From Klebsiella terrigena (GTDB lineage: Bacteria; Pseudomonadota; Gammaproteobacteria; Enterobacterales; Enterobacteriaceae): a stretch of 64,000 nucleotides of DNA. Both the position numbers and the translations under genes were made by a program. Below, one piece after another: positions 1 to 64,000 of this stretch (within the stretch, counting starts at the first letter, position 1; every line of letters begins with the position of its first letter). The stretch spans positions 124,001 to 188,000 of the forward strand of contig NZ_BJNO01000007.1 in NCBI RefSeq assembly GCF_006539725.1, given 5' to 3'. Under the pieces are notes generated by a model that made no database searches, was not told the origin of the DNA, and saw only the letters and a program-made list of their open reading frames with translations.

Positions 1-315
1 GAGTGGCGCGGGGTTGTCCTCCATGCTGCGGGCATCTCTTCCGGTTCCGGGGAGTTTAAAGCCAGTCTGAGCAAGTGTTGCTGGCGCGAACTTTTCGAAC
101 GTCTGGACTATCGCGCCATGATCCACTTGCGCCAGGGTATATCCAGGGCGCGTCTGACTTTTGAGGGATTCGGTTCGTTGCGGGACTCTGATTTTTCAGC
201 CCGTACAGCACATGACAGACCGATTAAAAAAGCGCATCAGATTAATAGCCGCAACGGGGTGCAGATGATTATTGCGCCTCATATCGTTAGCAAAATGCAG
301 CAGGAGAATCACTAA
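1..315 (+). CDS. Partial phage early-region protein (5' end outside window)
   Basis: The reading frame is open from base 1 to a TAA at 313-315, giving at least 104 residues; the true start lies left of the window, or the gene may begin at the internal ATG at 118. The stop shares its last base with the ATG of the next gene (TAATG), an arrangement typical of translationally coupled phage operons, and this is the main reason to think the frame is real. I do not recognise the protein. It is basic, with no obvious membrane segment or zinc motif. Its place upstream of DUF2732 and a gpA-type gene puts it in the early replication operon of a P2-type prophage. It could still be a chance frame. Confidence 0.4.
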   Translation, partial: EWRGVVLHAAGISSGSGEFKASLSKCCWRELFERLDYRAMIHLRQGISRARLTFEGFGSLRDSDFSARTAHDRPIKKAHQINSRNGVQMIIAPHIVSKMQQENH

Positions 316-716
316 TGTCCATTATTTCAGTAGACGCTAAAGAGCTGGGGCGCGAGCTGGCCGCATGGGGCGTACCACACAATTACGCCATTCGCTTTGT
401 GGAAAAAAGCACTGTAAAAAATAATCGTGTTGCCCTGCATCCGTTTTTCTTTAATGACACTGAGCATATGACCAGCAAGCGCCACTGGCTGGCAGTCAAT
501 GCAGCTTACTGGTGCTGTGTATATCGTGAGGCAGAAAGCCAGCTACAGCAGGTAGAAGCGCTGGCCAGCATCCGTTCCATGTATTACATCGCTGGATCGT
601 TGGGGGCTGGTGAAATCAAGGCGCTGATCCAGGAGTGGTGGCGCAATACTTATGAACTGCATAAGGTTCCTGCGCCTAGCTATACCGCCGTACCTATTAC
701 CTTTTCTTTCCACTAA
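315..716 (+). CDS. Phage early-region protein of unknown function (possibly DUF5347)
   Basis: This encodes 133 residues with a good ribosome binding site (CAGGAG) 8 bases before the ATG, which overlaps the preceding stop codon. The protein is soluble-looking and rich in aromatic residues, with a tryptophan pair in the motif EWWRNTYELH near residue 110 and two cysteines in YWCCVYRE near residue 66. I recall a small P2-type family of this size (DUF5347) in enterobacterial prophages, but the match is from memory only. Position between phage early genes and the replication endonuclease suggests an accessory role in replication or regulation. No function can be assigned. Confidence 0.6.
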   Translation: MSIISVDAKELGRELAAWGVPHNYAIRFVEKSTVKNNRVALHPFFFNDTEHMTSKRHWLAVNAAYWCCVYREAESQLQQVEALASIRSMYYIAGSLGAGEIKALIQEWWRNTYELHKVPAPSYTAVPITFSFH

Positions 717-782
717 TTAATCGCCTGATTTTTTGGCCATCCCTGCGGTGGCAGGGGATTCTTTTGCCTTAAGGAAACCAAA

Positions 783-1016
783 ATGAACATGACATGTAAC
801 CATTTGCCCGTAATAAATTCCGGTACCGATCTGCTGGCCATGCTGGCCAAAGCAACTGCGGAAGGTAAAGCCGTTGCCGCCGATTTGTGTTCCACTCGTC
901 TGGATAAGCTAGCTACCCATGCCGCAAATGAAGGTTTGAGCGCGGCTGAGATTGTAGAACTGATCCGGCAAGAGGCTGAGGCCATTTGCAGTAAAGGGGG
1001 GACATCATGGCAGTAA
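783..1016 (+). CDS. DUF2732-family phage early protein
   Basis: A 77-residue acidic, mainly helical protein. The stretch around residues 30-68 (STRLDKLA, then LSAAEIVELIRQEAEAI) matches the pattern I know for DUF2732, a family found just upstream of the replication endonuclease in P2- and 186-like phages. Function is unknown in the family. The TAAGGAAACC sequence before the ATG is the likely ribosome binding site. In related prophages a DksA/TraR-type zinc finger gene, and sometimes a Dam methylase, lies between this gene and gpA; here only 34 bases separate them, so those genes are absent. Confidence 0.7.
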   Translation: MNMTCNHLPVINSGTDLLAMLAKATAEGKAVAADLCSTRLDKLATHAANEGLSAAEIVELIRQEAEAICSKGGTSWQ

Positions 1017-1054
1017 AATCCCCAATTGATTCCATTGCGAAGGCCATCGCATGA
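1007..1054 (+). CDS. Candidate 15-codon micro-ORF bridging DUF2732 and the replication gene
   Basis: ATG at 1007 opens a 15-codon frame (MAVKSPIDSIAKAIA) that starts inside the last codons of the DUF2732 gene and stops at TGA 1052-1054, overlapping the ATG of the replication gene by ATGA. A purine-rich run (AAAGGGGGG) sits 5-12 bases before the start. It may be a leader peptide coupling translation of the two flanking genes, or the joined remnant of a deleted gene. There is no homology I can name. Confidence 0.3.
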   Translation: MAVKSPIDSIAKAIA

Positions 1055-3117
1055 CGTTGGCCTTAGACAAACAACGTTGCGCCGCCGATTCAGGGCGGCG
1101 TGATGCTAATCAGTCTGAAGATGCAGACGCCATCACACACTGGGCGTATTCATGGAATGCGCCCCGTAAGGCCATCTCAAGCCCGATACCCACATACGAA
1201 GAACTACAGCGCCATGATCGAGAGAATGCAGCGCTGGCTTGCGCCCAGGATTTGCTACAAAAGCAATCTGTGATTGTTCGTATGTCGGTAAATGCGACGG
1301 TCAGCAAGCTGGAAAAAGAACAGGGCGTAAAGCGCGCAAATGCTTACCTGGCTAAAACCTTCCTTGAACGCATTCTGCCGCGTATCAATATTGTTTCAGA
1401 GCGTTATCACATTGGCAAAATGACCGCCGATACGGTGCGTCTTATGTACCGCTTTAATCACCTACCTGATATGTCGAAAGAGGATATTGACCTGCTGGCG
1501 CAGGATGTTTCGACGTTCATCACAATGGAACTCAGTAGTATAAACGATGAAATGCCGGATGCCGGTGCGCTTAAGTTGCTGCATACACTTTATGTTCGTG
1601 CTGCTGCCATTACTCATTCATTCCGCCAGTCTGCGCCGGATTATGAAAAGTTAATGCGTCGCTGCTTCGAGGAGCCAAAAGCCGCCGCTTCTCTCGCCAA
1701 AATGATGTCTGATCAGTGGTGGGCGCTTCGCCTGCGCCGCCATGCGTCTGAGTGGCGCGAGCATTTACATATTGCCCTGAATCACGTCAGCAGAAAGGTC
1801 AACACTTATGCCAGCAAACAGCTTATCCGTGACTGGAAGGAGCAGAAGCGCCGCACGCGGGAATTTCTGAAGTCGATGGAACTTGAGGATGAATTCGGCA
1901 ACCGGATTAGCCTGATTGATAAGTACTGGGGAAGCGTGGCCAATCCCGCGATTCGCCGTACAGAAATGATGGTGCGTATTCGTGGATTTGAAAACGTTTG
2001 TAATGAGCTGGGGTATGTTGGGGAGTTTTACACCATCACTGCGCCGTCTAAATATCACGCGACTACTATTCATGGCCACCGCAACCGTAAATGGAATGGC
2101 AGCAGTCCGGCTGATACCCAGGGATATCTGCGTAAAATCTGGGGACGGATCAGGGCAAAGCTTCACCGGGAAGACTTGCGCGTGTTCGGAATCAGGGTTG
2201 CGGAGCCGCATCACGATGGCACGCCACACTGGCACATGTTGCTATTTATGCGTCCTGAAGAAGTTGAACAGGTGCGCGGCATTCTACGTGATTATGCGAT
2301 GGATGAAGACCATGGCGAGCTGATCACCGATAAAGCCAGAAAGGCACGCTTTCATGCTGAAAGTATCGATCCGGAAAAAGGGTCGGCAACCGGTTATGTA
2401 GCCAAATACATATCAAAAAATATTGATGGCTATGCGCTGGATGATGAACTGGACGACGAAAGCGGCAAGCCAATGAAAGAAGCCGCCGCCGCAGCTGCTG
2501 CATGGGCATCATGCTGGCGTATCCGCCAGTTTCAGTTCGTAGGTGGTGCACCGGTAACGGTATGGCGCGAATTGCGCCGGATGGCTGATCACGATACCGC
2601 GATGGGGTTAAGCGTTGAATTTGCTGCGGTACATGATGCTGCTGACAGCGGAGACTGGGCGAAATATATCAATGAGCAGGGTGGACCATTCGTAAGACGG
2701 GATGAGCTGATCGCACGCACATGGTATGAAACCAGCCCGGAATTTAACGCCTACGGCGAAGAAATCGTTCGGGTTAAGGGGGTTTTCTCTCCTGTCGTTG
2801 GCATGGATGTGCCTATTTTAACCCGATTAACAAAGTGGAAGATTGTCCCGAAGTTAGCCGCCGATCAGGCGGCAGCAGTTAGCGGCGCGAATGCGCCGCC
2901 TAGGAGTTCTGTCAATAACTGTACGGAGGGTGAAGCCCCCTGGCGGTTAAAAAGTGATTTAAACCAGAGAGGGTTTGTCGGCTCCGACGAAGAAATAGCC
3001 ATACTGATGCGCGGCAGCGGGCTGATGTATGGCCGGGGAACGTTGATTTACAGGAATGGTCGGTTACAGGAGAAACAGCATGATTCGAGCAGCCAGCGCT
3101 GGCCGGGTTGGTCGTGA
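1051..3117 (+). CDS. Rolling-circle replication initiation endonuclease, P2 gpA family
   Basis: A 688-residue relative of P2 gpA (761 residues), the enzyme that nicks the phage origin, stays covalently attached to the 5' end through a tyrosine and drives rolling-circle replication with host Rep helicase. The HUH metal-binding motif is visible near residue 390 (GTPHWHMLL). The catalytic pair lies in GYVAKYISKNIDGY, with Y449 and Y453 four residues apart, as in P2 (Y450/Y454). In P2 the replication origin is inside gene A, so ori is probably within this frame too. Start ATG at 1051 overlaps the micro-ORF stop. The frame is intact, so excised DNA could in principle still replicate. Confidence 0.95.
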   Translation: MTLALDKQRCAADSGRRDANQSEDADAITHWAYSWNAPRKAISSPIPTYEELQRHDRENAALACAQDLLQKQSVIVRMSVNATVSKLEKEQGVKRANAYLAKTFLERILPRINIVSERYHIGKMTADTVRLMYRFNHLPDMSKEDIDLLAQDVSTFITMELSSINDEMPDAGALKLLHTLYVRAAAITHSFRQSAPDYEKLMRRCFEEPKAAASLAKMMSDQWWALRLRRHASEWREHLHIALNHVSRKVNTYASKQLIRDWKEQKRRTREFLKSMELEDEFGNRISLIDKYWGSVANPAIRRTEMMVRIRGFENVCNELGYVGEFYTITAPSKYHATTIHGHRNRKWNGSSPADTQGYLRKIWGRIRAKLHREDLRVFGIRVAEPHHDGTPHWHMLLFMRPEEVEQVRGILRDYAMDEDHGELITDKARKARFHAESIDPEKGSATGYVAKYISKNIDGYALDDELDDESGKPMKEAAAAAAAWASCWRIRQFQFVGGAPVTVWRELRRMADHDTAMGLSVEFAAVHDAADSGDWAKYINEQGGPFVRRDELIARTWYETSPEFNAYGEEIVRVKGVFSPVVGMDVPILTRLTKWKIVPKLAADQAAAVSGANAPPRSSVNNCTEGEAPWRLKSDLNQRGFVGSDEEIAILMRGSGLMYGRGTLIYRNGRLQEKQHDSSSQRWPGWS

Positions 3118-3196
3118 GTATTTTTGATTTAAGTGTTAGATATTGCGGAACATTCTTATGTTTCTGTTTTCAATTCTCAAAATGTGATTTACTCTA

Positions 3197-3216
3197 TACT
3201 GTATATTTATACAGTT
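3197..3216. promoter_or_regulatory. LexA (SOS) box
   Basis: The 20 bases TACTGTATATTTATACAGTT contain CTG-N10-CAG with an alternating A/T core. They differ from the enterobacterial LexA consensus TACTG(TA)5CAGTA at only a few positions. The box lies 21 bases upstream of the GTG start at 3237, so LexA bound here would block that gene. In phage 186 and Fels-2, prophage induction runs through a LexA-controlled antirepressor gene (tum) in the comparable position. Confidence 0.8.
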
Positions 3217-3236
3217 ATTTGCGTGGGAGGATATTA

Positions 3237-3449
3237 GTGCAGGATTTATTTGTTGAGACTATTGCGCTTCAGCGGATTGCGTTATTTACAAAGTTGGTTG
3301 CTCGGGGGGATTGCTCTGTTGATGAAAAAGACGTGGCGATAGCATGGCTGGGGGAGTTGACGGAGGCGTTATCCAGAAAGCTGGATGAGAATGAAGCTAA
3401 TAGCCCCCAGAGCGGGGGCATTTCACGCGGCGGGTGTGGCTTTCAGTAG
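3237..3449 (+). CDS. Small SOS-regulated prophage protein (70 aa), unknown function
   Basis: I start this gene at GTG 3237 because GGGAGG lies 6 bases upstream and the LexA box sits just before it; the same frame is open further upstream (3108), but that part reads through the operator region. The product is small and helical, with the core IALQRIALFTKLVARG near the N-terminus and an acidic middle. It does not look like DinI or the Tum C-terminal domain to me, but position and LexA control suggest a similar role in prophage induction or in the SOS response. Its last 27 bases overlap the convergent Ogr-like gene. Confidence 0.6.
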   Translation: MQDLFVETIALQRIALFTKLVARGDCSVDEKDVAIAWLGELTEALSRKLDENEANSPQSGGISRGGCGFQ

Positions 3450-3692
3450 ATCAAGCGCCATCTGCTTCTGAATAGGTGACAGGTTGTTAAGCAGAGCCTG
3501 AACCATCGCATCACCTGTTTTCGCACTCGGGCTGAGAGTGTGGGAAAAAGTCAGGTTCATAACAAAAGTATGCCCACACTCTACGTCCGCACAGGCGCAG
3601 TAAATATCAGCAATCTGCCGGTGCTTCCGGTTTGTCTTGCGAATAACCGCCTTTGAGCCGCATTCCGGGCATTCGATTTTCAGCACGCGCAT
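3423..3692 (-). CDS. Ogr/Delta-like zinc-finger late-gene activator
   Basis: An 89-residue protein beginning MRVLKIECPECGSK. A cysteine pair near the N-terminus (CPEC) and a second cluster (YCACADVECGH) about 30 residues later match the Ogr/Delta zinc finger, which binds TGT-N12-ACA sites about 55 bases before late promoters of P2-like phages and recruits RNA polymerase alpha. I chose the start at 3692 because GGAG lies at good distance and the length fits the family. A longer frame begins at 3746, where ATGA overlaps the Q stop. Placement beside Q rather than at the att end is not the P2 order. Little late operon is left for it to activate. Confidence 0.7.
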   Translation of the reverse strand: MRVLKIECPECGSKAVIRKTNRKHRQIADIYCACADVECGHTFVMNLTFSHTLSPSAKTGDAMVQALLNNLSPIQKQMALDLLKATPAA

Positions 3693-3742
3693 ATTCCACT
3701 CTCCAGCTGTCAAAATATGCCTGGATTTTAGCCTTTTTTGTC

Positions 3743-4389
3743 TCATGCCGCATCCTTATCCGTTGTTTCATCTGAAAAATGTAGGTGCAGTCGTGGGGGA
3801 ACTTCAGGATCGCCGTTGATGGCTATCGCCAGGCGGCGCTGAATCGGGCGTACTTCGTTGCGTTTATAGGTTCGCTCTGTCTTTTCCGGGTCGCCCAGTC
3901 CCGCCGCATTTTGCGGCACGATACCGGCCAGCCCGGCCGGAAAGCGGTGCGCATTCAGAATGTCCTGGGCGCTGATGTTCTTCACGTTGGCAAATTCATC
4001 CTTTGCAGAAATATCGCCCATTTCAATGAATTTGATGGCGTCGCCCTCACCACCAGGGATATTCACCAGGATGGTGGAGAAGTTGCCGATCCCCTTGCTG
4101 TCACGCAGCTGCTGTTCAATCTCTTCCTCCATCTCGTCCGTCATGCTGGGGTCGCGGGTGTAGAGGATACCGCCCGTATGCGCCCCATTGTGGTAGTAGC
4201 GACGGCGGAAAATAACGGCTTCACTGTTGAGCAGCGCAGAATGGACGCCGCCGATGTAGTCCGGCAGGCCGTAGATATGCTGCTGCGGGTCGTACATCTT
4301 GATGAAGATAATATCTTCCTCCGGGTAAACCAGCGGTTCTCCTTCCTGTAGTACCACGTAGTCACTAGGAACCGGCTGCGCGTTCTCCC
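3743..4389 (-). pseudogene. Phage portal protein gene Q, C-terminal fragment
   Basis: The minus-strand frame encodes about 215 residues matching the C-terminal two thirds of P2 gpQ-type portal proteins (usual length about 340). It includes the segments QHIYGLPDYIGGV, FRRRYYHNGAH and, near the end, YKRNEVRPIQRR. There is no plausible start codon upstream of the GTG at 4357, and the Q-like sequence ends at about 4385-4400, where sheath-gene sequence on the other strand begins. The N-terminal part, the Q promoter and the capsid/terminase genes normally lying next to it are missing. The remnant cannot form a working portal ring. Confidence 0.85.
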
Positions 4390-4527
4390 TGTCCTTACGG
4401 CGATGTGACCATTGTCTGGAAAACGCGCAAGAAAGTGGAGGTTTACGTGGTGATCCGTCCGTATGAGATGCCGCTGGAAATCACCATCAATCTGATGCTG
4501 GATGCCAGCCTTGAGGGGGCCGTATGA
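4390..4527 (+). pseudogene. Tail sheath gene (DUF2586-like), last 45 codons
   Basis: A 45-codon fragment reading CPYGDVTIVWKTRKKVEVY and ending LMLDASLEGAV. The end pattern (EVYVVIRPYEMPLEITIN) resembles the C-terminus of contractile tail sheath proteins of HP1-like phages, and it is followed with an ATGA overlap by a tube-like gene, which is the normal sheath-then-tube order. The whole upstream part of the gene is missing at the junction with Q. Family assignment is from memory of the pattern and context. Confidence 0.55.
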
Positions 4528-4739
4528 GTAAGCGTATTTCCGGGGCGTCGTTTGACACCTACTGGGGAACGGATTTGATCCACGTCGAAAAGCTGACACT
4601 GGATATTACGGATAACACTGCGCTGGCGCAGACGAAGGGGGTGCCGGATGGCTATGTGGACGGGGATGTGTACCCTCACCGCAGGCACCGCCAGTGCACT
4701 GGTACCGGTGAAAGCGGAGGGGACGGGCGGCGCGTATAA
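4524..4739 (+). pseudogene. Tail tube gene (DUF2597-like), N-terminal fragment fused out of frame to gene J
   Basis: The first 49 residues, including DTYWGTDLIHVEKLTLDITD and ending GVPDGYVDGDV near base 4670, look like the start of the DUF2597 family (tail tube of HP1-like phages, about 150 residues). After base 4670 the frame reads unrelated residues to a stop at 4739, while the +1 frame becomes baseplate protein J. This is a clean deletion junction: the rest of the tube gene and everything normally between tube and J (chaperones, tape measure, V, W) is gone. Confidence 0.7.
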
Positions 4740-5427
4740 CCTCGCGCCGGGATATTACCGGATTCTGCCGGTGGCGGTGTCAGGTATCAGCCATGTGGTG
4801 AGTGAAGAAAACTGGCTGACGGTGCCGGGAGCTGATGAAGAGAGCGACGATGAACTGCGTGAACGCTGCCGTAACCAGTTCAACCTGGTGGGTAATTACC
4901 ACACCGATGCGGTTTACCGCTCCATGATTGCGGGCATTGCCGGGCTGAGTATTGACCGTATTTACTTTGAGCATGACGCCCCGCGCGGGCCAGGAACCGC
5001 TAACGCCTATTTGTTGCTGGACAGCGGCGTGATCTCCGATCCCTTTGTGGCGGCGGTGAATGACTACATCAACACGCAGGGTCACCACGGACATGGCGAT
5101 GATATGCAGTGTTACGCTATGCCGGAAACATCCCACGATCTGGATGTTGTTCTGTACCTGCCTGACCCGGACAACATGCTGGCTGATGAACGCGATGCGC
5201 TGCTGTCGGGGGTGGAAAATCTGGTGCGCTGTGCGTTTCGGGAAAACACGGATTATGACGTGAAGAAGACGTGGCCGTATGGCCGGTTCTCCTTCTCTAA
5301 TCTGGGCAGGGAGATCCACCGGACGTTTACGGCGGTGGATTCAGTCACCTTTTCCCTGCGGGATATCGTCAGCGATCTGAACGTCCCGCGTCTGACCAGC
5401 CTGACGGTGAGTATCGAACATGACTGA
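4672..5427 (+). pseudogene. Baseplate protein gpJ, N-terminally truncated
   Basis: About 251 residues of a P2 gpJ-type baseplate wedge protein. Recognisable segments are SEENWLTVPGADEESDDELRERC near the front and GRFSFSNLGREIHRTF near the end. The native N-terminus is lost at the junction with the tube gene near 4670. An ATG at 4648, in what was tube-gene sequence, could give a chimeric 259-residue product whose first eight residues are foreign. The stop overlaps the gpI start by 8 bases. In an intact phage gpJ and gpI form the baseplate edge. Confidence 0.8.
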
Positions 5428-6058
5428 TTTTGATAAAAAACTGGCCGGGTTAACGCTGCCGTCATGGATGAACAAAGGCGAGCCGCGCAAATTACTGAAT
5501 ACAGCCCGGCTCTACTGGAAGCTGGTCTGGGAGTGGATCACCTGGCCGGTTAACCAGTTCGACCCGCTGACCTGCTCGGAGTCGATTTTACGGCTGATGG
5601 CCTATGACAGGGATATTACCCGCTTCAACGGTGAGCCGCTGTACCTGTTCAGAAAGCGCGTGGCGTATGCCTTTGTGAACGCGGCGGATTCAGGCTCCAT
5701 CGCCGGTTTTATTGCCATCTTTGAACGCCTGGGGATTGGCTACGTGGAGCTGCTGGAACGTCAGCCGGACATTGACTGGGATGTGATTATTGTTCGTGTT
5801 TCGGACAGCCAGATTGCGCAGAACGCAGATCTGATGATGCAGATTATCCGCCAGTACGGCCGTACCTGCCGCCGCTATCGCTTTGAGGTAATGAACACGC
5901 TTCAGCTGTATATCAACGCCGGGTGGAATGACGGGGAATTAGTCTGCTATTACGCCGGGGAATATATCGGCGGGGAAAAACGACTGGACGGGGAATATAT
6001 TTGTTTTCCGGCCAGTGATGGAATCAATGATAACGCCATATTTGGCGCAAAACTGTAG
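5420..6058 (+). CDS. Phage tail protein I (baseplate, gpI family)
   Basis: A 212-residue protein with the gpI pattern: an N-terminal acidic stretch, then LYWKLVWEWITWPVNQFDP near residues 30-50 and FRKRVAYAFVNAADSGS near residue 80. P2 gpI is 176 residues; the extra length is C-terminal and glycine-rich (YYAGEYIGGEKRLDGEY). gpI joins the tail fibres to the baseplate wedge with gpJ. The frame is intact, and it overlaps gene J and precedes the fibre gene in the standard J-I-H order. Confidence 0.85.
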   Translation: MTDFDKKLAGLTLPSWMNKGEPRKLLNTARLYWKLVWEWITWPVNQFDPLTCSESILRLMAYDRDITRFNGEPLYLFRKRVAYAFVNAADSGSIAGFIAIFERLGIGYVELLERQPDIDWDVIIVRVSDSQIAQNADLMMQIIRQYGRTCRRYRFEVMNTLQLYINAGWNDGELVCYYAGEYIGGEKRLDGEYICFPASDGINDNAIFGAKL

Positions 6059-6067
6059 GTATTATTT

Positions 6068-8572
6068 ATGAGTCAGACGGTGATTACTTCCGCCTTTGAA
6101 CAGCTGAAAGCCCAGGAAGCGGCCAACGGTGGCGTTGTCATTCTTGATGAATTTGTGTTTGCAAATATTCCAAATCTGGACATTACCAGTCCTGTTGATC
6201 GCGGTGAGGGGTTGCCGGACGCTGCGCTGATTGTGCATCGTCAGGCTGTGGGTAAAACCGGGATGGTGAATAACAACGCCGTGGTTTACTCCGTGGTGAT
6301 GGGCGCGGATGTGGGTGACTTTGACTTCAACTGGGTGGGGCTGGTCAACAAAGATAATAACGTGGTGGCGATGATTGTTCATGCGCCCACGCAGAAGAAA
6401 ATTAAAACGGCGACTGGCCAGCAGGGTAACGTTTTAACCCGTTCTTTTCTGATGGAGTATAACGGCGCGTCAGAGCAGACCCAGATTATCACCCCGGCAG
6501 ATACCTGGCAGATTGATTTCACTGCCCGCCTGAACGGTGTTGATGAGCGTATCCGCTGTAAGAACATGGACATTTACGGTTCGGCCGCATTCATGGATGA
6601 CAGTTTTCTGGTAGTAAAAGACACCGACAACTATCTGGTTAAAAAAGGCACGGCATACATTGCCGGTGTTCGTGGGGAACTGCTGTTTGATCAGAATCTT
6701 ACTGTTGGTCAGCTACCGAGTAAAATCTGGGTGGATGTGTCCTGGAAGGGGACACTAACCAGTGTCTGGGCGTCGTCAGTGAAACTGACGGTTGCGGAGA
6801 TGCTGGAAAACTACACAGAAAATGACGAAAAGCATTATGTTTTCGCTATTGCTGAAATCAATGTGGACGGGGGAGTGAGTGACCTCCGATTACCCGGTGT
6901 GAAATCAGGAATTGTTAACGAAATAAATAAAAAACAGCCGCTTGATGACACTCTCACATCACTGTCTGGTCTGGATGCCAGAAAGGATATGATCCCTTAC
7001 TTTACCGGGGAAAAAAGCACCGGACTGACTGAATTAACGCCTGCCGGGAGGGGAATGCTCGGAAAAGAATCAGTGGAAGATATGGTGAGTTTTCTGGAGC
7101 TTGACCGTGTTGTACGTGCATCCATTCATCAATATATGACTGATGAAGATTTGGTTAAGATAAAAAGCCAGGCAGGGGCGGAGATTGATACCGATTATGC
7201 GCTGAAGAAAGCAATTAATGATGGCGTCACCGAGCTTTTTTATCCGCCAGTAGCTGGGGTTTATGTTCACGGAAATACACCTGTAACATTGCCATCCGGT
7301 TTTAATATGTATGGTGTCTGTAAACGTCCCTACGTAGTCGGTAATGATTCAGCATTTAACGGGTGCGGCACGGTTATCCGTAAGGCATCCGGAAAGGCAT
7401 TTTTATTTTATATGACAGGTCGCCACACTTTTAGGCAGGTAAATTTTGACGGGCGTGAGCAAAGTGGCAGTCTGACATACGGTGTATCCAGTTCATCACA
7501 AATGAATGGCAGTCGTTTTATTGAGTGCGGTATTTATCGGTTTGGCGTGGGGCTTGGCTGGAGTAATTATATTGCAACGTTATATGTACAGGCGTGCAAT
7601 ATTTCCGGGAATGGAACGGGGGTGCGTAACCTGATAGATTCCCGTGTGATCGACTCTGTCATTAACGCGAATAAAACAAGAGGGGTATCATTACTCACCG
7701 GGGCGAATAATAATTCTTTCATAGGTGTAAGAAATGAATGGAACGGACAGGAAAATTATTATGCTTATAAATCTGTTGAAAATATTATTTCCGGTGAATT
7801 ATGCGACCGCGCAGGATATGCGGCTATTGCAGCTTTAGAAGGGGGGAGCTGGGTTATTGATGGCACCGTTGTTCGCCGGTCGGGCGCAAATGTCACTGAG
7901 GGTGATAATAGCTCCTGTCATTTCATGGTCGTCGGTGACAAAAGTTCAATTACGATGAACGGAGTCGTGACAGGTACCGGGGCTGATGACGATGGCGGTG
8001 GGCTGAGATCACCTTCGTTTATCTTTTCCTCCACGGGAACGGGAAGTTCGAATGTCATTGCTGCGGGATGTAATTTCTTTGGGTTTGTAAAATCTTTACA
8101 CAATGAAAAAAACACGCTTCTGAAAGTGATCCGTTCCTGTCTCGGGTGCCCTGATGAAGTTAATACGGGACTTTCGAAGTCAGTTAATGGACGAGGGTGT
8201 ATTGACAGTCAGTCAGGTGTGCTGAGTTCTGGTGTTGGTAGCGTATTTTCAACAACGCTGGGGAATATATCACCTGGCCTGTACGGTGATCATATATTCA
8301 GAACATTACTGATTGAAGGGCGAGTGAACTCTACTGGTGCGAGTGTTTTATTTCGTGTTCCGTTGGTCTTTAAATATGAGTCAACATATGTTGATATGGT
8401 TATTATCGCAAGTGAAGCAAAGAATTATGGTTCGAGAATAGATATTGATGGTGGGTCTAACGGAGCCTCAGTGCAGATTAAATCTGACACAGAGGGAAAA
8501 CAATTAAACGTGTCAGTCACCAGTATCGATGGGCTTGACCGGCATCTAACTGCAACACTGCTATGGGATTGA
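6068..8572 (+). CDS. Tail fibre / tailspike with probable beta-helix receptor domain
   Basis: An 834-residue receptor-binding protein. Residues 1 to about 170 are the baseplate-attachment domain of P2-type fibres (phage tail-collar fibre family), recognisable from VITSAFEQLKAQEA at the start, GDFDFNWVGLVNK in the middle and ITPADTWQIDFTARLNG near 150. A linker runs to about residue 375. Residues from about 375 to 700 have the glycine, asparagine and serine spacing and short strand-like segments of a right-handed parallel beta-helix (GSRFIECGIYRFGVG, VIDGTVVRRSGAN). The last 120 residues look like a compact beta-rich cap. This layout is that of a tailspike that binds or degrades capsule or O-antigen. 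Catalytic residues cannot be named. The base composition is more AT-rich from about 6900. Confidence 0.85.
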   Translation: MSQTVITSAFEQLKAQEAANGGVVILDEFVFANIPNLDITSPVDRGEGLPDAALIVHRQAVGKTGMVNNNAVVYSVVMGADVGDFDFNWVGLVNKDNNVVAMIVHAPTQKKIKTATGQQGNVLTRSFLMEYNGASEQTQIITPADTWQIDFTARLNGVDERIRCKNMDIYGSAAFMDDSFLVVKDTDNYLVKKGTAYIAGVRGELLFDQNLTVGQLPSKIWVDVSWKGTLTSVWASSVKLTVAEMLENYTENDEKHYVFAIAEINVDGGVSDLRLPGVKSGIVNEINKKQPLDDTLTSLSGLDARKDMIPYFTGEKSTGLTELTPAGRGMLGKESVEDMVSFLELDRVVRASIHQYMTDEDLVKIKSQAGAEIDTDYALKKAINDGVTELFYPPVAGVYVHGNTPVTLPSGFNMYGVCKRPYVVGNDSAFNGCGTVIRKASGKAFLFYMTGRHTFRQVNFDGREQSGSLTYGVSSSSQMNGSRFIECGIYRFGVGLGWSNYIATLYVQACNISGNGTGVRNLIDSRVIDSVINANKTRGVSLLTGANNNSFIGVRNEWNGQENYYAYKSVENIISGELCDRAGYAAIAALEGGSWVIDGTVVRRSGANVTEGDNSSCHFMVVGDKSSITMNGVVTGTGADDDGGGLRSPSFIFSSTGTGSSNVIAAGCNFFGFVKSLHNEKNTLLKVIRSCLGCPDEVNTGLSKSVNGRGCIDSQSGVLSSGVGSVFSTTLGNISPGLYGDHIFRTLLIEGRVNSTGASVLFRVPLVFKYESTYVDMVIIASEAKNYGSRIDIDGGSNGASVQIKSDTEGKQLNVSVTSIDGLDRHLTATLLWD

Positions 8573-8574
8573 GC

Positions 8575-8754
8575 ATGGATGAAGAAAAAATGTTGCCTCC
8601 TTTTGATAAATGGTTTTCTGAAATTGTTTCTCTGGCAAAAGAAAGTAATCTAAGGCCAGTTTATAAAGGGGCGTGGGTGGATTTTTTTGATAATGGAATG
8701 ACACCATCTGAGGCAATATCTAATAATGCCGAGAGATTGCAGCCATTATCCTGA
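8575..8754 (+). CDS. Small protein downstream of tailspike (59 aa)
   Basis: The ATG at 8575 lies 3 bases after the tailspike stop and opens a 59-residue acidic frame starting MDEEKMLPPFDKWFSEI. Small genes in this place often encode fibre-assembly chaperones or receptor-related accessory proteins, but this one is shorter than the gpG/Tfa chaperones and I do not recognise it. The segment GMTPSEAISNNAERL near the end looks helical. It is probably co-translated with the tailspike. Confidence 0.55.
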   Translation: MDEEKMLPPFDKWFSEIVSLAKESNLRPVYKGAWVDFFDNGMTPSEAISNNAERLQPLS

Positions 8755-8793
8755 TCACTCGCACAGTGATTTTTATCTGTACTGGCAGGCTAC

Positions 8794-9516
8794 ATGTGGA
8801 AATACAGTAAAATTCAGTTAAAAGAAACCATGCCGTTTGGAAGCTGTACTGTTTTGCCAGCGCACCCTTGGGTATATGGGCTTGGCCAGAAAACGGAGAA
8901 CGGCACATATCTCAGCCCGGCGAATGCTGTTTCGTATCTGGCGCAGCAACTGGCTGATATCGGCGATATTTCCGATGTGGTGATATTCCTAATTACCGGC
9001 AGCAGCCATGATGATTTTATGCAGAATCTCGATGGACTGGTTGATGTTCTGCCGGTTCCCGCCATGACACAGGTTAAACGACTGGCGCAGTCGGCGGCAG
9101 AGCTGGCCACAGAGAGGATGCTGATCCCGTCACCTGCAATCGCGTCAGTTGCGGCCGTGCCGTTCTCCACACCGACAACACGCGCAGCGCTGAATGCGCA
9201 ACGAATCGTGGAAGGGCAGATGCAGGCCGCATCCGGTTTTAGTCTGGCGGGGGCAAAGGCAGCGCTGGCCGACTTCATCCGGGAGAGAACCGGCATTCTT
9301 GACGAGGTGTCCAGCGGGCTGGGATCGCTGAAGGGGAAAAGCGCCCGTGCCTGGGCGTTCACCGCGCAGGGCGATATCACCACCACGCTGCGCAGCATGG
9401 TGAAAGATATTCCGGCCGTGTCGGCGGTGCATTGCGCTGCGGTGATGATGGTCGGGGAAAATCTGGCAGGACTCAGGGAGATGATACATGAACTCGATAG
9501 CGACACTGGCGCTTAA
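8794..9516 (+). CDS. Phage tail protein, HP1 orf33-like position
   Basis: A 240-residue protein with no signal peptide. The N-terminal part is beta-rich (SCTVLPAHPWVYGLGQ). The rest is alanine-rich and helical, with ITGSSHDDFMQNLDGLVDVLP around residue 75 and a long helical stretch from residue 90 to 200. Its end overlaps the next gene by 29 bases. In HP1-like phages three tail genes of similar size order (orf33, orf34, orf35) follow the fibre genes, and I assign this to the first by position. A structural or tail-completion role is likely; sequence alone does not prove it. Confidence 0.6.
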   Translation: MWKYSKIQLKETMPFGSCTVLPAHPWVYGLGQKTENGTYLSPANAVSYLAQQLADIGDISDVVIFLITGSSHDDFMQNLDGLVDVLPVPAMTQVKRLAQSAAELATERMLIPSPAIASVAAVPFSTPTTRAALNAQRIVEGQMQAASGFSLAGAKAALADFIRERTGILDEVSSGLGSLKGKSARAWAFTAQGDITTTLRSMVKDIPAVSAVHCAAVMMVGENLAGLREMIHELDSDTGA

Positions 9517-10036
9517 CGGCGAAGGTATCCCGCTGAAAAATATGCGGGTCACGCTCACTATGCAGTTTCAGGATAAAGAGCAGTCCGGGCAGACCAGTTC
9601 CACTGCCAGGGCAGAGCAGGGAACGAAGGGCAAAGAGCTGCGCGTATCCGGCGAAGTACCGTTTAAAACCCCGGAGGTGCTGAAGCGCATCTTTGAGCTG
9701 GCCAGCGCCACCGGTGACGATGGCCAGCGGCAGAAATACCGGGTTGCGCACGATGCAGCCCGTGCAGTCGGATTCCGTGAAGCGACGTTTACCGGAAGCC
9801 TGGACGCGCCGCAGCAGGAAGGGCGCATGTCCTGGCTGGTCACGTTCACGCTGACCGAATTTATCAGCGTACCGGAAAAGCGGGAAGAGCGTGCGGCCGG
9901 AAAGGTCTCCGCACAGAAGCAAACGGCGGGTACAGGTGCCACGGGGAGCGGAACAGCCTCAGCCGGGGAAAGTGACGAGAAACTGACGTGGTTTGAGAGC
10001 AAGGTGCTTAAGCCCGTAAATGAAGCGCTGGGGTAA
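9488..10036 (+). CDS. Phage baseplate/tail protein, gpU-like position
   Basis: A 182-residue protein with a conserved-looking N-terminal module (LALNGEGIPLKNMRVTLTMQF) and a middle part, RQKYRVAHDAARAVGFREATF, of the kind found in baseplate-complex proteins that sit before the hub gene. The C-terminal third is a low-complexity A/G/S/T linker followed by a short helix (ESKVLKPVNEALG). It overlaps the preceding gene by 29 bases and the next gene begins 3 bases after its stop, so the three are one translational unit. By position it corresponds to orf34 of HP1 (gpU-like). Confidence 0.6.
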   Translation: MNSIATLALNGEGIPLKNMRVTLTMQFQDKEQSGQTSSTARAEQGTKGKELRVSGEVPFKTPEVLKRIFELASATGDDGQRQKYRVAHDAARAVGFREATFTGSLDAPQQEGRMSWLVTFTLTEFISVPEKREERAAGKVSAQKQTAGTGATGSGTASAGESDEKLTWFESKVLKPVNEALG

Positions 10037-10039
10037 TGC

Positions 10040-11719
10040 GTGAAACCAGTTCAACGAGTTTATTTATCAACGCAGCAGGTTCACTGCCCGGATATCGATC
10101 TGGTGCTGGAGCTGAACAGCTGCGGCCGGGGATTTATCACCGCACAGACGGATCAGGACTATACCGGCAAGCTGGTGCGGGTTGATGTGGGCTATACCGA
10201 TCTGCTGCTTCGCTGGTTTACCGGGTACGTTGAGCGCTCCCAGCCTGCGGAAAACGGCTTCCAGCGCCTCTTCGTGCGCGAGCTGGCGGGCGTATTCGAT
10301 AAGTTGTGGCCATGCTCCATGCAGCACCCGACACTGAAACAAATTGGCGGCTGGCTGGCAGAGCAGAGCGGCATCACCGTTCAGGTGCCGGATGCCACGT
10401 ATGCGACTACGCCGATCCCCCATTTCACCCACAGCGGCACTGGTTTTCAGCTTCTGAATGTACTGGGGCAGGCATTCAGCGTGCCGGACTATATCTGGCA
10501 TCCACTGCCGGACGGTGGATTATATCTGGGTGGTGCTGAAGGAGCCATGTTCGCCGGTCGGGAAGTGGAAATCCCGGCAGAATTTGCCCAAAGCACGGCG
10601 GGAGGCAACAGTATGACGCTGCCGGTGGTGCAGAGCCTGCGCCCCGGTGTGGAGATGAACGGCCAGCGGATCACCCGCGTTCATCTGCATAATGCGGATA
10701 TGACCGTGACCTGGACGCCGCGCAACAAACAGACGGGCCAGCCGTTACAGAAAACCGCCTTTCAGCGCCAGATTGAAGCAGCTTACCCGGAGCTGGCCAA
10801 CGGACTGCATACCCCAAGAATGGGGCGCGTCGTGGCGCATACCGAACCAGTCAGCAGCGGTAATTTTGCCGATCCGTTTCGCCCGCGCTACGCCGTGGAT
10901 GTGCAACTGCTGGACGCGAACGGCAACCCGGACGGCAGCACGCCGGTGTATTCAGCCGTACCGCTGCCGGTGCCGATGGCGGGGCATGATTCCGGGCTGT
11001 TTCAGTTCCCGGCGCTGGGAACGCTGGTCGAAATCGGGTTCACCGGAGGGCGTCCGGATAAGCCTTTCATCCGTGGCAGTCATGCAGACGGTACAAGCCT
11101 GCCTGACCTGAAGTCGGGAGAGCAGCTGCAACAGCAACGCGAAGAGGTATCGCAGCGCGTCACCCAGGCCGGAGACTGGGAACGAAAAACCGATCAGAGT
11201 ATCCGTGAAGACTCCATGTCCAGGGAAGTGACCGCCGATACGGAAAAACGCGAGCTGGTCACGCGGGAAACGATGGTGAAAGCCACTGACAAAACCACGG
11301 TGCTCGGCACGGCGCAAATGACGGCAGGGGCCATTCAGCAGATTGCGACCGGGGATTATGCTGTGGCCACAGGTCGAAATCGCCTGGCAACAATCAGCGG
11401 CGATGATGAAACGGAGGTTGCTGGCCAGCAGACCACAACCACTGGCAAAGGCCTGATAGAGAAGATTGGCGCGATACGCCGCAGCGTCGCCGCCGTGCAG
11501 CAGCAGATTGTTGCGCCGGTGGTCTGGATCGGCTCAGAACAAATAAATGTGACACAACTGATGCTGGACACGCTCGACGTGGTGAAAGAACTGGCCACAC
11601 TCACTGCCAGACATGCCCACCCGGAGACCGGCCTGCCAACCAACGCCAGAGAGATTGAGGGGGTGGCGGCGAAGACCGATACACTTAACGAGAAATACTC
11701 CCCCATCATCGCTGAATAA
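10040..11719 (+). CDS. Baseplate hub/spike fusion protein (gpD-like plus gpV-like, VgrG architecture)
   Basis: A 559-residue protein starting at GTG 10040. Residues 1 to about 260 look like a gpD/gp27 hub domain (LVRVDVGYTDLLLRWFTGYV near 45-65, HFTHSGTGFQLLNVLGQAF near 135). Residues about 260-350 look like a gpV-type OB-fold domain (GRVVAHTEPV, SGLFQFPALGTLVEIGFTGG, KPFIRGSHADG). Residues 350-490 carry repeated charged beta-strand-like segments rich in T, A and G, as in spike shafts. The tail ends with a helical segment. In P2 the hub and spike are separate genes D and V; this single-gene form matches the orf35 position of HP1-like phages and the VgrG plan of type VI secretion. Confidence 0.75.
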   Translation: MKPVQRVYLSTQQVHCPDIDLVLELNSCGRGFITAQTDQDYTGKLVRVDVGYTDLLLRWFTGYVERSQPAENGFQRLFVRELAGVFDKLWPCSMQHPTLKQIGGWLAEQSGITVQVPDATYATTPIPHFTHSGTGFQLLNVLGQAFSVPDYIWHPLPDGGLYLGGAEGAMFAGREVEIPAEFAQSTAGGNSMTLPVVQSLRPGVEMNGQRITRVHLHNADMTVTWTPRNKQTGQPLQKTAFQRQIEAAYPELANGLHTPRMGRVVAHTEPVSSGNFADPFRPRYAVDVQLLDANGNPDGSTPVYSAVPLPVPMAGHDSGLFQFPALGTLVEIGFTGGRPDKPFIRGSHADGTSLPDLKSGEQLQQQREEVSQRVTQAGDWERKTDQSIREDSMSREVTADTEKRELVTRETMVKATDKTTVLGTAQMTAGAIQQIATGDYAVATGRNRLATISGDDETEVAGQQTTTTGKGLIEKIGAIRRSVAAVQQQIVAPVVWIGSEQINVTQLMLDTLDVVKELATLTARHAHPETGLPTNAREIEGVAAKTDTLNEKYSPIIAE

Positions 11720-11733
11720 CCCCTCTTACTCAG

Positions 11734-11755
11734 CCCGCGTAATGCGGGTTTTTTT
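11734..11755 (+). terminator. Intrinsic terminator after tail operon
   Basis: Stem CCCGC-GTAAT-GCGGG at 11734-11748 followed by seven T residues, 15 bases after the hub/spike gene stop. This closes the late tail operon. Confidence 0.85.
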
Positions 11756-12277
11756 GTACCCGCCACCAGACCGCGCCAGACGCCCCAGAATGCCACGAAC
11801 ACCCAATCCAACGCGGGCTGCGCCAGAAATAGATCACCGCAGCAGATGGCGGCACGCTGCGCCACAGCCTGGCAAAATAAATCTTTCCCGGACGAAATCG
11901 GCGCTACACCGCACCCGCCTGCGGTTTTTGGATCATAAAAATTTTTCAGTTTTATTTTTCTTCAAACCGCACCGCCAGACCGCGCCAGTGCTGGCGGCTT
12001 TGCGGAAAACCAGAACTGAAAAGATTGAAAAGAATTTCAGTGTTTTTCAGTTTACTATAGTGTTTGGTATCAATGCTATGCCTTTAATGTGTTGATATTA
12101 TTTATTTTTTTTTATTTTTTTTGGCCTCTGTTAAGCATTTTTAAAAAACCCATCTCCTAACTCCATATGGCTTTGAAAAACTACCGGAAACTGAAATGTA
12201 TAAACAAACTGGATTTCAAATTGATTCATTATCTTATAATGTGGAGGACAGACAACGAGTGACTGATAGGAACAAAC
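11756..12277. other. Non-coding region between tail operon and cargo genes; candidate packaging-site repeats
   Basis: I see no convincing gene in these 522 bases. The first half is GC-rich and holds a repeated motif GCGCCAG/C at 11773, 11820, 11859 and 11982. A 14-base direct repeat, CCAGACCGCGCCAG, occurs at 11766-11779 and 11975-11988, and the second copy runs into an inverted repeat CGCCAG-TG-CTGGCG (11983-11996). In HP1-like phages the cohesive end lies beyond the last tail gene, so a cos or terminase-binding region could be here; that is inference. From about 12060 the sequence becomes very AT-rich with long T runs and leads into the promoter of the cargo genes. Confidence 0.45.
12214..12240 (+). 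promoter_or_regulatory. Candidate sigma-70 promoter of the DprA/HAD-PRTase cassette
   Basis: A perfect -10 hexamer TATAAT is at 12235-12240, 37 bases before the DprA-like start. TTTCAA at 12214-12219 is a possible weak -35, with 15 bases between. The ribosome binding site ATAGGAAC lies 5-12 bases before the ATG at 12278. An own promoter after a strong terminator fits a cargo unit expressed from the prophage independently of late genes. Confidence 0.45.
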
Positions 12278-13135
12278 ATGGATAGCTCTCTTACACTTAC
12301 TGTTGCACAAAGTGAAGCTTGGCAACACGCAGCATTGATTTTAGCCAAAAAAATAGGAGTAGGATCCAAAAAATCCAATGCCGAGTTAAAAAGTTTATTA
12401 TTAAATTTTGGGAGTATACAAAAGCTATATGATTATCACTTTTCAATGATACCACCCGATTCGGATATAGTTTCTAAGCTTGATAAGATATTTTCAAGTT
12501 TGAAAGTAAATTTTGGAGTGATTAATTGTTTAGACGATAATTATCCAGATTTACTTCAAGATATTTATGGTGCTCCACCTGTTTTGTATTATCGAGGTGA
12601 TATTAATATATTGAAACTGCCTCGAAGCATTTCTTTTGTTGGTACAAGGAATCTTGATAATCCTGAACATATTACGCAAGGTTTAAATGCCTTGGAACGG
12701 CTTGTAAAAGCCGGTTTTCAGGTTATTGTCAGCGGACTTGCAAAAGGTTCGGATACGCTTGGCCATCAAACAGCAATAAAACTTGGAGCAAAAACGATAG
12801 CGGTTTTAGGTAACCCTATAAATATTGCCTATCCAGCTGAAAACAAAAAGCTTCAAGAATTGATTGCGAAAGAACATCTCGTTTTGAGTGAATATCCGGT
12901 TGGTATACTTTCTCAAGGCTCTTATTTTGCAAACAGAAATCTCACAACCGTTAGCCTTTCAAGAGAAGGTGTTGTGGTAGCAAGAGCTGGAGATAAAAGT
13001 GGAACTCAATATGCGATAAGAACATGTGTTGAACAAAACAAAACTGTTTATGCGTTAGAAAATAATATTCATGAACCAGAATATCAGTGGGTTCATAAGT
13101 ATAAAAAATCGATTAAAGTTGTTAAGGATAGATAA
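12278..13135 (+). CDS. DprA/Smf-family SLOG-fold protein, prophage cargo
   Basis: A 285-residue protein with all the DprA signatures. These are DDNYPDLLQDIYGAPPVLYY (86-105), VGTR (121-124), SGLAKGSD (152-159), the nucleotide-binding-type loop ending YPAEN (185-189), SEYPVG (204-209), FANRN (217-221) and the closing segment AGDKSGTQYAI. The N-terminal 80 residues are helical, like the SAM/HhH part of DprA, and the C-terminal winged helix of long DprA proteins is missing. Competence DprA loads RecA on single-stranded DNA; outside competence, SLOG-fold proteins of this kind occur in conflict systems, where they are proposed to sense nucleotides or DNA. Codon use and AT content differ sharply from both the tail genes and host genes. 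It pairs with the next gene (12-base gap). Confidence 0.85.
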   Translation: MDSSLTLTVAQSEAWQHAALILAKKIGVGSKKSNAELKSLLLNFGSIQKLYDYHFSMIPPDSDIVSKLDKIFSSLKVNFGVINCLDDNYPDLLQDIYGAPPVLYYRGDINILKLPRSISFVGTRNLDNPEHITQGLNALERLVKAGFQVIVSGLAKGSDTLGHQTAIKLGAKTIAVLGNPINIAYPAENKKLQELIAKEHLVLSEYPVGILSQGSYFANRNLTTVSLSREGVVVARAGDKSGTQYAIRTCVEQNKTVYALENNIHEPEYQWVHKYKKSIKVVKDR

Positions 13136-13147
13136 AGGGAGTTTGCC

Positions 13148-14470
13148 ATGAATTCAAGAGCTATAATCTTTGACTTAGATGATACAATCTTTGCTACAGA
13201 AGAATTTAAACCATACCTCCGAACCGAATTTGGACGAGAAACCATTCCTGGTCTTATTGAACGCGGTGAGATTGAAGTTAGAGAAAGGCATCAGGGCGTT
13301 GTGGAATATATCAATGAACTGATAAATAACGGGATTGCTATCTTTATATTCTCTGACTCTCCCTCGGCTTATTGTTTTGCTATTCTTGATAAAGGTGGTG
13401 TCAATGTAAGTCGAGATAATGTTTATTGTAGTCAACATAAACCTACAGTTGATGATAATAACATCTTTACTTCATATCAAGATATTTTGGTGGTTGGTGA
13501 TAGTCCCAAAGATATATATTTTGCTCATTTAAGGGCTTTCCCCTCTATCTTGCTTGGAAGATTGAGCAAAAAATCCTGTGAATATTATAATCGCTGGACA
13601 AAGCCAAGTGCTATATGTACAAATCTGGATGAACTGAAATCTGCTGTTGATGACTACCTAAATGGACAGTTAGTTTTCCAGCAACATGATTTTAAAAAAA
13701 ATTATGATACCGTCGATCCTGATGAGTGTGAATTAACAACAATACCATCAGAAAATATGGGGCATGCCTTTGAATATTGGCCAAATTCAGATGACTGGGA
13801 TGACGTAGAAGATCGAAAAAAAGTATGGTTTGAAGTAAAGAGATCAATTAAAGTTGCAAAAGAATTAACTCCAAGCCAAATAGAAAGTAGTGAAAGAGTT
13901 GCATTTTACAATCGAAATAAAACTATCGGGTATGGAAAAGCTTTCAAAGCATTGATGTGGGTATCATTCCAGGAGTTTTTAAAATGGGCGAAAAAAGAGA
14001 AGCTAACTGGGAAAATATATTTGGTTCCTACACCACCCTCAGTTCCGATGGAATGTAATAAATCATTTCCGATGCTAATTTTGGCTGAGTGGTGGTCAAA
14101 GTATGCTTATTTTGCGCGGAAAAAGGGTGAGATAAACTTTATTCTTGAACATTTTTACATCGTTGAACGCTTTTGGCCAACGCCTCCAGCTCATATGTCA
14201 AATGGAAGGAGAGAGGTTAGGCCCCATCTTGAGACATTAGGTACTTATAAGAAAATCACAAAAAATGATGGAACGGCTGTAATAATTTTAGATGATATAG
14301 TTACCTCTGGAACTCAAATGAATGCTGTTGCAACACTACTAACCGAAGTTGGAATTTTTAAAAATGAGATTCCTTTTTACGGATACGCCTTTGCTCGAAC
14401 AACACGTCCAGGTGCAGATGTCTCCGAATTGTTGAGGCTATTTAGCGCATCTGAAATTGCTGGATCATGA
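13148..14470 (+). CDS. HAD hydrolase fused to ComF-like phosphoribosyltransferase, prophage cargo
   Basis: A 440-residue two-domain protein. Residues 1 to about 175 are a HAD-superfamily phosphatase: motif I DLDDT (D9, D11), motif II FSDS (S69), a candidate lysine K98 and motif IV VVGDSPKD (D118, D122), so all catalytic acids are present. An acidic linker (180-225) follows. Residues about 255-430 resemble ComF-type PRTases: VPTPP at 293-297, a KSFPMLILAEWW helix at 305-316, and the PRPP loop VIILDDIVTSGTQ at 378-390. The enzyme could act on a phosphoribosylated nucleotide or PRPP. GGGAG before the ATG and the 12-base gap make it an operon with the DprA-like gene. The gene is strongly AT-rich. 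I know no experimentally described protein of this layout. Confidence 0.85.
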   Translation: MNSRAIIFDLDDTIFATEEFKPYLRTEFGRETIPGLIERGEIEVRERHQGVVEYINELINNGIAIFIFSDSPSAYCFAILDKGGVNVSRDNVYCSQHKPTVDDNNIFTSYQDILVVGDSPKDIYFAHLRAFPSILLGRLSKKSCEYYNRWTKPSAICTNLDELKSAVDDYLNGQLVFQQHDFKKNYDTVDPDECELTTIPSENMGHAFEYWPNSDDWDDVEDRKKVWFEVKRSIKVAKELTPSQIESSERVAFYNRNKTIGYGKAFKALMWVSFQEFLKWAKKEKLTGKIYLVPTPPSVPMECNKSFPMLILAEWWSKYAYFARKKGEINFILEHFYIVERFWPTPPAHMSNGRREVRPHLETLGTYKKITKNDGTAVIILDDIVTSGTQMNAVATLLTEVGIFKNEIPFYGYAFARTTRPGADVSELLRLFSASEIAGS

Positions 14471-14650
14471 GTAACTATCCTACAGGCATTATGTCATGTT
14501 GCCCACTCCCACGCTTTGTCGAATGGACTCATGGTCGAGGAGGCTGCTTATTCTCCTCAACCAAACACAATGACTCTGTCGCCATTTCGTCGCCATTGGT
14601 GTTTGATGTTTGACATATGTTGTTGATTTTTATTCTTTTAATTTCAAGGC
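14471..14650. other. Prophage right end: non-coding, ends at rybB (probable attR)
   Basis: No gene is visible in these 180 bases. An imperfect inverted repeat pairs GAGGAG (14537-14542) with CTCCTC (14553-14558) but has no T run. AT-rich DNA follows (14600-14648) and then directly the 3' end of rybB. Phage-like sequence on one side and a complete small RNA gene on the other is what is expected where an integrase used the 3' part of rybB as attB. The core cannot be delimited without the left end of the prophage. Confidence 0.5.
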
Positions 14651-14732
14651 AACAAAAAACCCATCAACCTTGAACCTAAGTGGCGGGGTTGATGGGCTCC
14701 ACAAAATGGGGACATCAAAGAAAAGCAGTGGC
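14651..14732 (-). ncRNA. rybB: RybB, sigma-E-dependent Hfq-binding small RNA
   Basis: Read on the minus strand, the RNA begins GCCACTGCTTTTCTTTGATG and ends in a stem (CCCATCAACC / GGTTGATGGG) followed by TTTTTTGTT, nearly identical to E. coli RybB. The length is about 82 nt, and only the stem-loop bases between the two arms differ (ACTTAGG for ATTTCGG). RybB represses many outer-membrane porin mRNAs through its conserved 5' seed when sigma-E is active. As in E. coli it lies upstream of ybjL on the same strand side. Its terminator end borders the prophage. Confidence 0.95.
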
Positions 14733-14737
14733 ACTAC

Positions 14738-14766
14738 TTATGACTGATGCCCGTAAGAAAAGTTCT
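14738..14766 (-). promoter_or_regulatory. Probable sigma-E promoter of rybB
   Basis: On the minus strand AGAACTTTT (14758-14766) fits the GGAACTT-type -35 of sigma-E, and TCATAA (14738-14743) lies 16 bases downstream and 6 bases before the RNA 5' end at 14732. The layout follows the known E. coli rybB promoter. Confidence 0.65.
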
Positions 14767-14793
14767 GCCGATGTGCATTTTTTTCTCAAAAAA

Positions 14794-16479
14794 TTACTGA
14801 AGCCCTGGCCAGATGATGACAATCAGCGTCCCGGCGAGGGTTAGCAGCACGTTGGCTATCGCGTAGGTCCCCGCATATCCCAGCGCCGGAATGTTGCTGC
14901 GTGCGGTGTCGCTGATAATCTCCATCGCCGGCGCGCAGGTTCGCGCTCCCATCATCGCGCCAAACAGCATTGCGCGGTTCATGCGCAGAACGTAGGCGCC
15001 GAACAGGAAGCAGATAACCACCGGCACCAGGCTGACCACCAGGCCCGCCGCCAGCATCTGTCCGCCGACGGCGCCGAGGCCGTGGCCAATCCCGGCGCCG
15101 GCGCTCAGGCCGACCCCGGCCATAAAGACCATCAGGCCGAACTCTTTCACCATATTCAGCGCCCCCTGCGGGATGTAGCCGAAAGTCGGGTGGTTGGCCC
15201 GCAGGAAGCCAAGCATGATCCCGGCGAACAGCAGCCCCGCGGCGTTGCCGATCCCGAAGCTGAACGAGCTGAACTGGAAGGTGATCATCCCGATCATCAG
15301 GCCGACGATGAAAAAGGCGCAGAAGGCGAGCAGGTCGGTGACCTGGCTATGAATGGAGATAAAGCCGATGCGGTCGGCCACGGTTTTTACCCGTCGCGCG
15401 TCGCCGCTGACCTGCAGAACGTCGCCTTTGTTGAGCACCACGTTATCGTCAATCGGCATCTCAATCTGGCTGCGGATCACGCGGTTTAAGAAACAGCCGT
15501 GATCGGTCAGCTTCAGCTGGGCGAGACGACGGCCCACCGCATTGTGGTTTTTCACCACAATCTCTTCGGTGACGATGCGCATATCCAGCAGGTCGCGGTC
15601 GAAGACCTCCTTGCCGTTGCGAAAGCTGGGGTCGAGGCGGGCGTGGGCGTCCGGATAGCCCACCAGCGCGATATCATCCCCTTTCTGCAGCACCGCATCG
15701 CCGTCCGGGTTGGCCAGAATGCCGTTACGCCGAATACGTTCGATATAGCAGCCGGTCTGACGGTAGATGCCCAGCTCGCGCAGATTTTTACCGTCCGCCC
15801 AGGCCACCAGCTCCGGGCCAACGCGATAGGCGCGGATCACCGGCAGATAGACCTTGCGCTTGGAGTCGGTATCCAGCCCGCGCTCGCGGGCAATCTGCTG
15901 GGCGCTGGTTTGCAGATCCTGATGCTGCAGCTTGGGCATATAGCGCGCGCCGACGATCAGGCTCACCAGGCCAACCAGATAGGTCAGGGCGTAGCCGAGG
16001 CTCAGATGATCGAGCGAAAGCGCCAGCTGGTCGGCGGGCAGACCGAAATGGCGCAGAGTGTCGCCAGCGCCCACCAGCACTGGCGTGGAGGTCATGGCGC
16101 CGGCGAGCATCCCTGCGGTCAGGCCGATATCCCAGCCGAAGAGTTTACCCAGCCCTAAGGCCAGCAGCATCGCGCTGCCGACCATCACCAGGGCGAGCAT
16201 CAAATAGTTTTTCCCGTCGCGGAAAAAAATAGAAAAAAAGTTGGGGCCGGCTTCGACGCCGACGCAAAAAATAAACAACATGAAGCCCAGATTCAGCGCG
16301 TCAGTGTTAATACTGAAATGCTGCTGGCCTAATAATAAGGAAACCACTAAAACGCCAATGGAATTACCAAGTTGTACTGACCCGAGGCGCAGTTTCCCGA
16401 GACAAAGACCGAGTGCAAGGACAACGAATAATAACAGGATGTAATTCCCGTTTAACAAATCTGCGACGTTTATATTCAC
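14794..16479 (-). CDS. ybjL: Putative transport protein YbjL (AAE family)
   Basis: A 561-residue inner membrane protein, the same length as E. coli YbjL. I start at GTG 16477-16479 ([18 protein letters not shown]), matching E. coli; an upstream extension of the frame to 16596 is not native. The N-terminal half has hydrophobic segments ([15 protein letters not shown]). Two RCK_C/TrkA-C domains follow at roughly residues 200-380 ([36 protein letters not shown]). A second membrane half ends with [19 protein letters not shown]. This belongs to the aspartate:alanine exchanger family, but the substrate of YbjL is not established. Confidence 0.95.
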
Positions 16480-16748
16480 GAAAACCAACTTCTCATTTAC
16501 TAGTAAGTTGTTGAAGGAAATGGTTATTTGGTCTAAGGTTGCTCCAGTGTTCGCGTTGTCCCGAACCCTATTCTGGCATCCCGTTATAACCGGCAAAAAT
16601 ATAGTCGATAGTTTAATCCTTCCTGGATGCTGCGGCTAGTCACAATCGTATTTACTCCGGCGGGAGCCTTTATTGGCATGGATTGCCAGAATGCTTTATC
16701 TGACTGGGCTAATTGGAAGTGGGTTAGAGGCAGAATCAGGAGGATGTT

Positions 16749-17132
16749 GTGAAAGCTGAGCGTGCCTGGACGGGTGCCGTCTGCGGATTTTTTCTGTTTG
16801 TCGTGGTCTGTTTATCGCTGTTACTACATATGAAAGGCACCTTTCGGGCTGGCGGTAACCCAGAGCTCGGGCTGCTGCTTTTTTTGCTGCCCGGCGCGCT
16901 GGCGAGCTCTCTCTCTCCGGGACGACGCGTGATACAGCCGCTGGTCGGCGCAATTCTGGCGGCGCCGGTTTGCCTGGCGGTGATGCGGATTTTCTTTGTT
17001 ACTCAGCGGACGTTCTGGCAGGAGCTGGCGTGGCTGTTTAGCGCGGTATTCTGGTGCGCGCTCGGCGCGCTGTGCTTTATGTTTATCTGCGCCTGGCTCG
17101 ATACCAGACGCAGCAACTCATCGGAGCATTAA
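16749..17132 (+). CDS. ybjM: Inner membrane protein YbjM
   Basis: A 127-residue protein with four hydrophobic segments (GAVCGFFLFVVVCLSLLL, LGLLLFLLPGALA, LVGAILAAPVCLAVM, LAWLFSAVFWCALGALCFMF). It starts at GTG 16749 with AGGAGG eight bases upstream. It lies divergent from ybjL and convergent with grxA, as in E. coli. No function is known for the family. Confidence 0.85.
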   Translation: MKAERAWTGAVCGFFLFVVVCLSLLLHMKGTFRAGGNPELGLLLFLLPGALASSLSPGRRVIQPLVGAILAAPVCLAVMRIFFVTQRTFWQELAWLFSAVFWCALGALCFMFICAWLDTRRSNSSEH

Positions 17133-17138
17133 ACCGTC

Positions 17139-17402
17139 TCAGGCAAACAGGCCGAGGTTCTCTTTGGCCCAGGCTTCAAAGTCTGTGCAGCCGCCGATGT
17201 GCTTCTGATCGACGAAAATCTGCGGCACGGTTTCAACCGGTTTACCTACGGTCTTTTCCAGATCGCTTTTGCTGATGCCCTCAGCGTGAATATCAACGTA
17301 GCGGTAGTTAAAATCGTCGCGCTCGTTGGTCAGTTTTTCAGCCAGCTCTTTGGCACGGACGCAATAGGGGCAACCTGGACGACCAAAAATTACGGTAAAC
17401 AT
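17139..17402 (-). CDS. grxA: Glutaredoxin 1
   Basis: An 87-residue thioredoxin-fold protein starting MFTVIFGRPGCPYCVRAKEL. The dithiol active site CPYC is at residues 11-14, the cis-proline motif TVPQIF is near residue 58, and the GG motif HIGGCTDF follows. It uses glutathione to reduce ribonucleotide reductase, PAPS reductase and OxyR. AAGGAGAG lies before the ATG. In E. coli the gene is induced by OxyR; I could not define an OxyR site with confidence here. It is convergent with ybjM, with a 6-base gap between the two stop codons. Confidence 0.98.
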   Translation of the reverse strand: MFTVIFGRPGCPYCVRAKELAEKLTNERDDFNYRYVDIHAEGISKSDLEKTVGKPVETVPQIFVDQKHIGGCTDFEAWAKENLGLFA

Positions 17403-17607
17403 TATTTCTCTCCTTAAATCTCAGCCGGATGGCGAATGACTCCTATGATGCCGCGTTCTGCCGGCGAGTAAAAGAAGGTTCTGCCTTTTGCTTCGATGGT
17501 TTAAGGCTATGTTTGATAAATGACTTTGCTTTTAAACCGTTATACTAACCTCGTTGCGCGACGATTTTTTGCTTCGCCGCGCTAAGCCCACGGACTGGAG
17601 GAGAGCG

Positions 17608-17898
17608 ATGCGTTCGCCCGCTGTGTTACCCAAAAGCGTTCTGGTGATAGAGATCGTCGGCATCGTACTGCTGACGCTGGCCTGGCTCTCGCTTAATCAG
17701 TACGTGCAGCTGCCGGCGCCTTTTGCCAGCCCAACCGCCGCGCTAATAATGATCTTTGCCGGCGTCCTGCTGATGATCCCGGCCGCCATCGCGCTGGTGT
17801 GGCGGATGGCGAAGATCGTTGCTCCCCAGCTAACCGAAAGCAAAAAAACACCTTCTTCATTGTCAGACAGAGAAAAACGAGATGACGCCGACCATTGA
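17608..17898 (+). CDS. ybjC: Membrane protein YbjC
   Basis: A 96-residue protein beginning MRSPAVLPKSVLVIEIVG. The start at 17608 follows GGAGGAGAG and matches the E. coli length (95); the frame is open upstream to 17554 without a good start. Two hydrophobic segments (VLVIEIVGIVLLTLAWL and ALIMIFAGVLLMIPAAIALVW) are followed by a charged C-terminus. It overlaps nfsA by 17 bases and so forms an operon with it, as in E. coli where the unit is SoxS/MarA-controlled. Function unknown. Confidence 0.9.
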   Translation: MRSPAVLPKSVLVIEIVGIVLLTLAWLSLNQYVQLPAPFASPTAALIMIFAGVLLMIPAAIALVWRMAKIVAPQLTESKKTPSSLSDREKRDDADH

Positions 17899-18604
17899 GC
17901 TGCTGCGTAGCCACCGCTCCATTCGCCACTTTACCGACGCACCCGTCAGCGACGAACAGCGCGCGGCGATTATTGCCAGCGCGCAGGGAGCCTCCAGCTC
18001 CAGCTTTTTACAGTGTACTTCGATTATCCGTATTACCGACCCGCGCCTGCGCGAGCAGCTGGCGGCGATGAGCGGCGGCCAGCAGCACGTGGTGCAGGCG
18101 GCAGAGTTTTGGCTATTCTGCGCCGACTTTAACCGCCTGCTGCAGATTTGCCCGGACGCCCAGTTGGGCCTCGCGGAGCAGCTTCTGCTTGGCGCCGTCG
18201 ATACTGCGATGCTGGCGCAGAACGCGCTGGTGGCCGCGGAGTCGCTGGGCCTTGGCGGGGTCTATATCGGCGGCATTCGCAACAGCATTGAGGCGGTGAC
18301 CGAGCTGCTGAACCTGCCGCAGCACGTCCTGCCGCTGTTTGGCATGTGTCTCGGCTGGCCAGCCGATAATCCGGACGTCAAGCCGCGCATGCCGGCGGCG
18401 ATGCTGGTCCACGAAAACGGCTATCAGCCGGTCGATGACGAGGTGCTGGCCCAGTATGATGAGCAGCTGGCGCAGTACTACCTGTCGCGCAGCAGCAACG
18501 CGCGCCGGGATACCTGGAGCGACCATATCCGCCGTACCATCATTAAAGAAAGCCGCCCGTTTATTCTCGACTATCTGCATAAGCAGGGCTGGGCAACGCG
18601 CTGA
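17882..18604 (+). CDS. nfsA: Oxygen-insensitive NADPH nitroreductase NfsA
   Basis: A 240-residue FMN flavoprotein, identical in length to E. coli NfsA. It reduces nitro groups and quinones by two-electron steps using NADPH. The FMN-binding signature at the start (LLRSHRSIRHFTDAPVSDEQ), the central AESLGLGGVYIGGIRN and the C-terminal RNAR/DTWSDHIRRTI segment are all present. It also activates nitrofuran drugs, so loss-of-function mutations give nitrofurantoin resistance; this copy looks intact. It overlaps ybjC and is followed by a strong terminator. Confidence 0.97.
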   Translation: MTPTIELLRSHRSIRHFTDAPVSDEQRAAIIASAQGASSSSFLQCTSIIRITDPRLREQLAAMSGGQQHVVQAAEFWLFCADFNRLLQICPDAQLGLAEQLLLGAVDTAMLAQNALVAAESLGLGGVYIGGIRNSIEAVTELLNLPQHVLPLFGMCLGWPADNPDVKPRMPAAMLVHENGYQPVDDEVLAQYDEQLAQYYLSRSSNARRDTWSDHIRRTIIKESRPFILDYLHKQGWATR

Positions 18605-18684
18605 TTGCGTGTAAACTGCTGCCGGACTGGCATCCGGGGGTTGCGCCAGGCCAGCGCGAATGTTGAGACTTATCAGCTATCAAC

Positions 18685-18707
18685 GGCCCGTCTGAACGGG
18701 CCTTTTT
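18685..18707 (+). terminator. Intrinsic terminator after nfsA
   Basis: Stem GGCCCGT-CTGA-ACGGGCC at 18685-18702 followed by five T residues, lying 80 bases after nfsA and just 13 bases before the rimK start. rimK expression must therefore come from read-through or from a promoter overlapping this structure. Confidence 0.8.
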
Positions 18708-18720
18708 GCCGAGGTGCAGG

Positions 18721-19623
18721 GTGAAAATTGCCATATTATCCCGGGACGGGACGCTCTATTCATGTCGCCGCCTGACCGAAGCCGCGCACAAATGCGGTCA
18801 CCAGGTGGAAATCCTCGATCCGCTCTCCTGCTATATGAACGTCAGCCCGGTGGCCTCATCGATTCACTATAAAGGCCGCCAGCTGCCGCATTTCGATGCG
18901 GTGATCCCGCGCATCGGCTCGGCCATTACCTATTACGGCACCGCCGCGCTGCGCCAGTTCGAGCTGCTGGGCAGCTATCCACTGAATGAATCCGTCGCCA
19001 TTACCCGCGCGCGCGACAAGCTGCGCTCGCTGCAGCTGCTGGCGCGTCAGGGGATCGACCTGCCGCTGACCGGTATTGCCCACTCCCCGGACGACACCAG
19101 CGACCTGATCGCCATGGTCGGCGGCGCGCCGCTGGTGGTCAAACTGGTCGAGGGCACGCAGGGGATCGGCGTGGTGCTGGCAGAGACCCGCCAGGCGGCG
19201 GAGAGCGTGATTGACGCCTTCCGCGTGCTCAACGCCCATATTCTGGTGCAGGAGTATATCGCCGAAGCGAAAGGGCGGGATATTCGCTGCCTGGTGGTGG
19301 GGGACGAAGTCGTGGCAGCCATTGAGCGGCGGGCGAAAGAGGGCGATTTCCGCTCCAATCTGCACCGCGGCGGCGTCGCTACGGTGGCAACGATTAGCGA
19401 GCAGGAGAGAGCGATCGCCATCAAGGCGGCAAAAACGCTCGGTCTGGACGTTGCCGGGGTCGATATCCTGCGCGCCAACCGCGGGCCGCTGGTGATGGAG
19501 GTTAACGCCTCGCCGGGCCTTGAGGGCATTGAAACCACCACCGGGGTTGATATCGCCGGGCACATGATTGCCTGGATTGAGCGCCAGGCGACGCCAGAAT
19601 TCTGCCTGAAAATGGGCGGATAG
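18721..19623 (+). CDS. rimK: Ribosomal protein S6 glutamate ligase RimK
   Basis: A 300-residue ATP-grasp enzyme that adds glutamate residues to the C-terminus of ribosomal protein S6. I start at GTG 18721 ([18 protein letters not shown]), matching E. coli length. The ATP-grasp elements are visible: [19 protein letters not shown] (about 137-155), [16 protein letters not shown], and the metal-binding end [14 protein letters not shown] near residue 260. In E. coli it follows nfsA; here a terminator lies between them. ybjN follows after 88 bases. Confidence 0.96.
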
Positions 19624-19711
19624 CGCGCATTGATGACACTTTCATGGTATGCGCCGCGTTTTTTGCGTAAGCTATGACGTCGTTTTTCCACAGCAAGAGG
19701 TTACAGGTCAT

Positions 19712-20194
19712 ATGGATTCTCTGGTCGTTCCGGGTCTGGATACGTTACGTCACTGGCTCGACGAATTAGGCATCAGCTTTTTTGAGTGTGATTCCTGCCA
19801 GGCTTTGCACCTGCCGCACATGCAGAACTTCGACGGCATTTTTGACGCCAAGCTCGATCTGGTGGATAACGTGGTGCTCTTTTCCGCGCTGGCGGAGGTG
19901 AAGCCGTCCGCGCTGCTGCCGCTGTCGGCGGATCTCTCGGCGATTAACGCCAGCTCGCTGACCGCCAAAGCCTTCCTCGATATCCAGGACGACAATCTGC
20001 CCAAGCTGGTGGTTTGTCAGGCGCTGCCGGTCGGCGTCGGCATTACCCTTGAGCAGTTCGGCTGGTTCTTCCGCCAGGGCGAAGAGCAGATCTCGATGGT
20101 TATCCTCGAAGCCGCGGCCAACCAGCTGCTGTATAAGGCCGATGAGGAAGAGGATCTCGCGGTGCAGGAGGTTCAGCACCATTTTCTTCACTAG
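19712..20194 (+). CDS. ybjN: YbjN family protein
   Basis: A 160-residue cytosolic protein starting MDSLVVPGLDTLRHWLDELG, close to E. coli YbjN (158 residues). It has the CxxC-like FFECDSCQALHLPHMQNFDG segment near residue 25 and a T3SS-chaperone-like alpha/beta fold. I chose ATG 19712 over the upstream in-frame start at 19649 because of the E. coli alignment. YbjN influences motility, biofilm and stress responses when overexpressed in E. coli; the molecular role is unknown. Confidence 0.92.
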   Translation: MDSLVVPGLDTLRHWLDELGISFFECDSCQALHLPHMQNFDGIFDAKLDLVDNVVLFSALAEVKPSALLPLSADLSAINASSLTAKAFLDIQDDNLPKLVVCQALPVGVGITLEQFGWFFRQGEEQISMVILEAAANQLLYKADEEEDLAVQEVQHHFLH

Positions 20195-20541
20195 CCTCGC
20201 CGGTGAATAGCGCAGCCACTGCCAGAGCGGCTGCGTATTACACGCTTTTATTCTGCTATTAACCCGCCGTTAAAGAATTATTCACCGCCATTCTGCCGCT
20301 TTCGGCTTATCACATAGACCCATATTGCATAAAAAATTGATAAAAGCCGTTATTTTACCTGGGCTATAGCCTCTTATTCTGGCTACAGTTATTCTGACGC
20401 TGCTTCCAGTTGCGGGCAACCATTCCGGGAGAGGTCCTCTCTCCTTTTCTTAGACAATGAAAAAATATGCATGATTTTTGCATGCGGATAATTGCGTATA
20501 TTAAGTCCGTGGTTAACGGGCATTGAGAAGGAATAAGAGAT
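20195..20541. promoter_or_regulatory. ybjN-potF intergenic region with potF promoter
   Basis: There is no gene in this stretch. A hairpin GGAGAG/CTCTCC (20428-20444) followed by TTTTCTT is a probable terminator for transcription coming from ybjN. Downstream of it AT-rich DNA (20455-20510, including GCGTATATTAAG) should hold the potF promoter. AAGGAATAAGAG before the ATG at 20542 is the ribosome binding site. Confidence 0.5.
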
Positions 20542-21654
20542 ATGACCGCCTTTGGTAAAAAATGGTTAACAGGCTTGGTGACCGGCGCGCTGATGGCCGT
20601 CTCTGCCGGTTCGCTCGCCGCTGAACAGAAAACCCTGCACGTTTATAACTGGTCTGACTATATTGCCCCGGACACGGTGGCCGATTTTGAAAAAGAGACC
20701 GGGATTAAAGTGGTGTACGACGTTTTTGATTCCAACGAAGTGCTGGAAGGCAAACTGATGGCGGGCAGCACCGGCTTTGACCTGGTGGTACCCTCAGCCA
20801 GCTTCCTCGAGCGCCAGCTGGCGGCGGGGGTGTTCCAGCCGCTGGATAAAAGCAAGCTGCCCAACTGGAAAAACCTCGACCCGGAAGTCTTAAAGCTGGT
20901 CGCTAAGCACGACCCGGAAAATAAATACGCGATGCCGTATCTGTGGGCCACCACCGGGATTGGCTATAACGTCGATAAAGTGAAGGCCGCGCTGGGTAAA
21001 GACGCGCCGCTGGATAGCTGGGATCTGGTGCTGAAGCCGGAAAACCTCGAAAAACTGAAAAGCTGCGGCGTCTCCTTCCTTGACGCACCGGAAGAGATTT
21101 TTGCCACCGTACTTAACTACCTCGGCAAAGACCCGAACAGCATGAAGGCCGATGACTATACCGGTCCGGCGACCGACCTGCTGCTCAAGCTGCGGCCGAA
21201 CATCCGCTACTTCCACTCCTCGCAGTATATTAACGACCTGGCCAACGGCGATATCTGCGTCGCGATCGGCTGGGCGGGCGACGTATGGCAGGCCGCAAAC
21301 CGAGCCAAAGAGGCGAAAAATGGCGTCAATGTCTCCTACTTTATTCCGAAAGAGGGGGCGATGGCGTTCTTTGACGTCTTTGCGATGCCGGCAGATGCTA
21401 AGAATAAAGATGAAGCCTATCAGTTCCTTAACTATCTGATGCGCCCTGAAGTTATCGCTAAGATTAGCGATCAGGTGTACTACGCCAACGGCAACAAGGC
21501 TTCTACGCCGCTGGTCAGCGAAGCCATCCGCAGCAATCCGGCAATTTATCCGCCGGCCGACGTGTTCGCCAAGCTGTTCACCCTGAAGGTTCAGGAGCCG
21601 AAAATTGACCGCGTGCGCACCCGCGCGTGGACCAAGGTAAAAAGCGGGAAATAA
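20542..21654 (+). CDS. potF: Putrescine-binding periplasmic protein PotF
   Basis: A 370-residue substrate-binding protein with a signal peptide (MTAFGKKWLTGLVTGALMAV, cleavage after SLAA near residue 26). The mature start is typical of PotF (LHVYNWSDYIAPDTVADFEK) and includes the polyamine-contacting tryptophan and tyrosine. VYYANGNKAS near residue 315 is the conserved late motif. It captures putrescine in the periplasm and delivers it to PotHI. It is separated from potG by 163 bases containing a stable hairpin, which may let the binding protein be made in excess. Confidence 0.97.
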   Translation: MTAFGKKWLTGLVTGALMAVSAGSLAAEQKTLHVYNWSDYIAPDTVADFEKETGIKVVYDVFDSNEVLEGKLMAGSTGFDLVVPSASFLERQLAAGVFQPLDKSKLPNWKNLDPEVLKLVAKHDPENKYAMPYLWATTGIGYNVDKVKAALGKDAPLDSWDLVLKPENLEKLKSCGVSFLDAPEEIFATVLNYLGKDPNSMKADDYTGPATDLLLKLRPNIRYFHSSQYINDLANGDICVAIGWAGDVWQAANRAKEAKNGVNVSYFIPKEGAMAFFDVFAMPADAKNKDEAYQFLNYLMRPEVIAKISDQVYYANGNKASTPLVSEAIRSNPAIYPPADVFAKLFTLKVQEPKIDRVRTRAWTKVKSGK

Positions 21655-21662
21655 AACCTGAT

Positions 21663-21680
21663 GGCCCGGTTCGCCGGGCC
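21663..21680 (+). terminator. UUCG hairpin between potF and potG
   Basis: GGCCCGG-TTCG-CCGGGCC is a perfect 7-bp stem with a UUCG tetraloop, 8 bases after the potF stop, without a T run. It is more likely an mRNA-stabilising or attenuating element than a complete terminator. Confidence 0.55.
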
Positions 21681-21817
21681 TGAAAAGGGTATAAATAGCC
21701 GGAGTATTGCAGTATGCCCGGCTAAAAAAACGCACCAGGATGGTGCGACTGCACGATAAAGAATGATGTATGGCAACCGGGCCATACGGTGGTGAGTTTT
21801 TGCCGGAGAGCGCTTAA

Positions 21818-22951
21818 GTGAATGACCTAATTTCCCGCCCACAAATGAAAGCCCCGAAAGCGCTGACCCCGCTGCTGGAAATCCGTAACCTGACCAAATC
21901 GTTCGATGGTCAGCACGCCGTCGATGACGTCAATCTCACGATTTATAAAGGCGAAATCTTCGCCCTGCTGGGCGCGTCCGGCTGCGGGAAATCAACGCTG
22001 CTGCGCATGCTGGCGGGCTTTGAGCAGCCGACAGCCGGACAGATTATGCTCGATGGCGTCGACCTGTCGCGCGTCCCGCCTTACCAGCGGCCTATCAACA
22101 TGATGTTTCAGTCTTACGCGCTGTTCCCCCATATGACGGTGGAGCAGAACATCGCCTTTGGCCTGAAGCAGGACAAGCTGCCGAAAGCCGAAATCGCCAG
22201 CCGGGTACAGGAGATGCTGGCGCTGGTGCATATGCAGGAGTTTGCCAAACGCAAGCCGCACCAGCTTTCCGGCGGCCAGCGTCAGCGCGTGGCCCTGGCG
22301 CGCAGCCTGGCAAAAAGGCCGAAGCTGCTGCTGCTCGACGAACCGATGGGCGCGCTGGATAAAAAGTTGCGTGACCGAATGCAGCTGGAGGTGGTGGACA
22401 TCCTCGAGCGCGTGGGGGCGACCTGCGTCATGGTGACCCACGATCAGGAAGAAGCGATGACCATGGCGGGGCGCATTGCGATCATGAATCGCGGCAAGTT
22501 CGTGCAAATCGGCGAGCCGGAGGAGATCTACGAGCACCCGACGACCCGCTATAGCGCGGAGTTTATCGGCTCGGTCAACGTCTTCGAAGGGCTGGTGCAG
22601 GAGCGGCTGGAGGATGGTCTGGTCCTGAACTCGCCGGGGCTGGTGCATCCGCTCAAGGTTGACCCCGACGCTTCCGTCGTCGACAACGTGCCGGTGTGGG
22701 TCGCCCTGCGTCCGGAGAAAATCATGCTCTGCGACGAGCCGCCGGCGGACGGCTATAACTTTGCCGTCGGGGAAGTTATCTACATTGCCTACCTCGGCGA
22801 TCTGTCTATCTACCACGTGCGCCTGAAAAGCGGGCAGATGCTCAGCGCCCAGCTGCAGAACGAACATCGTCATCGCAAAGGCTCGCCAACCTGGGGTGAT
22901 GAAGTCCGTTTATGCTGGGATGCGGACAGCTGCGTTGTTCTGACGGTGTAA
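21818..22951 (+). CDS. potG: Putrescine ABC transporter ATP-binding protein PotG
   Basis: A 377-residue ATPase, starting at GTG 21818 (MNDLISRPQMKAP). It has Walker A GASGCGKST near residue 52, the signature LSGGQRQRVALARSLA near 150, Walker B LLLLDEPMGALD and the H-loop VMVTHDQEE. A C-terminal TOBE domain (from about residue 290) is typical of the polyamine/CUT1 group. It powers PotFGHI putrescine import at the cytoplasmic face of the inner membrane. Length equals the E. coli protein. Confidence 0.97.
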   Translation: MNDLISRPQMKAPKALTPLLEIRNLTKSFDGQHAVDDVNLTIYKGEIFALLGASGCGKSTLLRMLAGFEQPTAGQIMLDGVDLSRVPPYQRPINMMFQSYALFPHMTVEQNIAFGLKQDKLPKAEIASRVQEMLALVHMQEFAKRKPHQLSGGQRQRVALARSLAKRPKLLLLDEPMGALDKKLRDRMQLEVVDILERVGATCVMVTHDQEEAMTMAGRIAIMNRGKFVQIGEPEEIYEHPTTRYSAEFIGSVNVFEGLVQERLEDGLVLNSPGLVHPLKVDPDASVVDNVPVWVALRPEKIMLCDEPPADGYNFAVGEVIYIAYLGDLSIYHVRLKSGQMLSAQLQNEHRHRKGSPTWGDEVRLCWDADSCVVLTV

Positions 22952-22961
22952 GGAGAGGGCG

Positions 22962-23915
22962 ATGAGTACATTAGAACCACCGGCAGGGGCGAAAAAACCG
23001 GGCGGCGCAACGCCGTGGCTAACGCGCCTGCAAATGGCCCACGGCCGCAAGCTGGTGATTGCGCTGCCGTATCTGTGGATGACGCTGCTGTTTCTGCTGC
23101 CGTTCCTGATCGTCTTTAAAATCAGCCTCGCGGAGATGGCGCGGGCTATTCCGCCTTATACCGATCTGCTGGAGTGGGCCGACGGTCAGCTGACGATTAC
23201 CCTTAATCTGGCGAATTTCCTGCAGCTCACCGACGATCCGCTCTACTTTGAGGCCTATTTGCAGTCGCTGCAGGTGGCCGGGATCTCCACCTTCTGCTGC
23301 CTGCTGCTGGGCTACCCGCTGGCGTGGGCGGTGGCGCACAGCAAGCCCTCAACGCGCAATATCCTGCTGCTGCTGGTGATCCTGCCGTCGTGGACCTCGT
23401 TCTTAATCCGCGTATACGCGTGGATGGGGCTGCTGAAAAGCAACGGCGTGCTGAATAACTTTCTGCTGTGGCTGGGGGTTATTGACCAGCCGCTGGAGAT
23501 CCTGCACACCAACCTGGCGGTCTATATCGGCATCGTTTACGCCTACCTGCCGTTTATGGTGCTGCCTATTTATACCGCGCTGACCCGTATCGACTACTCG
23601 CTGGTGGAGGCCTCGCTGGATCTGGGCGCTCGTCCGCTGAAAACCTTCTTCCAGGTGATCGTGCCGTTAACCAAGGGCGGAATTATCGCCGGCTCGATGC
23701 TGGTCTTCATTCCGGCCGTGGGCGAGTTCGTTATCCCTGAGCTGCTCGGCGGCCCGGACAGCATCATGATCGGCCGCGTGCTGTGGCAGGAGTTCTTTAA
23801 CAACCGCGACTGGCCGGTCGCGTCGGCGGTGGCCATCGTGATGCTGCTGCTGCTGATCGTACCGATTATGTGGTTCCACAAGCATCAGCAAAAACAGATA
23901 GGGGAACACGGATGA
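22962..23915 (+). CDS. potH: Putrescine ABC transporter permease PotH
   Basis: A 317-residue permease with six membrane segments (first: VIALPYLWMTLLFLLPFLIVF). The EAA loop lies near residue 215 (LVEASLDLGARPLKTFFQVIVPLTKGG). It forms the channel with PotI and overlaps potI by 4 bases (ATGA), while potG ends 10 bases upstream, so the operon is tight. Confidence 0.97.
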   Translation: MSTLEPPAGAKKPGGATPWLTRLQMAHGRKLVIALPYLWMTLLFLLPFLIVFKISLAEMARAIPPYTDLLEWADGQLTITLNLANFLQLTDDPLYFEAYLQSLQVAGISTFCCLLLGYPLAWAVAHSKPSTRNILLLLVILPSWTSFLIRVYAWMGLLKSNGVLNNFLLWLGVIDQPLEILHTNLAVYIGIVYAYLPFMVLPIYTALTRIDYSLVEASLDLGARPLKTFFQVIVPLTKGGIIAGSMLVFIPAVGEFVIPELLGGPDSIMIGRVLWQEFFNNRDWPVASAVAIVMLLLLIVPIMWFHKHQQKQIGEHG

Positions 23916-24757
23916 ATGATTTGCCGGTAGTGCGTTCGCCGTGGCGAATATTAATCCTCGTGATCGGATTTACCTTCCTGTATGCGCCGATGTTGATGCT
24001 GGTTATCTACTCGTTTAACAGCTCGAAGCTGGTGACGGTGTGGGCCGGCTGGTCAACGCGCTGGTACAGCGAGCTGTTCCACGACGATGCGATGATGAGC
24101 GCCGTGGGTCTGAGCCTGACTATCGCCACCTGCGCGGCGACGGCGGCGGCGATCCTCGGTACTATCGCCGCGGTGGTGCTGGTGCGCTTTGGCCGCTTTC
24201 GCGGGTCGAGCGGCTTTGCGTTTATGATCACCGCGCCTCTGGTGATGCCGGACGTGATCACCGGGCTGTCGCTGCTGCTGCTTTTCGTCGCGCTGGGACA
24301 CGCGATTGGCTGGCCGTCGGATCGCGGTATGCTGACCATCTGGCTGGCGCACGTGACCTTCTGTACCGCCTACGTCGCGGTGGTGATTTCGTCGCGTCTG
24401 CGCGAGCTGGATCACTCCATCGAGGAGGCGGCGATGGATCTGGGCGCCGCGCCGCTGAAGGTATTTTTCATCATTACGCTGCCGATGATCATGCCGGCGG
24501 TGATTTCCGGCTGGCTGCTGGCATTCACCCTGTCGCTGGACGATCTGGTGATTGCCAGCTTTGTTTCCGGTCCTGGCGCCACCACGCTGCCGATGCTGGT
24601 TTTCTCCAGCGTGCGCATGGGCGTCAATCCGGAAATCAACGCCCTGGCGACGCTTATCCTCGGCGTGGTCGGGATTGTTGGTTTTATCGCCTGGTATTTG
24701 ATGGCCCGCGCAGAAAAGCAGCGAGTACGCGATATCCAGCGTGCAAGACGCGGCTGA
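23912..24757 (+). CDS. potI: Putrescine ABC transporter permease PotI
   Basis: A 281-residue permease beginning MNDLPVVRSPWRILILVIG at the ATG overlapping the potH stop. It has six membrane segments and an EAA loop (IEEAAMDLGAAPLKVFFIITLP near residue 175). It pairs with PotH. A terminator at 24789 ends the operon. Confidence 0.97.
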   Translation: MNDLPVVRSPWRILILVIGFTFLYAPMLMLVIYSFNSSKLVTVWAGWSTRWYSELFHDDAMMSAVGLSLTIATCAATAAAILGTIAAVVLVRFGRFRGSSGFAFMITAPLVMPDVITGLSLLLLFVALGHAIGWPSDRGMLTIWLAHVTFCTAYVAVVISSRLRELDHSIEEAAMDLGAAPLKVFFIITLPMIMPAVISGWLLAFTLSLDDLVIASFVSGPGATTLPMLVFSSVRMGVNPEINALATLILGVVGIVGFIAWYLMARAEKQRVRDIQRARRG

Positions 24758-24788
24758 AGCCCCTAAAATCGATAGCAAGACCTGGTGC

Positions 24789-24817
24789 CGGCGTCGCGAT
24801 TGTGCGACGCCGTTTTC
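24789..24817 (+). terminator. Intrinsic terminator of potFGHI
   Basis: Stem CGGCGTCGC-GATTGT-GCGACGCCG (24789-24812) followed by TTTTC. It abuts the ATG at 24818 from which ybjO would be expected to start. Confidence 0.75.
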
Positions 24818-24833
24818 ATGGAAGACTTAACCG

Positions 24834-25307
24834 TTGGGATTGTTTACTAAAGCTCGCTCATCTCATGCTCGCCTGAACGTCCCTGCGCTGGTGCAGGTGG
24901 CGGCGTTCGCCATTATTTTAATCCGCGCCCTCGACCTGCTGATGATCCTCAATCAGCTTGGCGTGCGGGGGATGAGTGAGTTTATCCACCGCAGCGTGCA
25001 GACGTGGCCCCTGACGCTGGTCTTCTTCTCAAGCCTGCTGCTGGTGTTTATTGAAATCTGGTGCGCGTTTTCCCTGGTCAAAGGGCAGAACCGGGCGCGC
25101 TGGATTTACCTGCTGACGCAGATTATCGTCAGCGGCTATCTGTGGGCCGCCTCGCTGGGCTACGGCTACCCTGAACTGTTCAGCATTGCCGGCGAATCGA
25201 AGCGGGAAATTTTCCGTTCGCTGGTGATGCAGAAGCTGCCGGACCTGCTGGTGCTGGCGCTGCTGTTTATCCCGGCATCGTGCCGACGCTTTTTCCAACT
25301 GCAGTAA
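24834..25307 (+). CDS. ybjO: Inner membrane protein YbjO (apparent 1-base insertion at start)
   Basis: From TTG 24834 the frame gives 157 residues (LFTKARSSHARLNVPALV onward), matching E. coli YbjO (162 residues) up to the common end RRFFQLQ, with four hydrophobic segments. The E. coli protein starts MEDETLGFF; here ATG 24818 gives MEDLT and then, because of one extra base in AACCGTTGG (around 24830-24833), runs out of frame and stops at 24848-24850. Removing one base restores MEDLTLGLFTKARSS. Either the strain has a frameshift with rescue from the TTG codon, or the base is a sequencing error. Function is unknown. Confidence 0.8.
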   Translation: MGLFTKARSSHARLNVPALVQVAAFAIILIRALDLLMILNQLGVRGMSEFIHRSVQTWPLTLVFFSSLLLVFIEIWCAFSLVKGQNRARWIYLLTQIIVSGYLWAASLGYGYPELFSIAGESKREIFRSLVMQKLPDLLVLALLFIPASCRRFFQLQ

Positions 25308-25349
25308 CGGTGATACAATCCCCGCCCCTGATTTTTTGAAGGTCTTTTT

Positions 25350-26480
25350 ATGCACTGCGCACTCTATGACGCGGGCCGCTGCCGCTCCTGTCAGTGGCTG
25401 GAACTGCCGCCAGAACAACAGCTCGCCGATAAAATGGCCGATCTGCGGTCGCTGCTGGCAGAACGCCCGGTGGCGACGTGGTGCGAACCGGTCTCCGGTC
25501 CGGAAGCCGGCTTTCGCAATAAGGCCAAAATGGTGGTCAGCGGCAGCGTTGAGCGCCCGCTGCTCGGCATGCTGCACCGTGACGGTAACCCTGAAGACCT
25601 CACCGATTGTCCGCTCTACCCGGCAAGCTTTGCGCCGGTCTTCGCCCTGCTGAAGCCGTTTATCGCCCGCGCCGGCCTCACGCCCTATCAGGTGGCCCGC
25701 CGACGCGGAGAGCTGAAGTATCTGCTGCTCACCGAAAGCCGCCTCGACGGCGGCATGATGCTGCGCTTTGTGCTGCGCTCTGAGGCGAAGCTCGCCCAGC
25801 TGCGCGCCGCGCTGCCGTGGCTGCAGGCGCAGCTGCCGCAGCTGAAGGTGATTACCGCCAATATTCAGCCGGTGCATATGGCGATTATGGAAGGGGAGCA
25901 GGAGATTTTCCTCACCCCGCAGCAGGCGCTGGCGGAGCGCTTCAACGACGTACCGCTGTGGATCCGCCCGCAAAGCTTCTTTCAAACCAACCCCGAAGTC
26001 GCCAGCCGGCTGTACGCCACCGCCCGGGACTGGGTGCGCCAGCTGCCGGTAGACCATATGTGGGATCTGTTCTGCGGCGTCGGCGGTTTTGGCCTGCACT
26101 GCGCCACCCCGCAGATGCGGCTGACCGGCATTGAGATTGCGCCAGAGGCCATCGCCTGCGCGCGGCAGTCCGCCGCCGAGCTTGGCCTCAGCAACCTCCG
26201 CTTCCAGGCGCTGGACTCCACCCGTTTTGCTACCGGCGAGGGCGAAGTTCCGCAGCTGGTGCTGGTGAACCCGCCGCGCCGTGGGATTGGCAGCGAGCTG
26301 TGCGACTATTTAAGCCGCATGGCTCCGCCCTATATCATCTACTCCAGCTGCAACGCCCGTACGATGGCGAAAGATATCGCTCAGCTGGCGGGCTATCGCA
26401 CCGAGCGGGTGCAGCTGTTCGATATGTTCCCCCACACCGCGCACTATGAGGTGCTGACGCTGCTGGTCCGCGAAGTTTAA
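25350..26480 (+). CDS. rlmC: 23S rRNA (uracil-747-C5)-methyltransferase RlmC
   Basis: A 376-residue SAM-dependent enzyme that methylates U747 of 23S rRNA. The iron-sulphur cluster cysteines are C3, C11, C14 ([14 protein letters not shown]) and one in DLTDCPLYP near residue 90. The SAM site [13 protein letters not shown] is near residue 238, the NPPRRGIG motif near 308 and the nucleophilic cysteine in [12 protein letters not shown] near 334. GAAGG precedes the ATG. Formerly rumB/ybjF. Confidence 0.97.
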
Positions 26481-26558
26481 ACAAAATGTGAACTCTTCTG
26501 CCGGCCAAAATCGGGTAAGCTTTGCTAATAAGAGCATGATATTAGCGGAGCGACACCG

Positions 26559-27275
26559 GTGGCGAAGAAAATCCTGTTAGTTGAAGATGACGATGATATT
26601 GCTGCCCTGCTGCGCCTGAATTTGCAGGACGAAGGGTATCAGATTGTCCACGTAGCGGACGGCGCAGAGGCCCTGAGGCTGCTGGAAAAAAGCCCCTGGG
26701 ATGCGGTGATCCTTGACCTGATGCTGCCGAACGTTGACGGCCTGGAGATCTGCCGGCGCATCCGCCAGATGACCCGCTATCTGCCGGTGATCATCATCAG
26801 CGCCCGATCCAGCGAAACCCAGCGCGTGCAGGGGCTGGAGATGGGGGCGGATGATTATCTGGCCAAACCCTTCTCCGTTCTGGAGCTTATCGCCCGCGTC
26901 AAAGCGGTGTTCCGCCGCCAGGAGGCGATGGGGCTAAATCTGCTGATGGATGCCGGGCGCATCGCCTGCCACGGCCTCAATATCGACCCGCTGTCGCGTG
27001 AAGTCAGACTGCGCGGCGAGCCGGTCGATTTGACCCCGCGCGAGTTCGATCTGCTGTACTACTTCGCCCGCCATCCGGGAGAGGTCTTCTCTCGCCTCTC
27101 CCTGCTCGACAGCGTCTGGGGCTACCAGCACGAAGGCTACGAGCATACGGTCAATACCCATATCAACCGCCTGCGCAGCAAAATCGAGCACGAGCCGACG
27201 GAGCCTGAAATTATCCTCACCGTGTGGGGAAAGGGCTATAAGTTTGCCGTGGAGCGCAAGGAGGTGGGGCAATGA
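26559..27275 (+). CDS. OmpR-family response regulator of an uncharacterised two-component system
   Basis: A 238-residue regulator starting at GTG 26559. The receiver domain (1-120) has the acidic pocket E9/D10/D11, phospho-acceptor D53 (VILDLMLPNVDG), S81 and K103 (YLAKPF). The winged-helix DNA-binding domain (about 130-232) carries LTPREFDLLYYFARHPGEVFS and VNTHINRLRSKIE. It overlaps the kinase gene by ATGA, so they form a cognate pair. E. coli K-12 has no such pair between rlmC and artJ. The target genes cannot be seen. Base composition matches the chromosome. Confidence 0.9.
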   Translation: MAKKILLVEDDDDIAALLRLNLQDEGYQIVHVADGAEALRLLEKSPWDAVILDLMLPNVDGLEICRRIRQMTRYLPVIIISARSSETQRVQGLEMGADDYLAKPFSVLELIARVKAVFRRQEAMGLNLLMDAGRIACHGLNIDPLSREVRLRGEPVDLTPREFDLLYYFARHPGEVFSRLSLLDSVWGYQHEGYEHTVNTHINRLRSKIEHEPTEPEIILTVWGKGYKFAVERKEVGQ

Positions 27276-28744
27276 TGCGCCGTCTTAGCCTGAGCCAGCT
27301 CCTGGCGCTGGTCTTCACCTCGCTGCTGCTGCTGTGCGCGGCGGCGGTGTGCCTCGTTCAGCTCTATACCAGCGCGCAGTACGGTAACGCGATGGTGCAG
27401 CGTCTTTCCGCCGGGCTGGCGCAACAAATTGTCGCCCGCGAGCCGCTGCTGGATGCGCAGGGGCAGGTCGATCGTCAGGCGCTGAAGCCGCTGTTCGATC
27501 GGCTGATGGTGTTTAACCCCAGCGTTGAGCTCTATCTGGTTTCTCCCGACGGCGAGCTGTTAGCCGATGCCGCGCCGCCGGGCCATATCAAACGCCAGCG
27601 CATCGATCTGGCGCCGGTGCAGGCGTTCCTCTCCGGCGCCGCGTGGCCGGTGTACGGCGACGATCCCCGCAGCCTCGGGCAGCAGAAAGTCTTTAGCGTT
27701 GCGCCGCTGCGCCAGGAGGGCCAGCTGCGCGGCTATCTCTATATTATTCTGCAGGGCGAAACCTTTAACGAACTGGCGGCCACCGCCTGGCAGAAGACGC
27801 TGTGGAGCCTGCTGCTGTGGACGCTGCTGCTGGTGGCGCTGTTTGGCCTGCTGGCGGGCGGGCTGGCGTGGTTCTGGGTCACGCGCCCGGTGCGTCAGCT
27901 GACCGCCCAGGTGGCGATCTCCGGCCCGGACAGCATGGTGGCGATCAAAGCGCTGGCGGCCCAGGCGCCCGACCCGCATCCCGGGAATGAGGTGGCGATC
28001 CTGCATAATCGCTTTATTGAGCTGGCCCGCCAGATTGCCGACCAGTGGGATCGTCTGGCCGATAGCGACCGCCAGCGGCGCGAGTTTATCGCCAATATCT
28101 CCCACGATCTGCGCACGCCGCTGACCTCGCTGCTTGGCTATCTGGAGACGCTGACGCTGAAAGCCGACCGGCTCAACGCCGAGGATCGCCAGCAGTATCT
28201 GAATATCGCGCTGCGCCAGGGCAATAAGGTTCGCCATCTGTCGCAGCAGCTGTTTGAGCTGGCCCGGCTCGAACACGGCGGCATCAAACCGCAGCCGGAG
28301 AAATTTATCTTCGCCGAGCTGGTTCAGGACGTCGCGCAGAAATTTGATTTGGCGATTGCGACCCGCGGCATCGGTTTACAGCTGTCGCTGGCCGAGGGAT
28401 TGCCGCCGGTGGTGGCCGATTTATCGATGATGGAGCGGGTGCTGACCAATTTGCTCGATAACGCCATTCGCCACACGCCGCAAGGAGGAGTGATTCGCCT
28501 GACGGCGCGCCAGCAGGCGTCGCAGATAGTGGTTGAGGTGGCGGACAGCGGCCCCGGCGTCGCCAGCGAGCTGCGGGCAACCCTCTTTGAACGACCTTCG
28601 GTACTTGAACCTGGCCAGCGTCGGGAGTCTGCGGGGGGATTGGGGCTGATGATCGTGCGCCGCATGTTGCAGCTGCACGGGGGCGATATTCGCCTGCAGG
28701 AGGCGGCGGCAGGGGCCAGCTTCCGCTTTACCCTGCCGCTGTAA
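27272..28744 (+). CDS. Sensor histidine kinase partner of the preceding regulator
   Basis: A 490-residue membrane kinase. The first membrane segment is at about 10-30 (LLALVFTSLLLLCAAAVCLV) and a periplasmic sensor region of about 140 residues follows. The second membrane segment is at about 178-202, then come a HAMP domain, the H box EFIANISHDLRTPLTSLLG with H278, the N box NLLDNAIRH (393-401), G1 DSGPG (425-429) and G2 GGLGL (455-459). The sensor region has no cysteine cluster or obvious ligand motif. The arginine transporter genes lie just downstream on the opposite strand, but that is not evidence for the signal. Confidence 0.9.
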   Translation: MMRRLSLSQLLALVFTSLLLLCAAAVCLVQLYTSAQYGNAMVQRLSAGLAQQIVAREPLLDAQGQVDRQALKPLFDRLMVFNPSVELYLVSPDGELLADAAPPGHIKRQRIDLAPVQAFLSGAAWPVYGDDPRSLGQQKVFSVAPLRQEGQLRGYLYIILQGETFNELAATAWQKTLWSLLLWTLLLVALFGLLAGGLAWFWVTRPVRQLTAQVAISGPDSMVAIKALAAQAPDPHPGNEVAILHNRFIELARQIADQWDRLADSDRQRREFIANISHDLRTPLTSLLGYLETLTLKADRLNAEDRQQYLNIALRQGNKVRHLSQQLFELARLEHGGIKPQPEKFIFAELVQDVAQKFDLAIATRGIGLQLSLAEGLPPVVADLSMMERVLTNLLDNAIRHTPQGGVIRLTARQQASQIVVEVADSGPGVASELRATLFERPSVLEPGQRRESAGGLGLMIVRRMLQLHGGDIRLQEAAAGASFRFTLPL

Positions 28745-28750
28745 GGTTTT

Positions 28751-28774
28751 CCCGGCCGCGCCGTGCTGGCCGGG
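28751..28774. terminator. GC-rich hairpin between kinase gene and artJ
   Basis: CCCGGCC (28751-28757) pairs with GGCCGGG (28768-28774), 7 bases after the kinase stop. There is no T run on either side, so this may be an mRNA 3' end structure shared by the convergent genes rather than a classical terminator. Confidence 0.4.
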
Positions 28775-28819
28775 CGCCCGCCTCAGGCGCTCACGCCCGG
28801 GGTCGGGAAGGGCCTGCGC

Positions 28820-29551
28820 TTACTCAGGGAACCACTGGCTGCTGATTTTCTGATAGGTGCCGTCCGCTTTAATCGCTTTCAGGGCGCCGTTCAGCTTCTC
28901 CAGCAGCGCTTTGTTATCCGGACGAACCGCGATCCCAAGGCCGGTACCGAAGTACTGCGCATCGGTTACTTTCGGCGTGGCGACGCCGAGCTGCGGGTTG
29001 GTTTTCAGCCACTCGTTAACCACCGCGGTGTCGCCAAATACGCCATCAATACGGCCGTTTTTCAGGTCGATAAACGCATTCTGGTAGCTGTCATAGGCGA
29101 CGGTTTTCACTTCAGGATGCTTATCCTGCAGGTATTTCTGATGAGTGGTGCCGTTTTCCATGCCGATACGTTTGCCTTTCAGATCGGCAAAGGTGTGGAA
29201 GGCGTCTTTCCTGGCGATAACCAGCGCGGAGTTAGCGTAGTACGGGTCGGTAAACGACACCTGCTTGCTGCGCTCCGGGGTAATGTCCATGCCGGAAATC
29301 ACCGCATCATATTTTTTAAATTTTAGCGCCGGGATCAGGCTGTCGAAGGCATGGTTGGTAAAAGTACACTCCGCCTGCATCTGTTTGCACAGCGCTTTCG
29401 CCAGGTCGAGATCGAAGCCAACGATCTGATTATTGGCATCCATGGATTCAAACGGTGGATAGGTAGCGGAAACGCCAAAGCTGATTTTTTCTGCGCCAAC
29501 GGCGCCAAAAGCGAAAGTGGAAAGCAGTGCAGCCAGAACTAACTTTTTCAT
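28820..29551 (-). CDS. artJ: Arginine-binding periplasmic protein ArtJ
   Basis: A 243-residue binding protein starting MKKLVLAALLSTFAFGAVGA with a signal peptide of about 19 residues. The amino acid-binding fold is clear (YPPFESMDANNQIVGFDLDL; ISGMDITPERSKQVSFTDPYY; ENGTTHQKYLQDKHP). It binds L-arginine with high affinity for ArtPQM. It has its own promoter with an ARG box at 29621-29638, so it is expected to be repressed by ArgR plus arginine. The longer frame to 29572 is not used; E. coli length supports 29551. Confidence 0.95.
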   Translation of the reverse strand: MKKLVLAALLSTFAFGAVGAEKISFGVSATYPPFESMDANNQIVGFDLDLAKALCKQMQAECTFTNHAFDSLIPALKFKKYDAVISGMDITPERSKQVSFTDPYYANSALVIARKDAFHTFADLKGKRIGMENGTTHQKYLQDKHPEVKTVAYDSYQNAFIDLKNGRIDGVFGDTAVVNEWLKTNPQLGVATPKVTDAQYFGTGLGIAVRPDNKALLEKLNGALKAIKADGTYQKISSQWFPE

Positions 29552-29620
29552 CGTCGAACTCCCGTCGGTCAATCTTATGATGTCGTGCCGTGCTTGCGGC
29601 CGGGTTTCACAATGCCATTA

Positions 29621-29638
29621 AATGAATTTATATTCAAT
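29621..29638 (-). promoter_or_regulatory. ArgR operator (ARG box) upstream of artJ
   Basis: The 18 bases AATGAATTTATATTCAAT contain a perfect inverted TGAAT/ATTCA, fitting the ARG box consensus. A weaker second box may lie 3 bases further at 29642-29659, the usual spacing. ArgR control of artJ is known in E. coli. Confidence 0.8.
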
Positions 29639-29660
29639 AAAGATGTATAAGTATTTTTTA

Positions 29661-29704
29661 TTTATATAAAAAAGGCGGGTAATTCATCAGGATTACCCGC
29701 CTTT
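29661..29704 (-). terminator. Intrinsic terminator of artPIQM
   Basis: AAAGGCGGGTAAT and ATTACCCGCCTTT (29671-29683 and 29692-29704) form a long stem. On the minus strand it is followed by TTTTTTATAT. It ends the artPIQM transcript 30 bases after artM. Confidence 0.85.
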
Positions 29705-29732
29705 CTATTTACTAATTATGCATTTCAGAACG

Positions 29733-30401
29733 TTAGCTTCGACGCTCAAATGCCAGCGCCCTGTGCTCCACCAGACGCATGAGCAGCGTCAGCAGGCCGT
29801 TGACGATCAGGTACACGATACCGGCCGCGCCGAAGACCATAACGTCGTAGGTTCGTCCGTACAGCAGCTGGCTGTGGCCCATCACCTCCATCAGCGTAAT
29901 GGTATAAGCCAGGGAGGTACTCTTAAAGACCAGCACCACCTCGTTGGAGTAGGAGGAGAGGGCGCGCTTAAAGGCGTACGGCAGCAGGATCGCCAGCGTG
30001 TCCTTCTTGCTCATTCCCAGCGCGCCGCAGGATTGCCACTGGCCCTCAGGAATGGCACGGATCGCGCCATAAAAGAGCTGGGTGGTATAGGCGGCGCTGT
30101 TGAGCGACAGGGCAATCAGGGCGCACAGCCACGGCTCAGAAATCAGATGCCACAGCACCGGGTACTCCTGTAGCGACGGAAACTGCCCCGGGCCGTAGTA
30201 AATCAGGAAGATCTGCACCAGCAGCGGCGTACCGGTAAAGAGCGTGATATACCCGCGCACAATCCATACCAGCACCGGCGTTTTCAGCGTCAGGATGATG
30301 GTAAAGATCAGCGACAGAATCAGCGCGACGACGATTGAGGCCGCGGTCAGCGTCAGGCTGGTATGCAGCCCTTTGAGCAGTTCTGGTAAGTAGTCGAGCA
30401 T
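29733..30401 (-). CDS. artM: Arginine ABC transporter permease ArtM
   Basis: A 222-residue HisM-type permease with about five membrane segments and the EAA-like loop (AIRAIPEGQWQSCGALGMSKKDTLAILLPYA near residue 115). It forms the channel with ArtQ. Its ATG shares one base with the artQ stop (TGATG), indicating coupled translation. Confidence 0.95.
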   Translation of the reverse strand: MLDYLPELLKGLHTSLTLTAASIVVALILSLIFTIILTLKTPVLVWIVRGYITLFTGTPLLVQIFLIYYGPGQFPSLQEYPVLWHLISEPWLCALIALSLNSAAYTTQLFYGAIRAIPEGQWQSCGALGMSKKDTLAILLPYAFKRALSSYSNEVVLVFKSTSLAYTITLMEVMGHSQLLYGRTYDVMVFGAAGIVYLIVNGLLTLLMRLVEHRALAFERRS

Positions 30402-31117
30402 CAGCCGGGTCTCCGTTCAAAGCGCGTCGCACGCTGGTCAATACGCTTGAGGATGTACTGACTGAGCAGAGTGATCACCAGGTAGATTGCCGCCGCGATG
30501 ATGTACCAGTTAAACGGCTCCTGGGTGCGGGTGGCAATGCTCTTGGTTTGCAGCATCAGATCGTTAACGCTAATTAAGCTGACCAGGGCGGTATCTTTTA
30601 GCAGCACCAGCCACTGATTGCCTAGCCCCGGCAGGGCGTGGCGCCACATTTGCGGCATCACCAGGCGGAAGAAAATCGCGCTTTTCGACAGCCCCAGCGC
30701 CTGGCCCGACTCCCACTGTCCCTGCGGTACCGCTTTCAGCGCGCCGCGCAGGGTTTGCGAGGCGTAGGCGGCGTACAGCAGAGAGAGCGCCACCGCGCCG
30801 CACAGGAACGGGCTGACGTCGAAGTTCTCAATCTGCATCTGCACCGGGATCTGCGCAAAGCCGAGATTGATGGTAAAGCCGTCAGAGAGCGTGAGCAGCA
30901 GCTGCGACGATCCGAAATAGATAAACAGGACCACCAGAATTTCCGGCAGCCCGCGCAGGACCGTTACTACGCCGGTGGTCAGCCACGCCAGCGGGCGCCA
31001 TTTGACTGACTCCAGCACGGCAAAAAGCATCGCCAGGGCGAGGCCGATAATCAGCGCGCAGACCGCAAGGCCGACGGTCATCCCGGCGGCGCTTGCTAAT
31101 GGAAAAAATTCGTTCAT
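30401..31117 (-). CDS. artQ: Arginine ABC transporter permease ArtQ
   Basis: A 238-residue permease, homologous to ArtM and HisQ, with the loop [20 protein letters not shown] near residue 130 and five membrane segments. It lies between artI (6-base gap) and artM (1-base overlap). Confidence 0.95.
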
Positions 31118-31123
31118 TGAGGA

Positions 31124-31855
31124 TTACTTCTGAAACCATTTGCTATAGATGGTCTGGTAAGTCCCATCTTTTTTCACTTTTTCCAGCGCAGCGTTAAATT
31201 TCTGCTGCAGCTCGGTATTGCCCTGACGAAGCGCAATGCCAAGGCCGGTACCGAAGTAGTCTTTGTCCGTCACCTTATCGCCCACCGCTGCCAGCTTCGG
31301 ATTGCTCTTCAGCCATTCGGTGACCACGGCGTTGTCGCCAAATACGGCATCGATGCGGCCGTTTTGCAGATCCAGCTTCGCATTCTGGTAGCTGTCGTAC
31401 GGAACGGTGGTGATTTCCGGATGCTTGTCGTTAATGAACTTCTGGTGGGTGGTGCCGTTCTGGACGCCGACTTTTTTGCCCTTCAGCTGCTCGATGCTGG
31501 TAAATTTGCCCTGCTGGCCCACGAACAGCGCGGAGTTTTCATAGTAAGGGGCGGTAAACAGCACCTGCTTTTCGCGCTCAGGCGTAATGTCCATCCCGGC
31601 CATCACCGCGTCGAAGCGGCGGAATTTCAGGCCAGGGATCAGGCTGTCAAAAGCCTGGTTGGTAAAGGTGCAGGTGGCATCGATCTCTTTACACAGCGCG
31701 TTAGCCAGATCGACGTCGAAGCCGACGATTTTGTTGTTGGCGTCGGTCGTTTCAAACGGAGGATAGGACGCCTCGGTGGCAAAACGGATGGTCTGGGCTG
31801 CGGTAGCAGAAAGGCTCATGCTGGCCAGAAGCGCGGCAATCAGTACTTTTTTCAT
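31124..31855 (-). CDS. artI: Periplasmic amino acid-binding protein ArtI
   Basis: A 243-residue paralogue of ArtJ starting MKKVLIAALLASMSLSATAA with a signal peptide. It shares with ArtJ the segments YPPFETTDANNKIVGFDVDL and NGTTHQKFINDKHPE. Its ligand in E. coli is not firmly known (ArtJ is the arginine binder). It is encoded in the transporter operon between artP (20-base gap) and artQ. Confidence 0.94.
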   Translation of the reverse strand: MKKVLIAALLASMSLSATAAQTIRFATEASYPPFETTDANNKIVGFDVDLANALCKEIDATCTFTNQAFDSLIPGLKFRRFDAVMAGMDITPEREKQVLFTAPYYENSALFVGQQGKFTSIEQLKGKKVGVQNGTTHQKFINDKHPEITTVPYDSYQNAKLDLQNGRIDAVFGDNAVVTEWLKSNPKLAAVGDKVTDKDYFGTGLGIALRQGNTELQQKFNAALEKVKKDGTYQTIYSKWFQK

Positions 31856-31875
31856 CGTCATTTCCCCGAAAAACA

Positions 31876-32604
31876 TCAATGTGAAAGATAGTTTTTAAAC
31901 GCGTCGGTCTGCGGATGCGCGAAGCAGTCAGCATTCCCTTGTTCAACGATATGGCCATTTTCCATATACACCACGCGGCTGGCCGTTTTACGCGCCACTT
32001 CCACTTCGTGGGTGACGATGACCTGCGTAATGCCGGTGCCCGCCAGCTCGCGGATAATGCTGACGATCTGGGCGGTAATTTCCGGATCGAGCGCCGCCGT
32101 TGGCTCATCAAACAGCAGCACCTGCGGCTCCATCATCAGCGCCCGCGCAATGGCGACGCGCTGCTGCTGGCCGCCGGAAAGGTGCAGTGGATAGCGGTCG
32201 CTGTAGGGTTTCAGGCGTAAACGTTCCAGCAGCTTCTCGGCGCGGGCCAGAGCGCTATCTTTGCTGAGGCCCAGCACGCGGCAGGGCGCTTCAATCAGGT
32301 TTTGCTGCACGGTCAGGTGCGGCCACAGATTGTACTGCTGGAAAACCATACCGACGTTCTGGCGCAGCTCACGGATGGCTTTGTCAGACGGCGCTTTGGT
32401 AAAGTCGAAGTGGTTGCCGGCGATATGTAGCGTACCGGAACGCGGCATCTCCAGCAGGTTGAGTACGCGAAGCAGCGAGCTTTTCCCGGCGCCGCTTGGG
32501 CCGAGCAGCACCAGCGTTTCCCCCTGCGGGCAATCCAGCGTGATGTCGAACAGCGCCTGGTGCGCGCCGTAGAAGCAGTTAATGCCGTTTAGTTTAATAC
32601 TCAT
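31876..32604 (-). CDS. artP: Arginine ABC transporter ATP-binding protein ArtP
   Basis: A 242-residue ATPase starting [20 protein letters not shown], the E. coli length. It has Walker [10 protein letters not shown] near residue 35, signature [15 protein letters not shown] near 143, Walker [13 protein letters not shown] and the H-loop VIVTHEVE. It is the first gene of artPIQM. An upstream frame extension to 32670 is not native. Confidence 0.96.
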
Positions 32605-32753
32605 CTGGGCAGTCTGATACGAATAGCTATTGAGGCCGCAAATACTACCTTTGACAGAATAGTTATGCAATATTTATGCGTTAAAAGTTAAATGTAACCC
32701 GCATTTACCTCTAAACTTAGCACAAAATATGGGTTCGTGGGGAAGGCGGGAGC

Positions 32754-32788
32754 AAATGTCGGCATTACCGCATGAAATACCGACATTT
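32754..32788. terminator. Hairpin downstream of ybjP
   Basis: AAATGTCGG (32754-32762) pairs with CCGACATTT (32780-32788) across a 17-base loop that can itself pair partly. It lies 40 bases after the ybjP stop and probably marks the 3' end of that mRNA, although the T run is on the plus strand side. Confidence 0.4.
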
Positions 32789-32827
32789 TACCGGGGTTAT
32801 CGGTTTTGTAGAGCAGGTTCAGCGCCC

Positions 32828-33346
32828 TTATCCGCGTTTTTCGAGACTCTGTTGCAGTGAACCCGCCGGCGCGTGGGCGTTAATACCGAGGTAGCGAACG
32901 TCATCTACCGCCCAGCACTGGCCTTCCTGAATCATCAGCACCTCATCTTTCCAGGTTTTGCTGCCCTGCCTGAACTCAACGCGCAGCGGAATATTGCGCG
33001 CATCGCTGTTCGGGATGGTGGAGGCGCTGGCGACATCCGCGCTATCGGCCGGGGTGGCCGAGCTGGAGAACGGGTTGGACTGCAGCACGGCGTTACGGGA
33101 AGGATCCTGGCGCGCGTCGTTGAGGAGCTTCGCCAGATCGTCGCTCAGGTAGGGACGCAGCGCCGTCAGGTCGCTATTGCGGTGCTGGATCTGATAATCA
33201 TAAAATTTCTGCGCAACCGCGTCCGGGCCGCCTTCGATGCAGGGACCGCTGCGGGTGCCGTTATCTTTATAGGCCGGCGTGACGGTGGTACAGGCGCTAA
33301 GTACCAGCGCGCAGGGGATAATAAAGGCCATGATTTTGTAGCGCAT
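32828..33346 (-). CDS. ybjP: Lipoprotein YbjP
   Basis: A 172-residue protein with a lipoprotein signal (MRYKIMAFIIPCALVLSACT; lipobox LSAC, cysteine 19). The mature part has DUF3828-like features: FYDYQIQHRN near residue 50, an acidic serine-rich loop, and YLGINAH near the end. The cellular role is unknown. The S residue after the lipid cysteine is T here, so outer-membrane sorting by the Lol system is expected (no Asp at +2). Confidence 0.9.
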   Translation of the reverse strand: MRYKIMAFIIPCALVLSACTTVTPAYKDNGTRSGPCIEGGPDAVAQKFYDYQIQHRNSDLTALRPYLSDDLAKLLNDARQDPSRNAVLQSNPFSSSATPADSADVASASTIPNSDARNIPLRVEFRQGSKTWKDEVLMIQEGQCWAVDDVRYLGINAHAPAGSLQQSLEKRG

Positions 33347-33655
33347 GATGATTTCCTTATAAGCTCACTACGTTATTAGTTGCTGTTCAAGCATAGCGCA
33401 CTGGCTCCAGAATGCGCTTGACTCTAAGAGCTAAGCTATTAAGTTATCGCCGTTATCCGACTGCATTAATGCATCTGGCTCAGCGCGAGCGCTATTTTCT
33501 GGCGCCAGAACGCAGTTTTTATATTGATAAATGCCGCTTTGTAAAACCTATTCTTAGCTAAAAATAAACCACCGATCGGGCTTAATGCTAAAAGATTGAG
33601 TCAATCACAGGCTATATTTATAGCCAGTATTAAACCTACCTCGACGGAATATATT
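33347..33655. promoter_or_regulatory. Intergenic region between ybjP and the membrane-protein gene
   Basis: These 309 bases hold the divergent promoters. A 12-base palindrome TGCATTAATGCA lies at 33462-33473. The last 80 bases are AT-rich and end in GACGGAATATATT before the ATG at 33656. No gene is visible. Confidence 0.35.
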
Positions 33656-34522
33656 ATGTTAAGAAAAACGCTGGCCAGCCTGAAGGCCAGGATCTGGGCC
33701 GCGCATTTACCAAAGCTGGTGGCCAAAAATGAACGCGGCGGCGATCCTTACGATTATTACGCGGTCTATTTTGCCGACGTTGAGCGTAACCGCTATCAGT
33801 TAACGGGTTTTAACGGCAGCGATGTCAGCATGCGCTGTTTAAATCCAACTGGGGCCGCTGCCAATAGCGATATTGCTTTCCCTGTCGCCCGCCTGGCCGC
33901 AATGGAGAGTGAGATTGTTAGCTATAAAAAATATGGCAAGATAACCTTCACAAACGTTTTTGGCTATTTTGTTAACTGCTACCTACCTATTTTTAATATA
34001 AAAACAGCCCTCTTAAGGGGTAAGGCTGCGGTAGTGTCCGCTTTTTTCCGCGAGCGCGAGGTGAGGAGCCAGGACCGTATTTACCTGCTCGGCCTGATCG
34101 TTAACGAGTTTGTGCACCAGCGGCCTTCAAGGCTCTCATCCGGGATTACGGTCGATGAAGTTATTGATATTTTATACGGCAAGCTGTGGTATCAGCATAT
34201 TCGCAACGAGCAGTTTCGCCGGAAGGTGACGTTGTTAATGGCGTCACTGGTTTTTTCAGGCGAGCTGGCGGTAGAGAATAACGTATACAGGGTCCAGGGA
34301 AACGCCATTGCCACCCTGGTCGAGCATGAGAAGGATGAGCGCCGCGCGAAGCAGCAGGATAAAATTCAGCGTAATATGGTGCGCCTGATGCTGATCATTA
34401 CCGCCGCGACGGTACTGATTACGCTGGCACTGCTGGGGCTGGCGGGAGTGATTGATTTACATAAAATCTGGCAGGATATTCTGCAGATTAAACCGGTAAG
34501 ATTTTTATTCAAACTGATTTAA
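33656..34522 (+). CDS. Unrecognised protein with C-terminal membrane anchor (288 aa)
   Basis: I start at ATG 33656 (MLRKTLASLKARIWAAHLP), which has a GACGGA sequence upstream; the frame is open to 33596. The first 220 residues are soluble and basic with YDYYAVYFADVERNRYQLTGF near residue 35 and FFREREVRSQDRIYLLGLIVNEF near 130. A charged helix (EHEKDERRAKQQDKIQ, about residue 225-245) is followed by one hydrophobic segment (LMLIITAATVLITLALLGLA) and a short tail, so it is probably tail-anchored in the inner membrane. I do not recognise the family. The upstream DNA is AT-rich. It occupies a spot where E. coli K-12 has ybjQ. Confidence 0.7.
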   Translation: MLRKTLASLKARIWAAHLPKLVAKNERGGDPYDYYAVYFADVERNRYQLTGFNGSDVSMRCLNPTGAAANSDIAFPVARLAAMESEIVSYKKYGKITFTNVFGYFVNCYLPIFNIKTALLRGKAAVVSAFFREREVRSQDRIYLLGLIVNEFVHQRPSRLSSGITVDEVIDILYGKLWYQHIRNEQFRRKVTLLMASLVFSGELAVENNVYRVQGNAIATLVEHEKDERRAKQQDKIQRNMVRLMLIITAATVLITLALLGLAGVIDLHKIWQDILQIKPVRFLFKLI

Positions 34523-34574
34523 GTCCATGAAAATATTGCCCGATGCGCGATGGAGCAGCGGGCGATATTCGCTA

Positions 34575-35762
34575 TCAGAACTGGTAGCTGTAGTTGACGC
34601 TGGCGAACCACAGGTACGGATGATCGTAATCCCCGGCGATAATTTCCGGCGATTTCACGTGCGACGACTGCATGTGCAGGTAGGAGACCGCGACGCCGAT
34701 ATTGCTTGCCGGCGTAATTTGATACTGCGCGCCGGTGGCAAAGCGCCATTCGTCGCCGGTCGGAAGAGTGAGCGCCACGTCGCTCTGCGAGTCGTATACC
34801 GTGCTGTCGAAACCTACCCCGGCGTTCAAACGCCACTGCTCGGTTGGCCGGTACTGGACGCCCACCGCGGTATGCCAGGAGTCCTTCAGGCGGTTTTGTT
34901 TGTTGCTCTCCTTGCCGGCAACGGTGATTTGCGGGCTACCGAACTGGCTCCAGTCCTGCCAGCCTAAATCCCCCATCACCGACCACTGCTTGTTGATGTC
35001 GTGCACAAGGCTCAGCATGATCTGCTGCGGTGCGCGAACCTGGGCTGAAATCGGCAGGTCGTACTCGGTATTCGGCAGATTGGGTAAGCGGGCCTTACCG
35101 TCAATATTGAAGTTGTAGTCCGTCTTGCTGGTCCAGGTGATACCGGCGCGGGTTTGCTCCGTCAGCTGCATCAGCAGGCCCAGGCGATAGCTCATGGCCC
35201 AGTCGTGATCCTTGTCCTTTTGGTCGGTTCCATCAACGCTGCGGGTCAGGGAAAGGAAGCCGTAGTTAAGGTTAGCGGACGCGCCAATGGAGAGACGGTC
35301 GTTGAGCTTATAGGCCAGCGACGGGCTCAGCGTCATCGCGACCATGGTGCTTTTCTTGATCAGCCGATCGCCCGCCCAGTTGCCAAAATCGATCCCTAAG
35401 CCGTAGTTGCCGTAGAGACCAATGCCGGCGTAAAGGTCGTCATTGATTTTTTGCGTATAGAAGCCGCTGGCGTTCGGAAATACGTTCATCACGTTGCCGG
35501 GGCTGCTTCTGCCGTTCTCATCCTTAAGCTGATACGAGATATCCCCGCCCATCGCCTGCATCCCGCCGGTGAACATATGGTCCGGCAGGCGGGTCATTCC
35601 TGCGGGGTTAGTCACGATCGTTGACGCATCCTGCGCCCTCGCGGCCTGGCCCGCGCCGGCAAGGCCGACATCTTCGGTACCTATTTCATAAAAATAGAGC
35701 GCGCTTGCCTGTGAAAGACCGGAATAGAGGAGCCCAGAGATAATTAACGCGATTTTTTTCAT
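34575..35762 (-). CDS. FadL/OmpP1/TodX-family outer membrane transporter
   Basis: A 395-residue protein with a signal peptide (MKKIALIISGLLYSGLSQASA) and a C-terminal aromatic residue (NYSYQF) typical of outer membrane beta-barrels. The start of the mature protein (FYEIGTEDVGLAGAGQAARAQDASTIVTNPAGMTRL) is the hatch-domain signature of FadL-like channels, which take up hydrophobic compounds, and amphipathic strands follow. It is distinct from FadL itself (about 446 residues). The substrate is unknown. It is convergent with the membrane-anchored gene and is not part of the K-12 gene order here. Confidence 0.9.
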   Translation of the reverse strand: MKKIALIISGLLYSGLSQASALYFYEIGTEDVGLAGAGQAARAQDASTIVTNPAGMTRLPDHMFTGGMQAMGGDISYQLKDENGRSSPGNVMNVFPNASGFYTQKINDDLYAGIGLYGNYGLGIDFGNWAGDRLIKKSTMVAMTLSPSLAYKLNDRLSIGASANLNYGFLSLTRSVDGTDQKDKDHDWAMSYRLGLLMQLTEQTRAGITWTSKTDYNFNIDGKARLPNLPNTEYDLPISAQVRAPQQIMLSLVHDINKQWSVMGDLGWQDWSQFGSPQITVAGKESNKQNRLKDSWHTAVGVQYRPTEQWRLNAGVGFDSTVYDSQSDVALTLPTGDEWRFATGAQYQITPASNIGVAVSYLHMQSSHVKSPEIIAGDYDHPYLWFASVNYSYQF

Positions 35763-36067
35763 TTTCTACCTGCAATGTTTAAAATTGAGTCTCATTTTTA
35801 TACCCCAGAAGTATAGACAGCATTGACTCACCGGCAGGGGCTTATGCTTTTAAACATGAGTTTGCTGGAAAACATAAAGACGCCGGCGCAGCGATTGACT
35901 TTCTGCGTGACGGTTGAGTGTTTTATTCGGGGACGTTGCGGGTATTTGATGACAGAATGCGATAGCGGTAAATAGTCATGCTATCTAAAAATAAATATTG
36001 CTCGCGCGGTTCTGGATGGGAAACATTATCATCTGACGATGATAATGTTTCTTTCGAGAAGAATTAA
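35763..36067. other. Intergenic region upstream of the FadL-like gene
   Basis: About 300 bases, moderately AT-rich, containing the promoter for the FadL-family gene and a symmetrical ATTATCATC-TGACGATGATAAT near 36024-36049. On the minus strand this symmetrical element lies just after the DUF1471 gene stop and could serve as its terminator (ends TTTCC only). No gene is visible. Confidence 0.35.
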
Positions 36068-36340
36068 TTACTTCTTCTTATAGATATTGGCGCTGACGTG
36101 CAGCTTTTTATCAGTATTGCCGGAGGACAGAACGATAACGTCTGCGCCTTTTTCATCGGCTTTCTTAATCAGCTCAGCACGCGCATCGCTTGGTGCGGTC
36201 TGGCCGGTAGAAGAGATCGTACCGACTTTCTGATACTGAGTCTCAACCTTGGCAAAATCTTCTTTAGATAAGATTTCTGCGGAGAAGGCGTTTGCGGTCA
36301 AAAACAATGCTGCACCTGCCACTAAAGCTGCATATTTCAT
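36068..36340 (-). CDS. DUF1471 (YhcN/BhsA-like) periplasmic stress protein
   Basis: A 90-residue protein with a signal peptide ([21 protein letters not shown]). The mature part has the DUF1471 pattern: a segment like [22 protein letters not shown], then [16 protein letters not shown] and a closing strand [10 protein letters not shown] start at 36340 because GGAG lies 9 bases upstream; the ATG at 36355 has no such site. Members such as BhsA, McbA and YhcN respond to stress and affect biofilm. The exact member cannot be named. Confidence 0.85.
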
Positions 36341-36870
36341 ATTTTTAAACTCCATTGTTTATCTTGCTATCATCATGCTCTTATTTTAACTACTTATGAG
36401 CGAACACAGATTGAATCAACTAAGAAAAAATTTCAAGCAAAATACTACAAAACCATGACCGCTAACTCGCGAATTCGTAAGGAAAAGATGAACCCGACTT
36501 CATTGCAGGCGGCGACCTGCATGATGCCTGTGGTTGAGCATCGTCTTATCATCATTTTATAACTGTCGTTAGTATAAATTTATCTTATATAAAATGGTCG
36601 TTCCGATCGTTGAATCGCCCCTGGCAGACAGCGCCGAGCTTATCGTTTATCATAAAACAGGTTGTTATTAACGCCGCCGCAAATGGGAAAACGTATTTGT
36701 TGCCGTCCGTAATTATTATAATTTCGTGTTAACGGTTGCACCTTTTACTGAATGCGGGGGAGATGTGAGCGCTTTGCCTCGCCTTATGTCGCAACGCTCA
36801 GGCTCTCTTAGGCCAAAAGGAAGGATTTTGTGATGGTATGTTTCACCGCACGCGCCGGGAGGGCCTCCCG
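36341..36870. promoter_or_regulatory. Intergenic region between the DUF1471 gene and amiD
   Basis: These 530 bases contain divergent promoters. TATAAT at 36717-36722 is a candidate amiD -10. A GGAAGG at 36820-36825 precedes a short alternative start at 36838, and GGGAGG-CCTCCC at 36857-36869 is an inverted repeat that contains the amiD ribosome binding site and could hide it. No ybjQ-like gene is present, although K-12 has one at this place. Confidence 0.4.
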
Positions 36871-37701
36871 ATGAAGCTCAGGGGAGTGATGGTTCTCGTT
36901 GCGCTGCTGCTGGCCGGCTGCACAACGGAAAAGGGGATTATCGATCGTGACGGCTATCAGCTGGATACCCGCCATCCGGCGCAGGCCGCCTACCCGCGGG
37001 TGAAGGTGCTGGTCATTCACTATACCGCCGATGATTTTGACGTCTCGCTGGCGACCTTAACCGACAACCAGGTAAGCTCCCACTACCTGATCCCTGAACG
37101 ACCGCCGCTGCACCGCGGTAAGCCGCGCATCTGGCAGCTGGTGCCGGAAGAGGATTTGGCCTGGCATGCGGGGATTAGCTTCTGGCGCGGCAGTACGCGC
37201 ATTAACGACACCTCTATCGGCATTGAGCTGGAAAATCGTGGCTGGCAGAAAGCGGCGGGGGTAAAAAGCTTTACGCCGTTTAGCCCGGCGCAGATTGATG
37301 CCCTGATCCCCCTGGCGAAGGATATTATCGCCCGCTACCACATTGCGCCGCAAAACGTGGTGGCTCATGCCGATATTGCGCCACAGCGTAAGGACGATCC
37401 CGGGCCGCTATTCCCCTGGCGCCAGCTGGCCGAACAGGGCATTGGCGCCTGGCCGGATGAAGATCGGGTCGCGTTTTATCTCAACGGTCGCCCGACCTGG
37501 CAGCCGGTCGATAGCGCAGCGCTACTGGATTTACTCGCCCGCTACGGCTATCAGGTGACGCCGGAGATGACGCCAGCGCAGCAGAAACGGGTGATTATGG
37601 CCTTTCAGATGCATTTCCGGCCGGCGCGCTGGGACGGCGTCGCCGATGCGGAAACCCAGGCCATCGCCGAAGCGCTGCTGGAGAAATACGGCCAGGGTTA
37701 A
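36871..37701 (+). CDS. amiD: N-acetylmuramoyl-L-alanine amidase AmiD (lipoprotein)
   Basis: A 276-residue outer membrane lipoprotein, the length of E. coli AmiD. The signal is MKLRGVMVLVALLLAGCTT (lipobox LAGC). The Amidase_2 domain shows zinc ligands in VLVIHYTADDF (His near residue 50) and NVVAHADIAPQRKDDPG (His and Asp near 165), followed by a C-terminal peptidoglycan-binding domain. It cuts the MurNAc-L-Ala bond, including anhydroMurNAc species. I start at ATG 36871, although the frame is open from 36838. Confidence 0.95.
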   Translation: MKLRGVMVLVALLLAGCTTEKGIIDRDGYQLDTRHPAQAAYPRVKVLVIHYTADDFDVSLATLTDNQVSSHYLIPERPPLHRGKPRIWQLVPEEDLAWHAGISFWRGSTRINDTSIGIELENRGWQKAAGVKSFTPFSPAQIDALIPLAKDIIARYHIAPQNVVAHADIAPQRKDDPGPLFPWRQLAEQGIGAWPDEDRVAFYLNGRPTWQPVDSAALLDLLARYGYQVTPEMTPAQQKRVIMAFQMHFRPARWDGVADAETQAIAEALLEKYGQG

Positions 37702-37708
37702 TTCGGCG

Positions 37709-38722
37709 CTAGCGGTGCAGCTTGCCGTGATCTTTCAGCCAGGCCGCGGTGCGGATAATTCCCTCATCCAGCGTCACCACCGGGCGGTAGCCCAGCTCTT
37801 CCTCAGCGCGGGAAATATCAAGGGTAAAATCAAAGTTCAGCTTGGAGACGCCGTAGTGGGTAAAGGCCGGTTCCTTGGCTGACTTATTGCCAAAATGCTC
37901 CATGCTGCGGGCGATGATATCCAGCATCGGATAGGGGACAGAGCGAATACGGCACTTTATTCCCAGCTCATCAATCAGCTTTTGCACGATGCTGCGCAGG
38001 GTGCGCGGTTCACCGTTGGTGATATTCCACGCCCGGGCGGAGGGCAGATGGTCGCACTGCGGCTGGCTGGCAAGCCACATCGCGTGCACCGCATTCTCAT
38101 AGTAGGTCATATCAACCAGCGCGCGGCCGCCGCGGGGCAGCATTACGCTGCCGTAGTGCTGCATCATCTGCGCGAGGCGGGGGATGAACACTTTGTCGTG
38201 GGCGCCGAACAGACCCTGCGGGCGCAGGATGGCAAAGCGGGTATTGGGGTTCGCCTGGGCCAGCAGATTAATCACCTCTTCGCTCGCCGCCTTGCTGCGG
38301 GCAAATTCGTTGGCAAAGCGGTGCGGGCGAAAATCTTCCTGCACGTCGCGATGGTGGTGATAATCAAAATAGAGCGAAGGAGAGGAGATATGAACGAAGT
38401 TGCGTACGCCCCAGGCCACGGCCCATTCGCCAAGGCGACGGGTGGCGCGGACGTTGGCTAAATCGAAGGCCTGCTGCGTGCCCCACGGCGAGGTAAAACT
38501 TGAGCAGTGCCATAGGGTATCGATACCGGCAAGCATCACCTTGGCCTGGGATGAAACCAGTTCGGTTAAATCTGCAGGGACAAATTCGGCGCCCATTTTG
38601 CTCAGAAGCTTGCCCATCGCTTCGTTTCGCCCGGTCGCTCTGACGCTGATGCCTTTGTTACGCAGATATTCCACCGCGTTGCGGCCTAACCCGCTGGTCG
38701 CACCGGTAACCAGTACCTTCAT
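37709..38722 (-). CDS. ybjS: NAD(P)-dependent epimerase/dehydratase-like protein YbjS
   Basis: A 337-residue short-chain dehydrogenase/epimerase-type protein, the same length as in E. coli. The nucleotide-binding GATSGLGR is at 7-14 and the SSP...YFDYHHH region replaces the usual YxxxK motif, so catalysis may differ. It ends the poxB-ltaE-ybjT-ybjS group on the minus strand and converges on amiD with a 7-base gap. Function is not established. Confidence 0.93.
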
Positions 38723-38818
38723 ATCAACCTACTGTCCCAGAAAAGAATTTCGTGCGCATTTTTCCGTGATTCTCCTCACGATGCAATGAGAATGATAGCA
38801 GAATGACGTAGATACTTC

Positions 38819-40252
38819 CTATTTGCCTGTGATTTGCTCTGCCAGCCGGGCAATACGTCGCGCCATGCCGCGAAAGATAAACAGATGGGCGGGGATCATC
38901 AGCAGCCAGTAGAACAGCCCCGGCATACCGTGAGGGTGCCACCAGGCCCGGACGTCGAGCTCGCGGTGGTCGCCTTTATCGCTGAGGGTAAAGCTCAGGC
39001 GCCCCAGGCCGGGCGCCTTCATGCCAAAGAGTAAGGTGAGCTGCTTTTCCGGTTCGACAATAATCACCTTCCAGCTGTCTACCGCGTCGCCGGTCTGCAG
39101 AAGGTCGCGCGACGGTCGGCCTTTCGCCAGTCGATGGCCTACCAGCAGGTCCATGGCGCCGCGAATTTTCCACAGCGCGTTGCCGAAGAAGTAGCCCTCT
39201 TTGCCGCCGATCTGGTTGACGACCTGCCAGATTGCCGCCGCGCTGGCGGTGGTGCTAACCGTGCAGCCGGCCTGCTTAGGGTAGTAGCCGTACTCCGGCC
39301 GCCAGCGGGCGAAGGCCTGCGCGTCGTAGCCCCAGTCGCTGGAGTTCACAAGCTGCTCCTCTTCTTTAAGCGTGCAGCGTACCGCTTCGTCAAAGGAGAT
39401 CAGCGGCTGGGGGAGCAGCGCCCGCAGCGCGCGATCGTCGGCGATCAGATCGTGCTTCAGCCCCTGAATTAGCGCCTTGGCGATGGTCGGCGGAACCGAA
39501 GTAATCACGTTGAGGAACCACACCGAAATCCAGCGGGTGGGAAAAGGGATCGGGATCAGCAGGCGATGCTTGCCGCTGACCGCCATAAAGTGGGTGAACT
39601 GCTGCTGGTAGCTTAAAACATCCGGCCCGGCGGCTTCGAAGACGCGATGTTCCGCGCACGGATGGTTGAGCAGCTGCACCAGATAATAGAGCAGGTTTTC
39701 AAGATCGATAGGCGTGGTGCGCGAGCGCACCCAGCGCGGCGGCGTTAAAACCGGCAGGTTGTAGACCATGTCGCGCATCACCTCGAACGCGGCGGAGCCG
39801 GCGCCCACGATGATGCCCGCCCGCAGCTCGGTGACCGGCACGCCGGACTCGCGCAGAACGTCGGCGGTGACCTGCCTGGCGCGCAGGTGGTCAGACTGTT
39901 CCGCCGCCGGTACCTGCAGCGAGCTGAGAAATATCAGCTGCTTTACCGGCGTTTCGCGCAGGGCGTCGCGCACGTTTTGCGCCACCTCGCGCTCGTGCCG
40001 AATAAAGTCGCCGCCTTCGCCCATGCCGTGCACCAGATAGTAAACGGTGTCCACCTGCGCCAGCAGGGCAGAAAGCCCCTGCGGCCGGGTGAGGTCGATG
40101 GCATGGCAGCTCACTCCCGGGAGATTGCGTTTTTTTAGCCGCTCAATATGGCGCGCCGCCGCCAGCACGCAATAGCCCCGATCGCTCAATGCCTGCACCA
40201 GATGCTGACCGATATAGCCGCTGGCGCCGAGCACCAGAATTCGTTGCGACAC
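38819..40252 (-). CDS. ybjT: NAD(P)-binding DUF2867 protein YbjT
   Basis: A 477-residue two-domain protein (E. coli 476). The N-terminal Rossmann domain begins [20 protein letters not shown] and contains [17 protein letters not shown]. The C-terminal DUF2867 domain (from about residue 310) resembles a SRPBCC fold, and a short hydrophobic stretch near 455 may be a membrane anchor. It starts 10 bases after the ltaE stop. Function unknown. Confidence 0.93.
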
Positions 40253-40262
40253 GCCTGACTCC

Positions 40263-41264
40263 TTAGCGGTTCAAAAATTCCTGCCAGTGGCCAACCACTT
40301 CCGCCAGCTGCTGACGATTGACGTCGATATGGGTGACCAGACGCACAACCGGCGAGGCGTTGATCAGCACGCCGCGCTGCTGCATAAACGCACCCAGCGC
40401 CTGGGCCTGCTCTTCGCCAACGCGGATGAACAGCATATTGGTGTCGTGGCGGGTGACGTCTGCGCCGATGGCGCGCAGCTCCCCGGCCATCCACGCGGCG
40501 TTGTCGTGGTCCTCCTGCAGGCGCGCGACGTTATTTTGCAGAGCGTACAGGCCCGCAGCCGCCAGAATTCCGGCCTGGCGCATGCCGCCGCCGACCATTT
40601 TACGCCAGCGGGTGGCGCGGTGAATGTAGTCGTGGCTGCCGACCAGCAGCGAGCCTACCGGCGTTCCCAGACCTTTAGAGAGGCAGATGGTGAAGGAGTC
40701 GCAGTATTGGGCGATATCGCGCAGCTCGCAGCCGTAATCCACCACCGCGTTAAAGATGCGCGCGCCGTCGACGTGCAGCGCCAGGCCGCGTTCGCGGGTA
40801 AACTCCCACGCCTGTTTGAGGTATTCGCGCGGCAGCACCTTGCCGTTATGGGTATTTTCGAGGCTCAGCAGGCGAGTCGGGGCAAAATGGACATCGTCAG
40901 GCTTAATCTTTGCCGCGACCTTATCCAGCGGCAGAGTGCCGTCAGCCGCCGCGTCGATGGGCTGCGGCTGAATGCTGCCGAGCACCGCCGCGCCGCCGGC
41001 TTCGTACAGATAGTTATGCGCGCCCTGGCCGACGATATACTCTTCGCCGCGCTGGCAGTGGCTCAGCAGGCCCACCAGATTCGCCTGGGTGCCGGACGGC
41101 AGGAACAGCGCCGCCTCTTTGCCGGCCAGCTCTGCGGCGTAGCGCTGGAGCGCGTTAACGGTCGGGTCGTCGCCATAAACGTCGTCGCCGACCGGGGCTG
41201 ACAGCATGGCATCCAGCATGGCGCGCCCCGGACGGGTTACGGTATCACTGCGGAGATCTATCAC
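40263..41264 (-). CDS. ltaE: Low-specificity L-threonine aldolase LtaE
   Basis: A 333-residue PLP enzyme of aspartate-aminotransferase fold that splits L-threonine and L-allo-threonine to glycine and acetaldehyde. It starts [12 protein letters not shown]. The PLP lysine is in [16 protein letters not shown] near residue 197, the aspartate in HVDGARIFN near residue 170, and [14 protein letters not shown] is the conserved arginine segment. It lies downstream of poxB as in E. coli. Confidence 0.97.
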
Positions 41265-41380
41265 GGCATTTCCTTGTTAGTGTTTCATCCTTCACGCTGT
41301 ATCCGCGTTAGTCGCATAAATCACCCCAGCGGGGCCTTCGATGCATCATGAATGATGTTGTGTGGGCTCAAAAGGATGTT

Positions 41381-43099
41381 TTACCTGAGCCAGTTGGTTT
41401 TCGCCAGTTCGATAACTTCATCTCCGCGTCCGCTGATGATGGCGCGCAGCATATACAGGCTGAAACCCTTGGCCTGATCCAGCTTGATTTGCGGCGGGAT
41501 CGCCAGCTCTTCCTTGGCAACCACCACATCGACCAGCACCGGGCCGTCGGTGCTAAACGCGGTTTGCAGCGCGTCGTCGACCTCAGAGGCTTTTTCGACG
41601 CGAATGCCTTTTATGCCGCAGGCTTCAGCAATGCGGGCGAAATTGGTGTCGTGCAGCTCGGTACCGTCGGTCAGATAGCCCCCGGCCTTCATCTCCATTG
41701 CGACAAATCCCAGCACGCTGTTGTTAAAGATCACGATTTTTACCGGCAGCTTCATCTGCGCCAGCGAGAGGAAGTCGCCCATCAGCATGCTGAAGCCGCC
41801 GTCGCCGCACATCGCCACCACCTGACGCTCCGGCGCCGTTGCCTTCGCGCCAATCGCCTGCGGCATGGCGTTGGCCATTGAGCCGTGGTTAAACGAGCCG
41901 ATCAGCCGGCGCCTGCCGTTCATCTTCAGATAGCGTGCGGCCCAGACGGTTGGCGTACCGACGTCGCAGGTGAAAATGGCATCGTCAGCGGCGAAGCGGC
42001 TTATCTGCTGCGCCAGGTACTGGGGGTGAATGGCCTTATCGCTCGGCTTGGCCAGATCGTCGAGCCCCTTACGCGCCTCGCGGTAGTGCTCAAGGGCTTT
42101 GTCGAGGAAGCGGCGATCCGTCTTCTCTTCCAGATGCGGCAGCAGCGCTTTTAGGGTCGATTTGATATCGCCGATCAGCGCCATATCGACTTTGCTGTGC
42201 GCGCCGATGCTGCCGGGATTGATATCAATCTGAATGATTTTCGCGCTGCTGGGATAGAAGGGCCGGTAGGGGAACTGGGTGCCGAGAAGCACCAGGGTGT
42301 CGGCGTTCATCATGGTGTGGAAGCCGGACGAGAAGCCGATCAGCCCGGTCATTCCGACATCATAAGGGTTGTCGTACTCAACGTGCTCCTTGCCGCGCAG
42401 GGCATGGACGATGGGCGCCTTGAGCTTGGCGGCGAATGCGACCAGCTCTTCATGGGCTCCGGCACAGCCGCTGCCGCACATCAGGGCAATGTTGCTGGAG
42501 TAGCGCAGCAGCTGCGCCAGACGAGCTATTTCTTCCGCCGGCGGCGTCACCTCCGGCAGCGGGGCGGAGTACCAGTGGCTGCTGGCGCCTTCCGGGGCGG
42601 CCTTCAGCGCCACGTCTCCCGGCAGCACCACCACCGAAACGCCGCGGTTGAGGACCGCTTTGCGCATGGCGATGGCCAGCACCTGCGGGATCTGTTCCGG
42701 GGTGGAGACCAGCTCACAATAGTGGCTGCATTCGCGGAACAGCTCCTGCGGATGGGTTTCCTGAAAATAGCCGCTGCCGATTTCGCTGGAGGGAATGTGG
42801 GCGGCGATGGCCAGCACCGGAACGTGGTTGCGGTGACAGTCAAAAAGGCCGTTGATCAGATGAAGATTGCCCGGGCCGCAGGAGCCCGCGCAGACCGCCA
42901 GCTCGCCGGTAAGCTGGGCTTCGGCGCCGGCGGCAAACGCGGCAACTTCTTCATGGCGCGTCGGCATCCATGCAATGGTGCCCATGCGGTTCAGGCTGTC
43001 GCTCAATCCGTTGAGTGAATCGCCGGTGACGCCCCAGATGCGCTTCACGCCGGCCTGTTCAAGAGTTTTCGCTACGTATGCGGCCACGGTCTGTTTCAT
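41381..43099 (-). CDS. poxB: Pyruvate:quinone oxidoreductase PoxB
   Basis: A 572-residue peripheral membrane flavoenzyme that decarboxylates pyruvate to acetate and CO2 and passes electrons to ubiquinone. The thiamine-diphosphate motif is at about 430-460 ([17 protein letters not shown] through VIFNN) and the FAD region in the middle. The C-terminal amphipathic segment ([20 protein letters not shown]) needed for membrane binding is complete. In E. coli it is a sigma-S stationary-phase gene. Confidence 0.97.
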
Positions 43100-43250
43100 G
43101 GTTCTCCATCTCCTTTATGTGATAACGCTTACAAGCTTAGATGAAACTCATCGTTACGCCCGCATCTCCCACCCATTTTCAGCTGGTATTCTTGCGCGAA
43201 AGTTGCGCATAATCTGTAACCACTAAAAGGGTAAACAGGAATCATTTCAA

Positions 43251-43685
43251 ATGGTTAAATCACTGTTAAATGCTGTTAATAAAATGCTAGCGCACGACGA
43301 TTTTGGCAAACTCTTGTTACGACTTGCCGTGGGCGGGCTGATGCTATTCCACGGGCTGCATAAGCTGTTTGACGGCGTCGCGGGGATCGGCGGGATGCTG
43401 GTGGCGAAAGGGTTGCCGGGCTTTATTGCCTATGGCGTGCTGGTGGGAGAAGTGTTGGCACCGTGCCTGCTGATTCTGGGGATCCTCACCCGACCGGCGG
43501 CGCTGGTGCTGGCGTTTACCATGGTGGTGGCGTGGCTGATGGTCGGTACGGGAGAAACCTGGCAGCTGGATAAAACCGGCGCCTGGGCGATTGAGAGCCT
43601 GGTCTACTTCTTTATTGGCGCGCTGGCGATTGCCTTTATGGGCGCCGGCCGCTATTCGCTGGTAAAAGACCCGGCGTGGAAATAA
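43251..43685 (+). CDS. DoxX-family membrane protein
   Basis: A 144-residue protein with four membrane segments and the DoxX pattern (LLRLAVGGLMLFHGLHKLFDG near residue 22, GEVLAPCLLILGILTRPAAL near 65). It is divergent from poxB and absent from this place in E. coli K-12. DoxX proteins are associated with thiosulfate or quinone-linked redox chemistry in some organisms; the role here is unknown, but a link to quinone metabolism beside poxB is possible. Confidence 0.85.
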   Translation: MVKSLLNAVNKMLAHDDFGKLLLRLAVGGLMLFHGLHKLFDGVAGIGGMLVAKGLPGFIAYGVLVGEVLAPCLLILGILTRPAALVLAFTMVVAWLMVGTGETWQLDKTGAWAIESLVYFFIGALAIAFMGAGRYSLVKDPAWK

Positions 43686-43713
43686 AAAAAGCCCCTCCTA
43701 CAGGGCGGGGCTT
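43683..43713 (-). terminator. Intrinsic terminator of hcp-hcr
   Basis: AAGCCCC (43689-43695) pairs with GGGGCTT (43707-43713). On the minus strand the stem is followed by TTTTTTTATT, fitting the end of hcp-hcr. DoxX transcripts would meet the same stem from the other side. Confidence 0.8.
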
Positions 43714-43734
43714 GCCGTTGAGGATGATTCCCCG

Positions 43735-44703
43735 CTAAGCCAGAACCAGATCGCCCTGCGGGTGGCAGGAGCAGGCCAGCACGTAGCCGTCGGCGATCTC
43801 CTGCCCGGTCAGCGTCATGGTGCTGCTGACCGTATAGTCGCCGGCAACGACTTTGGTTTTGCAGCAGCCGCAGACGCCGGCACGGCAGGCGACGGTAACC
43901 GGAACCTTGTTGCTTTCCAGCGCCTCCAGCAGGGTGGTGCCTGGCGGCGCATAGAACTCCTGCGCCGGCTGCAGTTTGGTAAACTTCAGCCCGCTGGTGG
44001 CCGCCTGGGCGACCGGCGTAAAGAACTTCTCTTTAAAGAAGCGCGTGACGCCCAGCGCGCTGACCTCCCGCTCAACCATTTCCATATAAGGCGCAGGCCC
44101 GCAGGTCATTACGGTACGCGAGGCCAGATCCGGTACGCTTTTCAGCAGATCGGCGGTCAGTCGGCCGGCAACAAAGCCGTGGGTGGCGTTGTTTTCCGCC
44201 ACCAGGGTAACCGCGTACTGGCGCCACTCTTCGGCGAAAATAACGTCCTCAGGCGAACGCACGTTGAAAATGACCTGCACATCGGTCTCGGGGCGGTACT
44301 TCGCCAACCAGCGACGCATCGACATAATCGGCGTCACGCCGCAGCCGGCTGCCAGCATCAGGAAACGGTCCGCCGGCTTATCTGCACAGGTAAACTCACC
44401 CATCGCATCGGACAGCCAGATGTAGTCACCGCGCTTGACGTCACGGGTTAACCACTGAGAGCCGGCACCGTCATCAATACGACGCACGGTCAGCGTAATG
44501 TACTCGCTGACGCCCGGCGTAGAAGAGATCGTGTAGGCACGCAGCGTATCCGCCGAGTTGCGTACGCTGACCAGCGCATACTGCCCGGCCTGATAGGGAT
44601 AGTAGTCGTGGCATAGCAACGATACCGTCCAGACGTCGGGGGTTTCCTGATGGATGTGGTGTACCTGCATCCGCCATGGGCACTGCTGGGTTGGCATAGT
44701 CAT
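43735..44703 (-). CDS. hcr: NADH oxidoreductase Hcr (HCP reductase)
   Basis: A 322-residue flavoprotein. The FAD-binding domain has RAYTISSTP near residue 55, the NAD domain has LMLAAGCGVTPIMSM near 113, and the C-terminal [2Fe-2S] domain has CRAGVCGCCKTKV with a fourth cysteine in ACSCHPQGD. It transfers electrons from NADH to Hcp. It lies 12 bases downstream of hcp in the same operon. Confidence 0.97.
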   Translation of the reverse strand: MTMPTQQCPWRMQVHHIHQETPDVWTVSLLCHDYYPYQAGQYALVSVRNSADTLRAYTISSTPGVSEYITLTVRRIDDGAGSQWLTRDVKRGDYIWLSDAMGEFTCADKPADRFLMLAAGCGVTPIMSMRRWLAKYRPETDVQVIFNVRSPEDVIFAEEWRQYAVTLVAENNATHGFVAGRLTADLLKSVPDLASRTVMTCGPAPYMEMVEREVSALGVTRFFKEKFFTPVAQAATSGLKFTKLQPAQEFYAPPGTTLLEALESNKVPVTVACRAGVCGCCKTKVVAGDYTVSSTMTLTGQEIADGYVLACSCHPQGDLVLA

Positions 44704-44714
44704 TCTATCGCTCC

Positions 44715-46367
44715 TTACGCGCTCAACAGTTGCTGCATGTCTTGTTCAACGGTTGTCACAGAGCGCAGGCCAAATTTCTCGTTGAGGATTGCCAGCAGAT
44801 CCGGGGTGAAGAAGCCCGGAGCGGTTGGGCCGGTGACGATGTTTTTCACGCCGAGTGAGAGCAGGGTCAGCAGGATAACGATCGCTTTCTGTTCGAACCA
44901 GGAGAGCACCAGCGACAGCGGCAGGTCGTTCACGCCGCAGCCCAGTTTTTCAGCCAGGGTGACGGCCAGAATAATCGCCGAGTAGGCGTCGTTACACTGA
45001 CCGGCATCCACCAGGCGCGGCAGGCCTTCGATATCGCCGAAGTCGAGCTTGTTGAAGCGATATTTACCGCAGGCCAGGGTCAGGATCAGGCAGTCGTCCG
45101 GAACGCTGGTCGCGAAGTCGGTGAAGTAGTTGCGCTCGCCGCGCGCGCCGTCGCAGCCGCCGACCAGGAAGATATGACGCAGTTTTTCGCGGCTGACCAG
45201 GTCGATCAGCGTATCCGCCGCGCCCAGCAGGGTCTGACGGCCGAAGCCAACGGTGATCAGGTGCGGAATTTTGCTATACGGGAAGCCGGCCATCTGCTGC
45301 GCCTGGGCGATCACCGGCGCGAAGTTTTCGCCTTCAAGGTGGCTCACGCCCGGCCAGCCGACGATGCTGCGGGTCCAGATACGGTCGTCATAGGCGCCAA
45401 CGGTCGGATCGATGATGCAGTTGGAGGTCATCACGATAGGGCCAGGGAAGCGGGCAAATTCAACCTGCTGATTCTGCCAGCCGCTGCCGTAGTTACCGAC
45501 CAGGTGTTTGAATTTACGCAGCTCGGGGTAGCCGTGCGCCGGCAGCATTTCACCGTGGGTATAGACGTTAACGCCGGTGCCTTCGGTTTGTTCGAGCAGG
45601 CTATACAGATCTTTCAGGTCGTGACCGGAGATCAGGATGCACTTACCTTCAACCGACTTCACGTTGACCTGAGTCGGGGTCGGGTGGCCGTATTTGGTGG
45701 TTTCACCGGCGTCCAGAATGCTCATCACTTTGAAGTTCATCTGGCCGATCTCCATTGAGCACTCCAGCAGAGCGTTCAGATCGGCAGGCCAGGTGCCCAG
45801 CCACGCCATAATTTTGTGGTACTGAGCGTAGATATCGTTGTCGTACTGACCCAGAACGTGAGCGTGCTCCATATAGGCCGCGGCGCCTTTCAGGCCGTAC
45901 AGGCACAGCAGACGCAGGCCGAGGATGTTCTCGCCGATGGTTGCTTTGTCTTTGTTGGGGGTAAATTCTGCCGCCTGACGCTGCAGGTCGCCCAAATCGT
46001 CGCTAACCAGCTGCAGGCTGGCCATCGGGTTGTCTGGCGCCGCGCCGGCGTCAATATTCAGGCACTGGGCCTTCAGCGCCTCGCGCATCGCGATGGCCTC
46101 ACGCGCGTAGCCCACGATGCGCGGAGAGTCGAAGTTAACGTTGGTCAGCGTGGAGAAGAAGGCACGCGGCGCAAAGTTATCAATTTCATGGTCAACGATG
46201 CCATATTCACGAGCCTTAACGGCCCAGGCGGAGAGGCCCTGCAGGGAGGCAATCAGCAGATCCTGCAGATCGGAGGTTTCGGCCGTTTTACCGCACATAC
46301 CCTGCGCGTAAGAGCAGCCGTTCCCTGCGGGGGTACGGATGGTTTGTTCACATTGCACACAAAACAT
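44715..46367 (-). CDS. hcp: Hydroxylamine reductase / hybrid cluster protein Hcp
   Basis: A 550-residue protein starting [20 protein letters not shown]; the frame extends to 46403, but the E. coli start and the iron-sulphur motif fix 46367. The N-terminal cluster cysteines are C3, C6 and two in [12 protein letters not shown]. The hybrid-cluster ligands lie in the C-terminal half ([23 protein letters not shown]). It reduces nitric oxide at low concentration and hydroxylamine, and in E. coli also acts in S-nitrosylation. Expressed anaerobically under nitrosative stress. Confidence 0.97.
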
Positions 46368-46383
46368 GGTCACACCTTTTTTA

Positions 46384-46406
46384 AAGTTATATTTAATATA
46401 CATGTT
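46384..46406 (-). promoter_or_regulatory. Candidate NsrR operator upstream of hcp
   Basis: AAGTTATATTT-A-ATATACATGTT is an imperfect 11-1-11 inverted repeat resembling the NsrR site pattern (AANATGCATTT-type halves), 17 bases before the hcp ATG. NsrR repression of hcp-hcr, relieved by NO, is known in E. coli. Confidence 0.5.
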
Positions 46407-46465
46407 TAAGGTTATGCCCGGGCGCGCAGGGATTAAAGGGATTTCTAATACAATTTACAGGGAGA

Positions 46466-46479
46466 TTGATTTAGCGCAA
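46466..46479 (-). promoter_or_regulatory. Candidate FNR site upstream of hcp
   Basis: TTGAT-TTAG-CGCAA matches eight of ten conserved bases of the FNR consensus TTGAT-N4-ATCAA. It lies about 100 bases before the hcp start, a plausible activation distance. FNR activation of hcp is known in E. coli. Confidence 0.5.
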
Positions 46480-46483
46480 TTTT

Positions 46484-46503
46484 GGCGGTAGATGACTACC
46501 GCC
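46484..46503 (-). terminator. Hairpin at the end of lysO
   Basis: GGCGGTAG-ATGA-CTACCGCC is a perfect 8-bp stem, 10 bases after the lysO stop on the minus strand, without a clear T run. It may protect the lysO mRNA end or separate it from the hcp promoter region. Confidence 0.45.
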
Positions 46504-46512
46504 ACAGGGGTA

Positions 46513-47412
46513 TTAAGCGGAGAAAAAGGCCATCAGCACGGGCACCAGCAGGCTGAGAATAAAACCATGAACAATCGCCGCCGGCACGATTTCAACGCCG
46601 CCGGAGCGCTGTAATACCGGCAGCGTAAAGTCCATCGAGGTCGCGCCGCAGAGGCCTAAGGCCGTTGAGCGGCTGCGGCGAACCAGGCCGGGAATAAGCA
46701 TAATCGCCAGCAGCTCACGGGAGAGATCGTTAAAAAACGCGGCGCTGCCAATCACCGGCCCGTAGGATTCGGTCAGCAGGATCCCTGAGAGCGAATACCA
46801 GCCAAATCCTGAAGCCATTGCCAGCCCGGTTTTGAGCGGCAGGTCGAGAATAAAGGCGTTGATCATCCCGCCGAGTAATGAGCTGGCCATGACGACGACC
46901 GCCACAATCATTCCCCGGCGATTAAGCACTATTTGCCGCAGGGTCATACCGTTATTGCGCAGCTGAATACCAATCAGCAACAGCAGGAAAATCAGCGTAT
47001 ATTCGCTGGCTTCGGTGGCGTGCTGCAGAAATGACAGACCGCTTAAGCCAATCAGGAAACCAATAAGCACCACGCCGCACAGCTGCAGTGATTCCATTGC
47101 CATCGCCACGCGCGAAGGTAATTTCTCCTGCCGATGCTGGCTGCGCCACGGCATCTTCTTCTCGAGCCACATTAATGCCGCAATATTACACAGCATAATA
47201 ACGACGACGCTTACCGCGGCGTAATGAAGGATGGAAAGCAGGTTGCTGGCTAAATTGTCGAGGAAGGCGAGGCTGATCCCCATGAAAAAGAGGATAACGT
47301 AGACAATCCAGCTCAAAAGTCGCGCGATGACTTTAAGCGCTACCGGCTGACGAAGTGGAATGATATAGCCGATAATCAACGGCAGCAGAATGATTAATAA
47401 TCCCGAAAACAT
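46513..47412 (-). CDS. lysO: L-lysine exporter LysO (YbjE)
   Basis: A 299-residue inner membrane protein starting MFSGLLIILLPLIIGYIIPL, the E. coli length; the frame extends upstream to 47490 without support. It has about eight membrane segments. The conserved region NAFILDLPLKTGLAMASGFGWYSLSGIL and the end LPVLQRSGGVEIVPAAIVHG are typical of the family. It exports lysine and the analogue thialysine. In E. coli it is controlled by ArgP and lysine; no operator was resolved here. Confidence 0.94.
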   Translation of the reverse strand: MFSGLLIILLPLIIGYIIPLRQPVALKVIARLLSWIVYVILFFMGISLAFLDNLASNLLSILHYAAVSVVVIMLCNIAALMWLEKKMPWRSQHRQEKLPSRVAMAMESLQLCGVVLIGFLIGLSGLSFLQHATEASEYTLIFLLLLIGIQLRNNGMTLRQIVLNRRGMIVAVVVMASSLLGGMINAFILDLPLKTGLAMASGFGWYSLSGILLTESYGPVIGSAAFFNDLSRELLAIMLIPGLVRRSRSTALGLCGATSMDFTLPVLQRSGGVEIVPAAIVHGFILSLLVPVLMAFFSA

Positions 47413-47489
47413 GAACGGCTGGTCCTTGCAGAATGAAAATAGCGCCACTGACACTACCCAAATCATGGTACCGAGTAAAGCCGTCACCA

Positions 47490-47516
47490 AAAAGAAAGGC
47501 CCGGCATAGCCGGGCC
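47490..47516 (-). terminator. Intrinsic terminator of aqpZ
   Basis: GGCCCGGC (47498-47505) pairs with GCCGGGCC (47509-47516). On the minus strand the stem is followed by TTTCTTTTTGG, 22 bases after the aqpZ stop. Confidence 0.75.
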
Positions 47517-47538
47517 TGAGCGCGAGTCTACGGTAAGA

Positions 47539-48234
47539 CTAGCTGCGTTTTTCCAGCAGCGTGCGGTAGAGCACGCCGCCGAGGATCCCGCCGATGATTG
47601 GCATCACCCAGAACAGCCACAGCTGCTGCAGCGCCCAGCCGCCCTGGAAGATAGCGACCGCGGTGCTACGCGCCGGGTTGACGGAGGTATTGGTTACCGG
47701 AATGCTGATGAGGTGAATTAAGGTCAGCGCCAGGCCGATAGCGATCGGTGCAAAGCCCGCCGGGGCGTTTTTATCCGTTGCGCCGTGAATAACCAGCAGG
47801 AAGCCGCAGGTCAGCACAATTTCGATGACAATCGCCGAAAGCATTGAGTAGCCGCCCGGAGAGTGTTCGCCAAAGCCGTTGGACGCAAAGCCGCTGGCCG
47901 CTGCGTCAAAGCCCGCTTTACCGCTGGCAACCACGTACAGAACGCCCGCTGCAATAATACCGCCAACTACCTGGGCGATAATATAACCGATCACGTCCTT
48001 GGCCGGGAAACGACCGCCGGCCCACAGGCCTAAGGTCACCGCCGGGTTAAAGTGCCCGCCGGAAATATGCCCCACGGCAAACGCCATCGTTAATACGGTT
48101 AAACCAAAGGCCAGAGCGACCCCGGCAAATCCTATTCCCAGCTCCGGGAAGGCTGCTGCCAGAACCGCGCTACCGCAGCCACCGAACACAAGCCAGAATG
48201 TACCAAAACATTCCGCTGCTAATTTTCTAAACAT
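47539..48234 (-). CDS. aqpZ: Aquaporin Z
   Basis: A 231-residue water channel starting [20 protein letters not shown], the E. coli length. The two NPA boxes are in [13 protein letters not shown] near residue 62 and [11 protein letters not shown] near 186, and the selectivity filter arginine follows the second. The frame extends upstream to 48294, but the family length fixes the start. Confidence 0.97.
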
Positions 48235-48626
48235 AACCACCTCAAATAATAATGTTAATGAGCACGATTTAACGTGCCGATCTTTATTTATCAACTAAAG
48301 GATGAAGATAAAAATAAAGCGTCGCTATTTTATGGACGATCGTCATCCCGTAACCAGTTAAATAAATAGATGTAATTTGATTTAGGGCAAGGTGATGTTA
48401 ATCCTTATACCATTCACTGTGCAAGAAAAGAGTAGTACAAAAATAATAGATGTAACCACTGCAATGAATGAATTATTTTTTAAACAAATACCCTTATCAA
48501 TAATCATATTGAAAACGTTATTTTTCGCCTCTGCTGATATTGGCGTTTGCGGCAGTGTCATGTTCCAGCATGTGTCGCTATACTGCTGATAACTGAAGGA
48601 GAAAGTGGTGACTGAGCGGAGGGGAT
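48235..48626. promoter_or_regulatory. Divergent intergenic region between aqpZ and ybjD
   Basis: These 392 bases are AT-rich in the first two thirds. They should carry the promoters of both genes. A 65-codon plus-strand frame exists (48392-48589) but has no ribosome binding site or recognisable product, so I do not call it. Confidence 0.4.
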
Positions 48627-50285
48627 ATGCTTCTTGAGCGCGTGGAGATCGTCGGTTTTCGCGGTATCAATCGTTTATCATTGATGCTGGAGCAAAATAA
48701 CGTGCTGATCGGCGAGAATGCGTGGGGAAAATCCAGCCTTCTGGATGCCCTGACGCTGCTCTTGTCGCCAGAGTTCGAGCTTTATCATTTTGTCCGGGAT
48801 GATTTCTGGTTTCCGCCCGGCGACGTGCAGGGACGCGAGCACCATCTGCACATCATTCTGACCTTCCGCGAGAGCGAGCCTGGCCACCATCGGGTGCGGC
48901 GCTTCCGCCCGCTCAGCGACAGCTGGGTCCCCTGTGATGACGGCTATCAGCGAATTTTCTATCGCCTGGAGGGCGAGCTGGCCGATGACGGCAGCGTAAT
49001 GACGCTGCGCAGCTTTATTGACGGCAAAGGGGAAGCGCTGGAGCTGGAGGATATCGACGAGCTCGTGCGCCACCTGGTGCGCCTGATGCCGGTCCTGCGC
49101 CTGCGCGACGCCCGCTTTATGCGGCGCATTCATAACGACAGCGTGCCGCACTCTCCGCAAATTGAAATCACCGCCCGCCAGCTGGATTATCTCTCCCGCG
49201 AGCTGGTGAGCCATCCGCAAAATTTAACCGACGGCCAGATTCGTCAGGGGCTGTCGGCCATGGTGCAGCTCCTTGAACACTATTTTGCCGAGCAGAGCAG
49301 CGTGCAGTCCCGCAACCGTCTGATGCGCCGCCATTCCCACGATGAACAGCGCAGCTGGCGCTATCTGGATATCATCAACCGAATGATTGATAAGCCCGGA
49401 GGGCGAAGCCACCGGGTCATCCTCCTCGGCCTGTTCTCTACTCTGCTGCAGGCCAAGGGCACGGTCCGGCTTGACCGCGACGCGCGGCCGCTGCTGCTGA
49501 TTGAAGACCCGGAAACCCGGCTGCACCCGATTATGCTCTCCGTCGCCTGGCATCTGCTCAACCTGCTGCCGCTGCAGCGCGTGACCACCACCAACTCTGG
49601 CGAGCTGCTGTCGCTGACTCCCGTTGAGCACGTCTGCCGCCTGGTGCGCGAATCGTCGCGCGTCTCGGCCTGGCGGCTTGGGCCGGGGGGAATGAATGCC
49701 GAAGACAGCCGGCGCATCGCTTTTCACATTCGCTTTAATCGCGCCTCGTCGCTGTTTGCCCGCTGCTGGCTGCTGGTGGAAGGGGAGACCGAAACCTGGG
49801 TTATCAACGAACTGGCCAGACAGTGCGGGCATCACTTTGATGCGGAAGGGGTGAAGGTTATTGAGTTTGCCCAGTCGGGACTAAAGCCGTTGATCAAGTT
49901 CGCCCGCCGAATGGGCATTCAATGGCACGTTCTGGTCGATGGCGACGAGGCAGGGAAGAAATACGCCGCGACGGTGCGCAGTCTGCTTAACGACGATCGC
50001 GACCTGGAGCGTGACCATCTGACAACGCTGCCGGCGCTGGACATGGAACACTTTATGTATCGTCAGGGCTTTAGCGATGTTTATCATCGGGTGGCGCAGC
50101 TGCCGCCAAACGTGCCGATGAATCTGCGGCGGGTGATCACCAAAGCTATCCATCGCTCATCAAAGCCGGACCTGGCGATTGAAGTGGCGATGGAAGCCGG
50201 GAGGCGCGGGGTTGAATCCGTGCCGGCGCTGCTGAAGAAAATGTTCTCCCGCGTGCTGTGGCTGGCGCGTGGCCGGGCGGATTAA
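48627..50285 (+). CDS. ybjD: OLD-family ATP-dependent nuclease YbjD
   Basis: A 552-residue protein, same length as E. coli YbjD. The N-terminal SMC/OLD-type ATPase domain has Walker A GENAWGKSS (29-37) and a Walker B-like LLLIEDPETRLHP near residue 290. The C-terminal TOPRIM domain shows LLVEGETETWVINELA near residue 382 and VDGDEAGKKYA near 437, the acidic metal-binding residues. OLD proteins (named for the P2 gene old) include phage-defence nucleases such as GajA; the role of YbjD is not established. ybjX, which lies next to it in K-12, is absent here. Confidence 0.93.
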   Translation: MLLERVEIVGFRGINRLSLMLEQNNVLIGENAWGKSSLLDALTLLLSPEFELYHFVRDDFWFPPGDVQGREHHLHIILTFRESEPGHHRVRRFRPLSDSWVPCDDGYQRIFYRLEGELADDGSVMTLRSFIDGKGEALELEDIDELVRHLVRLMPVLRLRDARFMRRIHNDSVPHSPQIEITARQLDYLSRELVSHPQNLTDGQIRQGLSAMVQLLEHYFAEQSSVQSRNRLMRRHSHDEQRSWRYLDIINRMIDKPGGRSHRVILLGLFSTLLQAKGTVRLDRDARPLLLIEDPETRLHPIMLSVAWHLLNLLPLQRVTTTNSGELLSLTPVEHVCRLVRESSRVSAWRLGPGGMNAEDSRRIAFHIRFNRASSLFARCWLLVEGETETWVINELARQCGHHFDAEGVKVIEFAQSGLKPLIKFARRMGIQWHVLVDGDEAGKKYAATVRSLLNDDRDLERDHLTTLPALDMEHFMYRQGFSDVYHRVAQLPPNVPMNLRRVITKAIHRSSKPDLAIEVAMEAGRRGVESVPALLKKMFSRVLWLARGRAD

Positions 50286-50386
50286 GCGCGCTGGCGGTAA
50301 GGATGCAGCAAATTCAGGGTTATGTTTTCGCTATCTCCAGATAGAATCATCGGCTTGCGCTGCGGTTTAAAACATCAGGAATTTTT

Positions 50387-51502
50387 ATGAAGCTCAATGG
50401 AAAACGCAGGAAAGTCTGGTGGCTACTGGCCATTATCGTACTGGCTCTGGCCATCTGGGGATGGCGGGTGCTGAATGCGCCGCTGCCGCAGTATCAGACT
50501 CTGGTGGTGCGTAAAGGCGATCTCCAGCAGAGCGTGCTGGCGACCGGTAAGCTGGACGCGGTACGTAAAGTCGACGTTGGCGCGCAGGTGAGCGGGCAGC
50601 TGAAAACGCTGCGCGTGAGCATCGGCGATAAGGTACAGAAGGATCAGCTGCTGGGGGTTATCGATCCCGAACAGGCGGAGAACCAAATTAAGGAAGTCGA
50701 AGCGACGCTGATGGAGCTGCGCGCGCAGCTGAATCAGGCCCGCGCCGAGCGTCAGCTGGCCGCCGTGACCTTAGCCCGTCAGCAGCAGCTGGCGCAGCGC
50801 CAGCTGGTCTCGCGTCAGGAGCTGGATACCGCGGCCACCGATTTAGCGGTTAAAGAGGCGCAGATTGGCACCATCGAAGCACAGGTTAAGCGCAACCAGG
50901 CCACGCTGGATACCGCGAAAACTAACCTCGATTACACCAAAATTCTGGCGCCGATGTCCGGGGAAGTGACGCAAATCACCACCCTGCAGGGGCAGACGGT
51001 GATTGCCGCCCAGCAGGCGCCGAATATTCTGACCCTCGCCGATCTCAGCACCATGCTGGTGAAGGCGCAGGTCTCTGAGGCGGACGTGATCCACCTTCGC
51101 GCCGGGCAAAAGGCGTGGTTCACCGTGCTTGGCGACCCGCTTACCCGCTACGAAGGGACCCTGAAAGATATTTTACCCACTCCGGAAAAGGTCAACGACG
51201 CTATCTTCTACTACGCCCGCTTTGAGGTCCCGAACCCGCAGGGGATCCTGCGCCTCGAAATGACGGCTCAGGTCCATATCCAGATGGCGGAAGTGAAAAA
51301 CGTGATCACTATTCCTCTGAGCGCGCTGGGGGATGCCATCGGCGAAAACCGCTACCACGTGCGGCTGCTGCGCACCGGCGAGGTCAAAGAGCGCGAGGTC
51401 ACCATCGGCGCGCGCAACGATATCGATGTGGCGATAGTCAAGGGCTTAGACGAAGGCGATGAGGTCATCGTTGGGGAAAGCGCGCCCGGGACGGCTAAAT
51501 GA
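50387..51502 (+). CDS. macA: Macrolide efflux periplasmic adaptor MacA
   Basis: A 371-residue membrane fusion protein. The N-terminal inner-membrane anchor ([20 protein letters not shown]) is followed by a split lipoyl domain ([20 protein letters not shown]), a long helical hairpin (about 100-170) with heptads of Q, A and L, and a beta-barrel. It bridges MacB to TolC. It overlaps macB by 4 bases (ATGA). Confidence 0.96.
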
Positions 51503-53445
51503 CGGCCCTGCTCGAACTGCGTGATATACGCCGCAGCTATCTCTCCGGCGACGGGAGCGTCGATGTCCTGAAGGGGGTCACGCTGAGCATCAACGCCGGA
51601 GAGATGGTGGCCATTGTCGGCGCTTCCGGCTCCGGTAAATCGACCCTGATGAACATCCTCGGCTGTCTCGATAAGCCGAGCAGCGGCACCTATCGGGTGG
51701 CGGGAACCGACGTATCGCGGCTCAACGGCGACGAGCTGGCCCGGCTGCGGCGAGAGCATTTTGGTTTTATCTTCCAGCGCTACCATCTGCTGTCGCACCT
51801 GACGGCGGTACAGAACGTCGAGGTGCCGGCGGTCTACGCCGGTACTGAGCGACGGGCTCGCCTGGAGCGCGCGCGCGCGCTGCTGGTGCGCCTGGGGCTC
51901 GGCGATCGGGCGGAGTATCAGCCTTCGCAGCTCTCCGGCGGCCAGCAGCAGCGGGTGAGCATTGCCCGTGCGCTAATGAACGGCGGGGAAGTTATTCTGG
52001 CGGATGAGCCGACCGGCGCGCTGGACAGTCATTCCGGCGAAGAGGTGATGGCTATCCTGCATCAGCTGAAATCGCAGGGGCATACGGTGATCATCGTCAC
52101 CCACGATCCGCTGGTGGCGGCGCAGGCCGAGCGGATCATTGAGATCCACGACGGCGAGATCGTGCGTAATCCGCCGCCTAAGGGCGCAGACAGCGCCGGC
52201 GTTATCCGCCAGAGCGCTGCGGCCGAACCCTCCGCGTGGCGTCAGTTCAGCAGCGGCTTTCGCGAAGCGCTGGTGATGGCCTGGCGGGCAATGACCGCCA
52301 ATAAAATGCGCACCCTGCTCACCATGCTCGGCATTATTATCGGCATCGCTTCGGTGGTGTCGATTGTGGTGGTGGGCGATGCGGCGAAGCAAATGGTGCT
52401 GGCGGACATTCGCGCCATCGGCACTAACACGATTGATGTCTATCCCGGGAAGGATTTCGGCGATGACGATCCCCGCTATCAGCAGGCGCTGAAGTATGAC
52501 GATCTGCTGGCTATTCAGAAGCAGCCCTGGGTCAGCTCGGCGACGCCTGCAGTATCGAAAAACCTGCGCCTGCGCGCCGATAATATCGACGTTGCCGCCA
52601 GCGCCGAGGGCGTCGGGGCGCAGTATTTCAACGTCTACGGCATGACCTTTAGCGAAGGCAATACCTTCAATGAGCTGCAGCTAAGCAGCCGGGCGCAGGT
52701 GGTGGTGCTGGACAGTAATACCCGACGCCAGCTCTTTCCGCACAAGGCGCGGGTGGTGGGCGAGGTTGTTCTGGTTGGCAATATGCCCGCGACGGTGATT
52801 GGCGTGGCGGATGAGAAGCAGTCGATGTTCGGCAGCAGCAAAATCCTCCGCGTCTGGCTGCCTTATACCACCATGGCCGGGAGGGTGATGGGGCAGTCGT
52901 GGCTGAACTCAATCACCGTGCGGGTACATGAAGGATACGATAGCTCAACCGCCGAACAGCAGCTGCTGCGTCTGTTCGAACTGCGGCACGGCAAAAAAGA
53001 TGTTTTCACCTGGAATATGGACAGCATCTTGAAAACGGCAGAACGGACCACACATACACTACAGTTGTTTCTGACTTTGGTGGCGGTTATCGCGCTGGTG
53101 GTTGGCGGTATTGGCGTGATGAATATTATGCTGGTATCGGTCACCGAACGGACCCGCGAGATAGGTATCCGCATGGCGGTCGGGGCGCGGGCCAGCGACG
53201 TGCTGCAGCAGTTTCTGATTGAGGCTGTTTTAGTCTGTCTGGTGGGCGGCGCGCTGGGCGTGACCCTATCGCTAATGATTGCCTTTGTGCTGCAGCTCTT
53301 TTTACCCGGCTGGGAGATTGGCTTCTCTCCGCTGGCGCTGCTGACGGCGTTTTTATGTTCGACGCTAACCGGCGTGCTGTTTGGCTGGCTTCCCGCGCGA
53401 AATGCCGCACGCCTTGATCCGGTGGACGCGCTGGCTCGCGAGTAG
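51499..53445 (+). CDS. macB: Macrolide/enterotoxin ABC transporter MacB
   Basis: A 648-residue half transporter with an N-terminal ATPase domain (Walker [10 protein letters not shown] near residue 42, signature [15 protein letters not shown] near 143, Walker [13 protein letters not shown]). The first membrane segment ([21 protein letters not shown]) is near residue 275, then comes a periplasmic MacB domain, and three C-terminal membrane segments. It works as a mechanotransmission ATPase with MacA and TolC on macrolides and peptides. Length equals E. coli. Confidence 0.96.
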
Positions 53446-53453
53446 CGCTAAAA

Positions 53454-53484
53454 AAATGCCAGTCAGAAGGACTGGCATTTTACT
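53454..53484. terminator. Bidirectional terminator between macB and cspD
   Basis: GCCAGTC (53458-53464) pairs with GACTGGC (53470-53476), extended by A and T runs on both sides (AAAAAAAT and ATTTT). It serves both convergent genes. Confidence 0.85.
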
Positions 53485-53513
53485 GGCGGGATGTACACAA
53501 TGAAGCGAAAGAG

Positions 53514-53735
53514 TTATGCAGCCGCTTCCGCTTCTACAGGAACAATCACGCTGGCGTGATTACCTTTCGGTCCCTGGTGAACATCAAACTGAACGGCTTG
53601 TCCGGCTTTTAGCGTTCTGTAACCATCCATCTGGATGGTCGAGTAATGGGCGAAAATGTCTTCGCCTCCGCCCTCAGGGCAAATAAAACCAAACCCTTTG
53701 GCATTGTTGAACCACTTAACAGTACCCATTTCCAT
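53514..53735 (-). CDS. cspD: Cold shock-like protein CspD
   Basis: A 73-residue CSD protein starting MEMGTVKWFNNAKGFGFICP. RNP1-like KGFGFI and RNP2-like DIFAHYS are present. CspD inhibits replication by binding single-stranded DNA and is induced in stationary phase; it is degraded by Lon. The long upstream frame to 53894 is not native; family length decides the start. It is divergent from clpS. Confidence 0.96.
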   Translation of the reverse strand: MEMGTVKWFNNAKGFGFICPEGGGEDIFAHYSTIQMDGYRTLKAGQAVQFDVHQGPKGNHASVIVPVEAEAAA

Positions 53736-54060
53736 ACTTCGACATCCTTCGTAATTCTTTATAAGTAAGATGGAATGAACCGGTAGTGGAGTGACGAGTT
53801 GTTCAAATGCTCGCCAACTCTCGCCAGTACAATTTAGAGAAATACGAAAAGGCGTCAAGCGATTGACGGTAGGGGAAGGCGAAAAATGCGTCAAAATTTG
53901 AAGCAGTTAACGCTATTGCCGGGGAATGTGACAGACATCGCGGATGGAAGTAATAGATGATAGTTATCTATGATCTATTGTAGATTTGTGATGGGCATAA
54001 CTTTTGGTCATCGACAGGCCACCGCCTGTTGGCAACAGCAACCGATGATGAATACTGACG
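53736..54060. promoter_or_regulatory. Divergent intergenic region between cspD and clpS
   Basis: These 325 bases hold the promoters of cspD and clpSA. The clpS start has no strong Shine-Dalgarno sequence in the 15 bases before it. A short hairpin (GCCACCGCCTGTTGGC) is present at 54019-54034. No gene is visible. Confidence 0.4.
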
Positions 54061-54378
54061 ATGAGTAAGAGAGATTGGCTGGACTTCGATCAGCTGGTAG
54101 AAGACGAAGTACGTAATGAGCTTAAACCACCATCGATGTATAAAGTGATATTGCTCAATGATGACTACACTCCAATGGAGTTTGTTATTGACGTGTTACA
54201 AAAATTCTTTTCTTATGATGTAGAACGTGCAACGCAGCTGATGTTGACGGTTCACTATCAAGGTAAAGCGATTTGCGGTGTATTTACCGCAGAGGTTGCG
54301 GAAACCAAAGTTGCGATGGTGAGCCAGTATGCGAAGGAGAACGAGCATCCATTGCTGTGTACGCTAGAGAAAGCCTGA
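54061..54378 (+). CDS. clpS: ATP-dependent Clp protease adaptor ClpS
   Basis: A 105-residue adaptor. The core binds N-degron substrates: [20 protein letters not shown] near residue 28, with the substrate-pocket residues N, D and D, and [21 protein letters not shown]-type segment near 65-85 ([12 protein letters not shown]). It delivers N-end-rule substrates to ClpA. clpA follows after 30 bases. Confidence 0.97.
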
Positions 54379-54408
54379 AGACAGGCAAGAAAATTGGGGG
54401 AGGTGCCT

Positions 54409-56688
54409 ATGCTCAATCAAGAACTGGAACTCAGTTTAAACATGGCTTTCGCCAGAGCGCGCGAGCACCGTCATGAGTTCATGACCGTCGAGCACTTGCT
54501 GCTGGCGTTGCTCAGCAACCCTTCGGCCCGCGAAGCGCTGGAAGCGTGTTCCGTGGACCTGGTGGCGCTGCGTCAGGAACTTGAAGCCTTCATCGAACAG
54601 ACCACGCCTGTTCTACCCGCCACGGAAGAAGAGCGCGACACTCAGCCGACGCTGAGCTTCCAGCGCGTACTGCAGCGTGCCGTCTTCCACGTACAATCCT
54701 CTGGCCGCAGCGAAGTGACCGGTGCCAACGTTTTGGTCGCTATTTTTAGCGAGCAGGAGTCGCAGGCGGCCTATCTGCTGCGTAAACATGAAGTCAGCCG
54801 CCTTGATGTGGTGAACTTCATCTCTCACGGTACGCGTAAAGACGAGCCGAGCCAGCCTTCCGAAAACAGCGGAAGCCAGCCCAGCAACGAAGAGCAAGCA
54901 GGCGGGGAGGATCGTATGGAAAACTTCACCACCAATCTCAATCAGCTTGCTCGCGTTGGCGGAATCGATCCGCTGATCGGTCGCGAAAAAGAGCTGGAGC
55001 GTGCCATTCAGGTTCTGTGCCGCCGTCGTAAGAATAACCCGCTGCTGGTGGGTGAGTCCGGCGTGGGTAAAACCGCGATTGCCGAAGGGTTGGCATGGCG
55101 AATCGTGCAGGGCGATGTGCCGGAAATCATGGCCGATTGCACGATCTATTCGCTGGATATCGGCTCCCTGCTGGCAGGGACAAAATACCGCGGCGATTTT
55201 GAAAAACGCTTCAAAGCGCTGCTGAAACAGCTGGAGCAGGATACCAACAGTATTCTGTTTATCGATGAAATCCACACCATCATCGGTGCGGGCGCCGCAT
55301 CCGGCGGCCAGGTCGATGCCGCCAACCTGATTAAACCGCTGCTCTCCAGCGGCAAGATTCGGGTGATGGGTTCGACGACCTACCAGGAGTTCAGCAATAT
55401 CTTCGAAAAAGACCGCGCGTTAGCCCGGCGTTTCCAGAAGATAGACATTACTGAACCTTCGGTAGAAGAGACGGTACAGATTATTAACGGCCTGAAGCCG
55501 AAGTACGAAGCGCACCACGACGTGCGCTACACGGCGAAAGCGGTGCGTGCGGCGGTTGAACTGGCGGTGAAATACATTAACGATCGTCATCTGCCGGACA
55601 AGGCGATAGATGTTATCGACGAAGCGGGCGCGCGGGCGCGGCTGATGCCGGCCAGCAAGCGTAAGAAAACGGTTAACGTGGCGGATATCGAATCGGTGGT
55701 GGCGCGCATTGCCCGCATCCCTGAGAAGAGCGTCTCCCAAAGCGACCGCGATACGCTGAGAAATCTTGGCGATCGGCTGAAAATGCTGGTCTTTGGTCAG
55801 GGCAAGGCGATTGAGGCGTTAACCGAAGCCATCAAGATGGCGCGTGCCGGACTGGGCCATGAGCATAAGCCGGTGGGCTCCTTCCTGTTTGCCGGACCTA
55901 CCGGCGTCGGGAAAACCGAGGTCACCGTACAGCTGGCCAAGGCGCTGGGTATCGAGCTGCTGCGCTTTGATATGTCTGAGTATATGGAGCGTCACACCGT
56001 GAGCCGTTTGATCGGTGCGCCTCCGGGCTACGTTGGTTTCGATCAGGGCGGGCTGCTGACCGATGCGGTTATTAAACATCCGCACGCGGTGCTGCTGCTT
56101 GATGAGATTGAAAAAGCGCACCCTGACGTCTTTAACCTGCTGCTGCAGGTGATGGACAACGGTACGCTGACCGACAACAACGGCCGCAAGGCGGACTTCC
56201 GCAACGTGGTGCTGGTGATGACCACCAACGCCGGCGTGCGCGAAACCGAGCGTAAGTCGATTGGCCTTATCCATCAGGATAACAGTCCGGATGCGATGGA
56301 TGAGATCAAGAAGATCTTCACGCCGGAGTTCCGTAACCGCCTCGACAACATTATCTGGTTCGATCACCTGTCAACGACGGTCATCCATCAGGTGGTGGAT
56401 AAGTTTATCGTCGAGCTGCAGGTTCAGCTGGATCAGAAAGGCGTGTCGCTGGAAGTGAGTCAGGAAGCGCGAGACTGGCTGGCAGAGAAAGGCTATGACC
56501 GGGCGATGGGCGCGCGTCCAATGGCGCGGGTGATTCAGGATAACCTGAAGAAACCGCTGGCCAACGAGCTGCTGTTTGGGTCGTTAGTTGACGGCGGCCA
56601 GGTGACCGTTGCGCTGGATAAAGAGAAGAGTTCGCTGACCTATGATTTCCAAAGTGCGCAGAAGCACAAACCGGAAACAGCGCATTAA
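54409..56688 (+). CDS. clpA: ATP-dependent Clp protease ATP-binding subunit ClpA
   Basis: A 759-residue AAA+ unfoldase starting [28 protein letters not shown] lies before the ATG, and the frame extends five codons upstream. The N-domain binds ClpS. AAA-1 has Walker [10 protein letters not shown] near residue 217 and AAA-2 has GPTGVGKTE near 497. The ClpP-docking IGL loop is present ([10 protein letters not shown]). It forms ClpAP with ClpP. Confidence 0.97.
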
Positions 56689-56710
56689 TTCTTACTCTGA
56701 AACGTCAAAA

Positions 56711-56734
56711 ACCGGCCTGTGGGCCGGTTTTTTT
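56711..56734 (+). terminator. Intrinsic terminator after clpA
   Basis: ACCGGCC-TGTG-GGCCGGT (56711-56728) followed by six T residues. Confidence 0.9.
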
Positions 56735-56763
56735 ATATCCGCAGTCGCTTAGCGGAGAGGGGA

Positions 56764-56789
56764 TGTAAAAAGACCGGGAATTATCCCGG
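56764..56789 (-). terminator. Intrinsic terminator after infA
   Basis: CCGGGA (56774-56779) pairs with TCCCGG (56784-56789). On the minus strand the stem is followed by TCTTTTTAC. It ends infA transcription coming from the right. Confidence 0.8.
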
Positions 56790-56824
56790 CCTTTAGCATC
56801 TGACGCCACGAGGGCGGAAAACTA

Positions 56825-57043
<219 letters not shown>

Positions 57044-57554
57044 CTAGTCCTCTGGGGTATCACTACCGTAGTTTTGAACCGGCAAGATAATGCCGAAGTT
57101 CAGCGAGTAAGTAAAGTTTTACGTTTATACCCGTCACACTTCGCGTTGCGTCCACGTTGGCTGCGTTCTTCGATCCCGGCTACTTTTTTCAGTAAGCGCT
57201 GGGGATCCGTTCACTTGCCGCCCGCCTGCAACCCGAGCTGTTGCGAGTCTATATACTTTATCTTTCTGGCTGTCTTAGTTCTCACGGTCACATAGTTATT
57301 GATGCTGCCTGGCGTTTGGTTTGTCGTCCCGGCGCATCATGAATAAGTTTGGGTTTAAATCACTGAAGTAGTTTTGGCGCATTGCCCGGAACGCACGCGG
57401 ATAAACCGCACGACAGGCGCAAACGTAAAGGGGGGAGTGACAGAACGATGGGCGTTATCTGACTCTTATTATTCCCAAACGGCGGCGGGGCAACGGGCAG
57501 AAGCTACTCTACCGCGCAATTATACCATCCCGGCGAAGAATGTGCTGAAAACAT
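57044..57554. promoter_or_regulatory. infA upstream region
   Basis: These 511 bases upstream of infA and downstream of aat should contain the infA promoters. They also hold the dispersed repeat at 57126-57255 and no recognisable gene. A plus-strand frame at 57374-57571 lacks support. Confidence 0.45.
57126..57255. repeat. MITE-like enterobacterial intergenic repeat
   Basis: The segment starts TATACCCGTCACACTTCGCG and ends with CTGCAACCCGAGCTG plus TTGCGAGTCTATA. It contains GTTGGCTGCGTTC near the left arm and CTGGGGATCCGTTCACTTG-type sequence in the middle. This is the pattern of a dispersed, imperfectly palindromic repeat that I recall from Klebsiella, Serratia and Yersinia intergenic regions (TACCCGTCATACTTC...GTTGGCTGC...GGGGATTCACTCG...GCAACTTGAA). 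The ends are inverted copies (TATA...GTTGC). Family name and copy number cannot be confirmed here. Confidence 0.55.
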
Positions 57555-58259
57555 TTACACATTGCCGGTAAATAGCACCCTCGGCACCCAAAATCTTTCC
57601 GGTAAACGCTGGCTGCGCAATTGCGCCAGCCGATCGAGATAGTCGCGGCGGGGAATTTCAACGGCGCCCAGCGACGCGGTATGGTTATTTAGCACCTGGC
57701 AGTCAATTAACTGGCCACCGTCGCGCATAAATGCCTGGCAGAATACCAGCAGGGCCGTTTTCGACGCGTTTTCCGCGTGGCTGAACATCGACTCGCCGCA
57801 AAACAGCGCCCCCTGAGCCACGCCGTACATACCGCCAACCAGCGTCTTATCGCGCCACACTTCGATTGAGTGCGCGTGCCCGAGCTCGTGCAGCTGGTGA
57901 TAGGCCTTGACGATGCTGGCGGTTATCCAGGTGCCCTCATCGCGATTGGCGGCGCAGCCTTCAATTACCTCGCCAAAAGCATGGTTCAGCGTCACGCGAT
58001 AGGGAGAGTGCTGGTGGAAGCGTTTCATGCTGCGGCTGAGATGAAACTGCCCGGGCCACAGAACCGCGCGGGGATCGGGAGACCACCATAAAATAGGATC
58101 CCCCGGTGAAAACCACGGAAAGATGCCGTGCTGATAGGCCATAAGCAGGCGCGCGGGGCTAAGATCGCCACCCAGCGCCAGCAGGCCGTTCGGTTCACGC
58201 AGGGCGCCTTCCGGCGCAGGGAAGGCAATGGACTGACGGGAGAGCTGAACCAGACGCAT
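57555..58259 (-). CDS. aat: Leucyl/phenylalanyl-tRNA-protein transferase Aat
   Basis: A 234-residue enzyme starting [20 protein letters not shown], the E. coli length. It adds Leu or Phe to proteins with N-terminal Lys or Arg, making them N-end-rule substrates recognised by ClpS and ClpAP encoded nearby. Conserved segments are [23 protein letters not shown] and [19 protein letters not shown]. Confidence 0.97.
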
Positions 58260-58403
58260 TTTAACCTCAATACGCACCAGCAATTGTCCAGTATATTCGC
58301 TGTCTTTCAGGCGTCAGCGCAGTATGCGCGCACCTGAAACTCATAGAGTATATACACAAAATCATTCGGGATGCCCTGCGGCGATGGCCCGATAACGACT
58401 GAC

Positions 58404-60125
58404 CTACAGGCGCTGCTTAAACTGGTAGTAGCGCCCTTGTTGAGCCAGCAGTTCTGCGTGACTACCTTGCTCAATAATCTTGCCGTTGTCCATGATAATT
58501 ATCTGATTAAAACGCGCCAGCCCGCGCAGGCGGTGGGTGACCATCAGCACGGTTTTTTCTTTCATTACTTCGGCCAGTAAATCAAGGATTTGGCTTTCGG
58601 TCGTGGCGTCCAGGCCTTCGGTCGGCTCATCAAGCAGCATCAGCGGCGCGTCGTGAAGCAGGGCGCGGGCAATGGCTAACCGGCGCAGCTCGCCGCCAGA
58701 AAGCTGGCGACCGCCTTCTCCCAGCCAGCTGTTGAGGCCGCTGTCGTCGAGTAGCTTGCCGAGCCCAACCCGCTCGAGGATGTTGACCAGGTGCGCATCG
58801 CTCGCCTGCGGTGCCGCCAGCAGCAGGTTGTCGCGCAGCGTTGCGCTAAACAGGTGCACGCGCTGAGGAACCACGCTCATTGCCCGGCGCAGGGTCGTCT
58901 CGTTGAGCTGCGCAAGCGGCTGGTCGTTGAGTAAAATCTCGCCCTGGGCCGGATCCCAGGCGCGGGTAAGCAGCTGCAGCAGGGTCGATTTCCCGCAGCC
59001 GGTGCGTCCGAGAATAGCGATATGATCGCCGGCAGAAACCTGTAAAGAGATATTCTCCAGCGCCGCGGTGGGCTGCTGCGGATAGCTAAAGGTGACCTGA
59101 TTCAGCGTCAACGCCACGCGTGAGAAGGTCTGGTCCGCGCTCTGTGCAAAGGAGACTTCCGGCTGCTGCTCGGTGATTTGCGTAATCCGCCGCGCGGAGG
59201 CGATGACCTGCCCGAGGTGCTGGAACGCGCCGGTGACCGGTGCCAGCGCCTCAAACGCCGCCAGGGCGCAGAAAACGAAGAGCGCGATCAGCGCGCCCGG
59301 CTGGCTATTGCCGCCCACGCCGGCGGAGGTCAGCCACAGCATCGCAATCACCGCAACGCCGCCAATCAGCAGCATCAGCGCCTGGGAAAGCGCGGTGAGT
59401 TCGGCCTGACGGCGCTGGCCATCCTGCCAGCGCTGTTCGGTTTTCTCCAGCTGCTCACGGTAGCGATCGCTGGCGTTAAACAGCATCAGCTCCGCCTGGC
59501 CCTGCAGCCAGGCGGTGAGCTGCTGGCGGTACTGGCCGCGCATTTGGGTTATGCACTCACCGGCGGGCTTACCGGCTCGGTAAAACAGCGGCGGCAGTAT
59601 CAGCACGGTTAGCAGCATGATGCCGCCCAGCGTCAGGGCCAGGGTGACGTCCAGAATACTCAGGCCAGCGGTGACGACCATAATGACCACCAGCGCCCCA
59701 ACCAGCGGCGAGATGACCCGCAGGTAGAGGTGATCCAGGGTATCGACGTCGGCAACGATGCGGTTAAGTAGCTCGCCCTGGCGAAAACGCGCCAGCCCGG
59801 CAGGGGAGAGTGGCAGCAGCTTGCTGAACGTGAAAACGCGCAGATGCTGCAGGACGCGGAAAGTCGCGTCGTGGCTCACCAGGCGTTCAAAGTAGCGCCC
59901 GGCGGTGCGAATAATCGCCGCGCCGCGTACGCCGGCGGCGGGCAGCATATAGTTAAAGCTGTAGATACCGGCAACGCCGACAACGGCCGATGCCGAGAGG
60001 AACCAGCCCGACAGCGTCAGCAGCCCGATGCTCGCCAGCAGGGTGACGATCGCCAGCACCACGCCGAGCATCAGCAGCCATATGTGCCGCTTGTACAACG
60101 CCAGATAAGGTAATAATGCGCGCAT
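58404..60125 (-). CDS. cydC: Heterodimeric ABC transporter CydC (CydDC)
   Basis: A 573-residue half transporter. Six membrane segments occupy the first 300 residues, followed by the ATPase domain with Walker A GRTGCGKST near residue 371, signature LSGGELRRLAIARALL near 480 and Walker B LMLLDEPTEGLD. CydDC exports glutathione and cysteine and carries haem, and is needed for assembly of cytochrome bd. It starts immediately after the cydD stop. Confidence 0.96.
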   Translation of the reverse strand: MRALLPYLALYKRHIWLLMLGVVLAIVTLLASIGLLTLSGWFLSASAVVGVAGIYSFNYMLPAAGVRGAAIIRTAGRYFERLVSHDATFRVLQHLRVFTFSKLLPLSPAGLARFRQGELLNRIVADVDTLDHLYLRVISPLVGALVVIMVVTAGLSILDVTLALTLGGIMLLTVLILPPLFYRAGKPAGECITQMRGQYRQQLTAWLQGQAELMLFNASDRYREQLEKTEQRWQDGQRRQAELTALSQALMLLIGGVAVIAMLWLTSAGVGGNSQPGALIALFVFCALAAFEALAPVTGAFQHLGQVIASARRITQITEQQPEVSFAQSADQTFSRVALTLNQVTFSYPQQPTAALENISLQVSAGDHIAILGRTGCGKSTLLQLLTRAWDPAQGEILLNDQPLAQLNETTLRRAMSVVPQRVHLFSATLRDNLLLAAPQASDAHLVNILERVGLGKLLDDSGLNSWLGEGGRQLSGGELRRLAIARALLHDAPLMLLDEPTEGLDATTESQILDLLAEVMKEKTVLMVTHRLRGLARFNQIIIMDNGKIIEQGSHAELLAQQGRYYQFKQRL

Positions 60126-61892
60126 TTAAATCTCCTCCTGACGATGGGCCAGCAGGGTCGCGAAGGGCCCTTCGGCGGCGGCAAGCTGTGAATACTCACC
60201 CTGTTCGACAATCTGTCCGTTTTGCATTACCCAGATAGCATCCCAGCCGGCTATACCTTCTAGCTGGTGAGTGACCATCAGCGTGGTTTGCTGCGAAGAG
60301 GCGTTTGACAGGGCCTGCATCACCCGCTGTTCGCTGTGGGCGTCAAGGCTAGCGCCAGGCTCATCGAGCAGCAGCAGACGGCAGGGAACCAGCAGCGCGC
60401 GCGCGACGGCGATGCGCTGCGCCTGGCCGACCGATATGCGGGCCGCCTGATCGCCCACCGGCGTATTAATGCCCTGCGGCAGCTGCGAGATGAATTCGCT
60501 TACCCAGGCTTTATCCAGCGCCAGCTGAAGCTGCGCCTCGGTTGCTTCAGGCCACGCCAGAAGCACGTTTTCACGCAGCGTGGCCGCCGGCAGCTGCGGG
60601 TTTTGTCCAACCCAGCTCAGCATGCGATGCCAGCGCTGGCTATCAAGATCGCGCAGCTCAACGCCGTTGACCATCAGCGAACCGTCATAGGGCAGAAAGC
60701 CCGCCAGCGTATTCAGCAGCGAGCTTTTGCCGGAGCCGCTTTGCCCAACCAGCACCACCCGCTTACCGGCAGGCAGGGAGAAGTTCAGCGGCCCTGCCAG
60801 CACCTTGCCTTCCGGTGATTTGATCCGCAGATCGCGCGCTTCAAGACTCACCAGCTCGTTGTCGCTAAGCACCTTCTCGCCGCGCTCGGCCTGCGCCAGC
60901 GGCGTTTCCATAAAGGTTTTCAGGCTGTCCGCCGCGCCGATAGCCTGCGCCTTAGCGTGATAGAAGGTGCCCAGATCGCGCAGGGGCTGGAAAAACTCCG
61001 GTGCGAGGATCAGGGTCAAAAAGCCGGCCATCAGGGTAACGCCTGCGCCGTAATGACCAAAGTTCAGCTCGCCCAGGTAGGAGAAACCGAAATAGACCGC
61101 CACCAGCGCAATGGAGAGGGAAGTGAAAAATTCCAGTACCCCGGAGGAGAGGAAGGCCAGACGCAGGACGTCCATCGTGCGCTGGCGGAAATCCTGCGAA
61201 GCCTCGCGGATATTGTCGGTTTCCGCGGCGCCGCGGTCGAAAATACGCAGCGTTTCCATACCGCGCAGGCGGTCGAGGAAGTGGCCGCTCAGCCGCGCCA
61301 GCGCCTGGAAGTTGCGGCGGTTTGCATCCGCGGCACCCATTCCGACCAGCGCCATAAACATTGGGATCAGCGGCGCGGTGCCGAGAAGGATCAGCGCTGC
61401 CGCCCAGTTAATCGGGAAAATAGTGATAACGATGAGCAGCGGCACGCACGCGGCCAGCGTCATCTGCGGCAGATAGCGCGCATAGTAATCGTGCATATCG
61501 TCGATTTGCTCGAGGATAAGCGTGGCCCAGCTGCCCGCAGGCTTGCCCTGGATCCAAGCCGGACCGGCCTCCTGCAGGCGGTCGAGCACCTGGCGACGGA
61601 TCTCATAGCGGATATGCTGCCCGGCATAAAATCCTACCCGCTCGCGCAGCCATACCACCCACGCGCGGAGGACGAAAATCAGCACCAGTACGGTAAACGG
61701 CAGCACCAGCGCCGTCGCCGGAATATTCTCCATGATCATGCGGTGAAGGATCCGCGCCAGCAGCCAGGCCTGAGCGACGATCAGTAGCCCGCTAATGACG
61801 CCCAGCGTGCGGGAAATCATCAACCAGCGACGGGAGAGAATGCTCTGTTCTTTTAACCAGCGGGTTAACTCTTGTTGACGGGTTTTATTCAT
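60126..61892 (-). CDS. cydD: Heterodimeric ABC transporter CydD (CydDC)
   Basis: A 588-residue half transporter starting MNKTRQQELTRWLKEQSILS. Walker A GQSGSGKSS is near residue 381, the signature ISVGQAQRIAVARALL (degenerate VGQ instead of SGG) near 485, and Walker B LLLLDEPGASLD follows. The altered signature is also found in E. coli CydD. It partners CydC. Confidence 0.96.
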   Translation of the reverse strand: MNKTRQQELTRWLKEQSILSRRWLMISRTLGVISGLLIVAQAWLLARILHRMIMENIPATALVLPFTVLVLIFVLRAWVVWLRERVGFYAGQHIRYEIRRQVLDRLQEAGPAWIQGKPAGSWATLILEQIDDMHDYYARYLPQMTLAACVPLLIVITIFPINWAAALILLGTAPLIPMFMALVGMGAADANRRNFQALARLSGHFLDRLRGMETLRIFDRGAAETDNIREASQDFRQRTMDVLRLAFLSSGVLEFFTSLSIALVAVYFGFSYLGELNFGHYGAGVTLMAGFLTLILAPEFFQPLRDLGTFYHAKAQAIGAADSLKTFMETPLAQAERGEKVLSDNELVSLEARDLRIKSPEGKVLAGPLNFSLPAGKRVVLVGQSGSGKSSLLNTLAGFLPYDGSLMVNGVELRDLDSQRWHRMLSWVGQNPQLPAATLRENVLLAWPEATEAQLQLALDKAWVSEFISQLPQGINTPVGDQAARISVGQAQRIAVARALLVPCRLLLLDEPGASLDAHSEQRVMQALSNASSQQTTLMVTHQLEGIAGWDAIWVMQNGQIVEQGEYSQLAAAEGPFATLLAHRQEEI

Positions 61893-61949
61893 TGCGCACT
61901 TAGCAGGTGGAGTTATAGGTTTTTGGGCACGGCAATGTTACAACGCGGA

Positions 61950-61977
61950 AAAAATAAAGGCGACTTTTCGTCGCCTT
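61950..61977 (-). terminator. Intrinsic terminator after trxB
   Basis: GGCGAC (61959-61964) pairs with GTCGCC (61970-61975). On the minus strand the stem is followed by TTTATTTTTT, about 30 bases after the trxB stop. Confidence 0.85.
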
Positions 61978-62005
61978 CTTTACCTTTGTTACTGACTTGT
62001 AAAGA

Positions 62006-63505
<1,500 letters not shown>

Positions 63506-64000
63506 ATGGTAGATAGCAAGAAGCGCCCTGGCAAAGATCTCGACCGCATCGATCGTAACATTCTGAATGAGTTACAAAAAGATGGACGTATTTCTAACGT
63601 CGAACTTTCTAAACGGGTGGGACTTTCTCCGACGCCTTGCCTTGAGCGCGTGCGTCGACTGGAAAGACAGGGTTTTATTCAGGGCTATACGGCGCTGCTT
63701 AACCCGCATTATCTGGATGCATCACTTCTGGTATTTGTTGAGATTACTCTGAATCGTGGCGCGCCGGATGTGTTTGAGCAATTTAACGCCGCTGTGCAAA
63801 AACTTGAAGAAATTCAAGAGTGTCATCTGGTATCCGGCGATTTCGACTACCTGTTGAAAACTCGCGTACCGGACATGTCAGCGTATCGTAAACTACTGGG
63901 CGAAACCCTGCTGCGCCTGCCGGGCGTAAACGACACCCGTACCTACGTGGTAATGGAAGAGGTCAAGCAGAGCAATCGTCTGGTAATTAAGACGCGCTAA
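63506..64000 (+). CDS. lrp: Leucine-responsive regulatory protein Lrp
   Basis: A 164-residue global regulator starting MVDSKKRPGKDLDRIDRNIL, nearly identical to E. coli Lrp. It has an N-terminal helix-turn-helix (ISNVELSKRVGLSPTPCLERV, about 30-50) and a C-terminal RAM ligand-binding domain. It binds leucine and controls amino acid metabolism, pili and transport genes. Its stop codon TAA is the last three bases of the window. Confidence 0.98.
   Translation: MVDSKKRPGKDLDRIDRNILNELQKDGRISNVELSKRVGLSPTPCLERVRRLERQGFIQGYTALLNPHYLDASLLVFVEITLNRGAPDVFEQFNAAVQKLEEIQECHLVSGDFDYLLKTRVPDMSAYRKLLGETLLRLPGVNDTRTYVVMEEVKQSNRLVIKTR

Follow-up and report, generated by a model that had tools for sequence, protein, structure and literature searches.

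Phage defence by a DprA homologue together with a phosphoribosyltransferase (PRTase) has been described for P2-like prophages. A DprA-PRTase pair cloned from a P2 hotspot gave E. coli protection from both T7 and lambda (Rousset 2022, PMC9122126); that report proposes DprA as the sensor and lists HAD among the abbreviations of the figure concerned. This pair very probably is the kind of ShosTA found in P2-like E. coli prophages, which is represented by PADLOC models PDLC02997/PDLC03012 and by PDB entries 8zva-8zvd, 9vzo, 9w2p and 9w2q. In a review, ShosT is presented as a phosphoribosyltransferase and pyrophosphatase that disturbs purine metabolism, ShosA as a DNA-binding antitoxin, and T7 Gp0.7 as a trigger (PMC12593503). 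An annotation of ShosTA exists for a Pseudomonas Pf phage as well (PMC11878078). For RqlHI, it is reported that genotoxicity needs the PRTase domain, that a mutant in the PRPP-pocket aspartate loses most of it, and that a DprA-like partner restrains the toxin; DprA homologues are described as antitoxins in shosTA, syrTA and rqlHI.

The P2-like phages 10W and P2_4C9 carry a DprA gene followed by a gene for a HAD-PRTase, and their second proteins are identical. By sequence this protein is the solved ShosT (P0005; PDB 8zvb-8zvd, 9w2p, 9w2q; E 7.1e-294 for 8zvb), in which Pfam detects a weak HAD domain (PF00702, E 0.00029, below the cut-off). The 10W pair is present in 30 of 5426 E. coli genomes.

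Here we compare with these systems a gene pair in a stretch of 64,000 nucleotides (the window; C7:124001-188000) of the 5.5-Mb genome of Klebsiella terrigena. We consider it likely that the pair, which lies next to one attachment site of a decayed P2-like prophage, is a cargo module for phage defence that works as a toxin-antitoxin system of the ShosTA or DprA-PRTase kind, with a HAD-PRTase as toxin and a DprA-like protein as antitoxin. An initial annotation had named the locus a candidate prophage-borne defence pair, and the matches to PADLOC ShosA and ShosT profiles as well as the existence of tested relatives agree with this. Its remark that no tested system with such a pairing was known does not hold in view of the protection against T7 and lambda and the ShosTA work cited above.

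Domain structure and conservation of the gene pair

The pair consists of two plus-strand open reading frames, 12278-13135 (285 amino acids, P0001) and 13148-14470 (440 amino acids, P0002), which are linked by a gap of 12 bases, as initially annotated. Both genes are conserved, which rules out chance reading frames. The first, the candidate antitoxin gene, encodes a DprA/ShosA-like protein with matches to the PADLOC profiles for ShosA (PDLC03961, 1.4e-54) and PsyrA (5e-18). Its DprA core (PF02481, E 3.8e-49) occupies residues 78-278, and the seven residues that follow leave no room for a winged helix, whose absence had been noted before. The other DprA match in the same genome is an open frame of 393 amino acids and probably represents the housekeeping gene.

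The second gene encodes the candidate toxin, a ShosT-like fusion of a HAD and a PRTase half. The HAD half comprises about residues 1-165 (13148..13642; the limit is approximate and was set by eye). It has the complete catalytic set proposed initially (D9, D11, S69, D118 and D122) and also K98, and the catalytic residues are invariant in alignments of six and three sequences, which are overlapping sets. In the same alignments the PRPP loop VIILDDIVTSGTQ (residues 378-390; 14279..14317) is invariant at every residue except L381 and I384, and was thus correctly called intact. Judged by these motifs, the HAD half is probably a working phosphatase. Pfam matches of the protein are PF00156 (E 0.001) and HAD_2 (E 0.0027), both under the curated cut-offs. 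PADLOC assigns it to ShosT (PDLC03962, 5.2e-12) over residues 253-421; the fact that profile annotation caught this toxin through its PRTase half only should be taken as a warning. Values of dN/dS range from 0.00 to 0.23 over all parts of the pair (12 comparisons) and are rough because each comparison contains 0-8 non-synonymous changes; within this limit they point to purifying selection on both genes and on both halves of the HAD-PRTase.

A PRTase retron was considered and is improbable. No reverse transcriptase is among the matches of the pair, in scans that covered part of the prophage reading frames, and Rfam at the gathering threshold finds only RybB in the region 11700-14900.

A probable cargo slot at the rybB end of an apparently decayed prophage

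The element that carries the pair extends over about 20.3 kb between 18-bp direct repeats (C7:118412-138664), with the pair at the rybB end. The right repeat (14647..14664) overlaps the terminator end of the host sRNA gene rybB (14651..14729, minus strand; RF00110, 104 bits), and its second copy lies near the integrase (L007:12412-12429). Beside the element, ybjL, ybjM, grxA and further genes stand in the enterobacterial order, as at the E. coli locus. Pfam identifies an integrase, CI, gpA, a portal remnant and a weak baseplate match in the element, the first two being located just left of the window; together with the repeat at the rybB terminator this substantiates the P2-like prophage setting of the initial annotation. 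Apart from the portal piece no head genes were seen in the lists of open reading frames, which were partly scanned with Pfam; the element therefore looks defective and is apparently a decayed P2-like prophage. A search with one tail protein of the window found nothing in three viral records and is uninformative.

The pair has a GC content of 0.36, and GC3 of its two genes is 0.22 and 0.27, as compared with ranges of 0.69-0.80 for a selection of 12 host genes and 0.45-0.68 for seven selected prophage genes. This confirms that the pair is more AT-rich than both tail and host genes. When stretches of the pair's length were moved along the window with a step of 50, the most AT-rich ones overlapped the pair and those outside it never came within 0.02 of its GC content.

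Of the strong terminator and the private promoter that had been postulated upstream, the former can be retained as a terminator-like plus-strand hairpin 3' of the last prophage late gene (11732..11750), in a region where the number of sites is no higher than in shuffled sequences (three terminators versus a shuffle mean of 2.7). The promoter was not recovered: none of the four plus-strand promoter-like sites of the scan lies before the first gene, and the total of ten promoters again resembles the shuffle mean of 9.0. A better candidate for a leader is a non-coding plus-strand block (11859..12053) that DNA comparison revealed as common to prophages with other cargo. It is 93% identical in one E. 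coli region (L002) and 85% identical in four others (L001, L060, L061, L062), and the segment 11855-12060 has matches in 515 E. coli genomes out of 5426, among which 38 show a cover of 80% or more. The five opened regions differ in what lies behind the block: L001, L060 and L061 have the same pair, L002 has a PIN-domain gene and L062 has two small genes. In L002, L060, L061 and L062 the block comes after a gene 68-69% identical to the baseplate-type gene of the window. Given this variety of genes behind a common block, the slot seems to be one in which the cargo varies. In a 9-kb remnant from IMG/VR (L009) matches to the baseplate gene fall into three separate pieces, while each gene of the pair is a full-length open reading frame; along with the signs of purifying selection, this suggests that the pair is retained in its own right.

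Relatives and their genomic contexts

Near-identical pairs occur in five IMG/VR contigs, with 96-99% identity for the HAD-PRTase (one being cut by the contig end) and 98-99% for DprA. A more distant pair (DprA 62%, HAD-PRTase 52% identical) is found in at least four of 5426 E. coli genomes and adjoins mntR in all three loci opened. In the E. coli DNA search, records of the pair were covered to 71% at 65.5% identity and stood among the best 30 of 5370 matching genomes; no place had at least 80% cover of the pair, and most of the 5370 genomes must match the ybjL/rybB flank only.

The genome-contig search yielded at least one further relative, a HAD-PRTase of Proteus cibi (L019) that is 49% identical to P0002 and sits in an apparent conjugation gene cluster, as judged by eye from open reading frames outside the Pfam scan. 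No DprA gene is present within 8 kb on either side, which speaks against a strict pair. It would also be easier to understand if the HAD-PRTase were harmless alone and were switched on by a DprA/SLOG protein that senses phage DNA or a nucleotide. Such a direct sensor-effector pair is nevertheless improbable, given that the same Proteus contig holds another DprA about 14 kb away and that DprA homologues serve as antitoxins in the three systems named at the outset. This other DprA is of the ShosA type and follows a further HAD-PRTase (P0014), which is dissimilar to the first.

A conjugative plasmid of Rhizobium encodes a relative of P0014 with 46% identity (P0018), next a ShosA-type DprA that occupies two overlapping frames, and after it a ShosT-type protein that lacks HAD motifs; the matches of P0014 and P0018 to the ShosT profile are weak (2.9e-8 and 1.4e-8, respectively). 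A non-mobilizable plasmid of Deinococcus encodes a protein of 472 amino acids (P0016; PF13419 2.1e-15, PF02481 1.8e-52) that joins a HAD of the same kind to DprA. Three of the five annotated genes in the 6.4 kb opened there were scanned, one of them, a helicase, over its last 594 residues, and no PRTase was found. Finally, genome G527 has a HAD reading frame, a PRTase reading frame with zinc ribbons and a DprA gene in succession, the first two in different frames. The initial annotation had stated that finding the two genes mostly apart would refute its defence reading. Among the relatives found they are not mostly apart: an adjacent DprA is present in five of six lineages with an intact HAD (the window clade, E. 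coli, Proteus P0014, Rhizobium P0018 and G527), even if HAD and PRTase are separate in G527 and the Rhizobium DprA occupies two frames; Proteus L019 is the exception.

The family of P0002 is rare. At E 1e-5 the protein has no match in 50,697 phage records or 72,556 plasmid records, and the DNA of the pair has none in the same 72,556 plasmid records. Among 394 genomes of the order, P0002 retrieves itself and one weak match of 31% identity (G167), by eye an ordinary comF-like gene; a profile of its family retrieves itself and one other genome (G640) among 392 genomes of the family and itself only among 398 of the phylum. The P0003 and L019 proteins have no relatives in viral contigs, in a scan that is sensitive to close relatives only, and P0014 has none in phage records or in 275 genomes of the order, a set that need not include its own genome and thus says little. 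The ShosT model gives a match at 1e-6 in 28 of 246 family genomes and below 1e-45 in five; since it also matches five of 14 control genomes, weak matches are not ShosTA. The loci opened were the five below 1e-45 plus L032, L034 and L044, so that the figure of 28 should not be read as a number of ShosTA pairs.

These data bear on whether the genes might be an accessory pair for nucleotide salvage or DNA uptake, akin to ComF and DprA, with no role in defence. ComF models match P0002 weakly (TIGR00201, 18 bits), and both ComF-type PRTases (PMC9005727) and DprA (PMC9122126) have a function in transformation. The ShosT profile, however, scores P0002 higher, at 44 bits, a figure from a different library that can serve as a guide only. 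Moreover, the named contexts that were opened are mobile or extrachromosomal (prophages for the window and E. coli, an apparent conjugation cluster in Proteus, plasmids in Rhizobium and Deinococcus), and the family has the limited distribution described above. On the strength of score, contexts and rarity we reject the competence-gene reading, and a pair devoid of any defence role is very improbable.

Intact and degenerate HAD halves

Comparison of 18 proteins revealed different states of the HAD half. Seven of them retain the motifs DxD and GDxxxD (window, E. coli, two of Proteus, Rhizobium, G527 and Deinococcus), four have lost these (the solved ShosT, L027, L029 and P0019), and seven PRTases have no HAD in the same reading frame, including that of G527 with a HAD in the neighbouring frame. 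The other six (P0007, P0009, P0011, L028, L030 and L031) are short proteins encoded beside DprA. No printed description of the split between intact and degenerate motifs was found, a weak negative from a literature search that covered few subscription papers.

A profile built from five HAD-less ShosT PRTases gives P0003, L019 and P0002 scores of no more than 16-18.5 bits; it provides no ordering, as the comF control, P0005, L027, L029, P0019, P0014, P0018, P0013 and P0016 are absent from the list. The layout shared by the two HAD-PRTase groups may go back to one old fusion or to two, P0002 and the solved ShosT being too distant for a secure full-length alignment that could decide between these options. 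The HAD_2 matches of P0014, P0016 and P0013 begin at profile positions 68-82, so that they seem to lack a large cap. Since large molecules are often the substrates of capless HADs, DNA ends stay among the possible targets.

It is conceivable that the HAD half plays no catalytic role in defence and merely serves as a structural domain in which ancestral motifs persist, by analogy with the decayed HAD half of ShosT. The loss of HAD motifs in all four ShosT-type HAD-PRTases compared would fit, as would the six short HAD-less PRTases beside DprA and the degenerate HAD of the solved ShosT, a kind of protein reported to be active in defence. We regard this as unlikely because DxD and GDxxxD are intact in all seven proteins of the other group. 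The HAD is in addition tied to the system by more than one route, namely by fusion to the PRTase in the window and by fusion to DprA in Deinococcus. Relatives with intact motifs, one of them fused to DprA, indicate that the HAD is part of the system and open its role to tests with single catalytic mutants.

Proposed mechanism

In the toxin-antitoxin reading that we favour, the HAD-PRTase would be the toxin. Its PRTase half would bind PRPP, and its HAD half would act as a phosphatase on the product of the PRTase, on another nucleotide or on a DNA end. The ensuing activity would upset the nucleotide pool and damage DNA, and the DprA-like protein would bind DNA and either restrain the toxin or offset the damage. 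Phage infection would then break the balance between toxin and antitoxin, with the consequence that the cell stops supporting the phage. Toxicity, neutralisation and defence of the window pair are what we infer from tested relatives; the activity of the HAD half and its joint action with the PRTase are predicted from motifs only. The initial annotation had cast DprA as the sensor and the HAD-PRTase as the effector. Its proposal of an action on nucleotides or PRPP is kept here, and the two roles are better read as antitoxin and toxin, in line with the roles reported for ShosTA and, likewise, for RqlHI.

One may go further and speculate, with some doubt, that DprA, PRTase and a catalytic HAD phosphatase make up the full form of the family, of which the studied ShosT is a reduced form. 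The two enzyme halves would work in sequence, a phosphoribosyl product being made or exchanged and then dephosphorylated, with the result that PRPP or nucleotides would be lost to a nucleoside-like product or that a DNA end would be altered. The HAD-DprA fusion of Deinococcus and the Rhizobium DprA located between an intact and a degenerate HAD-PRTase fit such a three-activity system, which we hold to be possible rather than probable. What is known of the effect of ShosT-type toxins on the cell rests on few studies, and the HAD motifs of the solved example are gone.

Comparison with known systems

Ter systems include HAD genes. The similarity to the window pair lies in the nucleotide-type product that has been proposed for the Ter PRTases (PMC5512222); the DprA partner of the window toxin is a difference. 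RqlHI has in common with the window pair a PRTase toxin domain under the restraint of a DprA-like protein but differs in that RqlH joins the PRTase to a RecQ-type helicase, whereas the window toxin has no helicase. The absence of a helicase domain from the matches of both window proteins excludes membership in RqlHI or PsyrTA. Compact ShosTA systems, as in Burkholderia phage Mana, Pseudomonas phage Riah and three genomes of the window's own family (L028, L030 and L031), likewise consist of an adjacent ShosA-type DprA and ShosT-type PRTase; their PRTases of 201-225 amino acids, unlike the window toxin, have no HAD half.

ShosTA of P2-like E. coli prophages shares the layout of the window pair, with a DprA-like gene directly before one for a HAD-PRTase, and is likewise the cargo of P2-like elements. 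The window pair differs in the intact catalytic motifs of its HAD half, which are degenerate in ShosT, and in its position at the attachment end instead of beside gpA as in 10W and P2_4C9. Its DprA is 27% identical over the core to that of 10W, and the toxins can be aligned only at the PRPP loop. P0002 matches neither the full-length ShosT model PDLC03012 of PADLOC nor any PDB sequence, and its comparison with the solved ShosT gives an hhalign probability of 8.5 over 33 columns and a BLASTP E value of 0.046. The pair is thus not of the solved P2-hotspot subtype (PDLC02997 plus PDLC03012), and this very large distance, as judged from the sequences, counts against the toxin-antitoxin reading. 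Weak Pfam matches to an N-terminal HAD-like domain are nonetheless common to P0002 and P0005, and with ShosTA in the broad sense the window pair shares a ShosA-type DprA and, beyond the 12-base gap, an adjacent ShosT-type PRTase with an intact PRPP loop. Taken together, the pair is real and probably a functional defence pair, known in kind and represented here by a variant with intact HAD motifs.

Within the window, the prophage that ends at rybB (window 1–14664) retains tail/baseplate-type genes and a portal piece; in the part of its listed ORFs that was scanned, no head genes other than this piece were present. By contrast, the piece inspected of the E. coli prophage region L062, which also lies at the rybB site, contains head genes and few tail genes. 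It is as though each of the two elements had lost a different half.

At its integrase end, immediately left of the window on the same contig (G000:C7), the prophage carries two further candidate defence genes, which are AT-rich and adjoin the integrase gene. Both lie on the minus strand and match the candidate defence families PDC-M11B (L007:13636–14007; PADLOC, 1e-48) and PDC-M11A (L007:13985–15070; PADLOC, 7e-136). Their neighbour (L007:15085–16224) had no match in PADLOC or Pfam.

In E. coli the DprA/HAD-PRTase pair is followed by a DUF6680 gene (L001:14745–15452), with equivalents in regions L060 and L061. In the window, the interval from the pair to rybB holds no ORF of comparable length.

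Two plasmids carry related genes. On pRlX1 of Rhizobium beringeri (L064:4001–8165), a HAD-PRTase gene with intact motifs is followed by a ShosA-type DprA gene, present as two overlapping frames, and then by a gene for a ShosT-type protein that lacks the HAD motifs. A single DprA is flanked here by two toxin-like paralogues. Plasmid pDrdI of Deinococcus wulumuqiensis encodes a HAD-DprA fusion (L065:2998–4416), preceded by a helicase gene and a gene whose product resembles a coiled coil.

Split or reordered arrangements were also found. In genome G527 (L032:708–2163), HAD and PRTase are separate ORFs, with DprA next. The reading frames of the first two differ, and their junction lies close to a T tract; zinc ribbons are encoded at the end of the PRTase ORF. 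In the Salmonella phage SopEPhi (L017:3166–4714), the gene order is reversed, PRTase preceding DprA, and a portal gene adjoins. Both SopEPhi proteins score against the models of the known toxin-antitoxin partners ShosT and ShosA.
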